Source of the DNA: Maritimibacter alkaliphilus
Lineage (GTDB): Bacteria; Pseudomonadota; Alphaproteobacteria; Rhodobacterales; Rhodobacteraceae
Reading direction: 5' to 3'
DNA length: 64,000 nucleotides
NCBI RefSeq assembly: GCF_019801605.1
Contig: NZ_JAHVIT010000002.1
Span: 558,001-622,000, forward strand
The translations under genes and the position numbers were made by a program. The notes under the pieces are model-generated. The model saw only the letters and a program-made list of their open reading frames with translations. It had not been told where the DNA came from and made no database searches. Shown in pieces: positions 1 to 64,000 of this stretch (position 1 is the first letter of the stretch; each line of letters opens with the position of its first letter).

Positions 1-599
1 CCGCCGGAGACGACGACACCGGCCGAGGTCAGCTCGGGACGGTCGCTCTCGGCCACCTTGTCCTCGACCCACTCGGAGATCGCGGGATCTTCGGCAGCGC
101 CGATGGCATCGACCGAGGCGGAGCCGCCGGTGGCGGCCGCGTCGAAGGTCGAGGTCCGGAAAGTGATCACCTTGGTGGCGTCCTTGGACTTCACGGTCTG
201 GATCGCGTTACCGGCGTAGACCGGGCGCTCGAAGGTGTCGGCGTCGACCACGGCGGTCACGTCGGTCAGGATCATCACGTCCAGCAGCGCGGCCACGCGG
301 GGGAAGATGTTCTTCGCGTCGGTGGTCGCGGGGGCCACGATGTGGCTGTAGTCGCCGGCCAGCGACACGATCAGCGCCGCGGTCGGTTCCGCGAGGCGGT
401 GACCGTAAAGCGCGTCCTCGGCGACCAGCACCTTGGCGACGCCATCGATGGTGGCGGCCTCGTCGGCGGCGGCCTTGGCGGTGGCGCCAACGGCCAGAAC
501 GGTCACGTCACCGAGCGCTTTCGCCGCGGAAACGGCCTTGGCGGTGGCGTCCATGGACAGGGTGCCGTCCTGGATCTCGGCAAGCAGAAGAACAGCCAT
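1..599 (-). CDS. etfA: Electron transfer flavoprotein subunit alpha (partial, C-terminus off the left edge)
   Basis: The visible part is the first 199 or so residues, beginning [12 protein letters not shown] and ending at the VVVSGG that opens the C-terminal FAD-binding domain, which lies outside the window. EtfA with EtfB forms the soluble FAD/AMP heterodimer that takes electrons from several dehydrogenases and passes them to ETF:quinone oxidoreductase. The start is fixed by the upstream gene: the etfB stop and the etfA start share one base (TAATG), so translation is coupled. The N-terminal domain shows the usual alternating hydrophobic strands and Ala-rich helices of the alpha subunit. Family assignment is firm; only the truncation by the window edge limits it. 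Confidence 0.95.
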   Translation of the reverse strand, partial: MAVLLLAEIQDGTLSMDATAKAVSAAKALGDVTVLAVGATAKAAADEAATIDGVAKVLVAEDALYGHRLAEPTAALIVSLAGDYSHIVAPATTDAKNIFPRVAALLDVMILTDVTAVVDADTFERPVYAGNAIQTVKSKDATKVITFRTSTFDAAATGGSASVDAIGAAEDPAISEWVEDKVAESDRPELTSAGVVVSG

Positions 600-1357
600 T
601 ACACGATCCCCTTCTCTTTGAGTTTCGCCACCAGCGTGTCCACGTCGGGCACGATTTCACCGGCCTGGCGGGATTCCGGCTCGGAGGTCTTCACGATCTC
701 GAGGCGCGGGGCGACATCGACGCCAAGGTCGGCGGCGGTCTTCTCGTCCAGCGGCTTCTTCTTCGCCTTCATGATGTTCGGCAGCGAGGCGTAGCGCGGC
801 TCGTTCAGGCGCAGGTCGGCGGTGACGATGGCGGGCAGCTTGACCTTCACGGTCTGCAGGCCGCCGTCGACCTCACGCGCCACGGTGGCGCTGTCGCCGT
901 CCACGTCAAGCGTGTTGGCGAAGGTCGCCTGCGACCAGCCGAGCAGGGCCGCCAGCATCTGGCCGGTGGCGTTCATGTCGTTGTCGATCGACTGCTTGCC
1001 CGCGATGATCAGGCCGGGCTGCTCTTCTTCCGCAACTTTGGCGAGGATCTTGGCGACGGCGAGGGGCTCGATGTCGGTGTGCACGTCATCGGCGGCCACG
1101 ACGAGGATCGCACGGTCGGCGCCCATGGCGAGTGCGGTGCGCAGGGTTTCCTGCGCCTGCTTGACGCCGATCGAGACGACGACGACTTCCTCGGCCTTGC
1201 CGGCTTCCTTCAGACGGATCGCCTCTTCCACGGCGATTTCATCGAAGGGGTTCATCGACATCTTCACGTTGGCCAGATCGACACCGCTGCCATCCGCTTT
1301 CACGCGGACTTTCACGTTGTAGTCGATCACACGTTTCACAGGTACGAGTACCTTCAT
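599..1357 (-). CDS. etfB: Electron transfer flavoprotein subunit beta
   Basis: A 252-residue protein, the normal length of EtfB. It begins [14 protein letters not shown] and contains the family's [12 protein letters not shown] stretch near residues 43-54, an AMP-site segment with AGKQSIDND, and the [13 protein letters not shown] recognition loop through which ETF docks on partner dehydrogenases. The open frame extends upstream, but the ATG at 1357 is chosen because GGGAG sits just before it and because the family starts there. It is the first gene of etfB-etfA and is divergent from an FAD/GcvT dehydrogenase of a kind that normally uses ETF as electron acceptor, so the two units probably act in one electron route. 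Confidence 0.96.
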
Positions 1358-1556
1358 AAGTGTGGTCTCCCATAGTGATGCCGCGCAAGATTCGTGCGCG
1401 GCGCATACTTCTCCCGCGTGTTGATATCGGCTTGGGGCCGGGGACAACAGTACAAAAACCGACGCTTGGCAGCCGGGAACGCCGCGTTTTCGCCTTTCTC
1501 ACGGATTCGTTGCCGCAGTGCGGAAATTCGCGAGGTCGGATTTTTGCCCCTACGTC

Positions 1557-1574
1557 GCAAATGAGACGATTTGC
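1557..1574. promoter_or_regulatory. Inverted repeat between etfB and the FAD/GcvT gene, candidate operator
   Basis: GCAAAT-GAGACG-ATTTGC is a perfect 6-bp inverted repeat with a 6-nt centre, about 75 bp upstream of the dehydrogenase ATG and within the 292-bp divergent intergenic region. No regulator gene is adjacent. The remainder of the intergenic stretch (1358-1649) shows no open frame I can support. Confidence 0.35.
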
Positions 1575-1649
1575 GTCGGCTGGGCACTGCGGGAATCCGC
1601 TGGCCTGCTATCGCTGGATCCGCGTCCAGTTCAGGGAGTCCCTCGCGCC

Positions 1650-4142
1650 ATGAAAACCCATGTCAAAGCCCTTGTCGTCGGCGGTGGTGCCGTCGGGACG
1701 GCGATCGCTTATCACCTTGCCAAGGCCGGCTGGTCCGACGTGGTCCTGCTGGAGCGGGACGAGCTGACCTCCGGCTCGACCTGGCATGCCGCGGGCCTGC
1801 TGCCGCTCTTCAACATGAGCTATGCCACGACCCACATCCACAAGTACTCGGTCGAGTTCTACAAGTCGCTGGAGGCCGAGACGGGCCTGAACGCCGGCTT
1901 CTCCATCGTCGGCAACCTGCGCATGGCGCAGACGCAGGACCGGATGGACGAATACATGCTCTATGCCTCGACCGCCGAAACCGCGGGCGTGCCCTACGAG
2001 TGGATGAGCCCGGCGCAGATCAAGGAGCGCTGGCCGCTGGTGAACATCGACGGCCTGAAGGGCGCGATTTTCCACCCGACCGATGGCTACATCAACCCTG
2101 CCGACGTCACCATGGCGATGGCCAAGGGCGCTCGGCAGCGCGGCGTCACCATCGAGCGCAAGTGGCAGGTCGACGCCTACGAATGGACCGGGTCCGAGTG
2201 GAAGGTCACCTGCACCAAGATGGGTGAGAAGGGCGGCAACCTCGTGCCGACCGAAGAGACCACCGTGGTCTATGCCGAACATGTCGTCACCGCGACGGGC
2301 AACCATGCGCAGCGCACCGCCAAGATGCTGGGCATCAAGATCCCCGCGATCCCGGTCGAGCACCAGTTCATCGTGACCGAACCCGATCCCGCGCTGGTCG
2401 AATTCCGCGCGAACGGCGGGGCAGAGCACCCGGTGCTGCGCGATGCCGACGCCAAGTGGTACGTCCGCGAAGAGCGCGGCGGCTGGATCCTCGGCCCCTA
2501 CGAGCGTGGCGCGCCCGCCCGCTTCCAGTATGGCGTGCCCGACAGCTTCCGCGCCGACCTCTTCCCGCTCGACCTTGAGCGGATCGAGGAAGAATACATG
2601 TCGATGATCCATCGTCTGCCCTCGTCGGAAACGGTGGGCCTGAAGGACGATTTCAACGGCCCGATCTGCTACACGCCCGACGGCAACCCGCTGGTCGGCC
2701 CGGCGCCGGGCCTGCGCAACATGTGGCTGGCCGAGGGCTTCTCCTTCGGGATCACCGCCGCGGGCGGCACCGGCCACTACCTTGCGCAGATGATGGTGGA
2801 GGGCGAGGCCGAGATCGACATGGCCAGCCTCGACCCCAAGCGCTATGGCAGCTGGATGACCACCGAATATGCGGTGAAGAAGAACGAGGAAGCCTACGAG
2901 CACGTCTTCATCCTGCACCACCCGGACGAAGAGCGCGAAGCGGCCCGTGGCCTGCGCACCTCGCCCGCCTACGACCGCCAGAAGGCCCGTGGTGCGCAAT
3001 TCGGTCAGGTGAACGGCTGGGATCGTCCCAACTACTTCGCCCCCGAAGGCTTCGACGATCACGCCGCGCGCTCCTTCCGCCGTGGCGGCTGGTGGCAATA
3101 TGCCGTGGAAGAGGCCAAGGCGATCCGCGAGGGCGTCGGCCTTGTCGATGCGACGGCCTTTACCAAGCACGTGGTGAAGGGCCCCGGCGCGACGGCCTTC
3201 CTCGACTGGTTCACCTGCAACAAGCTGCCCAAGGTCGGCCGGATCAACCTGACCTACGCCCTGACCGCCGCCGGCACGACCCGCACGGAATACACCATCG
3301 TCCGCATGAAGGAGCACGAATACTACCTCGTCTCCGCGGGGGCATGGACGGCCTATGACGCCGACTTCCTGCGCAAGGCCGCCGAGGACAAGGCCGAGGA
3401 GTTCGGCTACATCGAGATCCAGGATGTCACCACGCAGTGGGGCGTCTTTGCCGTGGCTGGCCCGAAATCGCGCGACCTGCTGAAGGCCGTGATCAAGGAT
3501 GCCGATCCGGAAACCGCCCTCTCCAACAAGCGCTTCCCCTGGCTGTCGGCGCGTCCGATCGAACTGGGCATGTGCCCGGTCAACGCGATCCGCGTGGCCT
3601 ATACCGGCGAGCTGGGCTGGGAACTGCACCACCCGATCGAGATGCAGAACTACCTCTTCGACCTGCTCGAAGAGGCCGGCAAGCCGCTGGGGATGAAGCT
3701 GGTGGGCGCGCGCGCCCAGAACTGGCTGCGTCAGGAGAAGAGCTACCGCGCCTTCGGCACCGAACTGGGCCGCGACGCGACCCCGGCCGAGGCCGACCTG
3801 CCGCGCTTCATCGACCTGAGCAAGGAGTTCCACGGCAAGGAAGCCATGGAGAAGACCGGCATCCGCGCGAAATGCGTCACCGTCCTGATCGACGGGCCGG
3901 AGGATGCGGACCCCTGGGGCCGCGAGGCACTCTATGTCGAGGGCACCAAGGTCGGTCGTCTGACCTCGGGCGGCTACTCGGTGGCCTTCGGCAAGTCCAT
4001 CGGCATGGGCTACGTCAGCCCCGATCTGGCCGTGGTCGGCCAGAAGCTGAAGGTCAAAATGTTCGACCAGCTCTGGGACGCCGAGATCGTGGAGGACAGC
4101 CCCTACGATCCCACCAACGCCCGCATCCGTCAGGACGGATGA
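1650..4142 (+). CDS. FAD-dependent oxidoreductase with GcvT domain (dimethylglycine/sarcosine dehydrogenase family)
   Basis: An 830-residue two-part enzyme. The N-terminal half is a DAO-type FAD domain with the dinucleotide motif GGGAVG at residues 11-16 and SGSTWHAAG at 41-49; His46 corresponds to the histidine that carries covalent FAD in dimethylglycine and sarcosine dehydrogenases. From about residue 440 it becomes an aminomethyltransferase (GcvT) fold that passes the removed methyl or methylene group to tetrahydrofolate. The ATG at 1650 is preferred over an in-frame start 132 bp upstream because AGGGAG precedes it and the Rossmann strand follows directly. Divergence from etfBA suggests ETF as electron acceptor. 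The true substrate (dimethylglycine, sarcosine or another N-methyl compound) cannot be read from sequence alone. Confidence 0.88.
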   Translation: MKTHVKALVVGGGAVGTAIAYHLAKAGWSDVVLLERDELTSGSTWHAAGLLPLFNMSYATTHIHKYSVEFYKSLEAETGLNAGFSIVGNLRMAQTQDRMDEYMLYASTAETAGVPYEWMSPAQIKERWPLVNIDGLKGAIFHPTDGYINPADVTMAMAKGARQRGVTIERKWQVDAYEWTGSEWKVTCTKMGEKGGNLVPTEETTVVYAEHVVTATGNHAQRTAKMLGIKIPAIPVEHQFIVTEPDPALVEFRANGGAEHPVLRDADAKWYVREERGGWILGPYERGAPARFQYGVPDSFRADLFPLDLERIEEEYMSMIHRLPSSETVGLKDDFNGPICYTPDGNPLVGPAPGLRNMWLAEGFSFGITAAGGTGHYLAQMMVEGEAEIDMASLDPKRYGSWMTTEYAVKKNEEAYEHVFILHHPDEEREAARGLRTSPAYDRQKARGAQFGQVNGWDRPNYFAPEGFDDHAARSFRRGGWWQYAVEEAKAIREGVGLVDATAFTKHVVKGPGATAFLDWFTCNKLPKVGRINLTYALTAAGTTRTEYTIVRMKEHEYYLVSAGAWTAYDADFLRKAAEDKAEEFGYIEIQDVTTQWGVFAVAGPKSRDLLKAVIKDADPETALSNKRFPWLSARPIELGMCPVNAIRVAYTGELGWELHHPIEMQNYLFDLLEEAGKPLGMKLVGARAQNWLRQEKSYRAFGTELGRDATPAEADLPRFIDLSKEFHGKEAMEKTGIRAKCVTVLIDGPEDADPWGREALYVEGTKVGRLTSGGYSVAFGKSIGMGYVSPDLAVVGQKLKVKMFDQLWDAEIVEDSPYDPTNARIRQDG

Positions 4143-4151
4143 ACGCGGCGA

Positions 4152-5165
4152 TCAGCGCAGGATAAGACGGGGGGCCGGTCCGATGGGGATCGGCCCCAGT
4201 CGCATCATCCCCCCGGTGAAGGTCAGCGTGACGTTCAGCGAATTGCGGTTGCCCGAGAAGCCCGCCAGCAGGGTCAGCCCCTGTTCGATGGCCTTGGCCA
4301 CATCCGCGTTCAGCGCGTCCGAACTGACCGCCATCTGCAGCATCTCGCGCCAGTGCTCCGCCTTGACCGAAACCTCGCCCTCAGGCGTGCCCTCGTCATC
4401 CACGTCCAGCGTGCCGGTGGCCTCGATTGCCATCTCGCCCCATTGCGCGCGGGCGGTCTTCAGCTCCAGCCGGCGCGGCTGCGGGCGGCTGTCGTCGAGG
4501 GCGTGGATGTTCCACGGCCGGTTGAAACTCGCCGTCATGTCCATCCGCACGTCGGAGAGCGCATCGGGCAGGGCCAGACCCTCGGAAATCCGGTTGCGCC
4601 AGCCCTCGGGCGGGGTCAGCGCCGTGGCCGCGAGGCCGAGGTGGTAGGTCGCGGGCTCTGCCACCCGCTCGACGCCGAGGCGCAGCTCGTCCGCGTGCAG
4701 CGGATCGCTGCGCGAGCCGCGGGCGATGTCCATGCCCTTGCCGATGACGGTGGCGCGCTGCAGCTCCAGCGTGGGGCTGGCATCGGTGATCAGGCTGGCG
4801 CGAAGGTCCTCGTTGGTGACGACGTAGCTGTCCACCGGCGTGTCCAGCAGGAAGGAATGGTCCGCCACCGCGATGACATGCTGCGGCTGGTAGGAGAGCA
4901 TGAGGAGCTGGAACAGCGGCATCTCGACCGCCCAGCCGGTGTCGGGATCGCCCAGCTTCAGCCCGGTCCACGTCGAATCGAACCGGTTCGGGAAGCCCTG
5001 CAACGTGAAGTCGGCATATTGCGCCTGCCAGCCGTCGGCCTGCCGGGCGGTGAACCACTCCTCGAACCCGGTGCGCAGCTTGCTGGCGCCCCAGTACCAG
5101 TAGCCGCCCCATGCGGCGGCGGCCGCGAAGATCAGGATAATCAGCAGGCTCAATGCGCGTTTCAT
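4152..5165 (-). CDS. DUF2125 domain-containing protein
   Basis: A 337-residue protein with an N-terminal membrane anchor or signal (MKRALSLLIILIFAAAAAW) followed by a soluble, beta-rich exported body of the type annotated DUF2125, a conserved alphaproteobacterial family of unknown function. The body has repeated strand-like segments such as DGWQAQYADFTLQGFPNR and ends in PAPRLILR. The ATG at 5165 is chosen because GGAGAGGG sits upstream and the hydrophobic segment starts there. It converges with the FAD/GcvT gene, separated by nine bases, and is divergent from the ChaC-like gene with only 58 bp between the starts, so the two probably share a promoter region. I cannot give it a function. Confidence 0.8.
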   Translation of the reverse strand: MKRALSLLIILIFAAAAAWGGYWYWGASKLRTGFEEWFTARQADGWQAQYADFTLQGFPNRFDSTWTGLKLGDPDTGWAVEMPLFQLLMLSYQPQHVIAVADHSFLLDTPVDSYVVTNEDLRASLITDASPTLELQRATVIGKGMDIARGSRSDPLHADELRLGVERVAEPATYHLGLAATALTPPEGWRNRISEGLALPDALSDVRMDMTASFNRPWNIHALDDSRPQPRRLELKTARAQWGEMAIEATGTLDVDDEGTPEGEVSVKAEHWREMLQMAVSSDALNADVAKAIEQGLTLLAGFSGNRNSLNVTLTFTGGMMRLGPIPIGPAPRLILR

Positions 5166-5223
5166 GGCGTTCCCTCTCCGCGACCCCTTCAAATCGGGCC
5201 CATTGAGGTGTTTATAGGGCCCC

Positions 5224-5787
5224 ATGCACGACACGCCAGAGACAGACGGCCCGATGTGGGTCTTCGGTTACGGATCGCTCATCTGGAACCCCGGCTTCAC
5301 ACCCGTCGAAACCGCCATCGCCACCCTTTCGGGCTGGGCCCGCAGCTTCTGCATGCGCTCCATCCACCACCGCGGCACGCCGGAGGACCCGGGCCTCGTG
5401 CTGGCGCTGGACGAGATGGAGGGCGCGGAATGCCACGGCGTCGCCTTCTGCGTGGCCGAACCGGAGCGCATCCGCGTGCTGGAGTACCTCCGCGAGCGGG
5501 AGCTGGTCTCCTCCGCCTATCTGGAGACATGGCAGCAGGTGCGTCTGGCCGATGGCCGCACCGTGCAGGCGGTGACCTACGTGATCGATCCGGCCCATGT
5601 GCAATATTGCGCCCTCGCGCTGGAGGAGCAGGCCGAGATCATCGCCTCTGCCCATGGCGGACGCGGCCCGAACCACGAGTACCTCACCAATACGGCCGAT
5701 CATCTGGCCGAACTGGGCATTGAGGACACAGACCTGACCTATCTTGCGAGACGTGTTCGGAGTTTACGGGATAACTCCTTGGCTTGA
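5224..5787 (+). CDS. chaC: ChaC-like gamma-glutamylcyclotransferase
   Basis: At 187 residues it matches the ChaC/GGCT family. GYGSLI at residues 15-20 is the substrate-binding loop, and the RERE segment in the middle carries the acidic residue expected to act as catalytic base. Enzymes of this family release 5-oxoproline from glutathione (giving Cys-Gly) or from other gamma-glutamyl compounds in the cytoplasm. The gene is divergent from the DUF2125 gene and ends 52 bp before the channel gene. The same window encodes a complete PxpABC 5-oxoprolinase, which would reclaim the product as glutamate, although the two loci are 30 kb apart. Specificity for glutathione versus other gamma-glutamyl substrates is inferred only. 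Confidence 0.87.
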   Translation: MHDTPETDGPMWVFGYGSLIWNPGFTPVETAIATLSGWARSFCMRSIHHRGTPEDPGLVLALDEMEGAECHGVAFCVAEPERIRVLEYLRERELVSSAYLETWQQVRLADGRTVQAVTYVIDPAHVQYCALALEEQAEIIASAHGGRGPNHEYLTNTADHLAELGIEDTDLTYLARRVRSLRDNSLA

Positions 5788-5839
5788 TCCGGCGAAATCT
5801 CTAGAATCAGGCGCGAAATCAAAGTCAGGAGCTGTCCGC

Positions 5840-7057
5840 ATGGACCAGCCCGCCCGCGAGGCAGAGCCGCAGTTTTCCCAACCCGTCCGCCAGATCCTGC
5901 TGATGCTGATCGTTCTGGGGCTGACGGGTGTCGTCGCCTTCTTCATCGCGCCGCGGGTCCTGCCGGTATTCCTGTCGAACCCCTACCTGAACGGGCTGAT
6001 CGGCTTCGTCTTCGTGGTGGGCGTCGTGTCCTGCTTCTGGCAGGTGGCACAGCTCGTCTCCTCCGTCCGCTGGATCGAGGCCTTCGCCTCGGACCGGCTG
6101 GAGGCCGAGGGCGTGCAGGCGCCACGCCTTCTGGCGCCGCTGGCCACGCTGCTGCGGTCGCGCAGCAAGCGGATGCAGATCTCCTCCTCCTCCTCGACGT
6201 CGATCCTCGAATCCGTCGTGACCCGGATCGAGGAACAGCGCGAGATCACCCGCTACGTGGTGAACGTGCTGATCTTCCTCGGCCTGCTGGGGACGTTCTA
6301 TGGCCTCGCCACCACCGTCCCCGCCGTGGTCGACACCATCCGCAGCCTCGCGCCGCAGGAAGGCGACAGCGGGGTCGAGGTGTTCAACCGCCTCATGACC
6401 GGGCTCGAGGCCCAGCTGGGTGGCATGGGCACGGCCTTCTCCTCCTCGCTGCTGGGTCTGGCTTTCTCGCTGGTCGTGGGCCTGCTGGAGCTCTTCGCCG
6501 GGCACGGCCAGAACCGTTTCTACCGCGAGCTGGAGGAATGGCTGTCCTCGATCACCCGGGTCGGCTTTGCCGGGGGCGAAAGTGACGGGCAGAGCGATCA
6601 GTCCATCCTCGCCACCGCCATGGACCAGATGGTCGAGAACATGCAGACGCTGGTGGAGATGAACGCCGCCACTGACGCGAACCGCGCCATGCTGGACGAG
6701 AAACTGGCCAACCTTGCGGATGCGGTGGAGCGGCTGGCCTATCGTCTCGGCGATCAGAACCCGACACAGGCCGCCCTGCTGCGGGTGGCCGAGGGGCAGG
6801 AGAAACTGATCGACCGCTTCAACCGCAGCGAGGCCGGCGAGGGGATCGATGCCGAAAGCCGGATGCGCCTGCGCTCGATCGACGTGCAGATGCTGCGCAT
6901 CCTCGAAGAGATCTCCGCCGGGCGTCAGGAAACCATGTCCGAGCTGCGCACCGATATCGCCGCCCTGTCCCGCGTCGTGGCGCAGAGCGCCAGCGGCCAG
7001 CCGGGCGCGCGCCGCCTTGGCGGGCAGGTGAAGAAACCCAGCGGGCAGGAGGGCTGA
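5840..7057 (+). CDS. MotA/TolQ/ExbB-type proton channel protein with long cytoplasmic tail
   Basis: A 405-residue protein with four apparent membrane segments, near residues 18-38, 50-72, 139-160 and 195-220. The last two, containing LGLLGTFYGLATTV and GGMGTAFSSSLLGLAFS, are the signature of MotA/TolQ/ExbB channels. After residue 225 a charged helical tail of about 180 residues lies in the cytoplasm. The ATG at 5840 is selected by AGGAG seven bases upstream; an in-frame start further up would overlap chaC. It lies three bases before its OmpA-domain partner, so together they look like a MotA/MotB-style stator pair. No flagellar genes or tolR/exbD are nearby. The function is unassigned: cell-envelope energy transduction is an inference. 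Confidence 0.82.
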   Translation: MDQPAREAEPQFSQPVRQILLMLIVLGLTGVVAFFIAPRVLPVFLSNPYLNGLIGFVFVVGVVSCFWQVAQLVSSVRWIEAFASDRLEAEGVQAPRLLAPLATLLRSRSKRMQISSSSSTSILESVVTRIEEQREITRYVVNVLIFLGLLGTFYGLATTVPAVVDTIRSLAPQEGDSGVEVFNRLMTGLEAQLGGMGTAFSSSLLGLAFSLVVGLLELFAGHGQNRFYRELEEWLSSITRVGFAGGESDGQSDQSILATAMDQMVENMQTLVEMNAATDANRAMLDEKLANLADAVERLAYRLGDQNPTQAALLRVAEGQEKLIDRFNRSEAGEGIDAESRMRLRSIDVQMLRILEEISAGRQETMSELRTDIAALSRVVAQSASGQPGARRLGGQVKKPSGQEG

Positions 7058-7060
7058 CCC

Positions 7061-9256
7061 ATGGCGCTGTCGCGCCGCACCGGCAACCGCTTCCAGTCCT
7101 CGATCTGGCCCGGCTTCGTCGACGCCATGACCGGGCTGCTGCTGGTGCTGATGTTCGTGCTGACCATCTTCATGGTGGTGCAGTTCACCCTGCGCGAGAC
7201 GATCTCGGGGCAGGAAAGCGAACTCGATGAGCTGTCGTCGCAGGTGGCCGAACTCTCCCGTGCCCTCGGGCTGGAGCGCGATCGCAGCGACCGGCTTCAG
7301 GGGGAGCTGGGGCAGCTGAACGCAACGCTGTCCACCGCGCAGGATCAGGTCGCCTCGCAGCAGGCGCTGATCGCCTCGCTGACACAGGAACGCGATGCGC
7401 AGGCCACGGCACTGGATGCGGCGCAGACGCAGATCACCGCCTTCGAGGCGCAGGTTGCCGCGCTCCTGAACCAGCAGAGCCGCAACGAGACCACCATCGC
7501 CGACCTGCGCGCCACGCAGGAAGACCTGGAGACGGCCCGCGATCAGCTGCTTTCGGAGCAGGAGGCGCTGAACCTCGCCCTCGCACAGGCCCGCAGCGAG
7601 ACCGATGCGCAGGCCGAGGCCGCGCGCCTCGCCGCTGCCCGCAGCGATGCGCTCGACGCGCTTGTGGCCGACCTGCGCCGTCAGAATGCCGAAGGCGAGG
7701 AGCAGCAGGCCGCGCTCTCGACGCAGGTCGACAGCCTGCAACAGCAGCTCAGCGACGAGGAAAAGGCCAAGCTGGCCGAGGCCGCCGCCGCGCAGGCCCT
7801 GCGCGCGCGACTGGCGAACTCGGAGGATGAGCTGACGGCGATGACGCTGGCGCTGGAAGAACAGCGCAAGAAGGCCGAGGACACGCTGACCCTTCTGGCC
7901 GCCGCCCGCGAGGCGCGCGAGGATCTCGCCGTCAAGCTGGCCGCCGCGCTGGTGGATCAGGACAGCCTGCCGCAACTGCGCGCCGACCTTGCGGCCCGCG
8001 AGACGGAGTTGGCCACCGCACGGGACGCCCGCAGTCAGGCCGAGGCCTCGCTGGCCGAGCTGGAGGCCCGGGTGGCCGCGCTCGAAGCCTCGCTCTCGGG
8101 CGCGCGCGAGGAGCGCGACGGCCTGCAGGAGCGTCTCACTGCCGCGCTCGACACGCAGGATGCCAATGCTGCGCTGGAGGCCGACAAGCAGGCGCTGGAG
8201 CAGGAACTGGCCACCGCGCGCGGCGCGCTCGAAGACGGGCAGGGCCGCGTTTCGGCGCTGGAGGCCCGGGTCGCCGCGCTTCGGGTGCAGCTCTCCGATG
8301 CCGAGCAGGCACAATCGGACAGCGCGGCGAAACAGGCCGACCTCGAACAGCAGCTCGCCGCCATGATCGCCGCACGCAACGCCGCGCAGGCCGATGCGGT
8401 GGACATGGAGCAGGTGGAGCAGCAGCTTGCCGCGGCCCTTGCCGCCAAGCTGAAGGCCGAGCAGGCGGCGCAGGAGCAGCTGAGCGCCGCCGAACAGCGT
8501 GACGTCCTGCTGCAACAGGCCAACGCGGCGCTGTCGCAGGAAGAGGCCCGTTCTGCCGAATCCGCGCGGCGGGCGGCGCTGCTGAACCAGCAGGTCAACG
8601 CGCTGCGCTCGCAGCTGTCGAGCCTGCAGGCGCTGTTGGACGATGCCAAGGACCGCGACGAGGCCGCGCAGGTCGAGATGACCTCGCTCGGCAACGAGTT
8701 GAACGCGGCGCTGGCGCGGGCGGCGGCCGAAACCAAGAAGCGCCTCGCCCTCGAGGAGGCCGAACGCAAGCGCCTTGAGGCCGAGAAGCAGCAGCTTGAG
8801 AACTACCGGTCCGAGTTCTTCGGGCGGATGCGCGAGGTGCTGTCCGGCCTCGACGGCGTGCGCATCGTGGGCGACCGGTTCGTCTTCTCCTCCGAGGTGC
8901 TCTTTGCCCCCGGAGAGGCGACGCTGTCGCCCGATGGCGAGGAGCAGATCGCCCGGATCACCCGGGTGCTGAGCGATATTTCCGGCGACATCCCTGCGGG
9001 CATCGACTGGGTGCTTCAGGTGGATGGCCACACCGACAACGTGCCGCTCTCGGGTTTTGGCCAGTTCCGCGACAACTGGGAGCTCAGCCAGGCGCGCGCC
9101 CTGTCGGTGGTGCGCTTCATGTCGCAGAACCTCGGCTTCCCGCCCGGGCGGCTCTCGGCCAACGGCTTCGGGGAATACCAGCCGATCGCCGCGGGCGACA
9201 GCGAGGAAGCCCGCGCGCTGAACCGCCGGATCGAGCTGAAGTTTACCGAGAAGTGA
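7061..9256 (+). CDS. MotB-like membrane protein with very long coiled coil and C-terminal OmpA domain
   Basis: A 731-residue protein built in three parts: a single membrane helix at residues 18-42 with an aspartate at its start (WPGFVDAMTG, Asp21), the position of the proton-carrying Asp of MotB; about 520 residues of Ala/Glu/Gln/Leu-rich coiled coil; and an OmpA-like peptidoglycan-binding domain from about residue 590, with VDGHTDNVPL and SANGFGEYQP. Ordinary MotB has only a short linker, so the long periplasmic stalk is unusual. It starts three bases after the MotA-like gene, with GGGCAGGAGGG as ribosome site. ZorAB of Zorya defence systems also uses a MotAB pair, but no Zorya effector genes are present here. 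The likely role is envelope anchoring or force transmission. Confidence 0.82.
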   Translation: MALSRRTGNRFQSSIWPGFVDAMTGLLLVLMFVLTIFMVVQFTLRETISGQESELDELSSQVAELSRALGLERDRSDRLQGELGQLNATLSTAQDQVASQQALIASLTQERDAQATALDAAQTQITAFEAQVAALLNQQSRNETTIADLRATQEDLETARDQLLSEQEALNLALAQARSETDAQAEAARLAAARSDALDALVADLRRQNAEGEEQQAALSTQVDSLQQQLSDEEKAKLAEAAAAQALRARLANSEDELTAMTLALEEQRKKAEDTLTLLAAAREAREDLAVKLAAALVDQDSLPQLRADLAARETELATARDARSQAEASLAELEARVAALEASLSGAREERDGLQERLTAALDTQDANAALEADKQALEQELATARGALEDGQGRVSALEARVAALRVQLSDAEQAQSDSAAKQADLEQQLAAMIAARNAAQADAVDMEQVEQQLAAALAAKLKAEQAAQEQLSAAEQRDVLLQQANAALSQEEARSAESARRAALLNQQVNALRSQLSSLQALLDDAKDRDEAAQVEMTSLGNELNAALARAAAETKKRLALEEAERKRLEAEKQQLENYRSEFFGRMREVLSGLDGVRIVGDRFVFSSEVLFAPGEATLSPDGEEQIARITRVLSDISGDIPAGIDWVLQVDGHTDNVPLSGFGQFRDNWELSQARALSVVRFMSQNLGFPPGRLSANGFGEYQPIAAGDSEEARALNRRIELKFTEK

Positions 9257-9325
9257 GGGGCAGGGGGCGGCGCGCCCGCGCGGAGCGGCCCCGCCGTGCC
9301 GTCCGGGGATGTATCCGCGCCGCGC

Positions 9326-10285
9326 TCAGTCCGGGATCGTCAGGGTCATCTCGCGTGTCACGGGGGCCAGCCCGTCGCGCGTGAGCGTGACCTCGCCCCG
9401 GTACGCCCCGGCCTTCAGCGGCGCGTGCAGGCGTTTGCCCGCGGCCTGATAGTAGAGGATCTGCTGCTTCTTCAGGTCGACGGCGCTGTCCAGCAGGGGC
9501 CCGTCGGGCCCGTCGATCCGGAACTGCAGGCTGTCGCCCGGCTGCGCGCCGTAGCCATAGGCCCACAGCACCAGCGCCGCCGCATCGCGCCCCGGGCGGA
9601 CCTCCGACGCGATGCCTGACTTGATGGTGTCGTAGTCCGGCAAGCCGTCGGAAAAGCCGAGCGCGATGAGGCCGGTGGGCTGGTAGGCCGGCGTCTCGGC
9701 CCAGAGGGAGCGCCCCGGCGCGCCGCATCCGCCGCCGGCCGCGAAGGGATCGACGACCGTGTCGCCTTGGCGCACGGACATGTGGACATGGGGAAACTGC
9801 GTGCGTCCGGAGAGTCCGACCTGGCCCAGCACGTCGCCGCGCGCCATTCGATCGCCTGTCTTCACCCGGATCGAGCCCCGGCGCATGTGGCAGTACTGGG
9901 TCACCCAGCCGTCGCCGTGGTCGATGGCAGCGCCATTGCCGCAGGCGGGTCGGTCGTCGCCGCCGGCCGGCATGATCCGGTCCTCGACCCCGTCGCGGGT
10001 GCCGATCACGCGGCCCGGCGCCGCGGCGATGACGTCGACGCCCGCGAGCATCGCGGCGATCGAGGGCAGGGCGAGGTCGGTGCCCTTGTGGCCGTCATAA
10101 CTGAGGGCGCCGCAGGTGAAATCCTGCGCGCCCGGCCCGGCGTCGTGATCGACATATTGCTGGAAATAACAGGTCTCGCCCAGGGTGCAGTCGGCAAAGA
10201 GGGTCAGAGACGGTTCCGCCGCCGAGGGACCGGCGGCGGAAAGCAGGGCGAAGGTCAGGGCCGCGAGGGCCCCGACTGGTCTCAT
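9326..10285 (-). CDS. Secreted LytM/M23 family metallopeptidase
   Basis: A 319-residue protein with a clear signal peptide (about residues 1-22, MRPVGALAALTFALLSAAGP). The LytM zinc motifs are visible: HKGTD in GHKGTDLALP for the first His and Asp, and HVHM for the HxH pair. Such enzymes cut peptidoglycan cross-links in the periplasm, or act as inactive activators when metal ligands are lost; here the ligands are intact. Its ATG overlaps the clpA stop codon by four bases (ATGA), so it is translated as the second gene of a clpA unit. The larger open frame reading upstream into clpA is out of frame with clpA and was rejected in favour of the signal-peptide start. Confidence 0.87.
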   Translation of the reverse strand: MRPVGALAALTFALLSAAGPSAAEPSLTLFADCTLGETCYFQQYVDHDAGPGAQDFTCGALSYDGHKGTDLALPSIAAMLAGVDVIAAAPGRVIGTRDGVEDRIMPAGGDDRPACGNGAAIDHGDGWVTQYCHMRRGSIRVKTGDRMARGDVLGQVGLSGRTQFPHVHMSVRQGDTVVDPFAAGGGCGAPGRSLWAETPAYQPTGLIALGFSDGLPDYDTIKSGIASEVRPGRDAAALVLWAYGYGAQPGDSLQFRIDGPDGPLLDSAVDLKKQQILYYQAAGKRLHAPLKAGAYRGEVTLTRDGLAPVTREMTLTIPD

Positions 10286-12621
10286 TCGGCCGTCAGGAGC
10301 GGCGGCTTGTTGCCCGAGAGGCGCGGATTGCCCGGCCCCTGGATCTGCAGGTCGATCTCGCCGCTCTTCACGGCGACACGGACCAGGCCACCCTTGGCCA
10401 GCTTGCCGAAAAGCAGTTCCTCGGCCAGCGGCTTCTTGATGTACTCCTGAATGACGCGGCCCAGCGGGCGGGCGCCCATCTTGTCGTCGTACCCCTTCTC
10501 GGCCAGCCATTCGGCCGCCGGGCGGGTCAGTTCGATGGTCACGCCGCGGTCCAGAAGCTGGGCTTCCAGTTGCAGCACGAACTTCTCGACCACCTGCAGG
10601 ATGGTTTCCTTCGGCAGCGGCGCGAAGCTGATGACCGCGTCCAGACGGTTGCGGAATTCCGGCGTGAAGGTCCGCTCGATCGCGGCGGTGTCTTCACCCT
10701 CGCGACGGTCGCGGCCGAAGCCGATGGCCGATTTGGCCTGTTCCGCGGCACCCGCGTTCGAGGTCATGATCAGGATCACGTTGCGGAAGTCCACCGTGCG
10801 ACCGTTGTGGTCGGTCAGGCGGCCGTGGTCCATCACCTGCAGCAGGATGTTGTAGACATCCGGGTGCGCCTTCTCGATCTCGTCGAGCAGGAGCACGCAA
10901 TGCGGGTGCTGGTCGACGCCGTCGGTCAGCAGACCGCCCTGGTCGAAGCCCACGTAGCCCGGAGGCGCACCGATCAGGCGCGAGACCGCGTGTTTCTCCA
11001 TGTACTCGGACATGTCGAAGCGCAGCAGTTCCACACCCAGCGTATCCGCCAGCTGTTTCGCCACCTCGGTCTTGCCGACGCCGGTCGGGCCGGCGAAGAG
11101 GTAGTTGCCGATGGGCTTCTCGGGTTCGCGCAGGCCGGCACGGGCCAGCTTGATCGCCGAGGAGAGGGCCTCGATCGCGTTGTCCTGACCGAAGACCACG
11201 CGCTTCAGCGTGCCTTCCAGATCCTTCAGTACCTCTGCATCGTCCTTGGAGACGTTCTTCGGCGGGATGCGGGCGATCTTGGCCACCACGGCCTCGATCT
11301 CCTTGGGGCCGATGGTCTTGCGCCGCTTGCTCTCGGTGACCAGATGCTGCGCCGCGCCGGCCTCGTCGATCACGTCGATGGCCTTGTCGGGCAGCTTGCG
11401 GTCATTGATGTAGCGCGCGGACAGTTCCACAGCCGTCTTGATCGCCTCGGCGGTGTAGCGGATGTGGTGGTGATCCTCGAAGTAGGGCTTGAGGCCCTGA
11501 AGGATCTTCACCGTGTCCTCGACCGAGGGTTCGCTCACGTCAATCTTCTGGAACCGGCGCGACAGGGCGCGGTCCTTCTCGAAGTGCTGGCGGAACTCCT
11601 TGTAGGTGGTGGAGCCCATGCAGCGCAGCTTGCCGCCCTGAAGTGCGGGCTTCAGCAGGTTCGAGGCATCCATGGCCCCGCCGGAGGTGGCGCCGGCGCC
11701 GATGACCGTGTGGATCTCGTCGATGAAGAGCACCGCATCGGGGTGTTCCTCAAGCTCGGTCACCACGGCCTTCAGCCGTTCCTCGAAGTCGCCGCGGTAG
11801 CGGGTGCCGGCCAGCAGCGCGCCCATGTCGAGCGAGAAGATGGTGGTGTTTTCCAGCACGTCCGGGGTTTCGCCGGCCACGATCTTGCGAGCGAGGCCCT
11901 CGGCGATGGCGGTCTTGCCGACGCCGGGATCGCCCACGAGAAGCGGGTTGTTCTTGCGCCGGCGGCAGAGGACCTGGATGCAGCGTTCCACCTCGGACTC
12001 GCGTCCGATGAGCGGGTCGACATCGCCGATCCGGGCCTTGGCGTTCAGGTCCACGCAATACTTCGACAGGGCGCTCTCCTTCCCGTCAGATTGCTCGGCG
12101 GTGGAGGAGCTGGAGGAACTGGTGCTCTCGCTGTCCTCGTCGGTCGAGCCGGTGACCGGGCGGCTTTCGCCGTAGGCCGGATCCTTGGCCACGCCATGGG
12201 CGATGAAGTTCACCGCGTCGTAGCGCGTCATGTCCTGCTCCTGCAGGAAGTAGGCGGCGTTGGATTCCCGTTCGGCGAAGATCGCGACGAGCACGTTGGC
12301 CCCCGTCACTTCGGTCCGGCCGGAGCTTTGCACGTGGATGGCCGCGCGCTGGATCACGCGCTGGAAGGCCGCGGTGGGAACCGCTTCCGAGCCGTCAACA
12401 TCGGTCACGAGGTTCGAGAGATCATCCTCGATGAACTCCACAAGCGTCTTGCGGAGATCCTCTGTGTCGACCGAGCAGGCTTTCATCACCTTTACGGCGT
12501 CGGGTTCATCGATCAGCGCCAGAAGCAGATGTTCGAGCGTTGCGAATTCGTGTCGGCGTGCATTGGCAAGCGCCAATGCCGCGTGAATTGCCTGTTCAAG
12601 CGTCGTCGAGAATGAAGGCAC
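10282..12621 (-). CDS. clpA: ATP-dependent Clp protease ATP-binding subunit ClpA
   Basis: A 779-residue Hsp100 protein with the full ClpA plan: an N-terminal repeat domain that binds ClpS and substrates (residues 1-145), D1 AAA module with Walker A GDPGVGKT, a linker helix, and D2 with GPTGVGKTEVA. It unfolds proteins, including N-degron substrates delivered by ClpS, for ClpP. Between the N-domain and D1 there is a serine-rich linker (STSSSSSSTAEQSDGK), an uncommon insertion. The start codon is GTG at 12621, supported by AAAGGAG seven bases upstream. clpS is not adjacent; instead an M23 peptidase gene overlaps the stop codon. A CTTGAA hexamer lies about 100 bp upstream, but its -10 partner is poor. 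Confidence 0.96.
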   Translation of the reverse strand: MPSFSTTLEQAIHAALALANARRHEFATLEHLLLALIDEPDAVKVMKACSVDTEDLRKTLVEFIEDDLSNLVTDVDGSEAVPTAAFQRVIQRAAIHVQSSGRTEVTGANVLVAIFAERESNAAYFLQEQDMTRYDAVNFIAHGVAKDPAYGESRPVTGSTDEDSESTSSSSSSTAEQSDGKESALSKYCVDLNAKARIGDVDPLIGRESEVERCIQVLCRRRKNNPLLVGDPGVGKTAIAEGLARKIVAGETPDVLENTTIFSLDMGALLAGTRYRGDFEERLKAVVTELEEHPDAVLFIDEIHTVIGAGATSGGAMDASNLLKPALQGGKLRCMGSTTYKEFRQHFEKDRALSRRFQKIDVSEPSVEDTVKILQGLKPYFEDHHHIRYTAEAIKTAVELSARYINDRKLPDKAIDVIDEAGAAQHLVTESKRRKTIGPKEIEAVVAKIARIPPKNVSKDDAEVLKDLEGTLKRVVFGQDNAIEALSSAIKLARAGLREPEKPIGNYLFAGPTGVGKTEVAKQLADTLGVELLRFDMSEYMEKHAVSRLIGAPPGYVGFDQGGLLTDGVDQHPHCVLLLDEIEKAHPDVYNILLQVMDHGRLTDHNGRTVDFRNVILIMTSNAGAAEQAKSAIGFGRDRREGEDTAAIERTFTPEFRNRLDAVISFAPLPKETILQVVEKFVLQLEAQLLDRGVTIELTRPAAEWLAEKGYDDKMGARPLGRVIQEYIKKPLAEELLFGKLAKGGLVRVAVKSGEIDLQIQGPGNPRLSGNKPPLLTAE

Positions 12622-12797
12622 TCTGATGCTCCTTTCAACTGCGTTCTGGAGCGGGGTGCGGGCCCCGGTCCCACCATGGCCTCATAGTGTTAAAGTTTGG
12701 TCGAGTTTCGCCACGCTTCAAGGGTTTTCTGTGATCTCCCGTTCACATTTAAGATTTTGCTGCAACGCCGCGTGAGTTTGCGGCAGCGGGATAAGGG

Positions 12798-13565
12798 TCA
12801 GAAATTGTCCTTGGCCTTGCGCACGGCGGCGAAGACGGCGACGGGATCTCCGCCGGGCAGACCCACGGCGGCCTGGACCTCGGGTTGATCGACTCGGAGG
12901 AAGGGGTTGGTGGCCAGCTCCTCGCTGAGGAGGCTCGGCACGGTTGGGAGATTGTCGGCGCGGGCGGCGGCGACCTGTTCGATACGCGATATAAGCGCTG
13001 CGTTGCCGGGTTCAATGGTCAGGGCGAACTTGCCATTCGACGTCGTATATTCGTGACCGGAGCAGATCACCGTCTCGCCGGGCAGGGCGGCCAGCTTCTG
13101 GAGGCTGGCATGGAACATCTCGGGGTTGCCTTCAAACATCCGCCCGCAGCCGAGCGCCATGAGGCTGTCGGCGGTGAAGGCGATGCCGCTGTCGGGGAAG
13201 TAGAAGGCGAGGTGGCCCACGGTATGCCCCGAGACGTCCAGAACCTCGCCGCTCTCGCCCCCCAGCACCAGCTTGTCGCCCTCGGCAAGGTCGACGTCGA
13301 GATCGGGCAGGCGGTAGGCGTCGCCGCGTCCGCCGTAGACCTTGGCGGGATGGGCCATGAGAACCTCGGCCAGCCCCTGCACATGGTCGTCGTGGTGGTG
13401 CGTGATCCAGATCTGGTCCAGCGTCCAGCCGCGGGTCGCGAGCTCTTCGAGGATGGGCGCGGCCTCGGGAATGTCGATCAGGGCCGTCTCGCCGCTTTCG
13501 GGGTCGTGAAGCAGGTAGGCATAGTTGTCCGAAAGGCAGGGCACGGTCACGAGGTCGAGGGGCAT
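12798..13565 (-). CDS. gloB: Hydroxyacylglutathione hydrolase (glyoxalase II)
   Basis: A 255-residue metallo-beta-lactamase-fold enzyme, the standard glyoxalase II length. THHHDDH at residues 55-61 is the dinuclear metal motif; further ligands appear in DVSGHTVGHLAF, in FTADSLMALGCGRMFEG and in CSGHEYT. It hydrolyses S-lactoylglutathione to lactate and glutathione in the cytoplasm, completing methylglyoxal detoxification. It is divergent from a methyltransferase gene with 62 bp between the starts. The 176 bp between its stop and the clpA start contain no further gene. Confidence 0.95.
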   Translation of the reverse strand: MPLDLVTVPCLSDNYAYLLHDPESGETALIDIPEAAPILEELATRGWTLDQIWITHHHDDHVQGLAEVLMAHPAKVYGGRGDAYRLPDLDVDLAEGDKLVLGGESGEVLDVSGHTVGHLAFYFPDSGIAFTADSLMALGCGRMFEGNPEMFHASLQKLAALPGETVICSGHEYTTSNGKFALTIEPGNAALISRIEQVAAARADNLPTVPSLLSEELATNPFLRVDQPEVQAAVGLPGGDPVAVFAAVRKAKDNF

Positions 13566-13627
13566 GGATTTTCACCGGTCGGTTGCTATTGTCCTCTCAG
13601 ACTTGCAGCTAAGCGGGCCGAAGGCAA

Positions 13628-14398
13628 ATGCATCTCGATGTTCAGGATCTGCGGAATTTCTACTACCGCTCCACCCTTGGTCGGGCGGCGCAGCACCAGG
13701 TGCGCACGCAGATGCTCAAGCTCTGGCCCGAGGCGCAGGGGCAGACGGTCGCGGGCTTCGGTTTCGCCGTGCCGCTGCTGCGCCCCTACCTGCCAGAGGC
13801 GCGCCGGGTGATCGGGCTGATGCCGGCGCCGCAGGGCGTGATGCCGTGGCCGGCCGGGATGCCCAACGTCTCGGTCCTCTGCGAGGAGACGAACTGGCCG
13901 TTGGACACCGGCCAGGTGGACAAGCTGGTGCTGATGCACGGGCTCGAAACCTCGGAGAACCCGACCGACCTGCTTGAGGAATGTTTCCGCGTCCTTGGAC
14001 CCGGGGGCAAGGCGCTCTTCGTCGTGCCGCACCGGGCCGGGCTCTGGTCCCGGTCGGACCGGACGCCCTTCGGCTACGGGCGGCCCTACAGTCAGGGCCA
14101 GCTTGAGGCCCAGCTCAAGCGGCACTCCTTCCTGCCCGAGACGGCGATCCACACGCTCTACCAGCCGCCCTCCAGTCGCCGGTTCTGGCGCAAGACGGCG
14201 GGGTTCTGGGAAAAGGTCGGTGCCTCGCTCTCGATGGTGATCTCGGGCGGGGTGCTGATGGTCGAGGCGACGAAGCGGGTGCAGGCGCCCTCCGGCCCGG
14301 GCGAGCGGATCCGCAAGCCCTCCGGCCTGCGGGTGCTCGAGGGGCTCGGGGCCGCGAAGCCGGAGGGTGCGCTTTCCCGCGGAGAGGGGCGTTTCTGA
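13628..14398 (+). CDS. Class I SAM-dependent methyltransferase-like protein
   Basis: A 256-residue protein. The central region resembles the class I methyltransferase fold: a degenerate first strand and glycine loop ([12 protein letters not shown]), then [22 protein letters not shown], the typical strand-4 and post-motif segment of Methyltransf_11 proteins. The first loop lacks the canonical GxGxG, so cofactor binding could be weak or altered. The C-terminal 40 residues are Pro/Gly/Arg-rich and probably disordered. It is paired divergently with gloB, a common arrangement in related genomes, but no joint role is established. The substrate is unknown. Confidence 0.75.
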
Positions 14399-14505
14399 GG
14401 GGGAAACGCGGGCTTTCGCGAATCCTGCCCTCGCGTCATGCTGGCCTGCGGGCAGCGTTCGGTGCCTTGCAGGGGGCGCGAAATGCCGCAGGTAAAAAAA
14501 ATATT

Positions 14506-14568
14506 GTCAGGCGTTAGCGATATCCGGTGCCCTTGCAACAGGCGCATGGGTCGATGTTAGCGCCTGAC
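14506..14568. promoter_or_regulatory. Spaced inverted repeat upstream of the ATP synthase operon
   Basis: GTCAGGCG (14506-14513) and CGCCTGAC (14561-14568) form a perfect 8-bp inverted repeat 47 bp apart, each flanked inside by TTAGCG. The 445-bp intergenic region 14399-14843 otherwise holds no coding frame I can support. Role unknown; it could be a leader-RNA stem or a protein site. Confidence 0.3.
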
Positions 14569-14706
14569 GGATTCGCAAAAGGTAAAGGAATCGTGAGTGT
14601 TTCCACCCGGATGCGCCCCCGTATCAGTCGTGAGAGACTGACGTGCGGCAGAGAACCGCCTGAAAAACAAGGCCGTCCGAATGCTCCCCTAATCATTGCA
14701 AGCAGG

Positions 14707-14735
14707 TTGATAGGCGGGGTGGGCTCTGCTAGACC
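14707..14735 (+). promoter_or_regulatory. Candidate promoter of the atpHAGDC operon
   Basis: TTGATA (14707-14712), a 17-bp spacer and TAGACC (14730-14735) give a plausible sigma-70 type promoter about 110 bp before atpH. The -35 is good and the -10 is weak. It is the best match I can see in the intergenic region. Confidence 0.35.
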
Positions 14736-14843
14736 CACGGCGATTTTGATGCTTCGGCGCGGCTTCGGCTGCGCTGTCTTGCTGCCAACCCCCCGGGCCC
14801 GCACCCTCACGGCGGATCGGGGCCTGACATCGGAAGGGTGGAC

Positions 14844-15404
14844 GTGTCCGAACCAGCTTCGATCTCCTCCGGCATTGCGCACCGCTATGCCACCGCCATC
14901 TTCGAGATTGCCCGTGACAACAACAGCCTGTCTCAGCTTGAGACCGGCGTTGAGGATCTGTCCGCGGCTCTGGCGGAAAGTGACGACCTCAAGGCGCTGA
15001 TCTCGTCGCCGGTCTACACGCGCGAGGAACAGGCCAAGGCGATTGCCGCCGTGGCAAAAAAGATGGGTCTGGCCGATGTGCTTGGCAATGCCCTGCAACT
15101 GATGGCGCAGAAGCGCCGTCTGTTCGCCCTTCCCCAGCTCGTCGAGGCGCTGCGCGCCCTGCTGGCGGAGCACAAGGGTGAAGTGACCGCAGAGGTCACC
15201 AGCGCCAAGGCGCTGACCAAGACCCAGTCCGAGAAGCTGGCCAAAGTGCTGTCGGCTTCCGTGGGCAAGGATGTGAAGATTGTGGCGGCCGTCGATGAAG
15301 CGCTCATCGGTGGCCTCGTTGTTAAGGTGGGCTCGAAGATGATCGACACCTCGATCAGCTCGAAGCTCAACTCCCTCCAGAATGCAATGAAAGAGGTCGG
15401 ATAA
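14844..15404 (+). CDS. atpH: F1 ATP synthase subunit delta
   Basis: A 186-residue OSCP/delta subunit, which joins the F1 head to the peripheral stalk. The N-terminal [17 protein letters not shown] helix and the C-terminal [22 protein letters not shown] segment are diagnostic. Two in-frame GTG codons lie at 14838 and 14844. I choose 14844 (protein MSEPASIS) because GGAAGGG at 14832-14838 then sits five bases upstream, whereas it would touch the codon at 14838. It is the first gene of the F1 operon; atpA follows after one base. The Fo genes are not in the window, as expected for this order, where they form a separate operon. Confidence 0.95.
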
Positions 15405-15405
15405 G

Positions 15406-16944
<1,539 letters not shown>

Positions 16945-16956
16945 GGGAGAGACTTA

Positions 16957-19277
<2,321 letters not shown>

Positions 19278-19288
19278 GGGGTATCCTG

Positions 19289-19708
19289 ATGGCGAATACG
19301 ACGCAGTTCGACCTGGTCTCGCCCGAGCGCAAGCTCGTGTCGGGTCCGGTCACCGCCGTCGAGATCCCCGCGGCTGCGGGCGATCTCACGGCGATGCAGG
19401 GCCATTCGCCGCTGATCACCACCCTGCGTCCCGGCGTGCTGAAAGTCAGCGGCCCGGACGGGGAGCAGGAATACGTGGTCACCGGCGGCTTCGCCGAGAT
19501 CTCTGGCGACAGCATCTCGGTGCTGGCAGAGACGGCGCTGCCCAAGGGGGAAGTCACCCAGGGTCACATCGACGACTGGGTCGCTCAGGCGCATGCTGCC
19601 AAGCAGGACGCACCGGAGCACCTGACCGAAGCAGCCACCAAGCTGCTGGCCGACATGGTTGCCCTTGGCACCCACATCGGTCTGGACCCGAACCAGCCCA
19701 GCATCTGA
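19289..19708 (+). CDS. atpC: F1 ATP synthase subunit epsilon
   Basis: A 139-residue epsilon subunit with the N-terminal beta sandwich ([34 protein letters not shown]) that binds the rotor and a short, divergent C-terminal helical part. It regulates ATP hydrolysis by F1. Last gene of the operon; a strong terminator follows 34 bp downstream. Confidence 0.96.
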
Positions 19709-19742
19709 TCCCCGCGGATCTGACGCTTTGTGAAATTTCGGT

Positions 19743-19768
19743 AAAGGCCCCCTTTGCGGGGCCTTTTT
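19743..19768 (+). terminator. Rho-independent terminator of the atp operon
   Basis: A perfect 9-bp stem AAAGGCCCC/GGGGCCTTT with the 6-nt loop CTTTGC, followed by T residues, 34 bp after the atpC stop. Confidence 0.9.
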
Positions 19769-19844
19769 CCGTTCTAGGATCTTGGCAGTGGAAACGGCCG
19801 ACCTATCTACGGTATACGGCAGTATACAGTAGTGGGAAAACGCT

Positions 19845-20225
19845 ATGATCCTCGACATGCACCATGTTCAGCTCGCCATGCCGCAGGGGCAGGAACCGGC
19901 GGCGCGTGCCTTCTACGGAGATGTCCTCGGCCTGGCCGAGGTGGTGAAGCCCGACCCCCTCCGGGCCCGCGGGGGCGTCTGGTTCGAACAGGGCGCCCTG
20001 CGTCTGCACCTTGGTGTCGAAACCCCCTTCAAGCCGGCCCGCAAGGCCCATCCCGCGTTCCGCGTCGCCTCGCTGCCCGCCATGGTCGAACGTCTGGATG
20101 ATCGCGACGTGAAGTGGCGCATGGACATCGACCTGCCCGGCCTGCGCCGGGTCTACGTGGATGACCCCTTCGGGAACCGCATCGAACTGCTGGAGACCGA
20201 TCCCGACGGCGCAGACGATTATTGA
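19845..20225 (+). CDS. VOC family (glyoxalase/bleomycin-resistance fold) protein
   Basis: A 126-residue single VOC module pair. MHHVQLAMP gives the first metal-binding His region, GALRLHLGVE the second strand pair, and VDDPFGNRIELLE the terminal strand with the conserved glutamate. These proteins are small metal-dependent lyases, dioxygenases or antibiotic-binding proteins; the exact reaction cannot be inferred. Just upstream (about 19811-19829) are two spaced GTATAC hexamers (CGGTATACGG and AGTATACAG) that could form an operator or promoter element for this gene. It lies downstream of the atp terminator, so it is separately transcribed. Confidence 0.85.
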   Translation: MILDMHHVQLAMPQGQEPAARAFYGDVLGLAEVVKPDPLRARGGVWFEQGALRLHLGVETPFKPARKAHPAFRVASLPAMVERLDDRDVKWRMDIDLPGLRRVYVDDPFGNRIELLETDPDGADDY

Positions 20226-20344
20226 CCAATCGGCAAAATTTTGCGCATTGTAGCTGCGCTGATCCAGACAGAAGACGACGACTTGACCACGCCCCTTGAC
20301 CCGTATCGCGCGACGCGCACCCCAACCAGCGGCGGCGCGTCGGC

Positions 20345-20692
20345 ATGAAGCGCCTTCGCAAGAGCATGATCGGCGTGGATCAGGGCGAAGACCTGATCTT
20401 CTCGGACTTCGAAGAGGGCGGCGACATGTGGACCGGTGACGGTCCGCGCGAACGCCGCCTCGCGATCACCTTCTCGGAAAACTTCCGCACGCCGCCGGTG
20501 GTGCATTGCGCGCTGTCGCTCTGGGATGTCGGGCAGGGGGCCAACCTGAGGGCCGATGTGACGGCCGAGGAGATCACGCCGACCGGCTTCGACCTCGTGT
20601 TCCGGACCTGGGGCGATACCAAGATCGCCCGGGCGCGGGCCCGCTGGATGGCCATCGGCGAGCTGTCGGACGAGGATGAGTGGGACGTCTGA
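20345..20692 (+). CDS. H-type lectin domain protein
   Basis: A 115-residue protein that looks like a single H-type lectin domain: the strand SENFRTPPVVHCALSLWD near the middle and the C-terminal GFDLVFRTWGDTKIARARARWMAIG are the typical beta-sandwich segments, including the closing W-x-A-I-G strand. Eukaryotic members bind carbohydrate (GalNAc in discoidins and snail agglutinin). No signal peptide is visible, so it is probably cytoplasmic or released by another route. The 120 bp upstream contain no other gene. It converges with prs with 21 bp between the stops. Its role in bacteria is not established. Confidence 0.72.
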   Translation: MKRLRKSMIGVDQGEDLIFSDFEEGGDMWTGDGPRERRLAITFSENFRTPPVVHCALSLWDVGQGANLRADVTAEEITPTGFDLVFRTWGDTKIARARARWMAIGELSDEDEWDV

Positions 20693-20713
20693 GACGCCCC
20701 ACCCGAAACTCGC

Positions 20714-21727
20714 TTACTTGAAGAAGCCTTCGTAGATCGGCTCCAGCGTGTTCGCCTCGAAGAGCGAGGACACCGAGGTGCCGTTCCAGATGTTCAGGAT
20801 CGCCTGGGCGAACATCGGGGCCGTCGGCACGATGCGGATGTTCGGCGCATCCAGCACCGGCTGGGGGGCCGCGATCGAGTCGGTGATCACGAGGCTCTTC
20901 ATGACCGAATTGGTCACGCGCTCCACCGCGGGGCCGGACAGAACGCCGTGCGAGATGTAGGCGTGCACTTCCTTCGCGCCGTGATCGACCAGCAGCTGCG
21001 CTGCCTTGCAGAGCGTGCCGGCGGTGTCGCACATGTCATCGACGATGATGCAGACCTTGTCCTGCACGTTCCCGATGACGGTCATCTCGGCGATTTCGCC
21101 CGGCTTCTCGCGGCGCTTGTCCACGATCGAGAGCGGCGCGTTGATCCGCTTCGCCAGTTCCCGGGCGCGCGCCACACCGCCCACGTCGGGCGAGACGACC
21201 ATGATGTCTTCCATCTGGCCGGCGAACTTGTCGCGGATATCCAGCGCGAAGATCGGCGAGGCATAGAGGTTGTCGACGGGGATGTCGAAGAAGCCCTGAA
21301 TCTGCGCCGCGTGCAGGTCCATGGTCAGGACGCGCTCGATCCCGGCCTCGACCATCATGTTGGCGACCAGCTTGGCGCTGATCGGCGTGCGGGCCTTGGT
21401 GCGGCGGTCCTGACGAGCATAGCCGAAGTAGGGCACCACGGCGGTGATCCGGCTGGCCGAGGAGCGCCGCAGTGCGTCGGTCATGATCAGCAGTTCCATC
21501 AGGTTGTCGTTCGCCGGGTTCGACGTCGACTGGATGATGAACATGTCCTCGCCGCGGACGTTCTCGTAGACCTCGACGAAGATCTCCTGATCGTTGAACC
21601 GCTCGACCCGCGCATCGACGAGGCCGACGTTCATTCCGCGATGCATCGACATGCGACGGCAGATGGCATTGGCCAAGGGTTTGTTGGCGTTGCCAGCAAT
21701 GAGTTTAGGTTCGTTCAGCATGGGCAT
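20714..21727 (-). CDS. prs: Ribose-phosphate pyrophosphokinase (PRPP synthetase)
   Basis: A 337-residue enzyme that makes PRPP from ribose 5-phosphate and ATP for purine, pyrimidine, His, Trp and NAD synthesis. Visible motifs are [12 protein letters not shown] (flexible and substrate loops), [18 protein letters not shown] (ATP loop), [18 protein letters not shown], and the PRPP-binding [15 protein letters not shown]. The ATG at 21727 is preferred over a nearby in-frame ATG at 21721 because GGAG lies six bases upstream, and over longer frames that have no ribosome site. It converges with the lectin gene and is divergent from the isomerase gene. Its product is the co-substrate for PyrE in this window. 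Confidence 0.97.
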
Positions 21728-21828
21728 CTTCGACTCCGGGAGGAACGGGTGACAGATTCGTGACGTTGACACCGCTTACCACCCGGATACGGTCTTGCCA
21801 AACCGCGACAGGGCCCTAGGAGGAGCAG

Positions 21829-22440
21829 ATGGCACATATCGACTATTACTTTACGACGATTTCGCCGTGGACCTACCTCGCCGGGCTCCGGCTCGAGGAC
21901 ATCGCCGCGAAACATGGGGCCACGATCACCTACAAGCCCGTCGACCTGCCCAAGGTCTTCTCGCAGACCGGAGGGCTGCCGCTGGCCGAACGGCCCGTCG
22001 CACGGCGCAATTACCGGATGCAGGAACTACGTCGGGGCGGGGCCAAGACCGGCCTGCCGCTGACCCTGCAGCCTGCGCATTTCCCGACCAATCCCGCGCC
22101 CTCCTGCTACGCGATCATCGCGGCGCAGGCGGCGAACGAGAAGGGCGCCGGCGGCGACCTTGCCGGGCTGGTGCACGGCTACCTGCGCGCCTGCTGGGCC
22201 GAGGAGAAGAACATCGCCGAAGACGACGTGATCCGCGCCGGTCTTTCCGCGGCTGGCTTCGATCCGGCGCTCGCCGACAGCGGGCTGCTCATGGGGGCCG
22301 AGACCTTCGCCCGCAACACCGAGGAAGCTGTGCAGGCCGGTGTCTTCGGCTCGCCCTTCTACGTGGTGGATGGCAGCGAGTGCTTCTGGGGGCAGGACCG
22401 GCTGGAGGACCTCGACCTCTTCCTCGCAGGCAAGCTCTGA
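21829..22440 (+). CDS. 2-hydroxychromene-2-carboxylate isomerase family (DsbA-like) protein
   Basis: A 203-residue thioredoxin/kappa-GST-like protein. DYYFTTISPWTYLAG carries Ser12, in the position of the active-site Ser of 2-hydroxychromene-2-carboxylate isomerase, and GVFGSPFYVVDGSECFWGQDRLEDL is the characteristic C-terminal segment. In naphthalene degradation such enzymes isomerise the chromene using glutathione; in most genomes the substrate is unknown. GGAGGAG precedes the start. It overlaps the alpha/beta hydrolase start by one base (TGATG), so the two are translated together. A possible sigma-70 promoter (TTGACA-16-TACGGT, 21766-21793) lies upstream. Confidence 0.85.
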   Translation: MAHIDYYFTTISPWTYLAGLRLEDIAAKHGATITYKPVDLPKVFSQTGGLPLAERPVARRNYRMQELRRGGAKTGLPLTLQPAHFPTNPAPSCYAIIAAQAANEKGAGGDLAGLVHGYLRACWAEEKNIAEDDVIRAGLSAAGFDPALADSGLLMGAETFARNTEEAVQAGVFGSPFYVVDGSECFWGQDRLEDLDLFLAGKL

Positions 22441-23255
22441 TGCCCAAGGACATGATCGCCGGCCGCACTGTCGGCTGGCGCGAATGGGGCACGCCCGGCG
22501 ACCGTCCCGCGCTGATGATCCACTGCGCGCTCGCTCATTCCGGCGCATGGGGCCCGGTGGCAGAGATGCTGACCGACAGGCTCTGGATGCGGGGCTTCGA
22601 CCTGCCGGGCCATGGCGGCACCGATCCCTGGGACGGCACCGGCACCTATCAGGAGGCCGCCCGCGACATCGCCATCCCCATGGCCGAGGAGATGGGGCAG
22701 GGCGCGCCCATCGACCTGATCGGGCATTCCTTCGGCGCGACCACTGCCCTGCGCCTCGCTGTGGACCGGCCTGACCTCGTGCGCAGCCTCGTTCTGGCAG
22801 AGCCGGTGTTCTTCACCCCCGCCTTCGCGGATGACCCCGCGCTCAAGACACGTCACGACCGGGAACAGACCCCCTATGCCGAGGCTGTCGCCTCCGGCGA
22901 TCCCGAGGCCGCGGCCAAGGCCTTCATGTCGGTCTGGGGGGGTGGCGTCAGCTGGGAGCTGCTGCCGGAGGAGATGCGCAAACAGTTCGTTGCGCAGATC
23001 CCCATGGTCGAGGCCTTTCGCGCCACCAACTACGGCGATCCCGCGGGCATGGTCTCGCGCAATACGCTGGCGGATGTCTCGGTGCCGGTGCTGCTGATCG
23101 ACGGCGGTGACAGCCCGATCTACATGAACGCGATCAACCGGGCCCTGGCGCGGCGGTTGCCGGATGCGCAGGTGATGACGGTGCCCGGCGCGCGGCATAT
23201 GGTCCCGATCACCCACCCCACCCCGGTGGCGCAGGCGATCCGCGAATTTCTCTGA
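22440..23255 (+). CDS. Alpha/beta hydrolase
   Basis: A 271-residue alpha/beta-hydrolase fold protein. GHSFG (residues 95-99) is the nucleophile elbow with Ser97; DLPGHGGTD is the usual strand-4 region; VPVLLIDGGDSPIY carries the acidic residue and PGARHMVPITHP the catalytic His. The start shares a base with the preceding isomerase stop (TGATG). An esterase, lactonase or C-C hydrolase acting in the same path as the isomerase is a reasonable inference, but no substrate is indicated. A strong hairpin follows the stop. Confidence 0.87.
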   Translation: MPKDMIAGRTVGWREWGTPGDRPALMIHCALAHSGAWGPVAEMLTDRLWMRGFDLPGHGGTDPWDGTGTYQEAARDIAIPMAEEMGQGAPIDLIGHSFGATTALRLAVDRPDLVRSLVLAEPVFFTPAFADDPALKTRHDREQTPYAEAVASGDPEAAAKAFMSVWGGGVSWELLPEEMRKQFVAQIPMVEAFRATNYGDPAGMVSRNTLADVSVPVLLIDGGDSPIYMNAINRALARRLPDAQVMTVPGARHMVPITHPTPVAQAIREFL

Positions 23256-23269
23256 CAGCAGGGCAAGAA

Positions 23270-23299
23270 GACAGGCCGGTCCCGCGGGGCCGGCCTGTC
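23270..23299. terminator. Bidirectional hairpin between the hydrolase and threonine aldolase genes
   Basis: A perfect 10-bp stem, GACAGGCCGG (23270-23279) and CCGGCCTGTC (23290-23299), with a further CCC/GGG pairing inside the loop, sits between convergent genes. The flanking U-tracts are short, so termination strength is uncertain. Confidence 0.65.
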
Positions 23300-23312
23300 G
23301 CCTTTCCGTGTC

Positions 23313-24362
23313 TCAGCCCTGCCGGGCGAGGTCGAGGTAGCGGTCGATATCCGCGTCCGTCAGCGCCCAGTCGGCGACGTAGCGCGCCATCAGGGGCTCC
23401 TCGTCCGGGCCGCTGTCGAGGTCGCCGTCATAGAAGGCATAGCGCGCGCCTTCGGCCTGAAGCTTGCGGTGCAGGCCACGCGGCAGCCAGGCAAAGAGCA
23501 TGTTGGCTTCGGGCTCATGCAGGAAGCGGGCGCCGGGGATGTCGCGAAGGCCCGTCGCCAGCCGGGCCATGGCGGCGTTCGACCGGCGCGCGAGGTCGAG
23601 CCAGAGGTCGTCCTCGAGGTAGGCCATCATCTGGGCCGAGAGGTAGCGGTGCTTGGAGAAGAGATGCGCCCCGCGCTTGCGGCGCAGCTCGAATTCCCAG
23701 GATTTCGCGGGATCGAAGATCACCACCGCCTCGACGCCCATGCAGCCGTTCTTGGTACCGCCGAAGGACACGGCGTCCACGCCCGCCTTCCACGTCATCT
23801 CGGCCGGGGTACAGCCGAGCGCAATCATCGCATTGGCAAACCGCGAGCCGTCGAGATGCACCTTGAGGCCGAAGTCCCGGGCCACGTCGCAGAGCGCGCG
23901 GGTCTCGTCCAGCGAATAGGCGCGGCCCTTCTCGGTCAGGTTGGTGATCGAGACCGGCCCGCGCTGCGGCCCGTGAACGCCGCGGCTTTCCTCCGCCGCG
24001 ATGGCGGTGCGCAGCGCCTCGGGGGCGATCTTGTCGGAGCCGGGCACGAGGGTCAGCTTGGCCGCGCCCATGTAGAACTCGGGCGCGTTGCACTCGTCCT
24101 CGTGGATATGGGCCACGGGCGAGCAGAAGGCGGTCTCCCACGGCTGGGTCAGCGTGGCGAGCGCCAGCGAGTTCGCGGCGGTCCCGGTGGCGACGAAGTG
24201 GACCATCGCCTCGGGCGCCTCGAAGACCTCGCGCACGCGCGCCTGCGCGGCGGCGGTCAGGTCGTCGGCGCCGTAGCTGGCGACATAGCCGGTGTTCGCG
24301 CGGGCCAGCCCGTCGAGGATCGCGGGGTGCACGGTGCCGGCGTTGTCGGAGGCAAAGAACAT
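23313..24362 (-). CDS. ltaE: Low-specificity L-threonine aldolase family, PLP-dependent
   Basis: A 349-residue fold-type I PLP enzyme. FASDNAGTVHPAIL is the N-terminal family signature, the PLP lysine is Lys204 in SFGGTKNG, and LKVHLDGSRFANA carries the cofactor-contacting Asp and Arg. It cleaves threonine, allo-threonine or related beta-hydroxy amino acids to glycine and an aldehyde. It starts one base after the end of the ycgN-like gene, so it is third in the ribF-ycgN-ltaE unit. Family assignment is firm; stereospecificity is not readable. Confidence 0.92.
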   Translation of the reverse strand: MFFASDNAGTVHPAILDGLARANTGYVASYGADDLTAAAQARVREVFEAPEAMVHFVATGTAANSLALATLTQPWETAFCSPVAHIHEDECNAPEFYMGAAKLTLVPGSDKIAPEALRTAIAAEESRGVHGPQRGPVSITNLTEKGRAYSLDETRALCDVARDFGLKVHLDGSRFANAMIALGCTPAEMTWKAGVDAVSFGGTKNGCMGVEAVVIFDPAKSWEFELRRKRGAHLFSKHRYLSAQMMAYLEDDLWLDLARRSNAAMARLATGLRDIPGARFLHEPEANMLFAWLPRGLHRKLQAEGARYAFYDGDLDSGPDEEPLMARYVADWALTDADIDRYLDLARQG

Positions 24363-24363
24363 G

Positions 24364-24837
24364 TCAGAGAGGTTCCTCTATGATGTAGTCCTCCCACTCG
24401 TCCTCATCGATCTCGAACTCGGACACGGTCATGCCCTGCACCGAGACGCCCGCGCGATGCACCGTGGCGGGATCGCCCGAGATCAGCGGGTGCCAGTCAT
24501 GGAGCGGCAGGCCCAGGTGCAGCAGCCGGTAGGCGCAGGTCTGGGGCATCCAGTAGAGGTTCTTCTCGATGTTCGAGGGGCGGAGCGTGATGCATTCCGG
24601 CACGAACTGGTGCCGGATCTCGTATTGGCTGCACAGGCAGGTGTCGTCGTCCAGCAGGCGGCAGGCGACGCGGGTCAGGGCGACCTCGCCGGTCTCCTCG
24701 TCCTCCAGCTTGTTCAGGCAGCACTTGCCGCAGCCATCGCAGAGCGCTTCCCATTCCTTCCGGGTCAGCTGCTTGAGGCTGTATTTCTCCCAGAACTTGG
24801 GGCGCAGGCCCTTCTTGCGCTCGATCGGGTCGGTCAT
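24364..24837 (-). CDS. YcgN-type cysteine-cluster protein
   Basis: A 157-residue member of the YcgN/UPF0260 family. CDGCGKCC at residues 33-40, with further Cys at the CLCSQY and PECITLRP segments, forms the presumed metal or Fe-S/zinc binding cluster. The N-terminal FWEKYSLKQLTRKEWEALC is typical of the family. Function is unknown. It overlaps the ribF stop by four bases (ATGA) and ends one base before ltaE, so all three are probably translated from one message. Confidence 0.88.
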   Translation of the reverse strand: MTDPIERKKGLRPKFWEKYSLKQLTRKEWEALCDGCGKCCLNKLEDEETGEVALTRVACRLLDDDTCLCSQYEIRHQFVPECITLRPSNIEKNLYWMPQTCAYRLLHLGLPLHDWHPLISGDPATVHRAGVSVQGMTVSEFEIDEDEWEDYIIEEPL

Positions 24838-25769
24838 AGGGCATCCAGAATGGCGCGGGCCTCGTCGCAGTCACGGTCCATCTGGGCGATCAGCGCATCG
24901 AGGCCATCGAACTTGAGTTCGGGGCGCAGGTAGTCGATCAGCGCGACGGAGAGCGTGGCGCCGTAGAGATCGCCGTGAAAGTCGAAGAAGTAGGTTTCGA
25001 GGTTCGGCTCCTGCCCGTTGAACATGGGCCGCATCCCGAGGGAGGCCGCGCCCTTGTACTGGCCCTTGTGGGGACCATCGAGCACATCGACCAGCACGGC
25101 GTAGACGCCGAACCTGGGTTGTTGCAGGCCGCGGATCCACATGTTCGCCGTGGGGAAGCCGAGGTCGCGACCGCGCTGGTCGCCGGTGACCACGGTGCCC
25201 TCGATCCGGTGCCAGTGGCCCAGCATCGCGGCGGCGTCGCGCGGGCGGCCTTCGGTCAGGGCCTCGCGGATCGCGGTGGAGGAGACATTGCCCGCCTCGC
25301 CGCGCAGCAGCGGCGCCACGGTGACGCCGAAGCCCATCTCGGCGCCGAAGGCCTGCAGGTCAGCGACGGAGCCGGCGCGGCCCTTGCCGAAGTGGAAATC
25401 GCCCCCCACCACGACGTGGCGCAGGCCGAGGCCAAGGATCACCTTCTCGGCAAACTCGCGCGGGCTGAGGGCGGCAAGGCCGGTGTTGAAATTGAGTTCA
25501 TAGAGCACGTCGACGCCCAGCTTCTGCAGGCGGTGCGCCCGGGCGGCGGCACTGGTCAGGCGGAAGGCGGGGGCATCGGGGGCGAAGAATTCGCGCGGGT
25601 GCGGTTCGAAGGTCAGCACGCCGAGGGGGGCGCCAATCTCGGCCGCGGCCGTGCGGGCAAGGTCGATCACCGACTGGTGGCCGAGATGTACGCCATCGAA
25701 ATTGCCGATGGCGACACAGGCACCGCGGTTTTCCGGGGCCACGAAGTGGTAATCACGCACGATCCTCAT
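24834..25769 (-). CDS. ribF: Bifunctional riboflavin kinase / FAD synthetase
   Basis: A 311-residue RibF. The N-terminal adenylyltransferase domain has GNFDGVHLGHQSVI with the GxFDGxHxGH nucleotidyl-transfer motif and FGKGRAGSVADL; the C-terminal flavokinase domain has RDLGFPTANMW and the metal-binding PTAN segment, ending in the FDFHGDLYG strand. It converts riboflavin to FMN and FAD, and FAD is needed by EtfAB, the GcvT-FAD enzyme, the GMC dehydrogenase and PyrK of this window. The ATG at 25769 is chosen because the domain begins there; the longer frame upstream runs through palindromic intergenic repeat DNA and was rejected. Confidence 0.96.
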   Translation of the reverse strand: MRIVRDYHFVAPENRGACVAIGNFDGVHLGHQSVIDLARTAAAEIGAPLGVLTFEPHPREFFAPDAPAFRLTSAAARAHRLQKLGVDVLYELNFNTGLAALSPREFAEKVILGLGLRHVVVGGDFHFGKGRAGSVADLQAFGAEMGFGVTVAPLLRGEAGNVSSTAIREALTEGRPRDAAAMLGHWHRIEGTVVTGDQRGRDLGFPTANMWIRGLQQPRFGVYAVLVDVLDGPHKGQYKGAASLGMRPMFNGQEPNLETYFFDFHGDLYGATLSVALIDYLRPELKFDGLDALIAQMDRDCDEARAILDAL

Positions 25770-25909
25770 GGGCCGAGGGTTAGCTCCGGCGTGCAGGGGG
25801 CGCAAGGGGACAAGCGCCTTCCGGCCGGCGGCGGACTGTGCGCGGGGCCACAGGGTAGGGGGCGGTGGTGCAGAACCGGGCTTTCTCTCGATTCCCGGCG
25901 GGGGGGCGC

Positions 25910-26070
25910 CCAAGAATTTTCGAGAATTCTTGGCAAAATTCTTCGAAGAATTTTGCGTGCAGGGCCTCACGTGGATCGTTCCGCTCAGGCGGCCCGCGGG
26001 TGGCGTGGCTTGGGTGCGGCTGGACCCGGAAAATTCGAATTTTCCGGTCCGGAATTCTCGAAAATTCCGG
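25910..26070. repeat. Palindrome mosaic, copy 1 (four AATT-centred hairpins)
   Basis: Four inverted repeats in a row lie between the maoC and ribF genes: 25910-25933 (arms CCAAGAATT/AATTCTTGG, 6-nt loop), 25933-25956 (perfect 24-bp palindrome, arm GCAAAATTCTTC), 26026-26047 (perfect 22-bp palindrome, arm CCGGAAAATTC) and 26049-26070 (arms CCGGAATT/AATTCCGG, 6-nt loop). The centres are AT-rich islands in GC-rich DNA. A second copy with the same order is at 41052-41198. The rest of the 386-bp intergenic stretch (25770-25909) shows no gene. Confidence 0.85.
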
Positions 26071-26097
26071 GTTTGAGGGCGCCGGTGCGCAGATGCG

Positions 26098-26124
26098 AAA
26101 ACGGGGCCCTGTGGAGGCCCCGTT
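26098..26124 (-). terminator. Rho-independent terminator of the maoC-like gene
   Basis: Read on the minus strand, a perfect 9-bp stem AACGGGGCC/GGCCCCGTT with a 7-nt loop is followed by TTC. It lies about 30 bp after the maoC stop. The stretch between stop and stem (26128-26150) has the ATGAGTATTT...AAGATGAA sequence (plus strand). Confidence 0.85.
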
Positions 26125-26155
26125 CTGCAGATGAGTATTTCGGGAAAGATGAAGG

Positions 26156-26596
26156 TCAGGCGGCGCGGGAGGGGGCCAGCACCATGCCCTCGCCGATCAG
26201 AACCTTCTTGCCGTCCACGAGGCAGCGGCAGTCGAGTTTCACCCGGCGCTTGGCGTGGTTGATCTCGAGCACCTCGACCTCGGCGCGGACGATGTCGCCG
26301 GGGCGCACCGGGGCGAGGAAGGTGAGCGACTGGTTCATGTAGATCGTGCCATGACCGGGCAGCTGTTCGCCGATGACGGCGGAGATCAGCCCCGCCGTCA
26401 GCATGCCGTGGGCGATGCGGCCGTGGAAGATCGACTGCTTCGCATATTCGTCGTCGAGGTGCACCGGGTTGTGGTCGCTTGAGACCTCGGCAAACATCTC
26501 GATGTCGCGGTCGGTCACCTGCTTCTCGAGGTGGCGCGTCATGCCGACTTCGAGGTCTTCGAGGTAGATCGTTCCGCGCGGGGCTTGATCGAACAT
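26156..26596 (-). CDS. MaoC-like (R)-specific enoyl-CoA hydratase family protein
   Basis: A 146-residue single hot-dog domain. EVSSDHNPVHLDDEYA holds the hydratase-2 motif with Asp41 and His46 as the catalytic pair, and the central helix HGRIAHGMLTAGLIS is typical. Such proteins hydrate trans-2-enoyl-CoA to (R)-3-hydroxyacyl-CoA, often feeding PHA synthesis or linking to fatty acid metabolism. The ATG at 26596 is selected by GGAGGG upstream; a longer frame would need a start in the intergenic region. No PHA gene is adjacent, so the pathway is not fixed. A terminator follows. Confidence 0.9.
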   Translation of the reverse strand: MFDQAPRGTIYLEDLEVGMTRHLEKQVTDRDIEMFAEVSSDHNPVHLDDEYAKQSIFHGRIAHGMLTAGLISAVIGEQLPGHGTIYMNQSLTFLAPVRPGDIVRAEVEVLEINHAKRRVKLDCRCLVDGKKVLIGEGMVLAPSRAA

Positions 26597-26698
26597 GGGA
26601 CCCTCCGTTGGGTTGGTCGGGTAATTTTGTGCTGTAGAATATCGTTGTTTCGGCAACTTAATTACCTCGCAGCCGCAGAAAGTCAAGGGGGGATGTGA

Positions 26699-27571
26699 TC
26701 AGCGCAACTTCCCGATCGCGAAGGTCGGGGCGGATTTTTCCTTTTCCAGGTAGTCATTTAGCGCGGTTTCGTCGGGCTGGACCTTGGTCAAGGTCTCTTT
26801 TGCCGCAAGGCCGCCGGTGATGAAGAGGGAATCGATCCCTTCGCCCATGGCCCCGAGAATGTCGGTGCGGATGCCGTCGCCGATGGCGATGATGCTGCTG
26901 TCCGGGATGTCCTTGCCGGTGGCCGCGAGGCGGCGGCGGGCGAGGTCATAGATCGGCGGATGGGGTTTGCCGAAGTAAAGGCTTTCTCCACCCATTTCGG
27001 TGTAGAGCTCGGCAATGGCGCCGGCACACCATTCCCGGGTCTCGCCGCGGTCGACCACGATGTCGGGGTTGGCGCAGAGCAGTTTGAGCCCCTTCTGCTT
27101 GGCCAGCAGAAGCTGCGGGCGCAGTTCGGAGGGATCGGCGTGGGGGTCGAAGGGGCCGGTGCAGACGATGCCCTCGGCGTCGTCCAGCGCGACCTTGGTG
27201 ACCTCGACCGGGTTCTCGATGATGTGCAGGGGCTCGAAGAAGGCGGTCTCTTCCGGCACGCCGATGTGGAACACCTTGGAGCCTACGGCGCCTTCGAACA
27301 TCGCCGCACGGGCACTGTCGCCGGAGGTGGTGATCGTGTCCCAGGCGTCGCTGGCGACACCGAACTGTTCGAGCTGGACCTCCACGCTGGCGCGCGGGCG
27401 GGGCGAGTTGGTGACGAGCACGACCGTGCCGCCGGCGGCGCGGTAGGCCTGCAATGCGGCGACCGCCTCGGGCAAGGCCTTCACGCCGTCGTGGACGCAC
27501 CCCCACAGGTCGACGAAGGCGGCGTCGTAGTTCGTGGAGATCTCGGCAAAGGAGGAGACGATGCGGGTCAT
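26699..27571 (-). CDS. HAD superfamily class IIA hydrolase (TIGR01459-like)
   Basis: A 290-residue HAD phosphatase with a class IIA cap. Motif I is DLWGCVHDG from Asp21; the usual DxD of class IIA is here DLW, a feature of the TIGR01459 subgroup, so the second Asp may be absent and catalytic activity is uncertain. VLVTNSPRP is motif II, and AIGDGIRTDILGAMGEGI carries motif IV with GDxxxxD. The ATG at 27571 follows GAGGA. Substrate unknown; NagD-like sugar phosphatases are the nearest characterised relatives. Confidence 0.85.
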   Translation of the reverse strand: MTRIVSSFAEISTNYDAAFVDLWGCVHDGVKALPEAVAALQAYRAAGGTVVLVTNSPRPRASVEVQLEQFGVASDAWDTITTSGDSARAAMFEGAVGSKVFHIGVPEETAFFEPLHIIENPVEVTKVALDDAEGIVCTGPFDPHADPSELRPQLLLAKQKGLKLLCANPDIVVDRGETREWCAGAIAELYTEMGGESLYFGKPHPPIYDLARRRLAATGKDIPDSSIIAIGDGIRTDILGAMGEGIDSLFITGGLAAKETLTKVQPDETALNDYLEKEKSAPTFAIGKLR

Positions 27572-27864
27572 GGGGTCCTCGCGGGGTTGAAGGGGGCGAT
27601 ATCGAAAGGGTTCGGCCTTGGTATGGCGTATCCATGCGGCAGGGGCCAGAGCCGGCTGCCTGCGGTGAAGCGGTGAAGGGAATTGCCACCGGACTGTCAT
27701 GTCGCTCGACGCGCCTGCGGATCCTCGTGACGCGGGTGCGGGCGTCTGCCCGATCGCGAGCCTGTGGCGGGCGGACGTCACCCCGGGGGTGCGACAGAAC
27801 GGCAGGGAACCGATGCCTCGTCGGACCGGTTGTTCCTGCAAAACGACCTGAGCAGGAGAAAAGG

Positions 27865-28224
27865 ATGCATTACGAAGTGACACAGACCTGGACTGCGACC
27901 GAGGCCGATCCGCTGCGCCTGCGCGCGGGGGACCCCATCGAACTGGAGGGCCCCGCGGATGAACGGGACGGGCATCGCTGGCTGCGCGTCCGGTCACGGA
28001 CGGGCGGCGCGGGCTGGGTGCCCGAGGCGCTGCCGATGCCGCGCGCCGGAGGCTACGTGGCCGCGGTGGACTACACGGCGCGGGAGCTCACCTGCCGCGC
28101 GGGCGAGCGCGTGCGGGCGCTACGCGAGGGCCACGGCTGGGCATGGTGCGAGAAAGAGGATGGCACGAGTGGCTGGGTGCCCCTCGGCCACCTGCGCGAG
28201 ACGAGGGCCTACAGGGCGCATTGA
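27865..28224 (+). CDS. Small protein of two tandem SH3-like domains
   Basis: A 119-residue protein. Two similar halves are visible: LRLRAGDPIELEG...RWLRVRSRTGGAGWVPE and LTCRAGERVRALREGHGWAWCEKEDGTSGWVP, each with the RAG turn, central W and the GWVP closing strand of bacterial/eukaryotic-like SH3 domains. There is no signal peptide. AGGAGAAAAGG directly precedes the ATG, a strong ribosome site. It is divergent from the HAD gene (293 bp apart). Such compact SH3 proteins probably bind peptide or protein ligands, but no target can be named. Confidence 0.75.
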   Translation: MHYEVTQTWTATEADPLRLRAGDPIELEGPADERDGHRWLRVRSRTGGAGWVPEALPMPRAGGYVAAVDYTARELTCRAGERVRALREGHGWAWCEKEDGTSGWVPLGHLRETRAYRAH

Positions 28225-28493
28225 GCGGCCAGGGACGATCCTGGCCGAGGTCTTCGTGCGAGGGCGCTGGCTGGGATCCCTGCGCGCCTGCCTATCGGGC
28301 TGCCGGGATGGCGTGTCGTCAGGGGAGCGCGCCAGGGCCGCAGTCTTGCTGCATGGTCACCTCAGAGGCCGGCCCCTGATCCCGGCTCGTGCACGACCAA
28401 GGAGCATCCGGGCAAGGGGCATCCGGGGCACTTGGGCGCAAGTATGGGCGTCAACCGCTCGTCTGGGCGTGGAGCGCATGCGTTCTGAATGCG

Positions 28494-28521
28494 AAGAGGG
28501 CACCCCGTGGGATGCCCTCTT
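28494..28521. terminator. Perfect hairpin in the intergenic region, possible terminator
   Basis: AAGAGGGCA (28494-28502) pairs with TGCCCTCTT (28513-28521). It lies 270 bp after the SH3 gene and 150 bp from the pyrophosphatase stop. No long U-tract follows, so the assignment is tentative. The rest of 28225-28669 has no gene I can support. Confidence 0.4.
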
Positions 28522-28669
28522 GTCTGATCTGAAAGTGGCCGGGCTGTGATCGCCACGGGTGGGTAAAGCCAAGGCAGCGCTAACTCAATCACATGGCCCC
28601 CACGCCCCAACCACATGGCGCGGGGGAGGCCGGTGCCGCTTGGCTTCACATCCCCGGTTACCGCGCCGC

Positions 28670-29590
28670 TCAGACTTTCAGCGACGGGATGATCTGCTTC
28701 TTGCGGCTCATGATACCGGGCAGCACCACGGTGTCGCCCTCGACGGTGGCGCCGAAGCTCTTCTCGGCCACGGTCTTCACGAGGTCATTGGGGACCATCA
28801 GGGTCGCTTCCTCGTTCAGGATGTCCACGACGAAGAGCAGCACCTGATCGACGCCATCCTCGGAGGCGACGGTCAGCATGGTTTCCATCAGGCTGTCCTT
28901 GCGGTCCAGCACGATCTTGGGCGCGGTGGTTTCCAGCACGGAAACGCGGAACTTGGTGCCGTCGACGGCATATTCCTTGCTGTCCATCCGCAGCAGTTCC
29001 GCATCGGAGAAGGCGGAGACGTCGGACTTGGCTTCGAACATCTCGGAGGCATAGGCCGAGAGGTCGAGGTTCAGCTCGGCCGCCAGTTTCACGGCCAGGT
29101 CCTTGTCCTGGTCGGTCGTGGTGGGGGAGCGGAATTCCAGCGTGTCGGACAGGATGCAGGACAGCATCAGGCCCTTGACCTGATCGGTCATCTTGGCGCG
29201 GTTTTCGCCCATCAGGTTGTACATGATGGTCGCGGTGCAGGCGAGCGGCTTGATCGTGATGTCGATCGGTGCCTTGGTCTCGATCCCGCCGGAGAGCTTG
29301 TGGTGGTCGATGATCTGGATGATCTCGGCCTCGTTGATCGCGTCGGGCAGTTCGGCCGGGTTGTTGGTGTCGACGATGACGACCTTGTCGTCCGCGCTGA
29401 TCTCCGAGATGATATCGGGCTTGTCGCAGTTCCACTTCTCGAGGACGAAGGCGGCCTCGGTGTTGGGTTCACCCAGCAGCTTGGCCTCCGCGGGGGTGCC
29501 TTTCACCTCGGAGAGGTACCACGCCCAGATCAGCGGCGAGCCGGTGGAATCGGTGTCGGGGGACTTGTGGCCAAAAACCTTGATCGTCAT
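28670..29590 (-). CDS. ppaC: Manganese-dependent inorganic pyrophosphatase (family II)
   Basis: A 306-residue DHH-family enzyme. His8, Asp12 and Asp14 in FGHKSPDTDS, Asp74 in VDTNN and the DHH triad at 95-97 (IIDHHKL) form the binuclear metal site; the C-terminal DHHA2 domain ends with GIMSRKKQIIPSL, which carries the Arg-Lys-Lys phosphate clamp. It hydrolyses pyrophosphate in the cytoplasm, pulling reactions such as those of PyrE and RibF. Family II enzymes occur alongside or instead of Ppa in marine alphaproteobacteria. A good promoter lies directly upstream. Confidence 0.95.
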   Translation of the reverse strand: MTIKVFGHKSPDTDSTGSPLIWAWYLSEVKGTPAEAKLLGEPNTEAAFVLEKWNCDKPDIISEISADDKVVIVDTNNPAELPDAINEAEIIQIIDHHKLSGGIETKAPIDITIKPLACTATIMYNLMGENRAKMTDQVKGLMLSCILSDTLEFRSPTTTDQDKDLAVKLAAELNLDLSAYASEMFEAKSDVSAFSDAELLRMDSKEYAVDGTKFRVSVLETTAPKIVLDRKDSLMETMLTVASEDGVDQVLLFVVDILNEEATLMVPNDLVKTVAEKSFGATVEGDTVVLPGIMSRKKQIIPSLKV

Positions 29591-29628
29591 GCAAAGATCC
29601 GTCGGTTGGAGATGTCTGTTGGGGCTGC

Positions 29629-29657
29629 CTTATAAGGCGCGGGCAGGGTGATGTCAC
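29629..29657 (-). promoter_or_regulatory. Promoter of ppaC
   Basis: On the minus strand GTGACA (29657-29652), a 17-bp spacer and TATAAG (29634-29629). The -10 lies within a perfect 12-bp palindrome GCCTTATAAGGC (29627-29638), which may also be a regulator site. Confidence 0.6.
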
Positions 29658-29773
29658 CCGCCGCCAGCCCCGCCCGGGCGGGGCGTGCCGCGGCGCAGCG
29701 TCTCAGCCCGGTGTCCGCGCCGTCCGCGCCCGTCTCAGGTCCGTTTCACTCCCGGCTCCGTCCCGCCTCCGTC

Positions 29774-32212
29774 TCAGCCGCGGGGCTTGGCGCGCAGTGT
29801 CGGGTCGGCCTGGGTCGGGTCTTCGGGCCAGGGGTGCCGGGGGTAGCGCCCGCGCATGTCCTTGCGCACGTCGGCATAGGACGAGGCCCAGAAGCCGGGA
29901 ATGTCCATCGTCACCTGGACCGGGCGTCCGGCCGGGGAGAGCAGCGTGACCCGCAGGGGTGTACCAGCGACCTTCGGGTGGGTGGTCTGGCCGAACATCT
30001 CCTGCAGGCGCAGGGTGATGCCCGGGGCCTCACCGGAATAATCGATGGCGATCTGGCGTCCGAGCGGTGTGGTGAACTTCGCCGGCACCGCCCGGTCGAT
30101 GGCCTGCATCTGGTCCCACGTCAGCCGGGCGCGCAGCGCGTCGAGCATGTCGAACCGTTTCCAGCCCTCCGCGTCGCGGAGGCCGGAGAGATAGGGCAGC
30201 AGCCAGTCCTCGGCGCTCTCCAGCAGCGCGGCATCGGTCATCTCCGGCAGGTCCGGGTCCTCGGCACGTGCCAGCGTCACCCGCGCGGCAAAGAGCCGGG
30301 CCGGTTCCGACCATGACAGGCCGAGGTCGCGCACGCCCTCCAGCATGGCGCGGGCCACGGCCGCCTCGGGCGCATCGCGCCAGAGCCGGTCCTGCAGGGC
30401 GATGGCGCCGAACATCTCGCGCTGGCGGGCTTCGACCCTCCGGTGACGTCTGGACCAGACCACGTGGTCGACCCATGCGATCTGCTCCGCGAAAAGCCCG
30501 CGCACCTCGCTCTCGCCGATCTGGACCGCCTGCCGGATTGCCGCCTCGCGCGGGTCGCCGTCGGTGTCGGTGACGACGATCAGCCGGGCCCCGGCGAGCG
30601 CATCGCCGGGCTCCAGCTTCACGCCCTTGCCGCCCGAGAGCTGCCAGCGGGGCGCATCGCCCGGACGGCGCAGCCCGATCCGGTCGGGGTAGGCCAGGGC
30701 CACCTGTTCCGCGAGGGAGAGGCCCTTGGGGGCGGGCGCGGCCCGGGCCAGACGTTTGCCCTCGTCCCGGATGCGGTGCAGGGCGCCTGCGTTGGGGTCT
30801 ATCCCGCGCTCCCGCGAGAAACGACGCGGATCGGCGAGGGCCTCGGCCCGCAGGGTCAGGTCGACGGAGGCGCCACGCGGCAGCGGGTCGCGGTCCGCGA
30901 TGAGGGCGGCCATGCGGGCGGCATCGCGGCCCGCGCGGATCAGCATATGGGCGAGGCGCGGATGCAGCGGCAGCGCGGCCACCTCGCGGCCATGGGCGGT
31001 GATCAGGTTCTGCGCATCGAGCGCGCCGAGCATCCGCAGCAGGGCCTGTGCCTCGGCAAAAGCGCCCTCCGGCGGGGGCGTGAGGAAGGGCAGATCGCCC
31101 GGCGCGGCACCCCAGAGCGCCAGTTCCAGCGCGAGGCCCGCGAGGTCCGCGGCCTCGATCTCGGCCGGGGGGTAGGGGGCCAGCGCGCCCTCCTCGCCCC
31201 GGGTCCAGAGGCGATAGCAGGTGCCTTCCGCCACCCGGCCCGCGCGGCCGGCCCGCTGGGTCGCCTCGGCGCGGGTCACGCGCTCTGTCACCAGCCGCGC
31301 CATGCCCGAGCCGGGATCGAAGCGCAACCGGCGGGCCCGGCCTGCATCCACCACGACGCGGATATCCTCGATGGTGAGAGAGGTTTCGGCGATGGAGGTC
31401 GCCAGCACCACCTTGCGGCCCTGTTGCACCGGCGCGATGGCCGCGCGCTGGGCGGCGAAGTCCATGGCACCGAAGAGCGGGCGCAGCTGGCAGCCCCCGG
31501 GCAGGCGGGAGGAGAGCAGCGCCTCGGTGCGCCGGATCTCGCCCTCGCCGGGCAGGAAGACCAGCACGCCGCCCTCGGTCTCGGAGACGGCCTGCGCCAC
31601 GAGGTCGGCGGTGGCCTCGGGCAGCCGCGTGCGGGGCGGCAGCGGCCGGTCGAGCCAGCGGGTCCCAACCGGGAAGGCGCGGCCCTCGGAGGTGACCAGC
31701 GGCGCGTCCTCCATCAGGGCGGCGACGGGGCCCGCGTCTAGCGTGGCCGACATGGCAACGAGGATCAGGTCCTCGCGCAGGGCGCCCGCGATCTCGAGGC
31801 AGAGTGCGAGGCCGAGGTCGGCGTTCAGGCTGCGTTCGTGGAATTCGTCGAAGAGCACGGCGCCCACGCCCGACAGCTCCGGATCGGACTGGATCATCCG
31901 GGTGAGGATGCCCTCGGTCACCACCTCGATCCGCGTGGCCTTCGAGGTCTTGGCCTCGCCCCGCACCCGGTACCCGACGGTCTGCCCGGCGCTTTCCCCC
32001 AGCGTTTCGGCCATGCGTTCGGCGGCGGCGCGGGCCGCAAGGCGGCGCGGCTCCAGCATCAGGATGCGGCCCGGGGTGAGGCCGGCATCGAGGATCGCCA
32101 GCGGAACGCGCGTCGTCTTGCCGGCGCCGGGCGGGGCCTGCAGCACGGCACGGCCGCGGGCGCGGAGCGCGGCGATCAGGTCGGGCAGGGCGGCGTCGAT
32201 GGGCAGGTGCAT
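29774..32212 (-). CDS. hrpB: ATP-dependent helicase HrpB
   Basis: An 812-residue DEAH-box protein of normal HrpB length. Motif I is APPGAGKTT, motif Ia LEPRRLAARA, motif II DEFHERS (an H-containing variant of DEAH), motif III SATLDAG, motif V AETSLTIEDI and motif VI TQRAGRAGRV. A helicase-associated region and the HrpB C-terminal domain follow, ending KVAGTPLRVTLLSPAGRPVQVT. Bacterial HrpB is a putative RNA helicase; its cellular role is poorly defined and related proteins act in RNA processing and stress. It is transcribed alone; 423 bp separate it from the divergent MFS gene. Confidence 0.94.
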   Translation of the reverse strand: MHLPIDAALPDLIAALRARGRAVLQAPPGAGKTTRVPLAILDAGLTPGRILMLEPRRLAARAAAERMAETLGESAGQTVGYRVRGEAKTSKATRIEVVTEGILTRMIQSDPELSGVGAVLFDEFHERSLNADLGLALCLEIAGALREDLILVAMSATLDAGPVAALMEDAPLVTSEGRAFPVGTRWLDRPLPPRTRLPEATADLVAQAVSETEGGVLVFLPGEGEIRRTEALLSSRLPGGCQLRPLFGAMDFAAQRAAIAPVQQGRKVVLATSIAETSLTIEDIRVVVDAGRARRLRFDPGSGMARLVTERVTRAEATQRAGRAGRVAEGTCYRLWTRGEEGALAPYPPAEIEAADLAGLALELALWGAAPGDLPFLTPPPEGAFAEAQALLRMLGALDAQNLITAHGREVAALPLHPRLAHMLIRAGRDAARMAALIADRDPLPRGASVDLTLRAEALADPRRFSRERGIDPNAGALHRIRDEGKRLARAAPAPKGLSLAEQVALAYPDRIGLRRPGDAPRWQLSGGKGVKLEPGDALAGARLIVVTDTDGDPREAAIRQAVQIGESEVRGLFAEQIAWVDHVVWSRRHRRVEARQREMFGAIALQDRLWRDAPEAAVARAMLEGVRDLGLSWSEPARLFAARVTLARAEDPDLPEMTDAALLESAEDWLLPYLSGLRDAEGWKRFDMLDALRARLTWDQMQAIDRAVPAKFTTPLGRQIAIDYSGEAPGITLRLQEMFGQTTHPKVAGTPLRVTLLSPAGRPVQVTMDIPGFWASSYADVRKDMRGRYPRHPWPEDPTQADPTLRAKPRG

Positions 32213-32634
32213 GGCGCCTTATCGGATATCGGCCCTGTCGCGGCAATGGGCCCGAGGATTGGGGCGACGTCCCGAGATGAGGCCACCGGGGCGTGCGGCT
32301 CGCCTGACACGCAGGGTGCCCGGTGCCGGTGACCTGTGTCGGCCCGCGCCGGTCCCTTGCGTACGTTGGCGGACCGCGTCCGCTCTGTCCGGGCGGCCGC
32401 CCGTGTCGCGGGCGCCATCTCACGCCACCCCGCCGATACGAGGGAGGGCGCTCCTCCGCCTGCCTGCGCGATGCCCTGCGCAGCGCACGGCAAAAACCCT
32501 GCATCCCCATTGCGTTGTCCGCGAGAAACGTGCGTTATGCATCTGTTCGCGCGGGAGGGGGAGGCAGGCCTGCGCCGGGCCAATGCCATGCCTCCGATGC
32601 CGCCCGCAGGGCGCCAGCCGAGCGGAGCCCCGCG
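32213..32634. other. Divergent intergenic region between hrpB and the MFS gene
   Basis: These 422 bases contain no frame with a ribosome site and family features. They are GC-rich with a few weak promoter-like hexamers (for example TTGCGT near 32511 and TTATGC near 32534, 19 bp apart) and no strong palindrome. Confidence 0.4.
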
Positions 32635-34272
32635 ATGGAACCCAGGAGCAACACCTTCGCGCCCTTCGCGAATCCGACCTTCCGGTCGCTCTGGCTCGCC
32701 TCGCAGGTCTCCAACCTCGGCGGGCTGGTGCAGATGGTGGGCGCAGGCTGGCTGATGACCTCGCTGGCCGGAACCTCCGACATGGTGGCGCTGGTGCAGG
32801 CCTCCAACACGCTGCCGATCATGGTCTTCTCGCTGGTGTCGGGGGCGCTGGCCGACAGTTTCGACCGCCGCACCATCCTGATGAGCGCGCAGGTCTTCAT
32901 GCTGGCGGTCTCGATCGCGCTGGCGGTCTGTTCCTACATGGACCTGCTGGGGCCATGGGGCCTGCTGGCCTTCACCTTCGCGATCGGCTGCGGCATGGCG
33001 CTCTACAACCCGTCGTGGCAGGCCAGCATGGGCGACATCGTCCGGCGCGAGAACCTCTCGGCCGCGGTCTCGCTCAACTCGATGGGGTTCAACCTGATGC
33101 GGTCGGTCGGGCCCGCGCTCGGCGGCCTGCTGGTGGCGCTGGCGGGGGCGGCGGCAGCCTTTGCCTTCAACGCGGTCACCTACCTGCCGAACATCCTCGC
33201 GCTCTGGCTCTGGAAGCCCGAGAAGAAGGCCGAGCGCCTGCCGCGGGAACCCCTGCCGCAGGCCCTTGGCGCCGGGCTGCGCTACATGTCGATGTCGCCG
33301 CACCTGGTCAAGGTGATGGCGCGCAGCTGCCTTTTCGGCTTCGCGGCCTCCTCGGCCATGGCGCTGCTGCCGCTGGTGGCGCGGGACATGCTGCAGGGCA
33401 CCGCGCTGACCTATGGCCTGCTGCTCGGCTTCTTCGGGCTGGGGGCCATCGGCGGCGTGATGATCAACGGACGGGTCCGGTCGCGCTACCGCAACGAGCA
33501 GATCGTGGTGGCGGCCTTCCTCGGGTTCTCCGCGGGCATGGCGATCCTCTCTGTCGGGACGCATATCGCGATCTCCGCGGTAGGGCTGCTGATCTCGGGT
33601 GCCTGCTGGGTGCTGGCGCTGTCGCTCTTCAACGTGACGGTGCAGCTCTCAACCCCGCGGTGGGTCGTGGGGCGGGCGCTGTCCTTCTACCAGACCGCCA
33701 CCTTCGGCGGCATGGCGCTGGGGGCCTGGACCTGGGGCCTCTTCGCCGAGGCGCATTCCGTCACCGTCGCCCTGCTGCTGGCCAGTGCGCTTTTGCTGCT
33801 GGGTGCGCTGGTGGGCCGCTGGATCGGGCTGGGGGAGTTCGGCGGTGTCGATCTCGACCCGCTAAACACCTTCCACGAGCCGGAGTTGCGGCTTGATCTG
33901 CGGGCGCGGTCCGGCCCGATCGTGATCATGATCGACTATATCATCGACGAGAAGGACGTGGATGATTTCCTCGCCGCGATCCACCGCCGCCGCCGGGTGC
34001 GGATCCGGGACGGGGCGCGGAACTGGTCGCTTCTGCGGGATCTCGAGAACCCGGACCTCTGGCGCGAACGTTTCCACGTCGCGACGTGGAACGACTACCT
34101 GCGCCACAACGCGCGGCGGACCAAGTCCGACCTCGAAGGCTACGAGGCGTTGCAGGCGCTGCACCGCGGGCCCGAGCGTCCGCAGGTCCACCGGATGATC
34201 GAACGGCAGGCCGTGCCGTTGCACGAGGACCTGCCGCTGAAACCATCCTCGGCGGAGATGCCGCATCACTGA
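32635..34272 (+). CDS. MFS transporter with C-terminal soluble domain
   Basis: A 545-residue protein of the MFS_3 (EntS/Bcr-like) type. About 11-12 hydrophobic segments run from residue 12 to 405, with the loop motif DSFDRRTILMSAQ between helices 2 and 3 resembling the MFS signature. After residue 425 about 120 soluble residues follow (PIVIMIDYIIDEKDVDDFLAAI through HVATWNDYLRHNARRT), which resemble the dimeric alpha/beta barrel (antibiotic monooxygenase-like) fold that some of these transporters carry fused to the C-terminus. The ATG at 32635 is chosen since CGGAG precedes it and the first helix follows. An exporter of a metabolite or drug is likely, but the substrate is unknown. Confidence 0.85.
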   Translation: MEPRSNTFAPFANPTFRSLWLASQVSNLGGLVQMVGAGWLMTSLAGTSDMVALVQASNTLPIMVFSLVSGALADSFDRRTILMSAQVFMLAVSIALAVCSYMDLLGPWGLLAFTFAIGCGMALYNPSWQASMGDIVRRENLSAAVSLNSMGFNLMRSVGPALGGLLVALAGAAAAFAFNAVTYLPNILALWLWKPEKKAERLPREPLPQALGAGLRYMSMSPHLVKVMARSCLFGFAASSAMALLPLVARDMLQGTALTYGLLLGFFGLGAIGGVMINGRVRSRYRNEQIVVAAFLGFSAGMAILSVGTHIAISAVGLLISGACWVLALSLFNVTVQLSTPRWVVGRALSFYQTATFGGMALGAWTWGLFAEAHSVTVALLLASALLLLGALVGRWIGLGEFGGVDLDPLNTFHEPELRLDLRARSGPIVIMIDYIIDEKDVDDFLAAIHRRRRVRIRDGARNWSLLRDLENPDLWRERFHVATWNDYLRHNARRTKSDLEGYEALQALHRGPERPQVHRMIERQAVPLHEDLPLKPSSAEMPHH

Positions 34273-34328
34273 GTCTCGCGCGCGGCACCCGGCGGGGCGC
34301 CTGCCGTGTTGGTCGTCCTCCCAGAACG

Positions 34329-35096
34329 TTACTTCGGCGCCATCCGCAGGGCGCCGTCGAGGCGGATCACCTCGCCGTTGAGCATCCGGTTCTCGAGGAT
34401 ATGTTTCGCCAACGCCGCGTATTCCGCCGGATCGCCGAGGCGGGCGGGGAAGGGCACGCTGGCGCCGAGGGAGTCCTGCACCTCCTGCGGCAGCCCGGCC
34501 ATCATCGGCGTGCCGAAGATGCCCGGCGCGATGGTCACCACGCGGATGCCATGGCGTGCCAGTTCGCGGGCGGCGGGCAGGGTCAGCGCCGCGACGCCCC
34601 CCTTGGAGGCCGCGTAGGCTGCCTGTCCGATCTGCCCGTCCTGCGCCGCGATCGAGGCGGTGTTGACGATCACGCCCCGTTCGCCATCGGCACCGGGCGC
34701 GTTCTTCGCCATGGCATCGGCGGCCAGCCGCAGCATGTTGAACGTGCCGACGAGGTTGATCTGCACCGCGCGGGCAAAGCTCTCCAGCCGGTGCGGCCCC
34801 TCGCGGCCTACGATCTTCTCGCCCGGGGCGACGCCCGCGCAATTCACCAGCGCGTCGAGCTGGCCGAAGCGGTCGAGGGCGGCGGCGACCGCGGCCTGAC
34901 CGTCCGCCTCGCTGGTGACATCGCAGCGCTGGAAATGCGCCTGCGGGCCAAGCGCGGCCTGTTGCGCGGCGCCCGCCTCGGCGTTCATGTCCGCCAGCAC
35001 CACGCGCGCGCCAGCGTCCACTGCCATCTGTGCCACGGCGGCCCCGAGGCCCGAAGCCCCGCCGGTGATCAGGATCACCCTGTCTTCAAGTTGCAT
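34329..35096 (-). CDS. Short-chain dehydrogenase (3-hydroxyacyl-CoA dehydrogenase type 2-like)
   Basis: A 255-residue classical [11 protein letters not shown] (11-18) binds NAD, NCAG is at about 85-88, and Ser148, Tyr161 and Lys165 (AYAASK) form the catalytic triad. The long insert before the catalytic serine and the [20 protein letters not shown] segment resemble HSD17B10/short-chain 3-hydroxyacyl-CoA dehydrogenases acting on 2-methyl-3-hydroxybutyryl-CoA. It converges with the MFS gene, and lies 159 bp after pxpA on the same strand, so co-transcription with the oxoprolinase genes is possible but unproven. Confidence 0.87.
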
Positions 35097-35255
35097 GTGT
35101 CTCGTCCTCCCTTGCCGCGCGGGGGCGGCGCCTGCTTCCCGTGATAGGGGCGGGGGCGGGAGGGATCAATTCCGGCGCATGTCGCAGGGACCGGAACGCA
35201 GCGTGCCGGACCCGATCACGGGCCCGGCACGGCCTGTCTGGCGGTGCAGCGGGGC

Positions 35256-36011
35256 TCAGAGCCCGGCGATCTCCACGCCCTCGGCCTCCAGCCCGCGGCG
35301 CAGGGCGCGGGCCATGTCGACGGCACCCTGCGTGTCGCCATGCAGGCAGATCGTGTCGATCCGGCACGGGATGTGCTTGCCGCTTTCGGTGATGATCGCG
35401 CCGGCCTTCAGCATCTCGAGGATGCGGGCCGTGATCGCCTCCGGATCGTGCAGCACCGCGCCGGGCTGGCCGCGCGCCACCAGCGTGCCATCGTCGTTGT
35501 AGGCGCGGTCGGCAAAGATCTCGCCCGCCCAGTTGCAGCCGATGTCGCGCACCACGTCTTCCATCGCCGTGGCGGCCAGCACCATGATCACGATGTCGGG
35601 CTGCACCTTCAGCGCGGCCTCGTAGCAGGCCCGGGCCATGTCCGCGTCTTCCGAGCACATGTTGGACAGCGCCCCGTGCAGCTTGAGGTGGCGCACCTCG
35701 CCCCCGGCGGCGTGGGCCATCGCCTGCGCCGCGCCCAGCTGGTAGGTCACCATGTTGGCCAGTTCCGCGTGGCTCATGGGGATGCGGCGGCGGCCGAAGC
35801 CCTTGAGGTCGTTGAACCCGGGATGCGCCCCGATGCCCACGCCGTTCTCCAGCGCCAGCCGCATCGTGCGGGCCATCACGTCCGGGTCACCGGCATGGAA
35901 GCCGCAGGCGATGTTGGCCGAGGAAATCACCTCCATCAGCGCGGCATCGTCGCCCTTGGTCCAGTCGCCGAAGCCTTCGCCGATGTCGGAATTCAGGTCC
36001 ACCTTGAGCAT
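35256..36011 (-). CDS. pxpA: 5-oxoprolinase subunit PxpA (LamB/YcsF family)
   Basis: A 251-residue LamB/YcsF protein. DLNSDIGEGFG at the N-terminus, NIACGFHAGDPDVM and GAHPGFNDLKGFGRRRI are the family hallmarks. PxpA with PxpB and PxpC forms the ATP-dependent prokaryotic 5-oxoprolinase that opens 5-oxoproline to glutamate. It lies two bases after pxpC, with GGAG in the pxpC end as ribosome site, completing a pxpB-pxpC-pxpA operon. A divergent TRAP transporter is the likely uptake route for the substrate. Confidence 0.93.
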   Translation of the reverse strand: MLKVDLNSDIGEGFGDWTKGDDAALMEVISSANIACGFHAGDPDVMARTMRLALENGVGIGAHPGFNDLKGFGRRRIPMSHAELANMVTYQLGAAQAMAHAAGGEVRHLKLHGALSNMCSEDADMARACYEAALKVQPDIVIMVLAATAMEDVVRDIGCNWAGEIFADRAYNDDGTLVARGQPGAVLHDPEAITARILEMLKAGAIITESGKHIPCRIDTICLHGDTQGAVDMARALRRGLEAEGVEIAGL

Positions 36012-36013
36012 GT

Positions 36014-37033
36014 TCACTCCTCCAGCTCTCTTCCGGCCGTGACGCCGCTGATCAATGTGTAGGCCAGCAGGTCGGGAATGCTGGCCGGGTCGCGCACCAA
36101 TGGCTTGGCCGATCGGCGCAGGGTCTTGAGCCGCGCGGCATGGGTGGCGGCGAGGCGGTCCGCCTCGTCGATCCCGATACGCTGGAAGCGAAGCTGCGCG
36201 CCAAGCGGTGCCTGCGCCACGCGGGCGAGGTCGGGGCCGATGACGGTGCCGATGCGGGGGTAGCCGCCGATGGTCTGGCATTCCGCCAGCAGCACGTAGG
36301 GCTGCCCGTCGCCGGTCATCTGGAGATCGCCTTCGAGGATGAAATCCGACGACAGGCCCGAGGTGACCTCGGCCGCGAAGGGCGGGGCCTCGGTCTCCAG
36401 CCGCACGCCCTGCCGGTTGGCGGTGGCCGAGCGGGTGAAGGTCGTCTCCTCGAAACGCGCCAGCGTCTCGGGGGCGAAGAGGCCGGTCTGCGGCCCCTCG
36501 ATGAAGCGCACCGTGCCGCCGGTGAACCGCGCCTCGGGGATGAGGCCCATGGCGGGCGTCTCGGGCGCGGGATCGGCGCCGAGGGGCAGGCGGTCGCCGT
36601 CTTTGAGCAGCGCGCCGAGGCCCGCGGTCAGATGCGTGCTGCGGCTGCCGAGAAGCGGCGTGGTCGCGATGCCGCCCGCGGGGGTGAGATAGCCATAAGT
36701 GCCGACCTCTGCCGCGCCGACGGTCAGGCGCTGGCCGGGTTCCAGCAGGTGGCTGGCGTTCCAGCGTATGTCGCGCTGATCGATGCGGGCCCTCATCGGG
36801 GCGCCGGTCAGGGCGATGCGCATGGGCACGTCGACCTCGAAGGTGCCGCCCATGCCCGCCATCTCGATGGCCGCCGCGGGCGCGCGCAGGCCCAGCAGGG
36901 CCGCCGCCTCGTGGAGGGCGAGGGGATCGGCCGCGCCACCGCGCGAGAGGCCGATATGCGCCATGTTCGGGCGCCCGGTGTCCTGAACGCTGACCCCCGG
37001 ACCGGCAGAGCGGATGAGGAGCGTGGCGGTCAT
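36014..37033 (-). CDS. pxpC: 5-oxoprolinase subunit PxpC (biotin-dependent carboxyltransferase-like)
   Basis: A 339-residue protein of the allophanate hydrolase subunit 2 family. GPGVSVQDTGRPNMAHIGLSRGGAADPLAL at the N-terminus is diagnostic, and GYLTPAGGIATTPLLGSRSTHLTAGLGALLKDGD forms the central signature. It contributes the cyclase/hydrolase part of 5-oxoprolinase. Its ATG overlaps the pxpB stop by four bases (ATGA). Confidence 0.92.
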   Translation of the reverse strand: MTATLLIRSAGPGVSVQDTGRPNMAHIGLSRGGAADPLALHEAAALLGLRAPAAAIEMAGMGGTFEVDVPMRIALTGAPMRARIDQRDIRWNASHLLEPGQRLTVGAAEVGTYGYLTPAGGIATTPLLGSRSTHLTAGLGALLKDGDRLPLGADPAPETPAMGLIPEARFTGGTVRFIEGPQTGLFAPETLARFEETTFTRSATANRQGVRLETEAPPFAAEVTSGLSSDFILEGDLQMTGDGQPYVLLAECQTIGGYPRIGTVIGPDLARVAQAPLGAQLRFQRIGIDEADRLAATHAARLKTLRRSAKPLVRDPASIPDLLAYTLISGVTAGRELEE

Positions 37034-37800
37034 CGGCGGATCTCGCAGCGGGCGCCGCCCTCCGGATCATCCGCCGCAAGAAGGCCGTCCATCTCGCCGC
37101 CCGATACGGTGGCAAGCCTCAGCTCGTCACCGGCACGCAGCGGCACGGGGGCCTCTGCCTCGGGCCGGAAGGCGCGGAAGGCGCAGCGCCCGACCTGCCG
37201 CCAGCCGGTGGGCGAGGCATTGGGGAAAAGCACGAGCTGACGCACGGCAAGGGCGATGGCCCCGCGCGGCACCTGCGGGTTGATGCTGGACATGCGGGGC
37301 AGGTCCAGCGCCTCGGGCAGCAGGCCGAGGTAGGGCTGGCCGGGGGCAAAACCGATGGCCAGGACCCGCAGGGGCGTCTCGGCGATGGTGCGGATCACCT
37401 CTTCCGCCGCGAGGCCCGACAGCTCGGAGACCGCGTCGAGGTCGGGGCCATGGTCACCACCGAAGGCCACGGGAATGTGCCAGACCCGGGCCGCCGGCTC
37501 GGGCGTGGCCTCGCGCCAGTCGCGTCCCTCCAGCAACCGCTCGATCCGGGCGCGCAGCGCGATCCGGTCGGTGGTTTCGGGGTCATAGCGAAAGAGGACG
37601 GAGGTCAGGCTGGGCATGACCCGCAGCACGCCTTCGGGCGGATCGGCCTGTGCGCGGTCGTTGAGGACCTGCGCCGCGGCGGTCGCCCAGGGGGCGGCGG
37701 TCAGCGCGAATCGCACCAGCCAGCCATCCCGCCCGAGGGGCAGGATCTCGGCCGGTTGCTGCTCTGCACGGCCCGTCATGGCGGAGACGTCGTCGAACAT
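37030..37800 (-). CDS. pxpB: 5-oxoprolinase subunit PxpB (KipI/allophanate hydrolase subunit 1-like)
   Basis: A 256-residue protein with VLRVMPSLTSVLFRYDP near the N-terminus and IGFAPGQPYLGLLPEALDLPRM, the KipI/subunit 1 signature, ending in a carbohydrate-kinase-like strand set. It completes 5-oxoprolinase with PxpC and PxpA. ATG at 37800 is taken as start; another in-frame ATG (37779) lacks a ribosome site. It is divergent from a TRAP receptor gene, 183 bp away. Subunit naming follows the pxp nomenclature; historically these were annotated as urea amidolyase subunits. Confidence 0.9.
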   Translation of the reverse strand: MFDDVSAMTGRAEQQPAEILPLGRDGWLVRFALTAAPWATAAAQVLNDRAQADPPEGVLRVMPSLTSVLFRYDPETTDRIALRARIERLLEGRDWREATPEPAARVWHIPVAFGGDHGPDLDAVSELSGLAAEEVIRTIAETPLRVLAIGFAPGQPYLGLLPEALDLPRMSSINPQVPRGAIALAVRQLVLFPNASPTGWRQVGRCAFRAFRPEAEAPVPLRAGDELRLATVSGGEMDGLLAADDPEGGARCEIRR

Positions 37801-37894
37801 GATCTGTTGTACCCTGTCGGTCGGTCCCGGCCCTGTTCTTATTGGCTCCCGGATTGATCGTGGAAGGGGCCTTGGGCGCGGGTTTCGAAGTTTT

Positions 37895-37933
37895 CGTTGA
37901 CACATGATGCAAAATGCCGACAAATTGTCAACG
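37895..37933. promoter_or_regulatory. Face-to-face promoter/operator between pxpB and dctP
   Basis: CGTTGACA (37895-37902) and TGTCAACG (37926-37933) are a perfect 8-bp inverted repeat, 23 bp apart. Each half contains a TTGACA -35 hexamer pointing toward the other, serving dctP (plus) and pxpB (minus). Between and beyond them are further GACA/TGTC half-sites, including GACAAATTGTC (37919-37929) and TGTCAACGTTATGACA. The arrangement suggests one regulator controls both units. Confidence 0.55.
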
Positions 37934-37983
37934 TTATGACAGCGAGGTGAAGACAACTTCACCCTTTCGACAGGAGAATGAAG

Positions 37984-38949
37984 ATGAACAAGTTCGTGCT
38001 CACCGTCGCCGCCGCGATGGGGATTGCCACTGCGGCCCAGGCCCAGACCTGGGACATGCCGACCCCCTATGGCGATGCCACCTTCCACACCCAGAACATC
38101 CGCGAATTCGCCGAGGACGTCTCGGAGGCGACCGACGGCGGCCTCACCATCGAGGTGCATTCCGCGGGCTCGCTCTTCCCCCACGGCGAGATCAAGAACG
38201 CCGTCCGCTCGGGCCAGGTCCCGGTGGGCGAGTTCTTCCTCTCCACGCTGGCGAACGAGGACCTCGCCTTCGGGATGGACAGCCAGCCCTTCCTCGCCAC
38301 CAGCTACGCCGAGGCCGAGACCCTCTGGGCCGCCCAGAAGCCGGTGATCGAGGAGCTGCTGGCCAAGCAGGGCCTCAAGCCGCTCTTCTCCGTCGCGTGG
38401 CCGGCGCAGGGGCTCTACACCAACGGCGAAATCGCCACCGTCGATGACCTCGCCGGTCTGCGGTTCCGGGCCTACAACCCGGCGCTGGAGCAATTCGCCT
38501 CGCTCGCCAAGGCCGCGCCCGTGCAGGTCGAGGCCGCGGATATCCCGCAGGCCTTCACCACCGGCCAGGTCGAGGCGATGATCACCTCGCCCTCCACCGG
38601 CGCCAACTCCAAGGCCTGGGACTTCGTCGACACCTACACCCCGATCGACGCCTGGGTGCCCAAGAACATCGTCGTGGTGAACCAGCGGGCCTTCGACCGC
38701 CTGGGCGCCGACGTGCAGGAGGCCGTGCTGGCCGCCGCCGCCGAGGCCGAGACCCGCGGCTGGGAGATGTCCAGGGCCGAGGCAGAGGCCAAGACCGCCG
38801 AGATGCAGGAAAACGGCATGACCATCGCCACCCCGAGCGCCGCATTGACCGAGGGGCTTCAGGCGATCGGTGCGCAGATGCTGGCATCGTGGAAAGAGAA
38901 GGCCAGCCCCGAGGCGCTGGCGATCCTCGAGGCCTACGAAGCACAGTGA
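37984..38949 (+). CDS. TRAP transporter substrate-binding protein DctP (5-oxoprolinase-linked)
   Basis: A 321-residue periplasmic receptor. A signal peptide of about 21 residues (MNKFVLTVAAAMG...AQA) is followed by a DctP body with VHSAGSLFPHGEIKNAVRSGQ and LAGLRFRAYNPA. It binds a carboxylate substrate for the DctQM permease. Two ATGs, at 37978 and 37984, are in frame; AGGAG at 37972-37976 has proper spacing only to 37984. The divergent PxpABC suggests 5-oxoproline or a related lactam/N-acyl amino acid as ligand, which is inference. An intercistronic hairpin follows the stop. Confidence 0.9.
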   Translation: MNKFVLTVAAAMGIATAAQAQTWDMPTPYGDATFHTQNIREFAEDVSEATDGGLTIEVHSAGSLFPHGEIKNAVRSGQVPVGEFFLSTLANEDLAFGMDSQPFLATSYAEAETLWAAQKPVIEELLAKQGLKPLFSVAWPAQGLYTNGEIATVDDLAGLRFRAYNPALEQFASLAKAAPVQVEAADIPQAFTTGQVEAMITSPSTGANSKAWDFVDTYTPIDAWVPKNIVVVNQRAFDRLGADVQEAVLAAAAEAETRGWEMSRAEAEAKTAEMQENGMTIATPSAALTEGLQAIGAQMLASWKEKASPEALAILEAYEAQ

Positions 38950-38957
38950 TCCGGGTC

Positions 38958-38983
38958 CGGCCCGTCCCTCCGGGGGCGGGCCG
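38958..38983 (+). other. Intercistronic hairpin between dctP and dctQ
   Basis: CGGCCCGTCCC (38958-38968) pairs with GGGGCGGGCCG (38973-38983) around a 4-nt loop. It follows the dctP stop by eight bases and lies 214 bp before dctQ, the position where partial terminators or mRNA-stabilising hairpins limit membrane-subunit expression. Confidence 0.65.
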
Positions 38984-39197
38984 TTCTCCATCGCCGGGCC
39001 ATACGCGGGGCATCTGCGCCACAGGGTCCGGGCCGTTGCTTCGTGCGTCCCTGTCGGGTCACCCTGCGCCGATGGCCCTGAGCCTCGGGTCGAGGGCTCT
39101 TCCGACAGGTCCCCTGCCGCCGCGCGTCAGAGCGTCCGCGTGATGCGGGCCGATGCGGCGGTATCCCCTTCCCCCAGCCCATCAGGGAGGCCCCGCC

Positions 39198-39722
39198 ATG
39201 CGCCGCCTGCTCGATACGCTCTACCTGATCTCCGGTGCGCTTGCCGCGCTGTCGATCCTCGCGATCTGCCTGCTTGTCAGTGCGCAGGTCGGGCTCAATA
39301 TCCTGGCCCGTCTCGGCGGGCCGTCGCTGTCCTATACGATCCCTTCCTATGCCGATTTCGCGGGCTACATGCTGGCCGCGGCCAGCTTTCTCGCCCTCGC
39401 GCCGACCTTCCGCCACGGCGGGCACATCCGGGTGAACCTCTTCCTGTCGCGGATGGGGGCGGGCGGACGCTGGATGCTGGAGCTCTTCGCGCTTGCGGTT
39501 GCCGGCTGCGCCATGGCCTACGCGGCGTGGTACGCGCTCGCCCTGCTGCTGGAGAGCCACCACTACGGCGACAAGTCCACTGGGATGATCGCCATCCCGA
39601 TCTGGATTCCCCAGATCGTCATGGTGGTCGGGCTGATCCTTCTGACCCTCTCGATCTTCGACCGGCTGGTGGAGAGCCTTCTGGCCCGCCGCCCCGTCCT
39701 GATCGACGACACGACCGAATGA
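39198..39722 (+). CDS. TRAP transporter small permease DctQ
   Basis: A 174-residue protein with four hydrophobic segments (about 7-31, 46-66, 88-108 and 128-150). The GGHIRVNLFLSR loop is the DctQ signature. It is the small membrane subunit that pairs with DctM. ATG 39198 is chosen because AGGGAGG precedes it; the frame extends upstream without a ribosome site. dctM follows after 12 bp. Confidence 0.88.
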   Translation: MRRLLDTLYLISGALAALSILAICLLVSAQVGLNILARLGGPSLSYTIPSYADFAGYMLAAASFLALAPTFRHGGHIRVNLFLSRMGAGGRWMLELFALAVAGCAMAYAAWYALALLLESHHYGDKSTGMIAIPIWIPQIVMVVGLILLTLSIFDRLVESLLARRPVLIDDTTE

Positions 39723-39734
39723 GGCGCGCCTGAC

Positions 39735-41036
39735 ATGTCCGATCCCGTTGTCTTTTCGATCCTCCTCGGCCTTCTGCTGGTGCTGCTGGCCAGCGGTGTC
39801 TGGGTCGCCGTCTCGCTGCTGGTCGTGGCGCTGGCGGGGCTGACCTTCTTCTCCAACGCGCCCACGGGGCTGGTGCTGGCCACCACGCTCTGGGGGCACA
39901 GCCACAGCTGGCCGCTGGCCGCGCTGCCGCTCTTCATCCTGATGGGGGAGATCCTGCTGCGATCCTCCCTGTCGAAGGACATGTTCAGCGGGCTGGCGCC
40001 CTGGCTGACCCGCGCGCCGGGGCGGCTGCTGCATGTCAACGTGCTGGGCTGCGCGATCTTCGCCGCCGTCTCGGGCTCTTCCGCCGCCACGGCGGCCACC
40101 ATCGGGCGGATGTCCGTGCCGGAACTGACCCGCCGCGGCTATCCCGAAAGCCTGATCCTCGGCACGCTGGCGGGCTCGGCCACGCTGGGCTTCCTGATCC
40201 CGCCATCGGTGATCCTGATCGTCTACGGCGTGGCGACCGAGCAATCCATCGCCCGGCTCTTCATCGCGGGCATCCTGCCGGGGATCATGCTGGTTGCGCT
40301 CTTCGGCGGCTACGTGGCACTGCGCGCGTGGATGTCGCCGGGTCTGATCCCGGTGGAGGAGGCGCAGTATTCCCTGCGGGAGAAACTGCGCGCGTCGCGC
40401 AGCCTCGTGCCCGTGGTGCTGCTTATCGGCGGGGTGATCGGGACGATCTACACCGGCGTCGCCTCGCCCACGGATGCGGCGGCGGTCGGCGTGCTCTTCT
40501 CGCTGATCCTCGCGGTCTGCACCGGCAGCTTCAGCCGAAGTGATTTCGTCGAGGCGCTGATGTCGGCCATGCGGACAAGCGCGATGATCGCCTTCATCCT
40601 GCTGGGCGCGGCGGTGCTCTCGGTCGCCATGGGCTTCACCGGCATTCCGCGCAACCTCGCCGCCTGGATCGGGACCTTCGGCCTGTCCTCCTATGCGCTG
40701 CTGGCCGTGCTGACGGTGTTCTTCATCGTGCTGGGCTGCTTCCTCGACGGGATCTCGGTCGTGGTGCTGACCACGTCGATCATCCTGCCCATGGTCGAGG
40801 CCGCTGGGATCGACCCGCTGTGGTTCGGCGTCTACCTCGTTCTCGTGGTGGAGATGAGCCAGATCACCCCGCCTGTGGGGTTCAACCTCTTCGTTATCCA
40901 GGGGCTGACCGGCTCCAACATCATGAAGATCGCCAAGGCGGCGCTGCCGTTCTTCGGGCTGCTGTTGCTGGCGGTGCTGCTGATCACGCTGGTGCCCGGG
41001 ATCGTCACCTTCCTGCCCTCGGCCATGGGGAACTGA
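39735..41036 (+). CDS. TRAP transporter large permease DctM
   Basis: A 433-residue, about 12-helix large permease that drives sodium- or proton-coupled substrate uptake. PNAPT-like FFSNAPTGLVLA, the SGSSAATAATIGRM turn, GTLAGSATLGFLIPPSVILIVYG and the terminal MSQITPPVGFNLFVIQG are the family hallmarks. Last gene of the 5-oxoprolinase-linked TRAP operon; a palindrome mosaic starts 15 bp after the stop. Confidence 0.95.
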   Translation: MSDPVVFSILLGLLLVLLASGVWVAVSLLVVALAGLTFFSNAPTGLVLATTLWGHSHSWPLAALPLFILMGEILLRSSLSKDMFSGLAPWLTRAPGRLLHVNVLGCAIFAAVSGSSAATAATIGRMSVPELTRRGYPESLILGTLAGSATLGFLIPPSVILIVYGVATEQSIARLFIAGILPGIMLVALFGGYVALRAWMSPGLIPVEEAQYSLREKLRASRSLVPVVLLIGGVIGTIYTGVASPTDAAAVGVLFSLILAVCTGSFSRSDFVEALMSAMRTSAMIAFILLGAAVLSVAMGFTGIPRNLAAWIGTFGLSSYALLAVLTVFFIVLGCFLDGISVVVLTTSIILPMVEAAGIDPLWFGVYLVLVVEMSQITPPVGFNLFVIQGLTGSNIMKIAKAALPFFGLLLLAVLLITLVPGIVTFLPSAMGN

Positions 41037-41051
41037 GCGCGCCGCCCGCGG

Positions 41052-41198
41052 CCAAGAATTTTAAGGAAAATTCTTGGGAAAAGTCTTGGTTCAAGACTTT
41101 TCCACGCCCGCGGTGAGGGAGGTTCCAGCGTGGAGAGGGCCCGCGCGCCCCACCCGGAAAATTCGAATTTTCCGGTCCGGAATTTTTGAAAAGTCCGG
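41052..41198. repeat. Palindrome mosaic, copy 2 (four hairpins)
   Basis: Same order of palindromes as at 25910-26070: 41052-41077 (11-bp arms CCAAGAATTTT/AAAATTCTTGG, loop AAGG), 41077-41103 (12-bp arms GGAAAAGTCTTG/CAAGACTTTTCC, loop GTT), 41154-41175 (22-bp palindrome identical to copy 1, arm CCGGAAAATTC) and an imperfect 41177-41198 (CCGGA/TCCGG ends). The first two arms differ from copy 1 yet keep pairing. It sits between convergent genes dctM and the winged-helix regulator. Confidence 0.85.
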
Positions 41199-41243
41199 GG
41201 GCGTCGCAGCCCCCGGCTGGCCGGGGGACAAGACCGGTCGCCC

Positions 41244-41756
41244 TCAGAGCGACGAGGCCGCGCGGCTGGCCTGATCGTAGTAGCCAGACAGGACCCGGAG
41301 CGCGGCAGCCAGCTCGCTGAGCTTTTCCCCCGCCATATTGCCGTCCAGCAGCGGTTCGAGCAGGCAGTCCTCGCGCACGGCACGGTAGCTTTCGCACAGC
41401 GCGCGGCCCTTCTCGGAGGTGCGGTAGAAGACCTCCTTGCCGCGCTTTTCCGCCTCGAGGAACTCCAGCTTCACCAGCTTGCGCAGGGCATAGGTGACGG
41501 TGTGGCTGTCCTCGATGTTCAGCAGGAAGCAGATGTCGTTGAGGCGCTTGTCGCGGTTGCGGTGGTTCGTGTTGTGCAGCACGAGGATCTCCAGCGGTGA
41601 CATTTCGCCCCCGCCGGCTGCCGCCATGCACCGCTGCATCCAGCGCGAAAAGCTGTTGTAGGCGATGGTGAGCCCGAATTCGAATTCCGAGGCCTCGCCA
41701 GCGGGCCCCTCGGAGAGGTGCTGGGACGAGACGATGCGGCGCTGACCTGCAGCCAT
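41244..41756 (-). CDS. MarR-like winged-helix DNA-binding regulator
   Basis: A 170-residue protein with a helical N-terminus and a winged-helix core: MSPLEILVLHNTNHRNRDKRLNDICFLL, then the recognition-helix region SHTVTYALRKLVKLEFLEAEKRGKEVFYRTSEKG, where the beta-wing and strands follow the MarR pattern. ATG 41756 is chosen because GGAGTG lies at the right spacing; an upstream TTG in frame is less likely. It lies between the TRAP operon (convergent) and the FmdA gene (divergent), and could control either. Ligand unknown. Confidence 0.8.
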   Translation of the reverse strand: MAAGQRRIVSSQHLSEGPAGEASEFEFGLTIAYNSFSRWMQRCMAAAGGGEMSPLEILVLHNTNHRNRDKRLNDICFLLNIEDSHTVTYALRKLVKLEFLEAEKRGKEVFYRTSEKGRALCESYRAVREDCLLEPLLDGNMAGEKLSELAAALRVLSGYYDQASRAASSL

Positions 41757-41960
41757 TGGGATCACTCCGTTCAATTCCTGCGATATCCTTCCCGTAATGC
41801 TAACGATTTCTCAATGTCTTGCCCATGGAAACCCGAACTGTCGCGGTGCGGCGCGCGGATTTGAGGCAGTGCGTGAGGGCGCAGGCGCGGGCCACGGTTA
41901 GGGCTTTACCTTCGCCGGGCTGGGGGGGAGGCTCTGCCCGACCAAACGAGAGGACCCCCG

Positions 41961-42917
41961 ATGACCGACCACAGCCTTTCCGCCACGCCCGACACTGTCC
42001 ACTGGGGCCGCTTCTGGTCCGACCTGCCGCCGGTGAAGGAGATCGACGCGGGCGACCGGATCGTGATCGAGACGCTGTCCGGCAAGGAGGAGGTCCTGCC
42101 CTCCCCGGAGAGCGGCCTGACCGTGACCGACACCCACCGGGCGATCCTCGCCGCCGACCTGCCACGGGTCGCGCATCTGCTGACGGGACCTGTGGCCATC
42201 AAGGGCGCAATGCCCGGTGACGTGCTGAAGATCACCATCGAGAAGATCGACCTCGGCGCCGATTGGGGCTTCAACATCGTGCGGCCGACCGCGGGCACCC
42301 TGCCGGGAGAATTCCCCGTCTCGGGCAAGGCGACCACGGTGATCCCGATCGACCGGGCCGCGAAGACCGGCAAGCTGCCCTGGGGCGCGACCCTGCCGCT
42401 GGAGCCCTTCTTCGGCGTCATGGGTGTGGCCCCGCCGCCCGAGTGGGGGGAGCTGGCCTCGACCCAGCCGCGGCTGCATGGCGGCAACATGGACCTTAAA
42501 CTGCTGACCGAGGGCTCGGTGCTCTACCTGCCGGTCCATGTCGAGGGCGGTCTCTTCTCCTGCGGGGATGGTCACGGCTGCCAAGGCGATGGCGAGGTCT
42601 GCATCACCGCGCTTGAGACGGCGCTGACCGGGACTTTCACCTTCGACGTGCTGAAGAAGGGCGAGACGCCGATCGACTTCCCCCGTGCGGAAACGGCGGA
42701 GGAGATCATCTCGATGGGCTTCCACGCGAGCCTCGACACCGCGCTCCAGATCGCCCTGCGCCAGATGATCGCCATGATCCGCGAGCATGTCGATATCACC
42801 GAGACGGAAGCCTACCAGCTCTGTTCCCTCGCGGCGGATTTCGCGGTGACCCAGTCCGTCAACCAGGAGAAGGGCGTGCATGGGCGGCTCAGGAAGGCGC
42901 TGCTGAAGCGGGGCTGA
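41961..42917 (+). CDS. Acetamidase/formamidase family protein
   Basis: A 318-residue FmdA/AmdA enzyme. HWGRFWSDLPPVKEIDAGDRIVIET at the N-terminus and VEGGLFSCGDGHGCQGDGEVCITALET, with its metal-binding acidic/His/Cys loop, are the family signatures. These hydrolyse formamide or short amides to the acid plus ammonia. It is divergent from the winged-helix regulator (204 bp apart), so that protein is the most probable controller. Proximity to 5-oxoprolinase and its transporter suggests amide-nitrogen use, by inference. Confidence 0.9.
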   Translation: MTDHSLSATPDTVHWGRFWSDLPPVKEIDAGDRIVIETLSGKEEVLPSPESGLTVTDTHRAILAADLPRVAHLLTGPVAIKGAMPGDVLKITIEKIDLGADWGFNIVRPTAGTLPGEFPVSGKATTVIPIDRAAKTGKLPWGATLPLEPFFGVMGVAPPPEWGELASTQPRLHGGNMDLKLLTEGSVLYLPVHVEGGLFSCGDGHGCQGDGEVCITALETALTGTFTFDVLKKGETPIDFPRAETAEEIISMGFHASLDTALQIALRQMIAMIREHVDITETEAYQLCSLAADFAVTQSVNQEKGVHGRLRKALLKRG

Positions 42918-43123
42918 ACCCGCGAAAGTGATTGCGAGGTGCCGGCTGTGTCCGTTTTCACCGGGCGCAGCCGCCCTGATCGGGGGCCGTGTCCGAGGCA
43001 TTCTTGCACGTCTCGTTGCCGTTCCGAGGATTTCGCTCACCCAAGCCAGTAAAACATGGAGATTCGGCAAAAGCCTGCCGGCATAGGCGGGCGTGCCGAA
43101 ATCATGCCTGTGAATTGGTGAAA

Positions 43124-43140
43124 ATGCTTGTATACAGCAT
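43124..43140. promoter_or_regulatory. GntR-like palindrome ATGC-TTGTATACA-GCAT
   Basis: TGTATACA (43129-43136) is a perfect 8-bp palindrome flanked by ATGC and GCAT with one extra T on the left. It lies 69 bp before the phosphatase ATG. TTGTATACAA-type sites are bound by FadR/VanR-subfamily GntR regulators; no such gene is in the window. The rest of 42918-43123 shows no gene. Confidence 0.45.
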
Positions 43141-43208
43141 CTTTCCGCATCCCGAACTCTCCCGGGGGCACCGTGTCCGTTTACCAGTCCTGCAGCGAAA
43201 GTCCCCAG

Positions 43209-43793
43209 ATGAAACGCTTCACCGACAGCCAGCGAGCGGCCGAGCGTCGCGCCAGCACCAGTCTCCGCACCTGCATCGAGGTGCCGGGCGGGGGCTGTGT
43301 CGTGACCATGGGCTTTCCCGGCCTGACCATCGGGGCGGGGGGGCACCCCGGTGCGGACCCGGAGCGGCTGGCGGCGACGCTGGATCACCCGGCACTTGCT
43401 GACTGCGGGCTGCTGGTGGTGCTGGTGGAAGAGGCGGAACTGCCGGAGGGCGCCTTTGACGGGCTGCGCATGGCGGCGGCGGCGCGGGACCTGCCTCTCG
43501 CCCATCTGCCGATCCGGGACTACGGCGTCCCGGGGCAGGAGTTCGCCGAGCAGTGGCAGGTGGTTGCACCGCAGGTGGAGGCGCTGCTGGCCGAAGGGCG
43601 GACCCTGGGGCTGTCGTGCCACTACGGTGCGGGGCGGTCCGGGACGATCGCGGCCAGCCTGCTGATCGACCGGGGCCTGTCGCTGGGAGAGGCGATCCTT
43701 GCCCTGCGCGAGCAGTTCCCGGATTCCATCGAGACGGAGGGCCAGATGGCCTGGCTCGATGCGCGGGCGCGTGGGGGTGGTGCCCCAGCCTGA
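43209..43793 (+). CDS. CX5R cysteine phosphatase-like protein (dual-specificity/PTP fold)
   Basis: A 194-residue protein. SCHYGAGRSG at residues 136-145 gives the P-loop CX5R with Cys137 and Arg143, and PIRDYGVPG at 101-109 provides the general acid Asp104, the layout of CDKN3-like and atypical dual-specificity phosphatases. ATG at 43209 is taken; the frame extends upstream to 43128 without ATG. The N-terminus has no signal. It probably dephosphorylates a protein or small phosphoester in the cytoplasm. The bidirectional terminator 100 bp downstream isolates it from the cytochrome gene. Confidence 0.8.
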   Translation: MKRFTDSQRAAERRASTSLRTCIEVPGGGCVVTMGFPGLTIGAGGHPGADPERLAATLDHPALADCGLLVVLVEEAELPEGAFDGLRMAAAARDLPLAHLPIRDYGVPGQEFAEQWQVVAPQVEALLAEGRTLGLSCHYGAGRSGTIAASLLIDRGLSLGEAILALREQFPDSIETEGQMAWLDARARGGGAPA

Positions 43794-43892
43794 GGCGGGT
43801 GTCGAGCGTCGGGGCGGACGGGCCTCGTCCGCTGAGGGCGGAAGCCGCGCGGGTCGCGGCGGAGCCTGTCGAAGAGACGGACGAGGATATGA

Positions 43893-43920
43893 AAAAGGGG
43901 CCGCGGTTGCGGCCCCTTTT
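43893..43920. terminator. Strong bidirectional terminator
   Basis: A perfect 12-bp stem AAAAGGGGCCGC/GCGGCCCCTTTT with loop GGTT between convergent phosphatase and cytochrome c genes; A and T runs at each base allow termination in both directions. Confidence 0.93.
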
Positions 43921-43946
43921 CGTGTTTCAGGGTCTGGGGTGCTGGC

Positions 43947-45302
43947 TCAGTGGCCGGCGCCTGCGGCGCGCACGGCGGCCACGTCGGCTGCGGTGACGGC
44001 CCCGGCATCGTTGCCCCATGCGGAGCGGACGAAGCTGGCCAGTTCCGCGACCTCGTCATCGGACAGGCGGTCGGCGTATCCCTGCATCCGCAGCGTCATC
44101 GGGCGCTTGGCGGTGCCGGGCACTTCGGCGCCGTTCAGGATGACCGAGATCAGCGGCTTGGTCTCCGACCCGGTGACAAGCGCGTTGTGCGCCAGTTCCG
44201 GGAAGATCTCGGGCGCGCCCTTGCCGGTCACGAAGTGGCAGGCCGAGCAGTTGTCGAGGTAGAGACGTGCGCCGAGCGAGATGTCGGGGTTGGCTTCGGT
44301 CAGCATCGTGGCCGTTGCCTCGCCTGCGGCATCTGCCGGGGCCGGTTCCATGGCGCGGTGGTCGGCCGCTGCGATGGTGTCCGGCAGGTCCACGTCAGCG
44401 CCATCGATCCCCTTGAGGAACGCCGCCATGGCGATGTTGTCCTCGTCCGTCAGGTACTGGAGCGAATGCTCGACCACGAGACCCATTTCGCCGTTGGCGG
44501 CGGAATGCGCGTTGCGGCCGGTGGCGAGGTAGAGCGCCAGCTCTTCCGTGCTCCACTGCTGGGGCGCGGACTCGGCACCGCGCAGGGCGGGGGCGTTCCA
44601 GCCGTCGATCACGCCGCCGGTGAGGAAGCTCTCGTCCGAGGCGGTGATGCCGTCCTGCGACATGAAGGCGGTACGCGGGCTGTGGCAGGCCGCACAGTGG
44701 CCCGGACCTTCGACAAGGTACTGGCCGCGGGTCTCGGCTTCGGTCGAGCTGGTGGGGGTGAAGCCCGGCTCATGGGTGAGCGCCAGCCAGTTCCACGCCC
44801 GGATGCCGAAGCGCAGGTTGAACGGGAAGGAGAGCTTGGTCTCTTGCACCTTGTTCGACACCGCGGGAACCTCGGTCATGATGTAGTCGTAGAGGGCGCG
44901 CAGGTCCTCTTCCTTCATCAGGCGATAGTTCTCGTAGGGCATCGCGGGGTAGAGGTGCGTGCCGTTCGGGGTCACGCCGTCCACCATCGCGCCACGGAAA
45001 TCGGCATAGGACCAGTTGCCGATGCCGGTGTCCTTGTCGGGGGTGATGTTGGTCGACCAGATGGTGCCCATGGGGCTGGCGATGGCGCGGCCACCGGCCA
45101 TGCTCTCGCCCTCGTCGGAGGTGTGGCAGGCCACGCAGTCCGAGGCATGCATCACGTATTCGCCCTGACCGGGTTCCGGCTGCCAGTCAGCGGCCAGATC
45201 GGTCGCCGGTGCGCTACGCTGCACCGGCACGAAGATGAAGGCCAGCAGGGCGACGACGCCAAGAACCACCAGCCCGGCAATGATACGGAGAAAAGTTTTC
45301 AT
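43947..45302 (-). CDS. Triheme cytochrome c subunit of a membrane GMC dehydrogenase
   Basis: A 451-residue protein with an N-terminal membrane anchor or signal (about 5-27) and three CXXCH sites: CVACH (56-60), CAACH (203-207) and CSACH (352-356). It matches the triheme c subunit of gluconate-2-, sorbitol- and FAD-glucose-type dehydrogenases, which passes electrons from the flavoprotein to ubiquinone at the periplasmic face. It follows the GMC gene by 11 bp in a small-subunit/GMC/cytochrome operon. Hydrophobic content is low except for the N-terminus, so it is tethered. The strong terminator is just downstream. Confidence 0.93.
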   Translation of the reverse strand: MKTFLRIIAGLVVLGVVALLAFIFVPVQRSAPATDLAADWQPEPGQGEYVMHASDCVACHTSDEGESMAGGRAIASPMGTIWSTNITPDKDTGIGNWSYADFRGAMVDGVTPNGTHLYPAMPYENYRLMKEEDLRALYDYIMTEVPAVSNKVQETKLSFPFNLRFGIRAWNWLALTHEPGFTPTSSTEAETRGQYLVEGPGHCAACHSPRTAFMSQDGITASDESFLTGGVIDGWNAPALRGAESAPQQWSTEELALYLATGRNAHSAANGEMGLVVEHSLQYLTDEDNIAMAAFLKGIDGADVDLPDTIAAADHRAMEPAPADAAGEATATMLTEANPDISLGARLYLDNCSACHFVTGKGAPEIFPELAHNALVTGSETKPLISVILNGAEVPGTAKRPMTLRMQGYADRLSDDEVAELASFVRSAWGNDAGAVTAADVAAVRAAGAGH

Positions 45303-45313
45303 CTACGCTCTCC

Positions 45314-47083
45314 TCAGACCAGCGGACGCGGGTTGGACAGGTACTGCGTCCGGATGGCGTTGACCGTGTGGTAGGCCAGGCCGCCGACGAGGCCGGTGGG
45401 GTTGTACTGGGTGTTCTGCACGAAGTTGCCCGCGCCCATGGCGAAGACGTTGTGCGCCTTCCAGGTCTGGCTGAACTTGTTCACCGCGCCTTGGGTCGGG
45501 TTCGCCGACATGATGTGGCCGCCGGTGTTGTGCGTGGTCTGGTACGGACGCACGTCGTATTGCGCGCCGAGCCCCTTGAAGCCCGACTGCATGACGTCCG
45601 GGTTCAGGGAGGCCGCGAGCGGCTCCATCTGGGACTTCATGTACTGGTTCATCTTCAGGTCGTTGTCCTGCCAGTTGAACGTCATCCGCATCAGCGGACG
45701 GCCATGCTTGTCCTTGTAGGTCGGATCGAGGTCGAGGTGGTTGTTGGCATAGGACATGTGCGAGCCGTGCGACCCGATCGACATGGCGTGGCCGTACCAC
45801 TCGCCGATGCCTTCCTTCCAGCCTGCGCCCCACGACGGCGTGCCCTTGGGCAGGGGCATGTTGCGGATCGGCTGACCGTTGAAGGTGCCCGAACGCCAGT
45901 AGGAGCCCCCGATGAACCCGAGCGCGCCGAAGTCGTTCTGGTTGATCGAGAAGTCGTCGATGCACATCCCGTTCGCGCCGTGGCCGACGAAGGGGTTGAA
46001 GTTCTCGTCCTTGAAGAACATCGAGACGCCACCGTTCATCTGGTAGGCGTAGTTCTTGCCGAGCGTGCCCATGCCGGTCAGCGGGTTGTAGGCTTCGCCC
46101 AGGCCCGAGAGCAGCATCAGGTGCACGTTGTTCAGCTGGTAGCTGGACAGGATCACGATGTCGGCGGGCTGGAAGACCTCTTCACCGGCCTTGTGGTCCC
46201 AGTAGGTGACGCCGGTCGCGGTCTTGCCGTCTTCGGCCAGTTCCACGCGCAGCACCTCGGACTCGGTCCGGTAGGAGAAGTTGGGCTGCATCTTCAGCGC
46301 GTCCAGGATCGCCGTCTGGGGCGAGGACTTGGAGTACTGGTAGCAGCCGTAGCGCTCGCAGAAGCCGCAGAAGTTGCAGGGGCCCATCTGCATCCCGTAG
46401 GGGTTGGTATAGGCCGTGGAGGCGATACCGGCAGGGGCAGGGAACGGGTGGTAGCCCGCGGCCAGGCAGGCCTCCTGGAACTTCGAGCTGTCGTAGGTCG
46501 TCGCCGTGGGGGGCATCGGGTAGTCTTCCGACCGCCAGCCCTCGAACGGGTTGCCGCCCTCCTGGATCTCGCCGTTCAGGTTGCCGGCCTTGCCGGAAAT
46601 CCCTGCGACCTTCTCGAAGTGGGTGAAGAAGGGCTCCATCTCGTCATAGCTGACGGGATAGTCGCCGAGGTTCATGCCCTCGGGGATGATCTCTTCGCCC
46701 CAGTTCTCGGCCACGTAGGACCGCAGGCGCAGTTCCTCGGGCTGGGGGCGCCAGTTCAGGCCGTTCCAGTGCGTGCCGGCACCGCCGACGCCGTTGCCGG
46801 GCAGGAAGGAGCCGAGCGAGCGGTAGGGCAGGGCCGTTTCGCCGTCGTTGCGGCGCACGGTCACCGTCTGCTGCGACGGCTTCTGCATCATCTTCAGACG
46901 GACGCCGTACTTCAGCTCGTCGATCTGTTGCGGGTACTCGAAGTTGGGGACGGTGCTCTGGTCATGGCCGCGCTCCAGCGCGACGATTTCGAGGCCCTCG
47001 CGGCACAGTTCGATCCCTGCGATCGAGCCGGTCCAGCCGAGGCCGACGATGACCACGTCCTTTTTCTTTTCCTGACGTGCCAT
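45314..47083 (-). CDS. GMC-family FAD dehydrogenase large subunit with cysteine cluster
   Basis: A 589-residue GMC oxidoreductase. VGLGWTG at 13-19 is the FAD-binding loop; a C-x2-C-x2-C-x4-C cluster at Cys236, 239, 242 and 247 resembles the Cys region that holds an iron-sulfur cluster in FAD-glucose dehydrogenase. The C-terminal segment has HNTGGH and NTQYNPT, the His/Asn catalytic region. No Tat signal is present, so it is likely co-exported with the Tat-bearing small subunit. It oxidises a polyol, sugar or sugar acid in the periplasm; the substrate is undetermined. It starts two bases before the small-subunit stop region ends, in a tight operon. Confidence 0.92.
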   Translation of the reverse strand: MARQEKKKDVVIVGLGWTGSIAGIELCREGLEIVALERGHDQSTVPNFEYPQQIDELKYGVRLKMMQKPSQQTVTVRRNDGETALPYRSLGSFLPGNGVGGAGTHWNGLNWRPQPEELRLRSYVAENWGEEIIPEGMNLGDYPVSYDEMEPFFTHFEKVAGISGKAGNLNGEIQEGGNPFEGWRSEDYPMPPTATTYDSSKFQEACLAAGYHPFPAPAGIASTAYTNPYGMQMGPCNFCGFCERYGCYQYSKSSPQTAILDALKMQPNFSYRTESEVLRVELAEDGKTATGVTYWDHKAGEEVFQPADIVILSSYQLNNVHLMLLSGLGEAYNPLTGMGTLGKNYAYQMNGGVSMFFKDENFNPFVGHGANGMCIDDFSINQNDFGALGFIGGSYWRSGTFNGQPIRNMPLPKGTPSWGAGWKEGIGEWYGHAMSIGSHGSHMSYANNHLDLDPTYKDKHGRPLMRMTFNWQDNDLKMNQYMKSQMEPLAASLNPDVMQSGFKGLGAQYDVRPYQTTHNTGGHIMSANPTQGAVNKFSQTWKAHNVFAMGAGNFVQNTQYNPTGLVGGLAYHTVNAIRTQYLSNPRPLV

Positions 47084-47085
47084 TC

Positions 47086-47787
47086 TTATGCCCTTTCACC
47101 GCTGATCGAGACGGGACCAAGCGGGTATTTCACGTTGTGCCGGGTCGGCCATTCGCGGAACGCGGCGCGCGCGCCCGGGAAGCCGATGTAGACCCAGGAC
47201 TGCATTTCGAAGTTCCCGCCGTATTGCGGGTCCGCGAAGTAGCCTTCCTTGGTGTTGGCGAGCAGGATGGTGAAGAAGTCGCGCACCTCTGCGGGCAGGC
47301 CGACCTCGCCCTTCTGAAGGGCGGTCAGGGCCTCGTCCTGCTGCGCCGGTTCCAGCGCGGCGAACTCGGCCTGATAGGTCTCTTCGCACCAAGCGTTGAA
47401 GGCGGGGATCGCCTGACGGTAGACCTCGGCCGGGTTCAGCGGGGTCTGCCAGCCGCGGGCGGGCTCGGCGTTCGCGTCGTGGGGGCCTTCCATGTACCAG
47501 TCATCGGCGGTGCCGTAGTCACCGGCCAGCTGGAGGTCGATGAAGACCGGAACGCGGGCTTCGAGGGCGCCGGGGCCATCGCCCTCGGAGGGGATCAGCC
47601 GCGCGGTCGCGGCCATCACGAAGGCCCATTCATCTGCGGTCAGATAGTCGGGCTGGTATTGGTCAAGCGGCACGGGAGCGGGCGCATTCTGCGCCGAGGC
47701 GGGCAGTGCGAGCCCGCTCAGTGCCATGCCGGCGGCGGAAGCTTTGAGGAAGCTCCGGCGGCTGGGGAGTCCGGGAATGTCGGTCAT
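47086..47787 (-). CDS. Gluconate 2-dehydrogenase subunit 3 family protein (Tat-exported)
   Basis: A 233-residue protein with a twin-arginine signal SRRSFLK (residues 9-15) followed by a hydrophobic stretch ending near ASA. The body is the gluconate 2-dehydrogenase subunit 3 family (ADEWAFVMAATARLIPSEGDGPGALEARVPVFID). It acts as export escort and structural subunit for the FAD subunit. First gene of the operon; GMC and cytochrome c follow. About 190 bp upstream is a palindrome CTGAAGGATTTCCTTCAG, with two further operator-like sites beyond. Confidence 0.9.
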   Translation of the reverse strand: MTDIPGLPSRRSFLKASAAGMALSGLALPASAQNAPAPVPLDQYQPDYLTADEWAFVMAATARLIPSEGDGPGALEARVPVFIDLQLAGDYGTADDWYMEGPHDANAEPARGWQTPLNPAEVYRQAIPAFNAWCEETYQAEFAALEPAQQDEALTALQKGEVGLPAEVRDFFTILLANTKEGYFADPQYGGNFEMQSWVYIGFPGARAAFREWPTRHNVKYPLGPVSISGERA

Positions 47788-47982
47788 ATTGTAGTCCTGC
47801 CGATCTGGGTGGGAGCGTCTGCGCGGAGATGCGCAGTGACTATCTGTCGCGTAGTCGGCGACAAGATGACGCGCAAGGCGGGGGGGAGAGGTGCATTTCC
47901 GCTATGATTTCAGCGAATAACGGCTGAGTCGCCGCTCGTGTATCGTGAAGACATCTCAAAATGCTGAAGAAAATGCGTCATC

Positions 47983-48000
47983 CTGAAGGATTTCCTTCAG
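47983..48000. promoter_or_regulatory. Palindrome upstream of the GMC dehydrogenase operon
   Basis: CTGAAGGA-TT-TCCTTCAG is a perfect 8-bp inverted repeat with a 2-nt centre, 196 bp upstream of the small-subunit ATG. CTGAAG recurs at 47964. It is a likely protein site, or a hairpin in a leader. Confidence 0.4.
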
Positions 48001-48086
48001 AATGGCTGATGGATTTACCCTCACACAAGGGCAAAGTTGGCCCTCTGCGCGGGATGACTGTGTACTGATGCACACAATTCTCGATG

Positions 48087-48133
48087 TTTGTGATCACAAA
48101 AATTGGCCAGAGACCGGTGTTTGCGATCACAAA
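48087..48133. promoter_or_regulatory. Tandem operator-like palindromes TTTGTGATCACAAA / TTTGCGATCACAAA
   Basis: A perfect 14-bp palindrome at 48087-48100 is followed by a second copy at 48120-48133 with one changed base. Centres are 33 bp apart, close to three helical turns. They sit in the 660-bp gap between the GMC operon and the orphan receptor gene, 315 bp from the latter's start. Apart from these sites, 47788-48447 holds no gene I can support. Confidence 0.55.
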
Positions 48134-48447
48134 GAGACCGGCGCGGCACCGGCCGGACCTGCCCGGCCAGCGTACCGCTGTTCCCGCGATCTGTCCCGCG
48201 AGCGACGCGCCAGCCGCGTGGCGGGCTGCGGAGAGGTCCGTCAGCGCAGGGCTTGCGAAAATACCCGTTCCGCTCCCCTGCGCTTCGGTCTAGGCTGGGG
48301 GCGGAGACGGGGATTTCCCCGGAGGAGAAGACGGCAAATCGACGCGGGCGGGGAGGCCCGGGGCGAGGCGCCGGGGCCACGGGCCCGAAGCAGGCGCAGG
48401 GCAGCCCGGTGGAGCGGGCGCCCCGCACGTCAGGGAGGAGACGTCGG

Positions 48448-49524
48448 ATGATCCGCGATCTGGCCGGGGGCCTTGCCGCCCTCGCTTTCGCCGTTACCGC
48501 AACCGCCGCAGCCCCGGACCGGGCCGGGGCGCAGGGGCTGCCACAGCCGATCAATATCGCCAAGCCGCGCGTCGAACTGGCGCTGTCGCACTGGCTGCCC
48601 GCCGACCACCCGCTCGTCACCCATGGGTTCACACCCTGGGCGCGGGCGATCGAACGCGCGAGCGGCGGGCGCCTGGAGGTGGCGCTCTATCCAGCGCAGC
48701 AACTGGGCCGCGCGGCGGAGCACTACGACATGGCCCGCGAGGGCAGTGCCGATATCGTCTTCATCAACCAGGGCTATTCGCCGGGCCGCTTCCCGCTGCT
48801 GTCCCTGACCGAGATGCCGATGCTGGTCTCGGACGCGGTGACGGGCTCGAAAGCCATCCAGCAATGGTACGCCGAATACGCGCCGCAGGAGATGGCGGGC
48901 GTCTATCCCTGCCTCGTCTTCCAGCATGATCCCGGCACGCTGCACGCGATGTCCGGCCCGCTGAGTGCGCCGGAGGACCTGAAGGGGCGCAGCGTGCGTC
49001 CGGCCAACGGCACGATGGTGGAACTGATCCGCGACCTTGGCGGCGAGGCTGTCCTCGCCCCCGCGCCCGAGATGCAGGCGATGCTGGAGCAGGGCGCGGT
49101 CGAGGTGATCGCGGCACCCTGGGACAGTCTCGTCACCTTCGGGCTGGACCGGACGCTGACCCATCACCTGGATATGCCGTTCTACAGTTCGACCTTTGCG
49201 ATCCTGATGAACGCCGCGCGGATCGAGGCGCTCGCCCCCGAGGACCGTGCCATCATCGACCGGCATTGCACGCCGGAGGCGTCGGAGCGCATGGCCGCAG
49301 GCTGGGTGGCGGAAGAGCACAAGGGTCGCGCCGTGCTGGAGGGACGCCCGGGCCACGTGACCTACAGGCCCTCGCCGAAGGAGATCGACGCGTGGAAGGC
49401 GGCGACTGCGCCGCTGATGGCGGGCTGGCGCAGGAACGTGGCGAACCAGACCGGTGTCGATCCCGACGTGGCACTTGCCGGACTGGAGCGCCGGCTGGAA
49501 GCGGCGGGCGCGCTCTACGAGTGA
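48448..49524 (+). CDS. Orphan TRAP-type substrate-binding protein (DctP family)
   Basis: A 358-residue protein with a signal peptide (about 1-29, MIRDLAGGLAALAFAVTATAA) and a DctP body: LSHWLPADHPLVTHGFTPWARAIERASGGRLEVALYPAQQLG and DLKGRSVRPANGTMVELIRDLGGEAV. The start is supported by CAGGGAGGAG upstream. No dctQ or dctM gene is next to it, so it must use distant or shared permeases, or act as a sensor receptor. It is divergent from the GMC dehydrogenase operon across a region with tandem operators, which hints at a joint role in handling the same substrate. Confidence 0.85.
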   Translation: MIRDLAGGLAALAFAVTATAAAPDRAGAQGLPQPINIAKPRVELALSHWLPADHPLVTHGFTPWARAIERASGGRLEVALYPAQQLGRAAEHYDMAREGSADIVFINQGYSPGRFPLLSLTEMPMLVSDAVTGSKAIQQWYAEYAPQEMAGVYPCLVFQHDPGTLHAMSGPLSAPEDLKGRSVRPANGTMVELIRDLGGEAVLAPAPEMQAMLEQGAVEVIAAPWDSLVTFGLDRTLTHHLDMPFYSSTFAILMNAARIEALAPEDRAIIDRHCTPEASERMAAGWVAEEHKGRAVLEGRPGHVTYRPSPKEIDAWKAATAPLMAGWRRNVANQTGVDPDVALAGLERRLEAAGALYE

Positions 49525-49528
49525 GGTC

Positions 49529-49559
49529 GCCCGGACGCCGCCCGGACGCCGCCCGGACG
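49529..49559. repeat. Short tandem repeat, period 11
   Basis: GCCCGGACGCC occurs twice in tandem plus a partial third copy, starting four bases after the receptor gene stop. Confidence 0.8.
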
Positions 49560-49825
49560 GGGAGGGGCGCGAGGGGGCCGCGAACCGGACCCGTGGTGCC
49601 GTGCGGGCTTGCGTGACTTCGGCGCCGCCCCGTGGGGCAGGGCGCCGCAAGAGATGTGCCCGGGACAGGACGTTCCAGCCGGTCCCGCGTGGCACGGCGG
49701 CGGAGGACAGGGGATGCCCTCCGCCGATCCATCGGCAGAGTTGTGCGGGGCGCAGGCACAAGGGGCGCGCCTGAAGTGGGCCCCCGAGGCCGGGCCACCG
49801 TCGGGGGCGGCCGCCCGATCGCCTG

Positions 49826-49892
49826 CTGCTCGCCTGCGACCGGGGTGCCAGGCTCAGGCTGGCAGTTGGGCCCGCAAGGGGCTGGCGAGCAG
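49826..49892 (-). other. Nested inverted repeats at the 3-prime end of the pyrE operon
   Basis: Outer arms CTGCTCGCC (49826-49834) and GGCGAGCAG (49884-49892) enclose an inner hairpin TGCCAG/CTGGCA (49846-49864). Read on the minus strand, this follows the last gene by a few bases and may be a structured 3-prime end. There is no U-tract. The remaining gap 49560-49825 shows no gene. Confidence 0.4.
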
Positions 49893-49894
49893 GA

Positions 49895-50215
49895 TCAGAC
49901 GCGGGTGCTGGCGCGGGCTGCGGCGACGCGGTTCAGCGCGGCGAGGATCGTCTCGGGCTCACCCGCCTCATAGGCCGCCTGCAGCGCCTCGATGTCCTTC
50001 TGGAAGGCCTCGAAGCTCTGTTCCAGATCCTGCTTCGACATCGGCATCCGCTCGTGCAGGTCGGCAAAGTTCTCGGCGCTGGTGGCGATCAGGTAGAAGG
50101 CAGCGGCGTGCTGGGGTTCGGCCACGGCCTTGGTGAAGGACTTCTTGGCCACCGCCTCGTAGGCGAGAATGCTGCGGCCCTGCTCCTTGAGCGTGTCGAG
50201 AATGAAGGTGAACAT
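49895..50215 (-). CDS. Small conserved-looking protein of unknown function, last gene of the pyr/TRAP operon
   Basis: A 106-residue, mostly helical protein (FTFILDTLKEQGRSILAYEA, AAFYLIATSAENFADLHERM, LEQSFEAFQKDIEALQAAY). No signal peptide, Cys cluster or known catalytic motif is seen. It starts 15 bases after the pyrE stop with AAGGAATAG as ribosome site, so it is probably co-transcribed with the operon. Codon use matches its neighbours. I do not recognise the family; the helical pattern would suit a small binding or regulatory protein. Confidence 0.65.
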   Translation of the reverse strand: MFTFILDTLKEQGRSILAYEAVAKKSFTKAVAEPQHAAAFYLIATSAENFADLHERMPMSKQDLEQSFEAFQKDIEALQAAYEAGEPETILAALNRVAAARASTRV

Positions 50216-50230
50216 TGTCTATTCCTTTGG

Positions 50231-50941
50231 TCAGAAGATCAGGCGGCGGGAGCCGCCGTGGGCCGCGGACCAGTCCAGCGGCGCGTCGAGGAAGCTGGCG
50301 ATACGGTCCAGTTCCTCGGGGGTGAACCATGTGCCTTCCTTGGCGACGGCAAGGATGTCACGCCAGGTGGCAAGGGCATGCAGCCGCAGCCCGTGGTCGG
50401 CAAGGGCGGCGCGTGTTTCGGGGAAGATGTCATACTGGAACAGCATGATCACGTCGCGCACCCGCACGTCGGCCTGCCGCAGCGCCTCGCAGAAGCGGAT
50501 CTTGGAGGCGCCGTCCGTGGTCAGGTCCTCCACCAGCAGCACGCGCTGTCCGGGCCGGGCCTCGCCTTCGATCATCGCGGAGGGGCCGAAGCCCTGCGCG
50601 CGCTTGCGGACGTAGAGCATGGGCTTGCCGGTCATCGCGGCGATCCATGCGGCAAAGGGAATGCCGGCGGTTTCCGCGCCCGCGATGCTGTCGATCTGGT
50701 CGCGGCCGATATCGGCGTCCAGCACCTCCACGGCAAAGCGCATCAGCATCTCGCGGATCGCGGGATGCGAGATCACCTTGCGCACGTTGATGTAGACCGG
50801 GCTCGCCACGCCGGAGGACAGGATAAAGGGCCGCTCGCCGGCCAGTTCCACGGCGCCGATCTCCAGCAGCGCGCGGGCGGTGCGGCGGGCGAAATCCTGT
50901 CGGGTTTCGGGGGCGAGTGGCATGGGCAGGGGTCCGGTCAT
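50231..50941 (-). CDS. pyrE: Orotate phosphoribosyltransferase
   Basis: A 236-residue type I phosphoribosyltransferase. GQRVLLVEDLTTDGASK at 131-147 is the PRPP loop; the N-terminal SGVASPVYINVRKVISHP and the YVRKRAQGFG loop match PyrE. It converts orotate and PRPP to OMP. Its ATG overlaps the upstream amidohydrolase stop (ATGA), and it is followed by the small unknown gene. Unlike most relatives it is linked to a TRAP transporter and to an N-carbamoyl hydrolase rather than to pyrC, suggesting salvage of exogenous orotate. Confidence 0.95.
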   Translation of the reverse strand: MTGPLPMPLAPETRQDFARRTARALLEIGAVELAGERPFILSSGVASPVYINVRKVISHPAIREMLMRFAVEVLDADIGRDQIDSIAGAETAGIPFAAWIAAMTGKPMLYVRKRAQGFGPSAMIEGEARPGQRVLLVEDLTTDGASKIRFCEALRQADVRVRDVIMLFQYDIFPETRAALADHGLRLHALATWRDILAVAKEGTWFTPEELDRIASFLDAPLDWSAAHGGSRRLIF

Positions 50942-52206
50942 TCTTCGCCCTCCAGATAGGCGGAAAGCACCGCCGTGCCCACCATGAAATCACCGATTTC
51001 CATGGCCTCGTCGGGGTTGTGGCTGCCGTTGCGGTTGCGCACGAAGACCATGCCCGCGGGAATCCCGGCCTGCGCAAAGATCGCCGCGTCGTGTCCGCCG
51101 CCCGAGGCCATGGTGAAATGATCGCCCGTGGCGCGGGTCATCGCCGCCTCCAGCCCCGCGATGATCTGCGGGTCCATCAATGCCGGGGCGACTGCGACCT
51201 CTGCGCCGGTGTCGAAGCTGACGCCGCGCGACCGGGCGATGTCGTCCATCTGCTCGCGCAGGTAGGCGCGCATCTGGTCCAGCACCTCGACCTCCTGCGA
51301 GCGGATGTCGAGCGAGAAGGCCAGTTCGTCGGGAATCCGCGAGATCGCGTGGCGCGTGGGATCGGTGCCCACGATGCCCGAGGTCAGCACGAGGTCGCGA
51401 CCGGTCTGCGACAGGTGCCGCCATGTGTCGTCGAGCCGGTGCATGAGTTCGGCAAAGGCCAGCACGGGGTCATGGCGATAGGCCCGCGGCACGGCGCCGG
51501 AGTGACCGGCCTGACCGATGCAGCGGATCTGCCGGTGGCGGAAGTTGCCCCGGATGCCCGAGACGACCGCGGCGGGAATGTTGCGTTCGACCAGCAATGG
51601 GCCCTGTTCGATGTGCAGCTCCAGATAGGCCTCGATCTTCGACAGGTCGCAGATCGGCTGGTTGGCCGCGATCGGCGCGGTGTCGATGCCAAGCGCGTCG
51701 AGATGCGCGCGCAGCGGGCGTCCGTCGGTCTTGTGGGTGGCGGCGAGTTCATCCGCGGGCAGCGACCCGGTCAGCATCTTGGAGCCGAGGTAACAGGCCC
51801 CGAACCACGCGCTTTCCTCGCCGCGCATGGCAAGGCATTTGACCGGGCGGCGGAAGCGGCTGCCAGTGCGGGCGGCGCGGATCAGCACGATCAGCCCGGC
51901 CGCGACCCCGGCGAGCCCGTCGAAGTTGCCGCCCATGGGCACGCTGTCCACGTGGGAGCCGATGAGCACCCAGCTTTCGGCCTCTGCATCCTCGGGCAGG
52001 GAAAAGAGCAGGTTGCGGCCCGCGTCCTCCTCCACCGCCAGCCCGTTGCGGCGGGCGAAGTCCGCCAGCCAGTCGAGCGTCGCCGTCTCCACCTCCGAAA
52101 AGGCCGGGCGGCTGACGCCCGCTGCATCCGGCGACAGGGCGCGGATGCCGTCGAAAATCTCCTCCGCCAGCGAGGCGAGGGCGGGATCGGCCTGTAGGTC
52201 CTTCAT
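50938..52206 (-). CDS. Zn-dependent N-carbamoyl-amino-acid hydrolase (M20 amidohydrolase family)
   Basis: A 422-residue M20-family amidase of the hydantoinase/carbamoylase and allantoate amidohydrolase group. GSHVDSVPMGGNFDG supplies metal ligands His85 and Asp96, GEES at 129-132 the bridging and catalytic glutamates, His198 in ELHIEQGP and the terminal GGGHDAAIF the remaining ligand. These enzymes release CO2 and ammonia from N-carbamoyl amino acids or ureido acids. The overlap with pyrD (ATGA upstream) and pyrE (ATGA downstream) makes N-carbamoyl-L-aspartate (ureidosuccinate) an attractive substrate, but that is inference. No dihydroorotase gene is visible. Confidence 0.88.
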   Translation of the reverse strand: MKDLQADPALASLAEEIFDGIRALSPDAAGVSRPAFSEVETATLDWLADFARRNGLAVEEDAGRNLLFSLPEDAEAESWVLIGSHVDSVPMGGNFDGLAGVAAGLIVLIRAARTGSRFRRPVKCLAMRGEESAWFGACYLGSKMLTGSLPADELAATHKTDGRPLRAHLDALGIDTAPIAANQPICDLSKIEAYLELHIEQGPLLVERNIPAAVVSGIRGNFRHRQIRCIGQAGHSGAVPRAYRHDPVLAFAELMHRLDDTWRHLSQTGRDLVLTSGIVGTDPTRHAISRIPDELAFSLDIRSQEVEVLDQMRAYLREQMDDIARSRGVSFDTGAEVAVAPALMDPQIIAGLEAAMTRATGDHFTMASGGGHDAAIFAQAGIPAGMVFVRNRNGSHNPDEAMEIGDFMVGTAVLSAYLEGEE

Positions 52207-53141
52207 TCGTGCAGCCCCTCTGCCGGGGCCTCGACCGTGCCGATGATCTGCGACAGCGAGGTGACGCCCTGCGCCTGCATCCAGCCCGAAAGCTCTGCCA
52301 CGAGACGCGCCATGACGGTGGGCGACTGGAAGGTCGCGGTGCCCACCTGAACGGCGGCCGCCCCTGCGATGAGGAACTCCAGCACATCGTCGAGCGTGGC
52401 GATGCCGCCGCAGCCGATCACGGGGATGCGGCAGGCCTGCGCCGTCTGGTAGGTCATCCGCAGGGCGATGGGCTTGATCGCCGGGCCGGACATGCCGCCC
52501 ATGACATTGCCCAGCCTGGGCCGGCGGGTGCTGATGTCGATGGACATGCCAAGCGCCGTGTTCGCCACCACGAGGGCATCGGCCCCGGCGGCCTCGGCGG
52601 CCAATGCGACCTCCACCGGCTCACCGGTGTTGGGGGTCAGCTTGGCCCAGAGGGGCAGGTCGGTTTCCGCGCGCAGCCGGGTGACGACATCCCGGGTCGT
52701 CTCGGGGCGCATGGCGAAGGCCTGACCGTTGGCCTCGATGTTCGGGCAGGAGATATTCGCCTCGATCGCCGCCACGCCGGGCAGCGAGACCTCGGCGCAG
52801 AGTTGGGCGAATTCATCCATCGAATGGGCCGAGATCGAGACCACCAGCGGCGCGCCGTAGCGGGCCCAGTAGGGCAGCATCCGTTCCCGGAAATCCTCGA
52901 TCCCCTTGGAGGGGATGCCGATGGCGTTCAGCATCCCGCCTTGCAGATCACAGACCCGGGGCGTCGGATTGCCGTCGCGCTTGCCGTGCATGATCGTCTT
53001 CAGGACATGCGCGCCGAGGATGTCGAGGTCGAAGACATCGGAGAGGTCCTCGGAAAAGGTGCCAGAGGCCGGCATGATCGGATTGGCGAGGCGCAGCGCG
53101 CCCACCTGCGCCGAAAGGTCGGGGGTCATCAGGTCCTTCAT
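52203..53141 (-). CDS. pyrD: Dihydroorotate dehydrogenase, class 1B catalytic subunit
   Basis: A 312-residue FMN enzyme. NISCPN at about 129-134 places a Cys (Cys132) where class 1 enzymes have their catalytic base; class 2 enzymes have Ser there. Partnership with PyrK, whose gene shares a TGATG with it, confirms class 1B. The reaction is dihydroorotate to orotate (or the reverse) with NAD through PyrK. The ATG at 53141 is fixed by that overlap. Class 1B is typical of Gram-positive bacteria; most Proteobacteria use the membrane class 2 enzyme, so its presence next to a transporter is notable. Confidence 0.93.
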   Translation of the reverse strand: MKDLMTPDLSAQVGALRLANPIMPASGTFSEDLSDVFDLDILGAHVLKTIMHGKRDGNPTPRVCDLQGGMLNAIGIPSKGIEDFRERMLPYWARYGAPLVVSISAHSMDEFAQLCAEVSLPGVAAIEANISCPNIEANGQAFAMRPETTRDVVTRLRAETDLPLWAKLTPNTGEPVEVALAAEAAGADALVVANTALGMSIDISTRRPRLGNVMGGMSGPAIKPIALRMTYQTAQACRIPVIGCGGIATLDDVLEFLIAGAAAVQVGTATFQSPTVMARLVAELSGWMQAQGVTSLSQIIGTVEAPAEGLHE

Positions 53142-53983
53142 CACATCGCCTCCGCAATGGGGAAGACCGGGCCTTCGCGGCAGACCCGGCGCTGGATCAC
53201 GCGCTCGCCCACCCGGAAGGGGCGCACGCAGGCCTGACACATGCCGAGACCGCAGGCCATCTGCTGTTCCATGGCGATCTCGCCGGGGATGCCGTGGGTG
53301 CGGCCAAGGTCCTGCAACAGACGCAACAGCCGCGAGGAGCCGCAGGTGTAGAAGGCATCGACCTGACCTGCCGCGATGCGGGCCTCGATCAGCGGGCGCA
53401 GTGCCTCGGGGGTGGAGGAGCCATCCTCGTCATGGACCACGATCACCTCGGCGCCGTAGTCGCGGAACAGCTCGACCGACATGGCCAGTTCCGGCCTGCG
53501 GGCGGAGCAGATGGCGGTGAGACGGCGTCCCCTGGCCTGTGCCTCGCGCGCCAGCGGGGCCAGCGTGGCAAGGCCCACGCCGCGCGCCACCAGCATCAGG
53601 TTCTGCCACTCCTCGGGCATCGAGAAGCCCTGACCCAGCGGCCCCAGCACGTTCAGGCTGTCGCCCGCGCACAGGGTGGCAAGGCCCCGGGTGCCGGCGC
53701 CTGCGACCTTGTAGAGGAACTGGAGGCGGCCCGACTCGGCGTCATAGCCATAGATGCTCATCGGGCGGCGCAGGAAGGGATGCTCCCCCTCCGGCGCGGG
53801 GCAGAGCAGCTGGAAGAACTGGCCCGGCTGGCAATTCAGCGCCTCGCGCGGCGCGTCCAGCACCAGCAGGCGATATTCGCCGTTCACGGGGGTGTTGGAG
53901 ACGACGACGGCGCTTGCCTCGAGGCAACGGGCGCTCAGGCCCTCGGGCGCAGGCACCGAGAGGATCGTGGGAGACAGGGACAT
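53141..53983 (-). CDS. pyrK: Dihydroorotate dehydrogenase electron transfer subunit PyrK
   Basis: A 280-residue ferredoxin-reductase-like subunit. The N-terminal FAD domain has CQPGQFFQLLCPAPEGEHPFLRRPMSIY, the NAD domain MLVARGVGLATLAPLA, and a 2Fe-2S domain with ACGLGMCQAC (C-x4-C-x2-C) and a later Cys in RRVCREGP. It shuttles electrons between PyrD-FMN and NAD. The stop shares a base with the pyrD start. It begins 12 bp after dctM, so the transporter and enzyme genes are one operon. Confidence 0.94.
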   Translation of the reverse strand: MSLSPTILSVPAPEGLSARCLEASAVVVSNTPVNGEYRLLVLDAPREALNCQPGQFFQLLCPAPEGEHPFLRRPMSIYGYDAESGRLQFLYKVAGAGTRGLATLCAGDSLNVLGPLGQGFSMPEEWQNLMLVARGVGLATLAPLAREAQARGRRLTAICSARRPELAMSVELFRDYGAEVIVVHDEDGSSTPEALRPLIEARIAAGQVDAFYTCGSSRLLRLLQDLGRTHGIPGEIAMEQQMACGLGMCQACVRPFRVGERVIQRRVCREGPVFPIAEAM

Positions 53984-53995
53984 TTTGGACCTTTC

Positions 53996-55279
53996 TCAGC
54001 CGAAGAAGAGACGCGGCACGAAGAGCGAGATTTGCGGGATGTAGGTGATCAGCAGCAGGACGATCAGGTTCACCAGAACGAAGGGCCAGACACCGGCGAT
54101 GATCTGCGCCACCGGGCGCCCTAGCGTCGAGGAGGCGACGAAGATGTCGAGCCCGAAGGGCGGTGTGATCATGCCGAGGCAGACGTTCAGGGTGACGATC
54201 ATGCCGAAGTGCACCGGGTCGATCCCGAAGCTGAGCGCGACCGGGTAGAGCGGCGGCACCAGCACCAGCATGGTTGAGTTCGGATCGACGAACATCCCCG
54301 CGATGAAGAAGCAGACGTTGACCGCGATCAGGAAGGTGATCCGCCCGGCGTCCGCCGCGTCGAGGAAGGAGATGATCGAGTTGGGCACCTGCGCCAGCGT
54401 GACGAAGAAGGAGATCAGCCCGCCCATGGCCAGCAGCACGAAGATGATCGCGGTGTTGATCGCGCTGTCCTCGGTGATCTTGAAGAGGCCCTTCAGGTCG
54501 AGGCTGCGGAAGACGATCATTTCCACGAGGATCGCGTAGACCACGCTGACGGCGGCGGCCTCGGTGGGCGTGATGACGCCCGAGTAGATGCCGCCGAGGA
54601 TGATCACCGGCATGCCGAGCGCCCATTTCGCATCCCACATGGCGCGGAAGCGCGCGGACCACGGCAGTTTCGGCCCGGGCTCCACGCCGTCCTTGATGGC
54701 CTGCAGGTGCACGAAGACCGAGAAGGCGATGCCGAGGACGACCCCCACGGCGAGGCCGCCCGCGAAGAGCTGCGAGATCGAGGTGCCGGTGATCCAGCCA
54801 TAGACGATCAGCGTGATCGAGGGCGGGATCAGCAGGGCGGTCTCGGCGCTGGCGACCAGCAGGCCGAGGGAGAACTTGTCGGAATAGCCTGCCGCGCGCA
54901 TCTCGGGATAGACCATGCGGCCCATTGCGGCGACCGTTGCAGGTGCCGAGCCCGAGACCGAGCCGAAGGCCATCGAGCCACCGACGACCACGTGACCGAT
55001 GCCGCCGCGGGTGTGGCCCAGCAGGGCCTTCACCACGCCGACCAGCTGGCGTGCGATCTGACCCGAGCCCATGAGGTTCGCGGCGAAGATGAAGAAGGGG
55101 ATCGCCAGCAGGGTGGAATGGTCGATGCCGCCCACGATCTTCTGCACCACCGCCGCATCGGGCAGCTTGCCATAGAAGGCTTCCTTGTAGGCGAGCGCAG
55201 GCACACCCAGCACCAGCAGCATCTCGAAGCCGGCGGCCAGCAGGACCACCGCGAGGAGGATAATCAGGGTGAGGATCAT
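53996..55279 (-). CDS. TRAP transporter large permease DctM (pyrimidine-gene-linked)
   Basis: A 427-residue large permease with about 12 helices. VGGSMAFGSVSGSAPATVAAMGRMVYPEM, ASAETALLIPPSITLIVYGWITGTS and NVCLGMITPPFGLDIFVASS are the DctM hallmarks. It overlaps dctQ (ATGA) and is followed after 12 bp by pyrK. The substrate is a carboxylate; genomic coupling to PyrKD and PyrE suggests orotate, dihydroorotate or ureidosuccinate. Confidence 0.94.
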   Translation of the reverse strand: MILTLIILLAVVLLAAGFEMLLVLGVPALAYKEAFYGKLPDAAVVQKIVGGIDHSTLLAIPFFIFAANLMGSGQIARQLVGVVKALLGHTRGGIGHVVVGGSMAFGSVSGSAPATVAAMGRMVYPEMRAAGYSDKFSLGLLVASAETALLIPPSITLIVYGWITGTSISQLFAGGLAVGVVLGIAFSVFVHLQAIKDGVEPGPKLPWSARFRAMWDAKWALGMPVIILGGIYSGVITPTEAAAVSVVYAILVEMIVFRSLDLKGLFKITEDSAINTAIIFVLLAMGGLISFFVTLAQVPNSIISFLDAADAGRITFLIAVNVCFFIAGMFVDPNSTMLVLVPPLYPVALSFGIDPVHFGMIVTLNVCLGMITPPFGLDIFVASSTLGRPVAQIIAGVWPFVLVNLIVLLLITYIPQISLFVPRLFFG

Positions 55280-55773
55280 GCGTCGGACTCCTGCGGCGCA
55301 AAGCGGTCGATCACGCCGAAGAGGCTGAGGCCGTAACGCAGCGCCAGCAGGACGAAGCCCACCACCGGCGCGATGTAGATGTAGCCCATGGGCACGCCCA
55401 GCGTGGGCGAGCTCTGGCCGGTTTTCAGCACGAACTGCACGAGGCCCCAGCCGAGCCATGCGACGTAGAGGCTGAAGATGACCCCGACCACGTCGATGCT
55501 GCGCTGCACCAGCTTGTGCAGGTGGTCGGGCAGCTTCTCGCGCAGGTTGGTGATGCCGACGTGCTTGCCGCGCTCCAGCGCGAGGCCAAGGGCAAGGAAG
55601 ACGAGGAAGAGGTTCATCAAGCGCACGGCCTCTTCGATCCAGGCGAAGCGGCTTGCGAAGGTGCCGCCGATTTCCCGCGTGATCACGGAACCGGTGTAGA
55701 GCAGCACCATGGTGAGGAAGAGCGTGACCAGCACGCTGCGTTCGATCACCCGGAGAAGGCGGAGGGCTTGCAT
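55276..55773 (-). CDS. TRAP transporter small permease DctQ (pyrimidine-gene-linked)
   Basis: A 165-residue, four-helix small permease; GLALERGKHVGITNLREKLPDHL is the conserved DctQ loop. ATG at 55773 is chosen because AGAGGAG lies just upstream. Its stop overlaps the dctM start (ATGA). It lies 98 bp after dctP, separated by a short hairpin. Confidence 0.88.
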   Translation of the reverse strand: MQALRLLRVIERSVLVTLFLTMVLLYTGSVITREIGGTFASRFAWIEEAVRLMNLFLVFLALGLALERGKHVGITNLREKLPDHLHKLVQRSIDVVGVIFSLYVAWLGWGLVQFVLKTGQSSPTLGVPMGYIYIAPVVGFVLLALRYGLSLFGVIDRFAPQESDA

Positions 55774-55832
55774 GAGAACTCCTCTGAAACAAAGGACCCG
55801 GGCGCGGGGCAATGCCGGCCCGGGCAAGTCGG

Positions 55833-55848
55833 CCCGCCCGAAGGCGGG
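55833..55848 (-). other. Intercistronic hairpin between dctP and dctQ
   Basis: CCCGCC and GGCGGG pair around CGAA (TTCG tetraloop on the minus strand, the transcribed sense). Position just after dctP matches the hairpin found in the other TRAP operon. Confidence 0.55.
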
Positions 55849-55871
55849 ACGGGGAGATTTTCGGGGGCCGC

Positions 55872-56876
55872 TTACTTGGCGGTTTCTTCCATGTAGATGT
55901 CGAGCAGCTTCTGGCCGGCTTCGCCGGTCTTGGCGACATAGGCCTCGGAGGCCGGGCCGAACATCTGTTCGCGGAAGGCGGCGCGCTCTGCCTCATCCGC
56001 GACGCGGACGTTGGTGCCGGCGTCCTTGATGGCGTCCAGCGAGGCTTCGACGGCCGCGGCCTTGTGGGCGGTCATCTCGGGGATCACTTCGGCGAAGGCA
56101 TCGGTGATGATGGTCTTGTAGTCGTCCGGCAGGCTTTCCCAGAACATCGGGTTGAAGAGGACGACATCCTCCATCGCACCGTGATCGGAGACGACGAGGT
56201 ACTTCTGCACTTCGTAGAACTTCATCGCGCGGATGGTGTCGAGCGGGTTTTCCTCGCCGTCCACGACGCCGGTCTGAAGCGAGGTGTAGAGCTCGCCGAA
56301 GGGCAGGGCGATGGCGGAGGCGCCAAGCGCGTTGAACTGTTCGATCAGGATCGAGCTGTCCATGACGCGGAACTTCTGGCCCGAGAAATCGGAGATCGAG
56401 TCGAGCGGCTTGTTCGAGGTGAACTGCTTCTTGCCGTTCGGCCAGAGCTCGATCGCGACGAGGCCCTTGTCCGAGAAGCTGTCGAGCAGCGCCTGACCGA
56501 AGGGGCCGTCGCGCAGGGCGGCGGCGGCCTCGGCGTCCTCGGGGATCAGGTAGGGCACGTCGAGGATCGACACCAGCGGGTTGAAGCCGCCGAGGAAGGC
56601 GGCGGGGGCGACGGTCGCCTCCATCGTGCCGAGCTGCACGCCTTCGTTCATCTGGCGCTGGTTGCCCAGCTGGCCCTGCGGGAAGATCTGGAATTCGACG
56701 GCGCCCTCGGTGCGCTCCTTCACCAGTTCCGCGACCTTCTCGAGGTGGATGTGGCGGCTCTGCTGGGTGGATTCGAGATGGCCGATCTTCGCGACGTAGT
56801 CCTGCGCCATGGCAGGTGCGGCGAAGCCGAGGCCGGTTGCCGCGACGGCGGCGAAGAGGATGGAGGTGGTTTTCAT
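55872..56876 (-). CDS. TRAP transporter substrate-binding protein DctP (pyrimidine-gene-linked)
   Basis: A 334-residue periplasmic receptor with a 24-residue signal peptide (MKTTSILFAAVAATGLGFAA to AMA). GAVEFQIFPQGQLGNQRQMNEGVQLGTMEATV and FSGQKFRVMDSSILIEQFNALGASAIALPFGELYTSLQTGVVDGEENPLDTI are the DctP signatures, including the Arg of the RVMDS segment that normally grips the substrate carboxylate. First structural gene of the operon, downstream of a probable operator and of the XRE regulator. Ligand identity is inferred only from neighbours. Confidence 0.93.
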   Translation of the reverse strand: MKTTSILFAAVAATGLGFAAPAMAQDYVAKIGHLESTQQSRHIHLEKVAELVKERTEGAVEFQIFPQGQLGNQRQMNEGVQLGTMEATVAPAAFLGGFNPLVSILDVPYLIPEDAEAAAALRDGPFGQALLDSFSDKGLVAIELWPNGKKQFTSNKPLDSISDFSGQKFRVMDSSILIEQFNALGASAIALPFGELYTSLQTGVVDGEENPLDTIRAMKFYEVQKYLVVSDHGAMEDVVLFNPMFWESLPDDYKTIITDAFAEVIPEMTAHKAAAVEASLDAIKDAGTNVRVADEAERAAFREQMFGPASEAYVAKTGEAGQKLLDIYMEETAK

Positions 56877-56954
56877 TATACGCTCCCCAAGGGTCCCTTG
56901 TTGCGATGGATGCCTGAGCGTTCACTCTAGCGTGTCCTTCGTCAATGGGGAAAA

Positions 56955-56968
56955 TCTCAAAAATGAGA
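56955..56968. promoter_or_regulatory. Inverted repeat TCTCA-AAAA-TGAGA upstream of dctP
   Basis: A 5-bp perfect inverted repeat with a 4-nt A centre, 79 bp upstream of the dctP ATG and between dctP and the XRE gene. The spacing suits an XRE-family (Cro/cI-like) dimer, so the adjacent regulator is the natural candidate. Confidence 0.5.
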
Positions 56969-57028
56969 CGGCAGCGCAAGCCCTGACGTGCACGTTGGGT
57001 CACCTGCCGTGAATTTGGGCGCTTCGGC

Positions 57029-57910
57029 TCAGGTGATCCCGTGCTTCGCGATCAGCGATTCGACGTGCGCCGCGGCTTCCATTCCCTTGAGCGAGGTGGC
57101 CCAGAGCCGCTGCGCGATCCCCTCGTGCAACTCCAGCGCCTCGGGGGCCTGGGTGATCAGGCCGACGCCCACCCGGATGTTGGGATTGTGGCCCAGCCGG
57201 AAGGGGCTGATCGTCAGGGTCGAGGCGCCGCCCTTGCGGGCGATCTGGAACGAGGTCGAGGGGATCGGTTCGCGTGCGACACCGATCTGGATGCCGATAT
57301 CGGGCTCGCGCAGCATCCGCACGATATGCTCCACCTCGGCCAGGGCCATGCGTCGGCGGGCCTGCCGTTCCTCCGGGGCGAGATCGAAGCGCCCCTCCAG
57401 CCCGTCGCGCAGGAATTTCTCAAGGTCCTGGTCCGAGATGATCGAGGCCAGAAGCGGACGACGCTGTTGAAAACGCTGCTTTCTCTGCGACAGGATCGAC
57501 AGGATCGTATCCACGTCCGGCGCGGCACCCCCACCCACGGACTCACGCAGCACATCGGCCAGAACCCGGTCGTAGTTTTCCGTGGTGACGAGGTAGGAGA
57601 TCGGGCTGAAGAGGCCGATGATCTGCTCGCTGTCGTCCTCGATCTGGCGCATGCGTTCGAAGAAGCCGACGGCATTGGCGACGTATTCGATACCGACGCC
57701 CAGCAAGGTGGGCAGCGAGACGTGAAGCTCGTCCGCGATGGCGGTCAGCATCTCGATCTTGGCGATCTCGCCTTTCTCGGCGCGGTAGAGCGCGGCGCGG
57801 GAAATTCCCAGCCTCTGCGCCAGGTCCTCGGGCGAGAGGCCGCGGCCCAGCCGGTGGGCGCGCAGCCGCGCCCCGACTTCGAGGAAGTTTACCTTGCTGG
57901 ACTGGGTCAC
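57029..57910 (-). CDS. XRE-family transcriptional regulator
   Basis: A protein of about 293 residues with an N-terminal Cro/cI HTH: GARLRAHRLGRGLSPEDLAQRLGISRAALYRAEKGEIAKIEMLTAIADELHVSLPTLLG. The following 220 residues are a helical-plus-beta sensor body of unknown ligand specificity, with a FERMRQIEDDSEQI helix. I start it at GTG 57910; an alternative in-frame GTG at 58003 gives 324 residues, and ribosome sites are weak for both, so the exact start is uncertain. It is 152 bp upstream of dctP on the same strand, with the TCTCA-N4-TGAGA repeat between, so it is the most likely regulator of the TRAP-pyr operon. Confidence 0.82.
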   Translation of the reverse strand: MTQSSKVNFLEVGARLRAHRLGRGLSPEDLAQRLGISRAALYRAEKGEIAKIEMLTAIADELHVSLPTLLGVGIEYVANAVGFFERMRQIEDDSEQIIGLFSPISYLVTTENYDRVLADVLRESVGGGAAPDVDTILSILSQRKQRFQQRRPLLASIISDQDLEKFLRDGLEGRFDLAPEERQARRRMALAEVEHIVRMLREPDIGIQIGVAREPIPSTSFQIARKGGASTLTISPFRLGHNPNIRVGVGLITQAPEALELHEGIAQRLWATSLKGMEAAAHVESLIAKHGIT

Positions 57911-58205
57911 CCTGTTTCCGCCGTTCGATCCGCCTTGCGGCTCGTTCGGCCGCGTCTCGAAAATGATCCAATCATGTGTCGAGCCGGTCTGCAACGGGGG
58001 CACAACGGCGGGCGCGGGCAGAATCAGCGAAAATGGCTGTCTTGTCAGGGCTGCGGGGCGTCTGTGGGCCTGCCTCGAATTCTGGACGTCCGAGGGAGGC
58101 TGCCGGGTTTTCGGGCATTTTGGCTCTGGCCGGGCGCGGTGACCCCGTTCTTCTCACTCCTGAGACGGCGCGGGGAAACGGGGCGCCCGGAGGCGCCCCG
58201 GGGCC

Positions 58206-58859
58206 TCAGCCCATGCGGAAGTCGCGGATATGCGCGGGCATCTCGACGCCGTCCAGATTGCGCGGATCGGGAATCGGCTCGCCCACGACGGTCTGCACGG
58301 GAATCACCCCGGCCCAGATCGGCAGGGCGTAATCCTCATCCTCGTCCGACGGCTGGCCGGTGCGGACCTTGGCGCTGCCTTCCTCGATCTTCATGCCGAG
58401 GACCATGGTCGCCTTCAGGTCCTGTTCATGATCGGGGCGCAGCCCGTCGTACCGGCCCGGGAAGAGGCCGTTCACGAAGCGCGCCAGCTTGGCCAGCTTC
58501 TCGTCCGGGTCCTCCACCTTGAAGGCGGTGCCGAAGAGCGTGACCGAGCGCGAGTTGACCGAATGGTGCATCCCGGAGCGGGCCATGACGAACCCGTCGA
58601 GGATCGAGACCGAGAGGCAGACCTCGGCCTCCTTGCCCGCGCGCAGCGCGCGGCTGGCCGAAGAGCCGTGCCAGTAGACGTGATCGCCCTCGCGCCATTG
58701 CAGCGTCGGCGTGACATAGGGCTTGCCGTCCATGACGTATCCGACGCTGCACAGCGGCTGCGCGTCGAGGATCGCGTCGATGGTCTCGCGGTCGAAATGC
58801 CCCCGCTGGTGCGAACGGCGCAGGCGGCTCCGGTCCGTGACGGGAAGGCTGTCGGCCAT
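58206..58859 (-). CDS. Pyridoxamine 5-phosphate oxidase-related FMN-binding protein
   Basis: A 217-residue split-barrel protein of the PNPOx-like family. YVTPTLQWREGDHVYWHGSSASRAL and SVTLFGTAFKVEDPDEKLAKL are the FMN-binding barrel segments, and the C-terminus VWxG-like YALPIWAGVIPVQTV closes the barrel. It may be a PNP oxidase, a heme-utilisation or a flavin-reductase relative; the reaction is not clear. AGGA precedes the ATG. It is divergent from a MocR/PdxR regulator by 60 bp, a common arrangement in which the regulator controls the PNPOx-like gene in response to pyridoxal phosphate. Confidence 0.85.
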   Translation of the reverse strand: MADSLPVTDRSRLRRSHQRGHFDRETIDAILDAQPLCSVGYVMDGKPYVTPTLQWREGDHVYWHGSSASRALRAGKEAEVCLSVSILDGFVMARSGMHHSVNSRSVTLFGTAFKVEDPDEKLAKLARFVNGLFPGRYDGLRPDHEQDLKATMVLGMKIEEGSAKVRTGQPSDEDEDYALPIWAGVIPVQTVVGEPIPDPRNLDGVEMPAHIRDFRMG

Positions 58860-58919
58860 GGGATGTTCCTTTCTCTTCGATTGCCCGATGGGGGATACCG
58901 CGCTATTGGCGTGTTCGAC
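58860..58919. promoter_or_regulatory. Divergent control region between PNPOx-like gene and MocR regulator
   Basis: Only 60 bases separate the two start codons, so promoters and operator must overlap here. A repeated CGATTG/CGATGG hexamer (58878 and 58886) is the one direct repeat I can see. Confidence 0.4.
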
Positions 58920-60344
58920 ATGTCCACCTCTGCGATTTCTCACCAGTCCAATCTGGACGCCGCCCTGTTCCGCCTGACACTGGACCGGCAGGGGGCGCAA
59001 CCGCTGCAACAGCAGCTGGCGGAAGAGTTGCGCGGGCTGATCCGCACCGGGCGCCACGCGGGCGCGCGGCTGCCGGCGAGCCGGACGCTGGCGGCGGAGC
59101 TGTCGGTCTCGCGGATGACGGTGACCACGGCCTACGATCAGCTCACCGCCGAGGGGTACCTGGTGGCGCGGCGCGGGGCCGGGACCTACGTCGCGGCAGA
59201 CCTGCCGCATCTGGCGCCGCCGGCCCCGCGCCGGGCCCCGCCACTGGCCGCGCCGGCGCCCTACCTGCCGTTCCAGCCGGGCGTGCCGGACCAGCGGCTC
59301 TTTCCCCATCGCCTCTGGGCGCGGCACCTCGAACGGGCGTGGCGCCATCCGCCGCCCGCGCTGCTGGCACGCGCCGATCCCTTCGGTTGGGGCCCGCTGC
59401 GGGTGGCAATCAGCGAGCACCTTGCCGCGTGGCGCGGGCTGGAGGCGGCGCCGGACCAGATCGTCATCACCGGCGGCGCCTGGGATGCCTTCGACCTGAT
59501 CAGCCAGCAGGTGGCCCTGCGCGGAGGCGCGATCGCGGTGGAGGACCCGGGCTGGCCCACGCTGCACCGACTGCTGACACGGCGCGGGGTGACGCCGCAT
59601 CCGGTGCGCATCGACGAGAGCGGCTTCGATCCGGCGGCCTGTCCGGCGGGGACGGCGGCGGCCGTGGTCACGCCCTCGCGCCACTATCCGACCGGGCGGG
59701 CGATGCCGTTGTCCCGGCGGCTGCAGGTGCTGCACTGGGCTGAGGCCGAAGGCGCGCTGGTGGTGGAGGACGACTATGACAGCGAATTCCGCTACCAGGG
59801 GCAGCCGCTGCCCTCGCTCGCGGGTCTCGATGGTCTGCGTCGCACGATCTACATGGGCAGCTTTTCCAAGCTGCTGAGCCCGGCACTGCGGATCGGCTAC
59901 CTCGTCCTGCCCGAAACGCTGGTGGGGGCGGTGCGGGAGGACCTTGCCGTGACCGGGGTGCGGGCGTCGCTGCTGCCACAGCCCGCCCTGGCGGAGTTCA
60001 TGGCAAGCGGAGACTTCGCCACCCACCTGCGCCGGATGCGGCGGGTCTATGCCCGGCGGCAGGGTCATCTGCTGGCCGCGCTGGAGGCGGCAGGTGCGGG
60101 CGCGGCACTGGCGTTGAAGCCGGACCCCTCCGGGATGCACCTGGTGCTGTCCCTGTGCGACGGGCAGAGCGATGCCGCCATCGCCGCCGGGGCGGAAGCG
60201 CGGGGGATCGGGCCCCGGGCGCTGAGCTCCCACGCGCTGCTGCCGGAGGCGCCGCAGGGCCTGATACTGGGCTACGCGGCCTTCGAGCCGGAGGAACTGG
60301 ATGCCGCCGCCCGCGTGTTGGCAGAGGTGCTGGCGCAGGGCTGA
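58920..60344 (+). CDS. MocR/PdxR-type PLP-dependent transcriptional regulator
   Basis: A 474-residue GntR-HTH plus aminotransferase-I fusion. The HTH is QPLQQQLAEELRGLIRTGRHAGARLPASRTLAAELSVSRMTVTTAYDQL; the PLP domain has VVTPSRHYPTGRAM, VVEDDYDSEFRY with the cofactor Asp, and the Schiff-base Lys in GSFSKLLSP. Such proteins sense PLP or a PLP-amino acid adduct. Divergence from the PNPOx-like gene strongly suggests autogenous and divergent control. Upstream ribosome site is weak (GGCGTG), so the start is less certain than the family. Confidence 0.92.
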   Translation: MSTSAISHQSNLDAALFRLTLDRQGAQPLQQQLAEELRGLIRTGRHAGARLPASRTLAAELSVSRMTVTTAYDQLTAEGYLVARRGAGTYVAADLPHLAPPAPRRAPPLAAPAPYLPFQPGVPDQRLFPHRLWARHLERAWRHPPPALLARADPFGWGPLRVAISEHLAAWRGLEAAPDQIVITGGAWDAFDLISQQVALRGGAIAVEDPGWPTLHRLLTRRGVTPHPVRIDESGFDPAACPAGTAAAVVTPSRHYPTGRAMPLSRRLQVLHWAEAEGALVVEDDYDSEFRYQGQPLPSLAGLDGLRRTIYMGSFSKLLSPALRIGYLVLPETLVGAVREDLAVTGVRASLLPQPALAEFMASGDFATHLRRMRRVYARRQGHLLAALEAAGAGAALALKPDPSGMHLVLSLCDGQSDAAIAAGAEARGIGPRALSSHALLPEAPQGLILGYAAFEPEELDAAARVLAEVLAQG

Positions 60345-60452
60345 GGCACGGGACGGGCGACGTGGCGCGCGTCCGGTTGGAGGACAGGCGGGGCTCCGCT
60401 GGCGGGACCTTCTCGGGGGGGTGACTCTTGTCCGCCCTGCTAGGTCGGGCTA

Positions 60453-60492
60453 GATCAACCCTTGGTTGTTTTAGTCGCGCGTTGGGTTGATC
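60453..60492. promoter_or_regulatory. Spaced inverted repeat upstream of the barrel-sensor gene pair
   Basis: GATCAACCC (60453-60461) and GGGTTGATC (60484-60492) are a perfect 9-bp inverted repeat, 22 bp apart, 216 bp before the ATG at 60708. The rest of 60345-60707 contains no supported gene. Confidence 0.45.
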
Positions 60493-60707
60493 GGGCAGTG
60501 CGCCGCTCACATGGGGCTTGGGCAAGGCGTGCGGTGGTCCGCATGCCTCGGTATAGGCAAGGCTGCCTTTGCCCGATGGGGAGGGTTTTCGCCGGGTGCC
60601 CCGGCCCGGTATCTGTTAACGTGTTGGGGACGCAGGTATTCGAAGGCGACGGGCCGACACACGGCCCCGCAGAGCCCTGAAGGGGCCAGGTGAGGCGAGG
60701 ACGTGAC

Positions 60708-61328
60708 ATGACAGGCCGCAAGACAATGGATCGGGCCGCAGTAGCGGCATGGGATCGCGCCGCCATGGCGGTATGTCTGAGCGCGGGGCTGGCCCTGCTG
60801 CCCGCAGGGACCCTGCGGGCGGACGGGCTGTTCTTCAAGACCGACGTCTCGGAGAACAGCGTCGACACCGTCGGTGTCATGGCCCGCGGTCCGCTGACCT
60901 TCGGCGTCAACTACTCCGATTACGTGGGCGGCCACTCGGTGAGCCTGACGGCGACCTATGCGTTCCCGCTGGGGGATGTCGCGACCTTGCGGGTCGGTCC
61001 CAGCCTCGGGCGCGCCTATGGTGACGGGGCGGAGGAGGACTGGCGGCTGGGGGCCAAGCTGGCGGTGGACCGCTACCAGACCACGCGCTTCGGCTATGTC
61101 TACCTGCTGGGGGAATACAACACGATCGACAACGACTGGTACGTCGGCGCCCAGGCTGGCGTGCCCTCGGGCTGGGGCATCGAGGTCTCGGCCGGGGGCA
61201 GTGACGCCTATGACGCGCGTACGGTGGCCCTGACCCGCCGGATCGGCGAGGGGCCGGTGACCCTGCGCGCCGGTTACAAGCTGCTGGCGGAAGAAGCCTT
61301 CATCGGCGTCTCGATCAACACCTTCTGA
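60708..61328 (+). CDS. Putative small outer-membrane beta-barrel protein
   Basis: A 206-residue protein with a signal peptide (about 1-37, ending LRADG) and a body of alternating short strands (LTFGVNYSDYVGGHSVSLTATYAFPLG, VATLRVGPSLGRAY, YVYLLGEYNTIDNDWYVGAQAG) ending in F, the pattern of a small outer-membrane barrel. The ATG at 60708 is fixed by GAGGA six bases upstream. No family name is recognised. It is 73 bp before a membrane Cache protein and near a cellulose-synthase-like enzyme, so a role in polysaccharide export or surface display is conceivable. Confidence 0.68.
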   Translation: MTGRKTMDRAAVAAWDRAAMAVCLSAGLALLPAGTLRADGLFFKTDVSENSVDTVGVMARGPLTFGVNYSDYVGGHSVSLTATYAFPLGDVATLRVGPSLGRAYGDGAEEDWRLGAKLAVDRYQTTRFGYVYLLGEYNTIDNDWYVGAQAGVPSGWGIEVSAGGSDAYDARTVALTRRIGEGPVTLRAGYKLLAEEAFIGVSINTF

Positions 61329-61334
61329 GCGGCC

Positions 61335-61353
61335 CCCGGGACCCGTTCCCGGG
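61335..61353 (+). other. Hairpin between barrel and Cache genes
   Basis: CCCGGGA (61335-61341) pairs with TCCCGGG (61347-61353); no U-tract. It could be an intercistronic structure. Confidence 0.35.
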
Positions 61354-61401
61354 CACAGAGAGCCGGTCGGGACACTGGCCACAGACCAACGGAACAGAGC
61401 G

Positions 61402-62514
61402 ATGACCGACACCTCCCACACCTCCGCCCTGCCACGCCTCTCGCTCCGGCGGGCGGCGGCGCTTTTCGTGCTGGTGACCGTGCTGCTGGCCGGTCTCGCG
61501 ATCACGCTGATCTTCGGCAACCGCAGCGACGACCTCGTCGATCAGGCGCTGGACCGCGCGGTGACCCTGCGCACCACCGCCGCCGGCGAGGTCGTGGCCC
61601 GCGCGATCCAGGACGATTGGCAAGACCTCGTGTTCCTGTCGAACATGCTGGCGACGGCGGACGAGGAACGGATCACCGGGATCATCGAGGGGTTGCAGGG
61701 CGAGGGGACCCGTCTGTCCTGGGTCGGCTACGCCGGAACGGACGGGATCGTGCGCGCGGCCTCCGACGGGCTTCTGGTGGGCGCGGACGTGAGCCAGCGG
61801 CCGTGGTTCCGCAACGGGCTGCAAAACGGCTTTGCCGGAGACGTGCACGAGGCGGTGCTGCTGGCCAACGCGTTGCAGAAGGAGGGGGAGGAGCCGCTGC
61901 GCTTCATCGACCTCGCGCAGCCGGTGCGCGATGCCGACGGCAGTGTCGTCGGCGTGGTGGCGATGCATATCAACATGAACTGGCTGGTAGACACGGTGCG
62001 CGAGACGGGCCGCATCATGGCGATCGACCTCTTCCTGATCAACGCGGCCGGGGATGTCATCGTCGCACCCGAAGGCACCGCGCCCGGGGCCGAGGAACTC
62101 TCGCTGCTGCGCGCGGCGCGTATCGGGAGCAGCAGCGCCACGCGGGCGACATGGCCGGACGGGCAGGATTACTTCACCTCCCTCGTGCCCAGTGTCACCT
62201 ATGGCGATCTGCCCTCCTTCGGCTGGCGCCTGGCCGGGCGGATCGAGAGCGACAGCTTCCGGCCCGGCCTGTCCAGCCTGCGCTCGACCGTGCTGATCGC
62301 CGCCGCCGTGGTGGTGGTGATCTTTGCCGTGATGACCGTGCTCTTCTCACTGATCGTGCTGCAACCGTTCCGGGTGCTGGCCACCGCGGCCCGTGGGCTG
62401 GCCGAGGGCCGCGATCCCTATCTGCCCGAGGGGGGTGTCACCCGCGAGGCGGCCCGGATCGCCTGGGCGCTCGCCCGGCTTCAATCCGGGCGGCCGAAGT
62501 CTCCGGACGCCTGA
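61402..62514 (+). CDS. Membrane protein with periplasmic dCache sensor domain, no output domain
   Basis: A 370-residue protein: a membrane helix at 18-39, a periplasmic double-Cache domain (residues 45-290) with SQRPWFRNGLQNGFAGDVHEAVL and LAQPVRDADGSVVGVVAMHINM, a second helix at about 296-320 and a short HAMP-like tail (LQPFRVLATAARGLAEG). There is no kinase, GGDEF, methyl-accepting or phosphatase domain, so signal output must go through a partner. It follows the barrel gene and converges with the glycosyltransferase. Cache domains bind small ligands such as amino acids, organic acids or polyamines. Confidence 0.8.
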   Translation: MTDTSHTSALPRLSLRRAAALFVLVTVLLAGLAITLIFGNRSDDLVDQALDRAVTLRTTAAGEVVARAIQDDWQDLVFLSNMLATADEERITGIIEGLQGEGTRLSWVGYAGTDGIVRAASDGLLVGADVSQRPWFRNGLQNGFAGDVHEAVLLANALQKEGEEPLRFIDLAQPVRDADGSVVGVVAMHINMNWLVDTVRETGRIMAIDLFLINAAGDVIVAPEGTAPGAEELSLLRAARIGSSSATRATWPDGQDYFTSLVPSVTYGDLPSFGWRLAGRIESDSFRPGLSSLRSTVLIAAAVVVVIFAVMTVLFSLIVLQPFRVLATAARGLAEGRDPYLPEGGVTREAARIAWALARLQSGRPKSPDA

Positions 62515-62550
62515 GCCCGTTCGGCGGGCCTCCGGCGGCTCCGGTCCGCT

Positions 62551-64000
62551 TCAGTCGGAGCGGGGCGCCCGCGACAGCCGCTGGACGACGTCACGGATCA
62601 GGGCCGAGCCGCGGACGCTGATCACGCCGGGGGCCTCGCCCTCGGCGTAGAACCGCACGAAGAGGGCCTCGCGCTGCGCTGCGTCGGGCAGCAGTTGCAG
62701 GCGCACGCCGTCCTGCGTCGTGCCGATGACATAGGCGGCGAGGTCCCCGGGCACATCCGCGATCTGCAGCGTGCCCCGTGTCTCGATCGGCAGCGAGACG
62801 CCGCGCAGCTTGACGGTGTCCGAGGTCAGCGAGGAAATCCACAGGAACCAAGACACGCCCTCGGCCTCGAAGGTCACGCGCTCGGGCTTGTCGCTGACGT
62901 GGATCTCCTGCCGGGGCAGCTCGATGCAGGCCATGGTGGTCACCGCCAGCACCAGCAGGTTGTAGAGCGTCCAGAACAGGATCACCCATTTGCCGTCGCC
63001 CGCGTCGTAGAAGGCAAAGCTGTCCGACACGATGCCGAGGCACAGGCCGACGAGGGTCAGGACGAAGCCGATCGCGAAGGGGGCCATCAGGCGCCATTGC
63101 ACCTGCACCTTTGAGCGGTCGCCCCCCTTCGCCGTGACCGAGAAGGGGTGGCCGTAGGGCTTGAAGAGCCCGGTGAAGGCCGCGCGTGAAATCGGGATCG
63201 CGCCGAGCAGCTGGCTCACGTCGTTGAGGATCGGGACGACCATGCCGCGGCTGAGGATGTTCAGCACGGCGATGATCCAGATGTAGTAGCAGCCGAAATA
63301 GCTGATCACGTCGGGCAGGCGCGCATCCACCACGGTGATGTTGAAGTACCAGTAGAGCAGGGGAAAGACGATGGCCGCGATCCGGAACGGAAAGGTCGTC
63401 GTCCAGTAGAAGATCGAGTCGATCACGCTCCACCGGTCGCGCAGGCGCAGGTTGTGCTTGGCCAGCGGGCCGAGGCTGGACCGGGCGATCTGCATCAGGC
63501 CGAGGCACCAGCGGGCCCGCTGGGTGACGTATTCCTTCAGCCCTTCGGGGGCGAGGCCCTCGGTCAGGGGTTCGGACAGGTAGACTGTCTTCCAGCCGCC
63601 GTTCTGCAGCACCAGCGTCAGCATGAAGTCCTCGGTGACGCTTTCGGTGTTGAAGCCGCCCACGTCGCGCAGCGCCTCCCACCGGCAGATCGAGGAGGTG
63701 CCGCAGCAGAAGGCGATCCCCCAGCCATCGCGCGAGGGCTGCATGTGGTCGAAGAAGAAGCGCTGCTCGTCCGGGTAGGAGCGGGTCAGGCCGAGGTTGT
63801 GCTGGATCGGGTCCGGGTTGAAGAAGTGCTGCGGCGTCTGCACGAGGCCCACCTCGGGGTCGTGGAACAGGGCTAGCGTGCGCGACAGGAAGCCCCGGTG
63901 TGGCACGAAGTCCGCGTCCAGCACGGCGACGTAGTCGGGCACCACCGGATCCTCGGCCAGCCGGTCGAGGGCGTGGTTGATGTTGCCCGCCTTCTGGCCC
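62551..64000 (-). CDS. Cellulose synthase-like family 2 glycosyltransferase with PilZ-type C-terminus (partial, N-terminus off the right edge)
   Basis: Visible are about 483 residues. AVLDADFVPHRG carries the DxD metal site, VTEDFMLTL the TED catalytic base, and QRARWCLG the QxxRW acceptor motif of processive beta-glycan synthases. At least six membrane segments follow, then a soluble part with VSLPIETRGTLQIADVPG and RLQLLPDAAQREALFVRFYAEG resembling a PilZ c-di-GMP module. This fits BcsA or a mixed-linkage beta-glucan synthase; the N-terminal part and any BcsB lie outside. It converges with the Cache gene. Confidence 0.87.
   Translation of the reverse strand, partial: GQKAGNINHALDRLAEDPVVPDYVAVLDADFVPHRGFLSRTLALFHDPEVGLVQTPQHFFNPDPIQHNLGLTRSYPDEQRFFFDHMQPSRDGWGIAFCCGTSSICRWEALRDVGGFNTESVTEDFMLTLVLQNGGWKTVYLSEPLTEGLAPEGLKEYVTQRARWCLGLMQIARSSLGPLAKHNLRLRDRWSVIDSIFYWTTTFPFRIAAIVFPLLYWYFNITVVDARLPDVISYFGCYYIWIIAVLNILSRGMVVPILNDVSQLLGAIPISRAAFTGLFKPYGHPFSVTAKGGDRSKVQVQWRLMAPFAIGFVLTLVGLCLGIVSDSFAFYDAGDGKWVILFWTLYNLLVLAVTTMACIELPRQEIHVSDKPERVTFEAEGVSWFLWISSLTSDTVKLRGVSLPIETRGTLQIADVPGDLAAYVIGTTQDGVRLQLLPDAAQREALFVRFYAEGEAPGVISVRGSALIRDVVQRLSRAPRSD

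What the first reader, a model, noticed from the sequence alone, without database searches (positions are those of the whole stretch)
49895..57910. TRAP transporter fused genomically to class 1B PyrD/PyrK, an N-carbamoyl hydrolase and PyrE: candidate orotate/ureidosuccinate uptake and utilisation operon
Seven genes of this run abut or overlap: dctP-dctQ-dctM, then pyrK (12 bp later), pyrD (TGATG), M20 carbamoylase (ATGA), pyrE (ATGA) and a small unknown gene. All face the same way as an upstream XRE gene. PyrD has the class 1 Cys in NISCPN and a PyrK partner, so it is NAD-linked and can run in reverse, as in catabolic orotate-degrading clostridia. A carbamoylase could split ureidosuccinate to aspartate, CO2 and ammonia, and PyrE could salvage orotate. 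pyrB and pyrC are absent here. I infer a dedicated system to import a pyrimidine precursor and either salvage or degrade it.
Basis: partly seen in the sequence, partly recalled or inferred. Interest (0 to 1): 0.85.

Follow-up and report, generated by a model that had tools for sequence, protein, structure and literature searches.

The report
Bacterial operon for eating orotate
This marine bacterium carries a self-contained gene set, with its own switch, that very likely imports the pyrimidine precursor orotate and breaks it down to aspartate (or salvages it), and one of its genes is a candidate for an enzyme long known only as an activity.

Summary
DctP (55872-56876) is 63% identical to the Maridesulfovibrio salexigens TRAP binding protein crystallised with orotic acid (4NN3). 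A genome encoding the 4NN3 sequence has the related cluster: regulator, DctPQM, M20 carbamoylase, dihydroorotase, PyrE, with PyrK-PyrD nearby. Of 80 DctP-anchored loci, 62 carry PyrK+PyrD+M20; 29 of these also carry a dihydroorotase, the one step missing here. The window's genome has a quinone PyrD, a dihydroorotase and a second PyrE elsewhere, so this is not the de novo pathway. My reading: orotate enters by TRAP; PyrDK reduces it to dihydroorotate; housekeeping PyrC opens the ring; M20 (candidate ureidosuccinase) yields aspartate, CO2 and NH3; PyrE is a salvage branch. An XRE regulator with a PLD-like, HKD-less second domain co-occurs with a TCTCA-N4-TGAGA site (60 of 63 regulator-bearing loci, 0 of 18 without; once in the genome with its -35-like box). 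Against: 15 loci have the transporter without the enzymes, and most class-level relatives have enzymes without this transporter. Direction, M20 substrate and regulator binding are inferred, not shown.

The parts
57029..57910 (-). XRE-family regulator: HTH plus a C-terminal domain with a PLD-like (HKD-less) predicted fold; proposed regulator of this operon
   Evidence: Pfam HTH_31/HTH_3; AF2 model pLDDT 90; Foldseek to SauUSI, PLD, Zucchini, Nuc, best E 8e-5, TM about 0.4 of the query; 0 of 30 rows have HxKxxxxD; XRE gene present in 62 of 80 DctP-anchored loci
56955..56968 (-). proposed operator TCTCA-N4-TGAGA, 9 nt upstream of a -35-like TTGAC
   Evidence: at most 2 mismatches in 60 of 63 XRE-bearing loci (59 with at most 1), 0 of 18 loci without XRE; random 220-nt stretches 5% / 1.4%, shuffles about 8% / 0.8% (the motif was defined on this same set). 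Operator plus TTGAC occurs once in the 4.9 Mb genome
56941..56945 (-). -35-like TTGAC of the dctP promoter (the -10 is not resolved)
   Evidence: follows the operator in the printed upstream regions; the consensus scan found no full sigma-70 site
55872..56876 (-). DctP, TRAP solute-binding protein, predicted to bind orotate
   Evidence: 4NN3 E 5e-131; 63% to the 4NN3-identical gene of L179; 4NN3 bound to orotic acid (PMC11668362, passages)
55276..55773 (-). DctQ, TRAP small permease
   Evidence: PF04290
53996..55279 (-). DctM, TRAP large permease
   Evidence: PF06808, TIGR00786
53141..53983 (-). PyrK, FAD/[2Fe-2S] subunit of class 1B dihydroorotate dehydrogenase
   Evidence: PF10418; solved PyrK 5ksw/1ep3; RRPMS and four Cys kept in at least 98% of 61 rows. 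No NCBIfam PyrK cut-off is reached (124 against 314 bits for the best)
52203..53141 (-). PyrD, class 1B catalytic subunit
   Evidence: NF005574 339 bits against cut-off 269, TIGR01037 305 against 270; solved 5ue9/1ep1; NISCPNI kept in at least 98% of 63 rows
50938..52206 (-). M20 carbamoylase, candidate ureidosuccinase (N-carbamoyl-L-aspartate amidohydrolase)
   Evidence: TIGR01879 over cut-off, no equivalog met; Arg128, Arg219, Arg223, Trp134 invariant in 82 clade members; PyrE within one gene of it in 10 of 10 class-level relatives
50231..50941 (-). PyrE, second orotate phosphoribosyltransferase (proposed salvage branch)
   Evidence: NF001729 290 bits against cut-off 245; another copy elsewhere in the genome
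49895..50215 (-). 106-aa conserved all-helical protein of unknown function, last gene of the run
   Evidence: found in 39 of 80 loci; no Pfam or NCBIfam family for the window copy; AF2 pLDDT 93, five helices; best PDB match E 0.72

Best explanation
A dedicated operon for uptake and reductive breakdown of orotate, with a salvage branch and its own regulator. DctP captures orotate and DctQM import it. PyrDK, run in the reductive direction with NADH, makes dihydroorotate. A dihydroorotase opens the ring to N-carbamoyl-L-aspartate; here the housekeeping class II PyrC on another contig would supply this step, while in many relatives PyrC is in the operon. The M20 enzyme hydrolyses N-carbamoyl-L-aspartate to L-aspartate, CO2 and NH3 (ureidosuccinase). 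PyrE can instead draw orotate to OMP. The XRE protein is proposed to bind TCTCA-N4-TGAGA just upstream of the -35 and to switch the operon. Shown by comparison: gene set, conservation, close homology to an orotate-bound protein, separate de novo-type enzymes, co-occurrence of regulator and site. Inferred: orotate binding by this DctP, reaction direction, M20 substrate, binding of the site by XRE, the inducer and the sign of control.
For: DctP's nearest solved relative is an orotic-acid complex. The genome that encodes the 4NN3 sequence (100% over the 308-residue fragment) has XRE, DctPQM, M20, PyrC and PyrE together, with PyrK-PyrD 2.1 kb beyond the regulator gene. 62 of 80 loci have PyrK+PyrD+M20; of these 29 also have PyrC and 50 PyrE. 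PyrC of L071 and of L179 are TIGR00856 dihydroorotases. A search anchored on M20 instead of DctP finds, in 10 of 10 class-level relatives, PyrE within one gene of M20, and PyrC in 5 of 10. In the family around L104's genome, 10 of 149 genomes have the M20 and 9 of these 10 have it in a TRAP-M20-PyrC-PyrE cluster. The window's genome has separate quinone PyrD, PyrE, PyrC and PreA. PyrC of this type is over the cut-off in 73 of 80 sampled family genomes, and PyrC remnants lie between M20 and PyrE in L024 (66 aa, E 2e-18) and, weaker, L057 (E 7e-4), which suggests loss of an in-operon copy. M20 clade-specific arginines suit a dicarboxylate. Recalled, from no call: NADH reduction of orotate and ring opening are favoured, and carbamoyl hydrolysis is practically irreversible.
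Against: No activity, binding or growth was measured for this organism. 15 of 80 loci (13 bare, 2 with XRE) have the transporter without these enzymes, so its ligand need not always be degraded this way. 4 of 10 class-level relatives show M20 with PyrE only, and 9 of 10 show no orthologous TRAP, within the 11-19.5 kb seen; several of those contigs end close by. The window's operon lacks PyrC. In the 4NN3-type genomes PyrK and PyrD are outside the operon and only 27-42% identical to the window's. A PyrK/PyrD pair like this one also sits in an unrelated Rieske-oxygenase/molybdenum-hydroxylase cluster (L028). One M20 relative of the family sample (L175) and one of the L104 family (L185) stand apart from such genes. 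Sequence cannot set the direction of PyrDK.
Confidence: 0.82

Rival explanations
1. Salvage only: orotate is imported and turned by PyrE into OMP to spare de novo synthesis; PyrDK and M20 merely balance the pool.
For: PyrE is in 51 of 80 loci and within one gene of M20 in 10 of 10 class-level relatives, 4 of which show no PyrD, PyrK or PyrC beside them. Lone transporters of this type exist (15 of 80).
Against: 62 loci keep a reductase and a carbamoylase that salvage does not need; 12 of these 62 show no PyrE in the stretch held, and 29 add a dihydroorotase.
Confidence: 0.11
2. The pathway runs forward: dihydroorotate or N-carbamoylaspartate is imported and oxidised by PyrDK to orotate, then to UMP; M20 removes excess.
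For: PyrDK of Firmicutes works in this direction (recalled); PyrC and PyrE are neighbours in relatives.
Against: The closest solved binding protein holds orotic acid and the genome already has a quinone-linked PyrD; M20 would destroy the precursor.
Confidence: 0.04
3. The M20 enzyme hydrolyses another carbamoyl or ureido substrate (allantoate, N-carbamoyl-glutamate and the like), and the cluster has a mixed role.
For: The window copy meets only the broad TIGR01879 subfamily and no equivalog; the L179 copy passes the PRK09290.1-5 'allantoate amidohydrolase' subfamily cut-off (447 against 399 bits).
Against: Repeated neighbourhood with dihydroorotase and PyrE in two searches with different anchors; window copy far under the AllC and ErtE cut-offs (186 against 598; 257 against 520).
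Confidence: 0.06
4. These are simply the de novo pyrimidine genes of this genome.
For: PyrD and PyrE carry de novo names.
Against: Quinone-type PyrD, PyrC dimer and a better-scoring PyrE lie elsewhere; PyrK relatives (E up to 1e-30) are in only 8 of 295 same-family genomes.
Confidence: 0.01

Closest known systems
TRAP binding protein of Maridesulfovibrio salexigens, PDB 4NN3, orotic acid bound (stated in PMC11668362, passages read; orotic acid is listed among new TRAP ligands in PMC5812351, one passage)
   Same: DctP 63% identical; cluster with XRE, DctQM, M20, PyrE; the Lys, Arg and Asn positions that I matched by eye to the paper's description of the site are invariant in the 80 loci
   Different: There PyrC is in the operon and PyrK-PyrD lie beyond the regulator on the other strand; here PyrK-PyrD are in the operon and PyrC is elsewhere
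Anaerobic orotate degradation of Clostridium (Zymobacterium) oroticum: orotate, dihydroorotate, ureidosuccinate, aspartate (recalled, 1950s enzymology; no paper on it was read)
   Same: Same predicted steps and enzyme types
   Different: Predicted here mostly in Alphaproteobacteria, with a TRAP importer, a PyrE branch and its own regulator; C. oroticum genes were not compared
Reductive uracil catabolism (dihydropyrimidine dehydrogenase PreA/PreT, dihydropyrimidinase, beta-ureidopropionase; recalled scheme)
   Same: Same three-step logic with related enzyme folds; the product carries one more carboxylate (aspartate instead of beta-alanine)
   Different: Different enzymes; this genome has a separate PreA
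M20 L-carbamoylase (3N5F) and allantoate amidohydrolase (1Z2L)
   Same: Metal ligands and general ureido-acid residues line up
   Different: Asn of their N-V-I/V-P motif is Ser/Thr/Ala here, followed by Arg/Lys in place of Val; Arg128, 219, 223 and Trp134 are invariant in the clade

Membership tests
TRAP orotate transporter (4NN3 type) | three components DctP, DctQ, DctM | tested here: met
TRAP orotate transporter (4NN3 type) | binding protein closely related to the orotate-bound structure | tested here: met
   E 5e-131, next best solved relative 1e-50; 63%
TRAP orotate transporter (4NN3 type) | binds orotate | not testable with these tools
   needs purified protein
Class 1B dihydroorotate dehydrogenase | PyrD with catalytic Cys and PyrK partner with FAD/[2Fe-2S] | tested here: met
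   the PyrK equivalog cut-offs of NCBIfam are not reached
Class 1B dihydroorotate dehydrogenase | NAD(H)-linked activity and its direction | not testable with these tools
   enzyme assay needed
Orotate catabolic pathway | dihydroorotase available | tested here: met
   pyrC_dimer at C1:1561462 in the same genome; in the locus in 29 of the 62 loci with PyrK+PyrD+M20
Orotate catabolic pathway | ureidosuccinase activity of the M20 protein | not testable with these tools
   inferred from context and residues
Allantoate amidohydrolase AllC (TIGR03176) | score over the curated cut-off | tested here: not met
   186 against 598 bits
N-carbamyl-L-glutamate amidohydrolase ErtE (NF058540) | score over the curated cut-off | tested here: not met
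   257 against 520 bits
De novo pyrimidine genes | the only pyrD and pyrE of the genome | tested here: not met
PLD/Nuc nuclease superfamily (XRE C-terminal domain) | HKD motif HxKxxxxD | tested here: not met
   0 of 30 aligned rows; fold resemblance only

The most novel reading that the evidence does not exclude
The M20 clade is a true ureidosuccinase (EC 3.5.1.7, which I recall as lacking an assigned gene), and it marks a widespread orotate-catabolic regulon of marine Proteobacteria and sulfate reducers, controlled by a new regulator class (XRE HTH joined to a catalytically dead PLD-like sensor) acting at TCTCA-N4-TGAGA, with a conserved helical 106-aa accessory protein of unknown role.
Probability: 0.68. 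Interest if true: 0.68.

Novelty: new variant of a known kind. Interest (0 to 1): 0.63.

Why it matters
It would give genes to a pathway known mainly from 1950s enzymology (recalled) and a candidate sequence for ureidosuccinase. It would explain why this genome, with a quinone PyrD, also carries class 1B PyrDK and a second PyrE that automatic naming would read as de novo enzymes. It predicts that orotate is a usable dissolved organic nitrogen source in the sea, and it offers a candidate orotate-responsive promoter and regulator.

Tried and rejected
De novo pathway: rejected, separate PyrD, PyrC and PyrE found. A catabolic AllC or ErtE identity for M20: cut-offs not met. A known RNA element around the operon: no Rfam match at gathering threshold in 48000-59000. 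A canonical sigma-70 site or a convincing terminator: none beyond chance (0 promoters; 6 terminator-like against a mean of 4.0 in shuffles). The DctP-DctQ gap folds into GC-rich hairpins, but only at z = -1.2. The 106-aa protein: no family for the window copy; of 8 relatives scanned, the best match is MCR_alpha on one (E 2e-4, below its cut-off), judged chance; no solved fold. My mapping of the paper's position 76 to Asn72 of DctP is doubtful, since Asn is not kept there in many loci, and I do not use it.

Papers: I saw search listings (titles and abstract starts, not always the full list: 20 of 37, 40 of 50, 12 of 17) and passages of two papers. None of the listed papers of searches appeared to describe a bacterial orotate-degradation operon, a ureidosuccinase gene or the 4NN3 gene neighbourhood; 'ureidosuccinase' gave 0 papers. 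The library holds open-licence papers only, and a paper that I recalled as the original TRAP survey (doi 10.1021/bi501388y) is not held, so such a remark may be in print.

Rows dropped and limits: one search kept the best 80 of 112 relatives, and they include near-identical relatives of the window (L029). One search used identity floors of my own choice (25-55% by gene). L077 and L084 are short contigs that end near DctP and count as lacking the enzymes; L104 has M20-PyrC-PyrE, but its PyrK (27%) is cut by the contig end and fell under the floor. One search aligned those over 80% of full length: 61 of 63 M20, 60 of 62 PyrK, 62 of 62 PyrD, 39 of 39 of the 106-aa protein. One search aligned 32 of these 39, and one search aligned 29 of 33 XRE rows found (62 loci have XRE). 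One search held 62 operon rows (window included), 11 'class' rows (10 class-level plus L175 of the window's family), 9 of the L104 family and 3 more distant M20 proteins; one labelled column there ('metal H (GSHNP)') was off by one and shows the Ser, while the His is seen.


Full report
What is there. On the - strand, from 57910 down to 49895, lie an XRE regulator, DctP, DctQ, DctM, PyrK, PyrD, an M20 carbamoylase, PyrE and a 106-aa protein. From DctQ to the last gene, neighbours overlap or lie within 15 nt of each other; DctP is separated from DctQ by 98 nt. PyrD passes NF005574 and TIGR01037, its best solved relatives are PyrD subunits of DHOD B, and NISCPN is kept in at least 98% of 63 rows. 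PyrK has the iron-sulfur domain of DHOD B, though it stays under the NCBIfam PyrK cut-offs.

It is not the de novo pathway. In the same genome PF01180 finds five places: the window copy, a quinone-type PyrD on contig 3 (PRK05286.1-2 and TIGR01036 over cut-off), a PreA subunit of dihydropyrimidine dehydrogenase on contig 2, and two weaker relatives. A second PyrE on contig 1 scores higher than the operon copy (380 against 290 bits) and lies beside a dimer-type dihydroorotase. A multimer-type PyrC over its cut-off is also on contig 1.

The ligand. The best solved relative of DctP is 4NN3, E 5e-131, the next being 1e-50. PMC11668362 (passages) states that 4NN3, from Maridesulfovibrio salexigens, was bound to orotic acid; PMC5812351 (one passage) lists orotic acid among new TRAP ligands. 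One genome in the collection encodes a DctP 100% identical to the 308-residue fragment of 4NN3 that I searched with (L179). Its cluster reads XRE (other strand), DctP, DctQ, DctM, M20, PyrC, PyrE; PyrK and PyrD lie on the XRE strand, 2.1 kb beyond XRE and 3.4 kb from dctP. So the gene whose product was crystallised with orotate sits in a related cluster.

Conservation. A DctP search of named genomes gave 112 relatives, of which 80 were kept. 62 of 80 carry PyrK, PyrD and M20; of these 62, 50 carry PyrE and 29 a dihydroorotase. Of all 80, 39 carry the 106-aa gene and 62 the XRE gene. The records include Rhodobacteraceae, Stappia, Nitratireductor, Mesorhizobium, Pseudovibrio, Thalassospira, a betaproteobacterial MAG and Desulfovibrio-type MAGs. 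Thirteen loci have the transporter alone, two transporter plus XRE, two are short contigs, and L104 lacks PyrK-PyrD only because its contig ends. In an even sample of 295 genomes of the window's family, PyrK occurs in 8, M20 in 8 and DctP (E up to 1e-110) in 12; 7 genomes, the window's included, have all three. The eighth PyrK genome has PyrK-PyrD beside a Rieske oxygenase and a molybdenum hydroxylase, so such pairs have other uses too; the eighth M20 (L175, 47%) has no such neighbours.

The missing step. In 30 of 80 loci a PyrC gene follows M20, before PyrE where PyrE is present. One of these (L071) and that of L179 were tested and are TIGR00856 dihydroorotases. In L024 a 66-aa PyrC fragment remains in that spot (E 2e-18), and a weaker trace is in L057 (E 7e-4). 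A PyrC of this type is over the cut-off in 73 of 80 sampled genomes of the family, so it is a housekeeping gene there. I infer that an in-operon copy was lost in some lineages, the window's probably among them, and that the housekeeping enzyme does the step.

The carbamoylase. A second search, anchored on M20 across the class (386 genomes), found 10 relatives at 46-50% besides the window's own. PyrE lies within one gene of M20 in 10 of 10, PyrC in 5, PyrK-PyrD in 3, XRE in 6 and the orthologous TRAP in 1. In the family of L104's genome, 10 of 149 genomes have it, 9 of them in the TRAP-M20-PyrC-PyrE cluster; the tenth (42%) is not. Metal and general ureido-acid residues are kept. Arg128, Arg219, Arg223 and Trp134 are invariant in 82 clade members, and position 290 is Arg in 79 and Lys in 3. 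Three more distant M20 proteins from the same stretches all differ at 290 and 134, and two of the three differ at each of the other Arg positions. In the solved L-carbamoylase and allantoate enzymes Asn stands where the clade has Ser/Thr/Ala (289), and Val where it has Arg/Lys (290). Added positive charge suits N-carbamoyl-L-aspartate; this is inference.

Regulation. A palindrome TCTCA-N4-TGAGA upstream of a TTGAC box precedes dctP in 60 of 63 XRE-bearing loci (window included) and in 0 of 18 loci without XRE; random stretches of the same loci match at 5%. The motif was found on this same set, and the loci are related, so the contrast with XRE-less loci is the better control. The combined pattern occurs once in the whole genome. 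The regulator's second domain is predicted with confidence and resembles PLD-type folds in Foldseek (best E 8e-5, TM about 0.4 of the query) without their HKD motif. I read it as a sensor, not a nuclease; the fold call is moderate and the second aligner was not available.

Mechanism. Shown: gene content, ligand of the closest solved relative, conserved partners, separate de novo-type enzymes, co-occurrence of regulator and site. Inferred: orotate enters by TRAP, is reduced by PyrDK with NADH, opened by PyrC and split by M20 to aspartate, CO2 and ammonia, with PyrE as a side branch. This would be the carboxylated counterpart of reductive uracil breakdown. The redox and equilibrium argument for the direction is recalled knowledge.

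Results against. The transporter occurs without the enzymes, and the enzymes without this transporter. M20 with PyrE alone (4 of 10 class-level relatives, two or more of them near contig ends) suggests that the pair may also serve pyrimidine balance. The L179 copy of M20 passes a subfamily cut-off named for allantoate amidohydrolase. Nothing here measures activity.

Novelty. The chemistry is classical (recalled) and the orotate-bound binding protein is in the PDB; the operon, the M20 assignment, the regulator and its site did not appear in the listings that I saw of a library that lacks most subscription papers.

Noticed in passing
window 48478-49524 (+): A TRAP binding protein gene (TRAP_S1, 71 bits) converging on the operon, with no DctQ or DctM noticed beside it; much weaker DctP match than the operon's own.
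   Followed up: partly
L165 4712-5871; L166 4595-5765; L168 7200-8370: In some relatives a pair resembling sulfopyruvate decarboxylase alpha/beta (below cut-offs) precedes XRE-M20-PyrC-PyrE and no orthologous TRAP is seen; its link to orotate is unexplained (L166 read by likeness only).
   Followed up: partly
L028 5730-12810: A PyrK/PyrD-like pair inside a cluster with a Rieske ring-hydroxylating oxygenase and a molybdopterin hydroxylase: possibly a non-pyrimidine use of a class 1B-type DHODH.
   Followed up: partly
window 49895-50215 and 39 of 80 loci: The 106-aa all-helical protein has no family and no solved fold, yet its gene follows the enzymes in many loci, also in 7 where no PyrE was seen.
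   Followed up: partly
L024 about 6779-6976: Decayed dihydroorotase fragment between M20 and PyrE.
   Followed up: yes
L173 10702-11982: An MFS transporter gene upstream of M20-PyrE in a relative where no orthologous TRAP was seen: possible substitute importer.
   Followed up: no
window 45314-47787 (-): An oxidoreductase gene with a weak choline-dehydrogenase (GMC-type) match and, next to it, a small gene whose product starts with a twin-arginine-like motif (the pair reading is mine).
   Followed up: no
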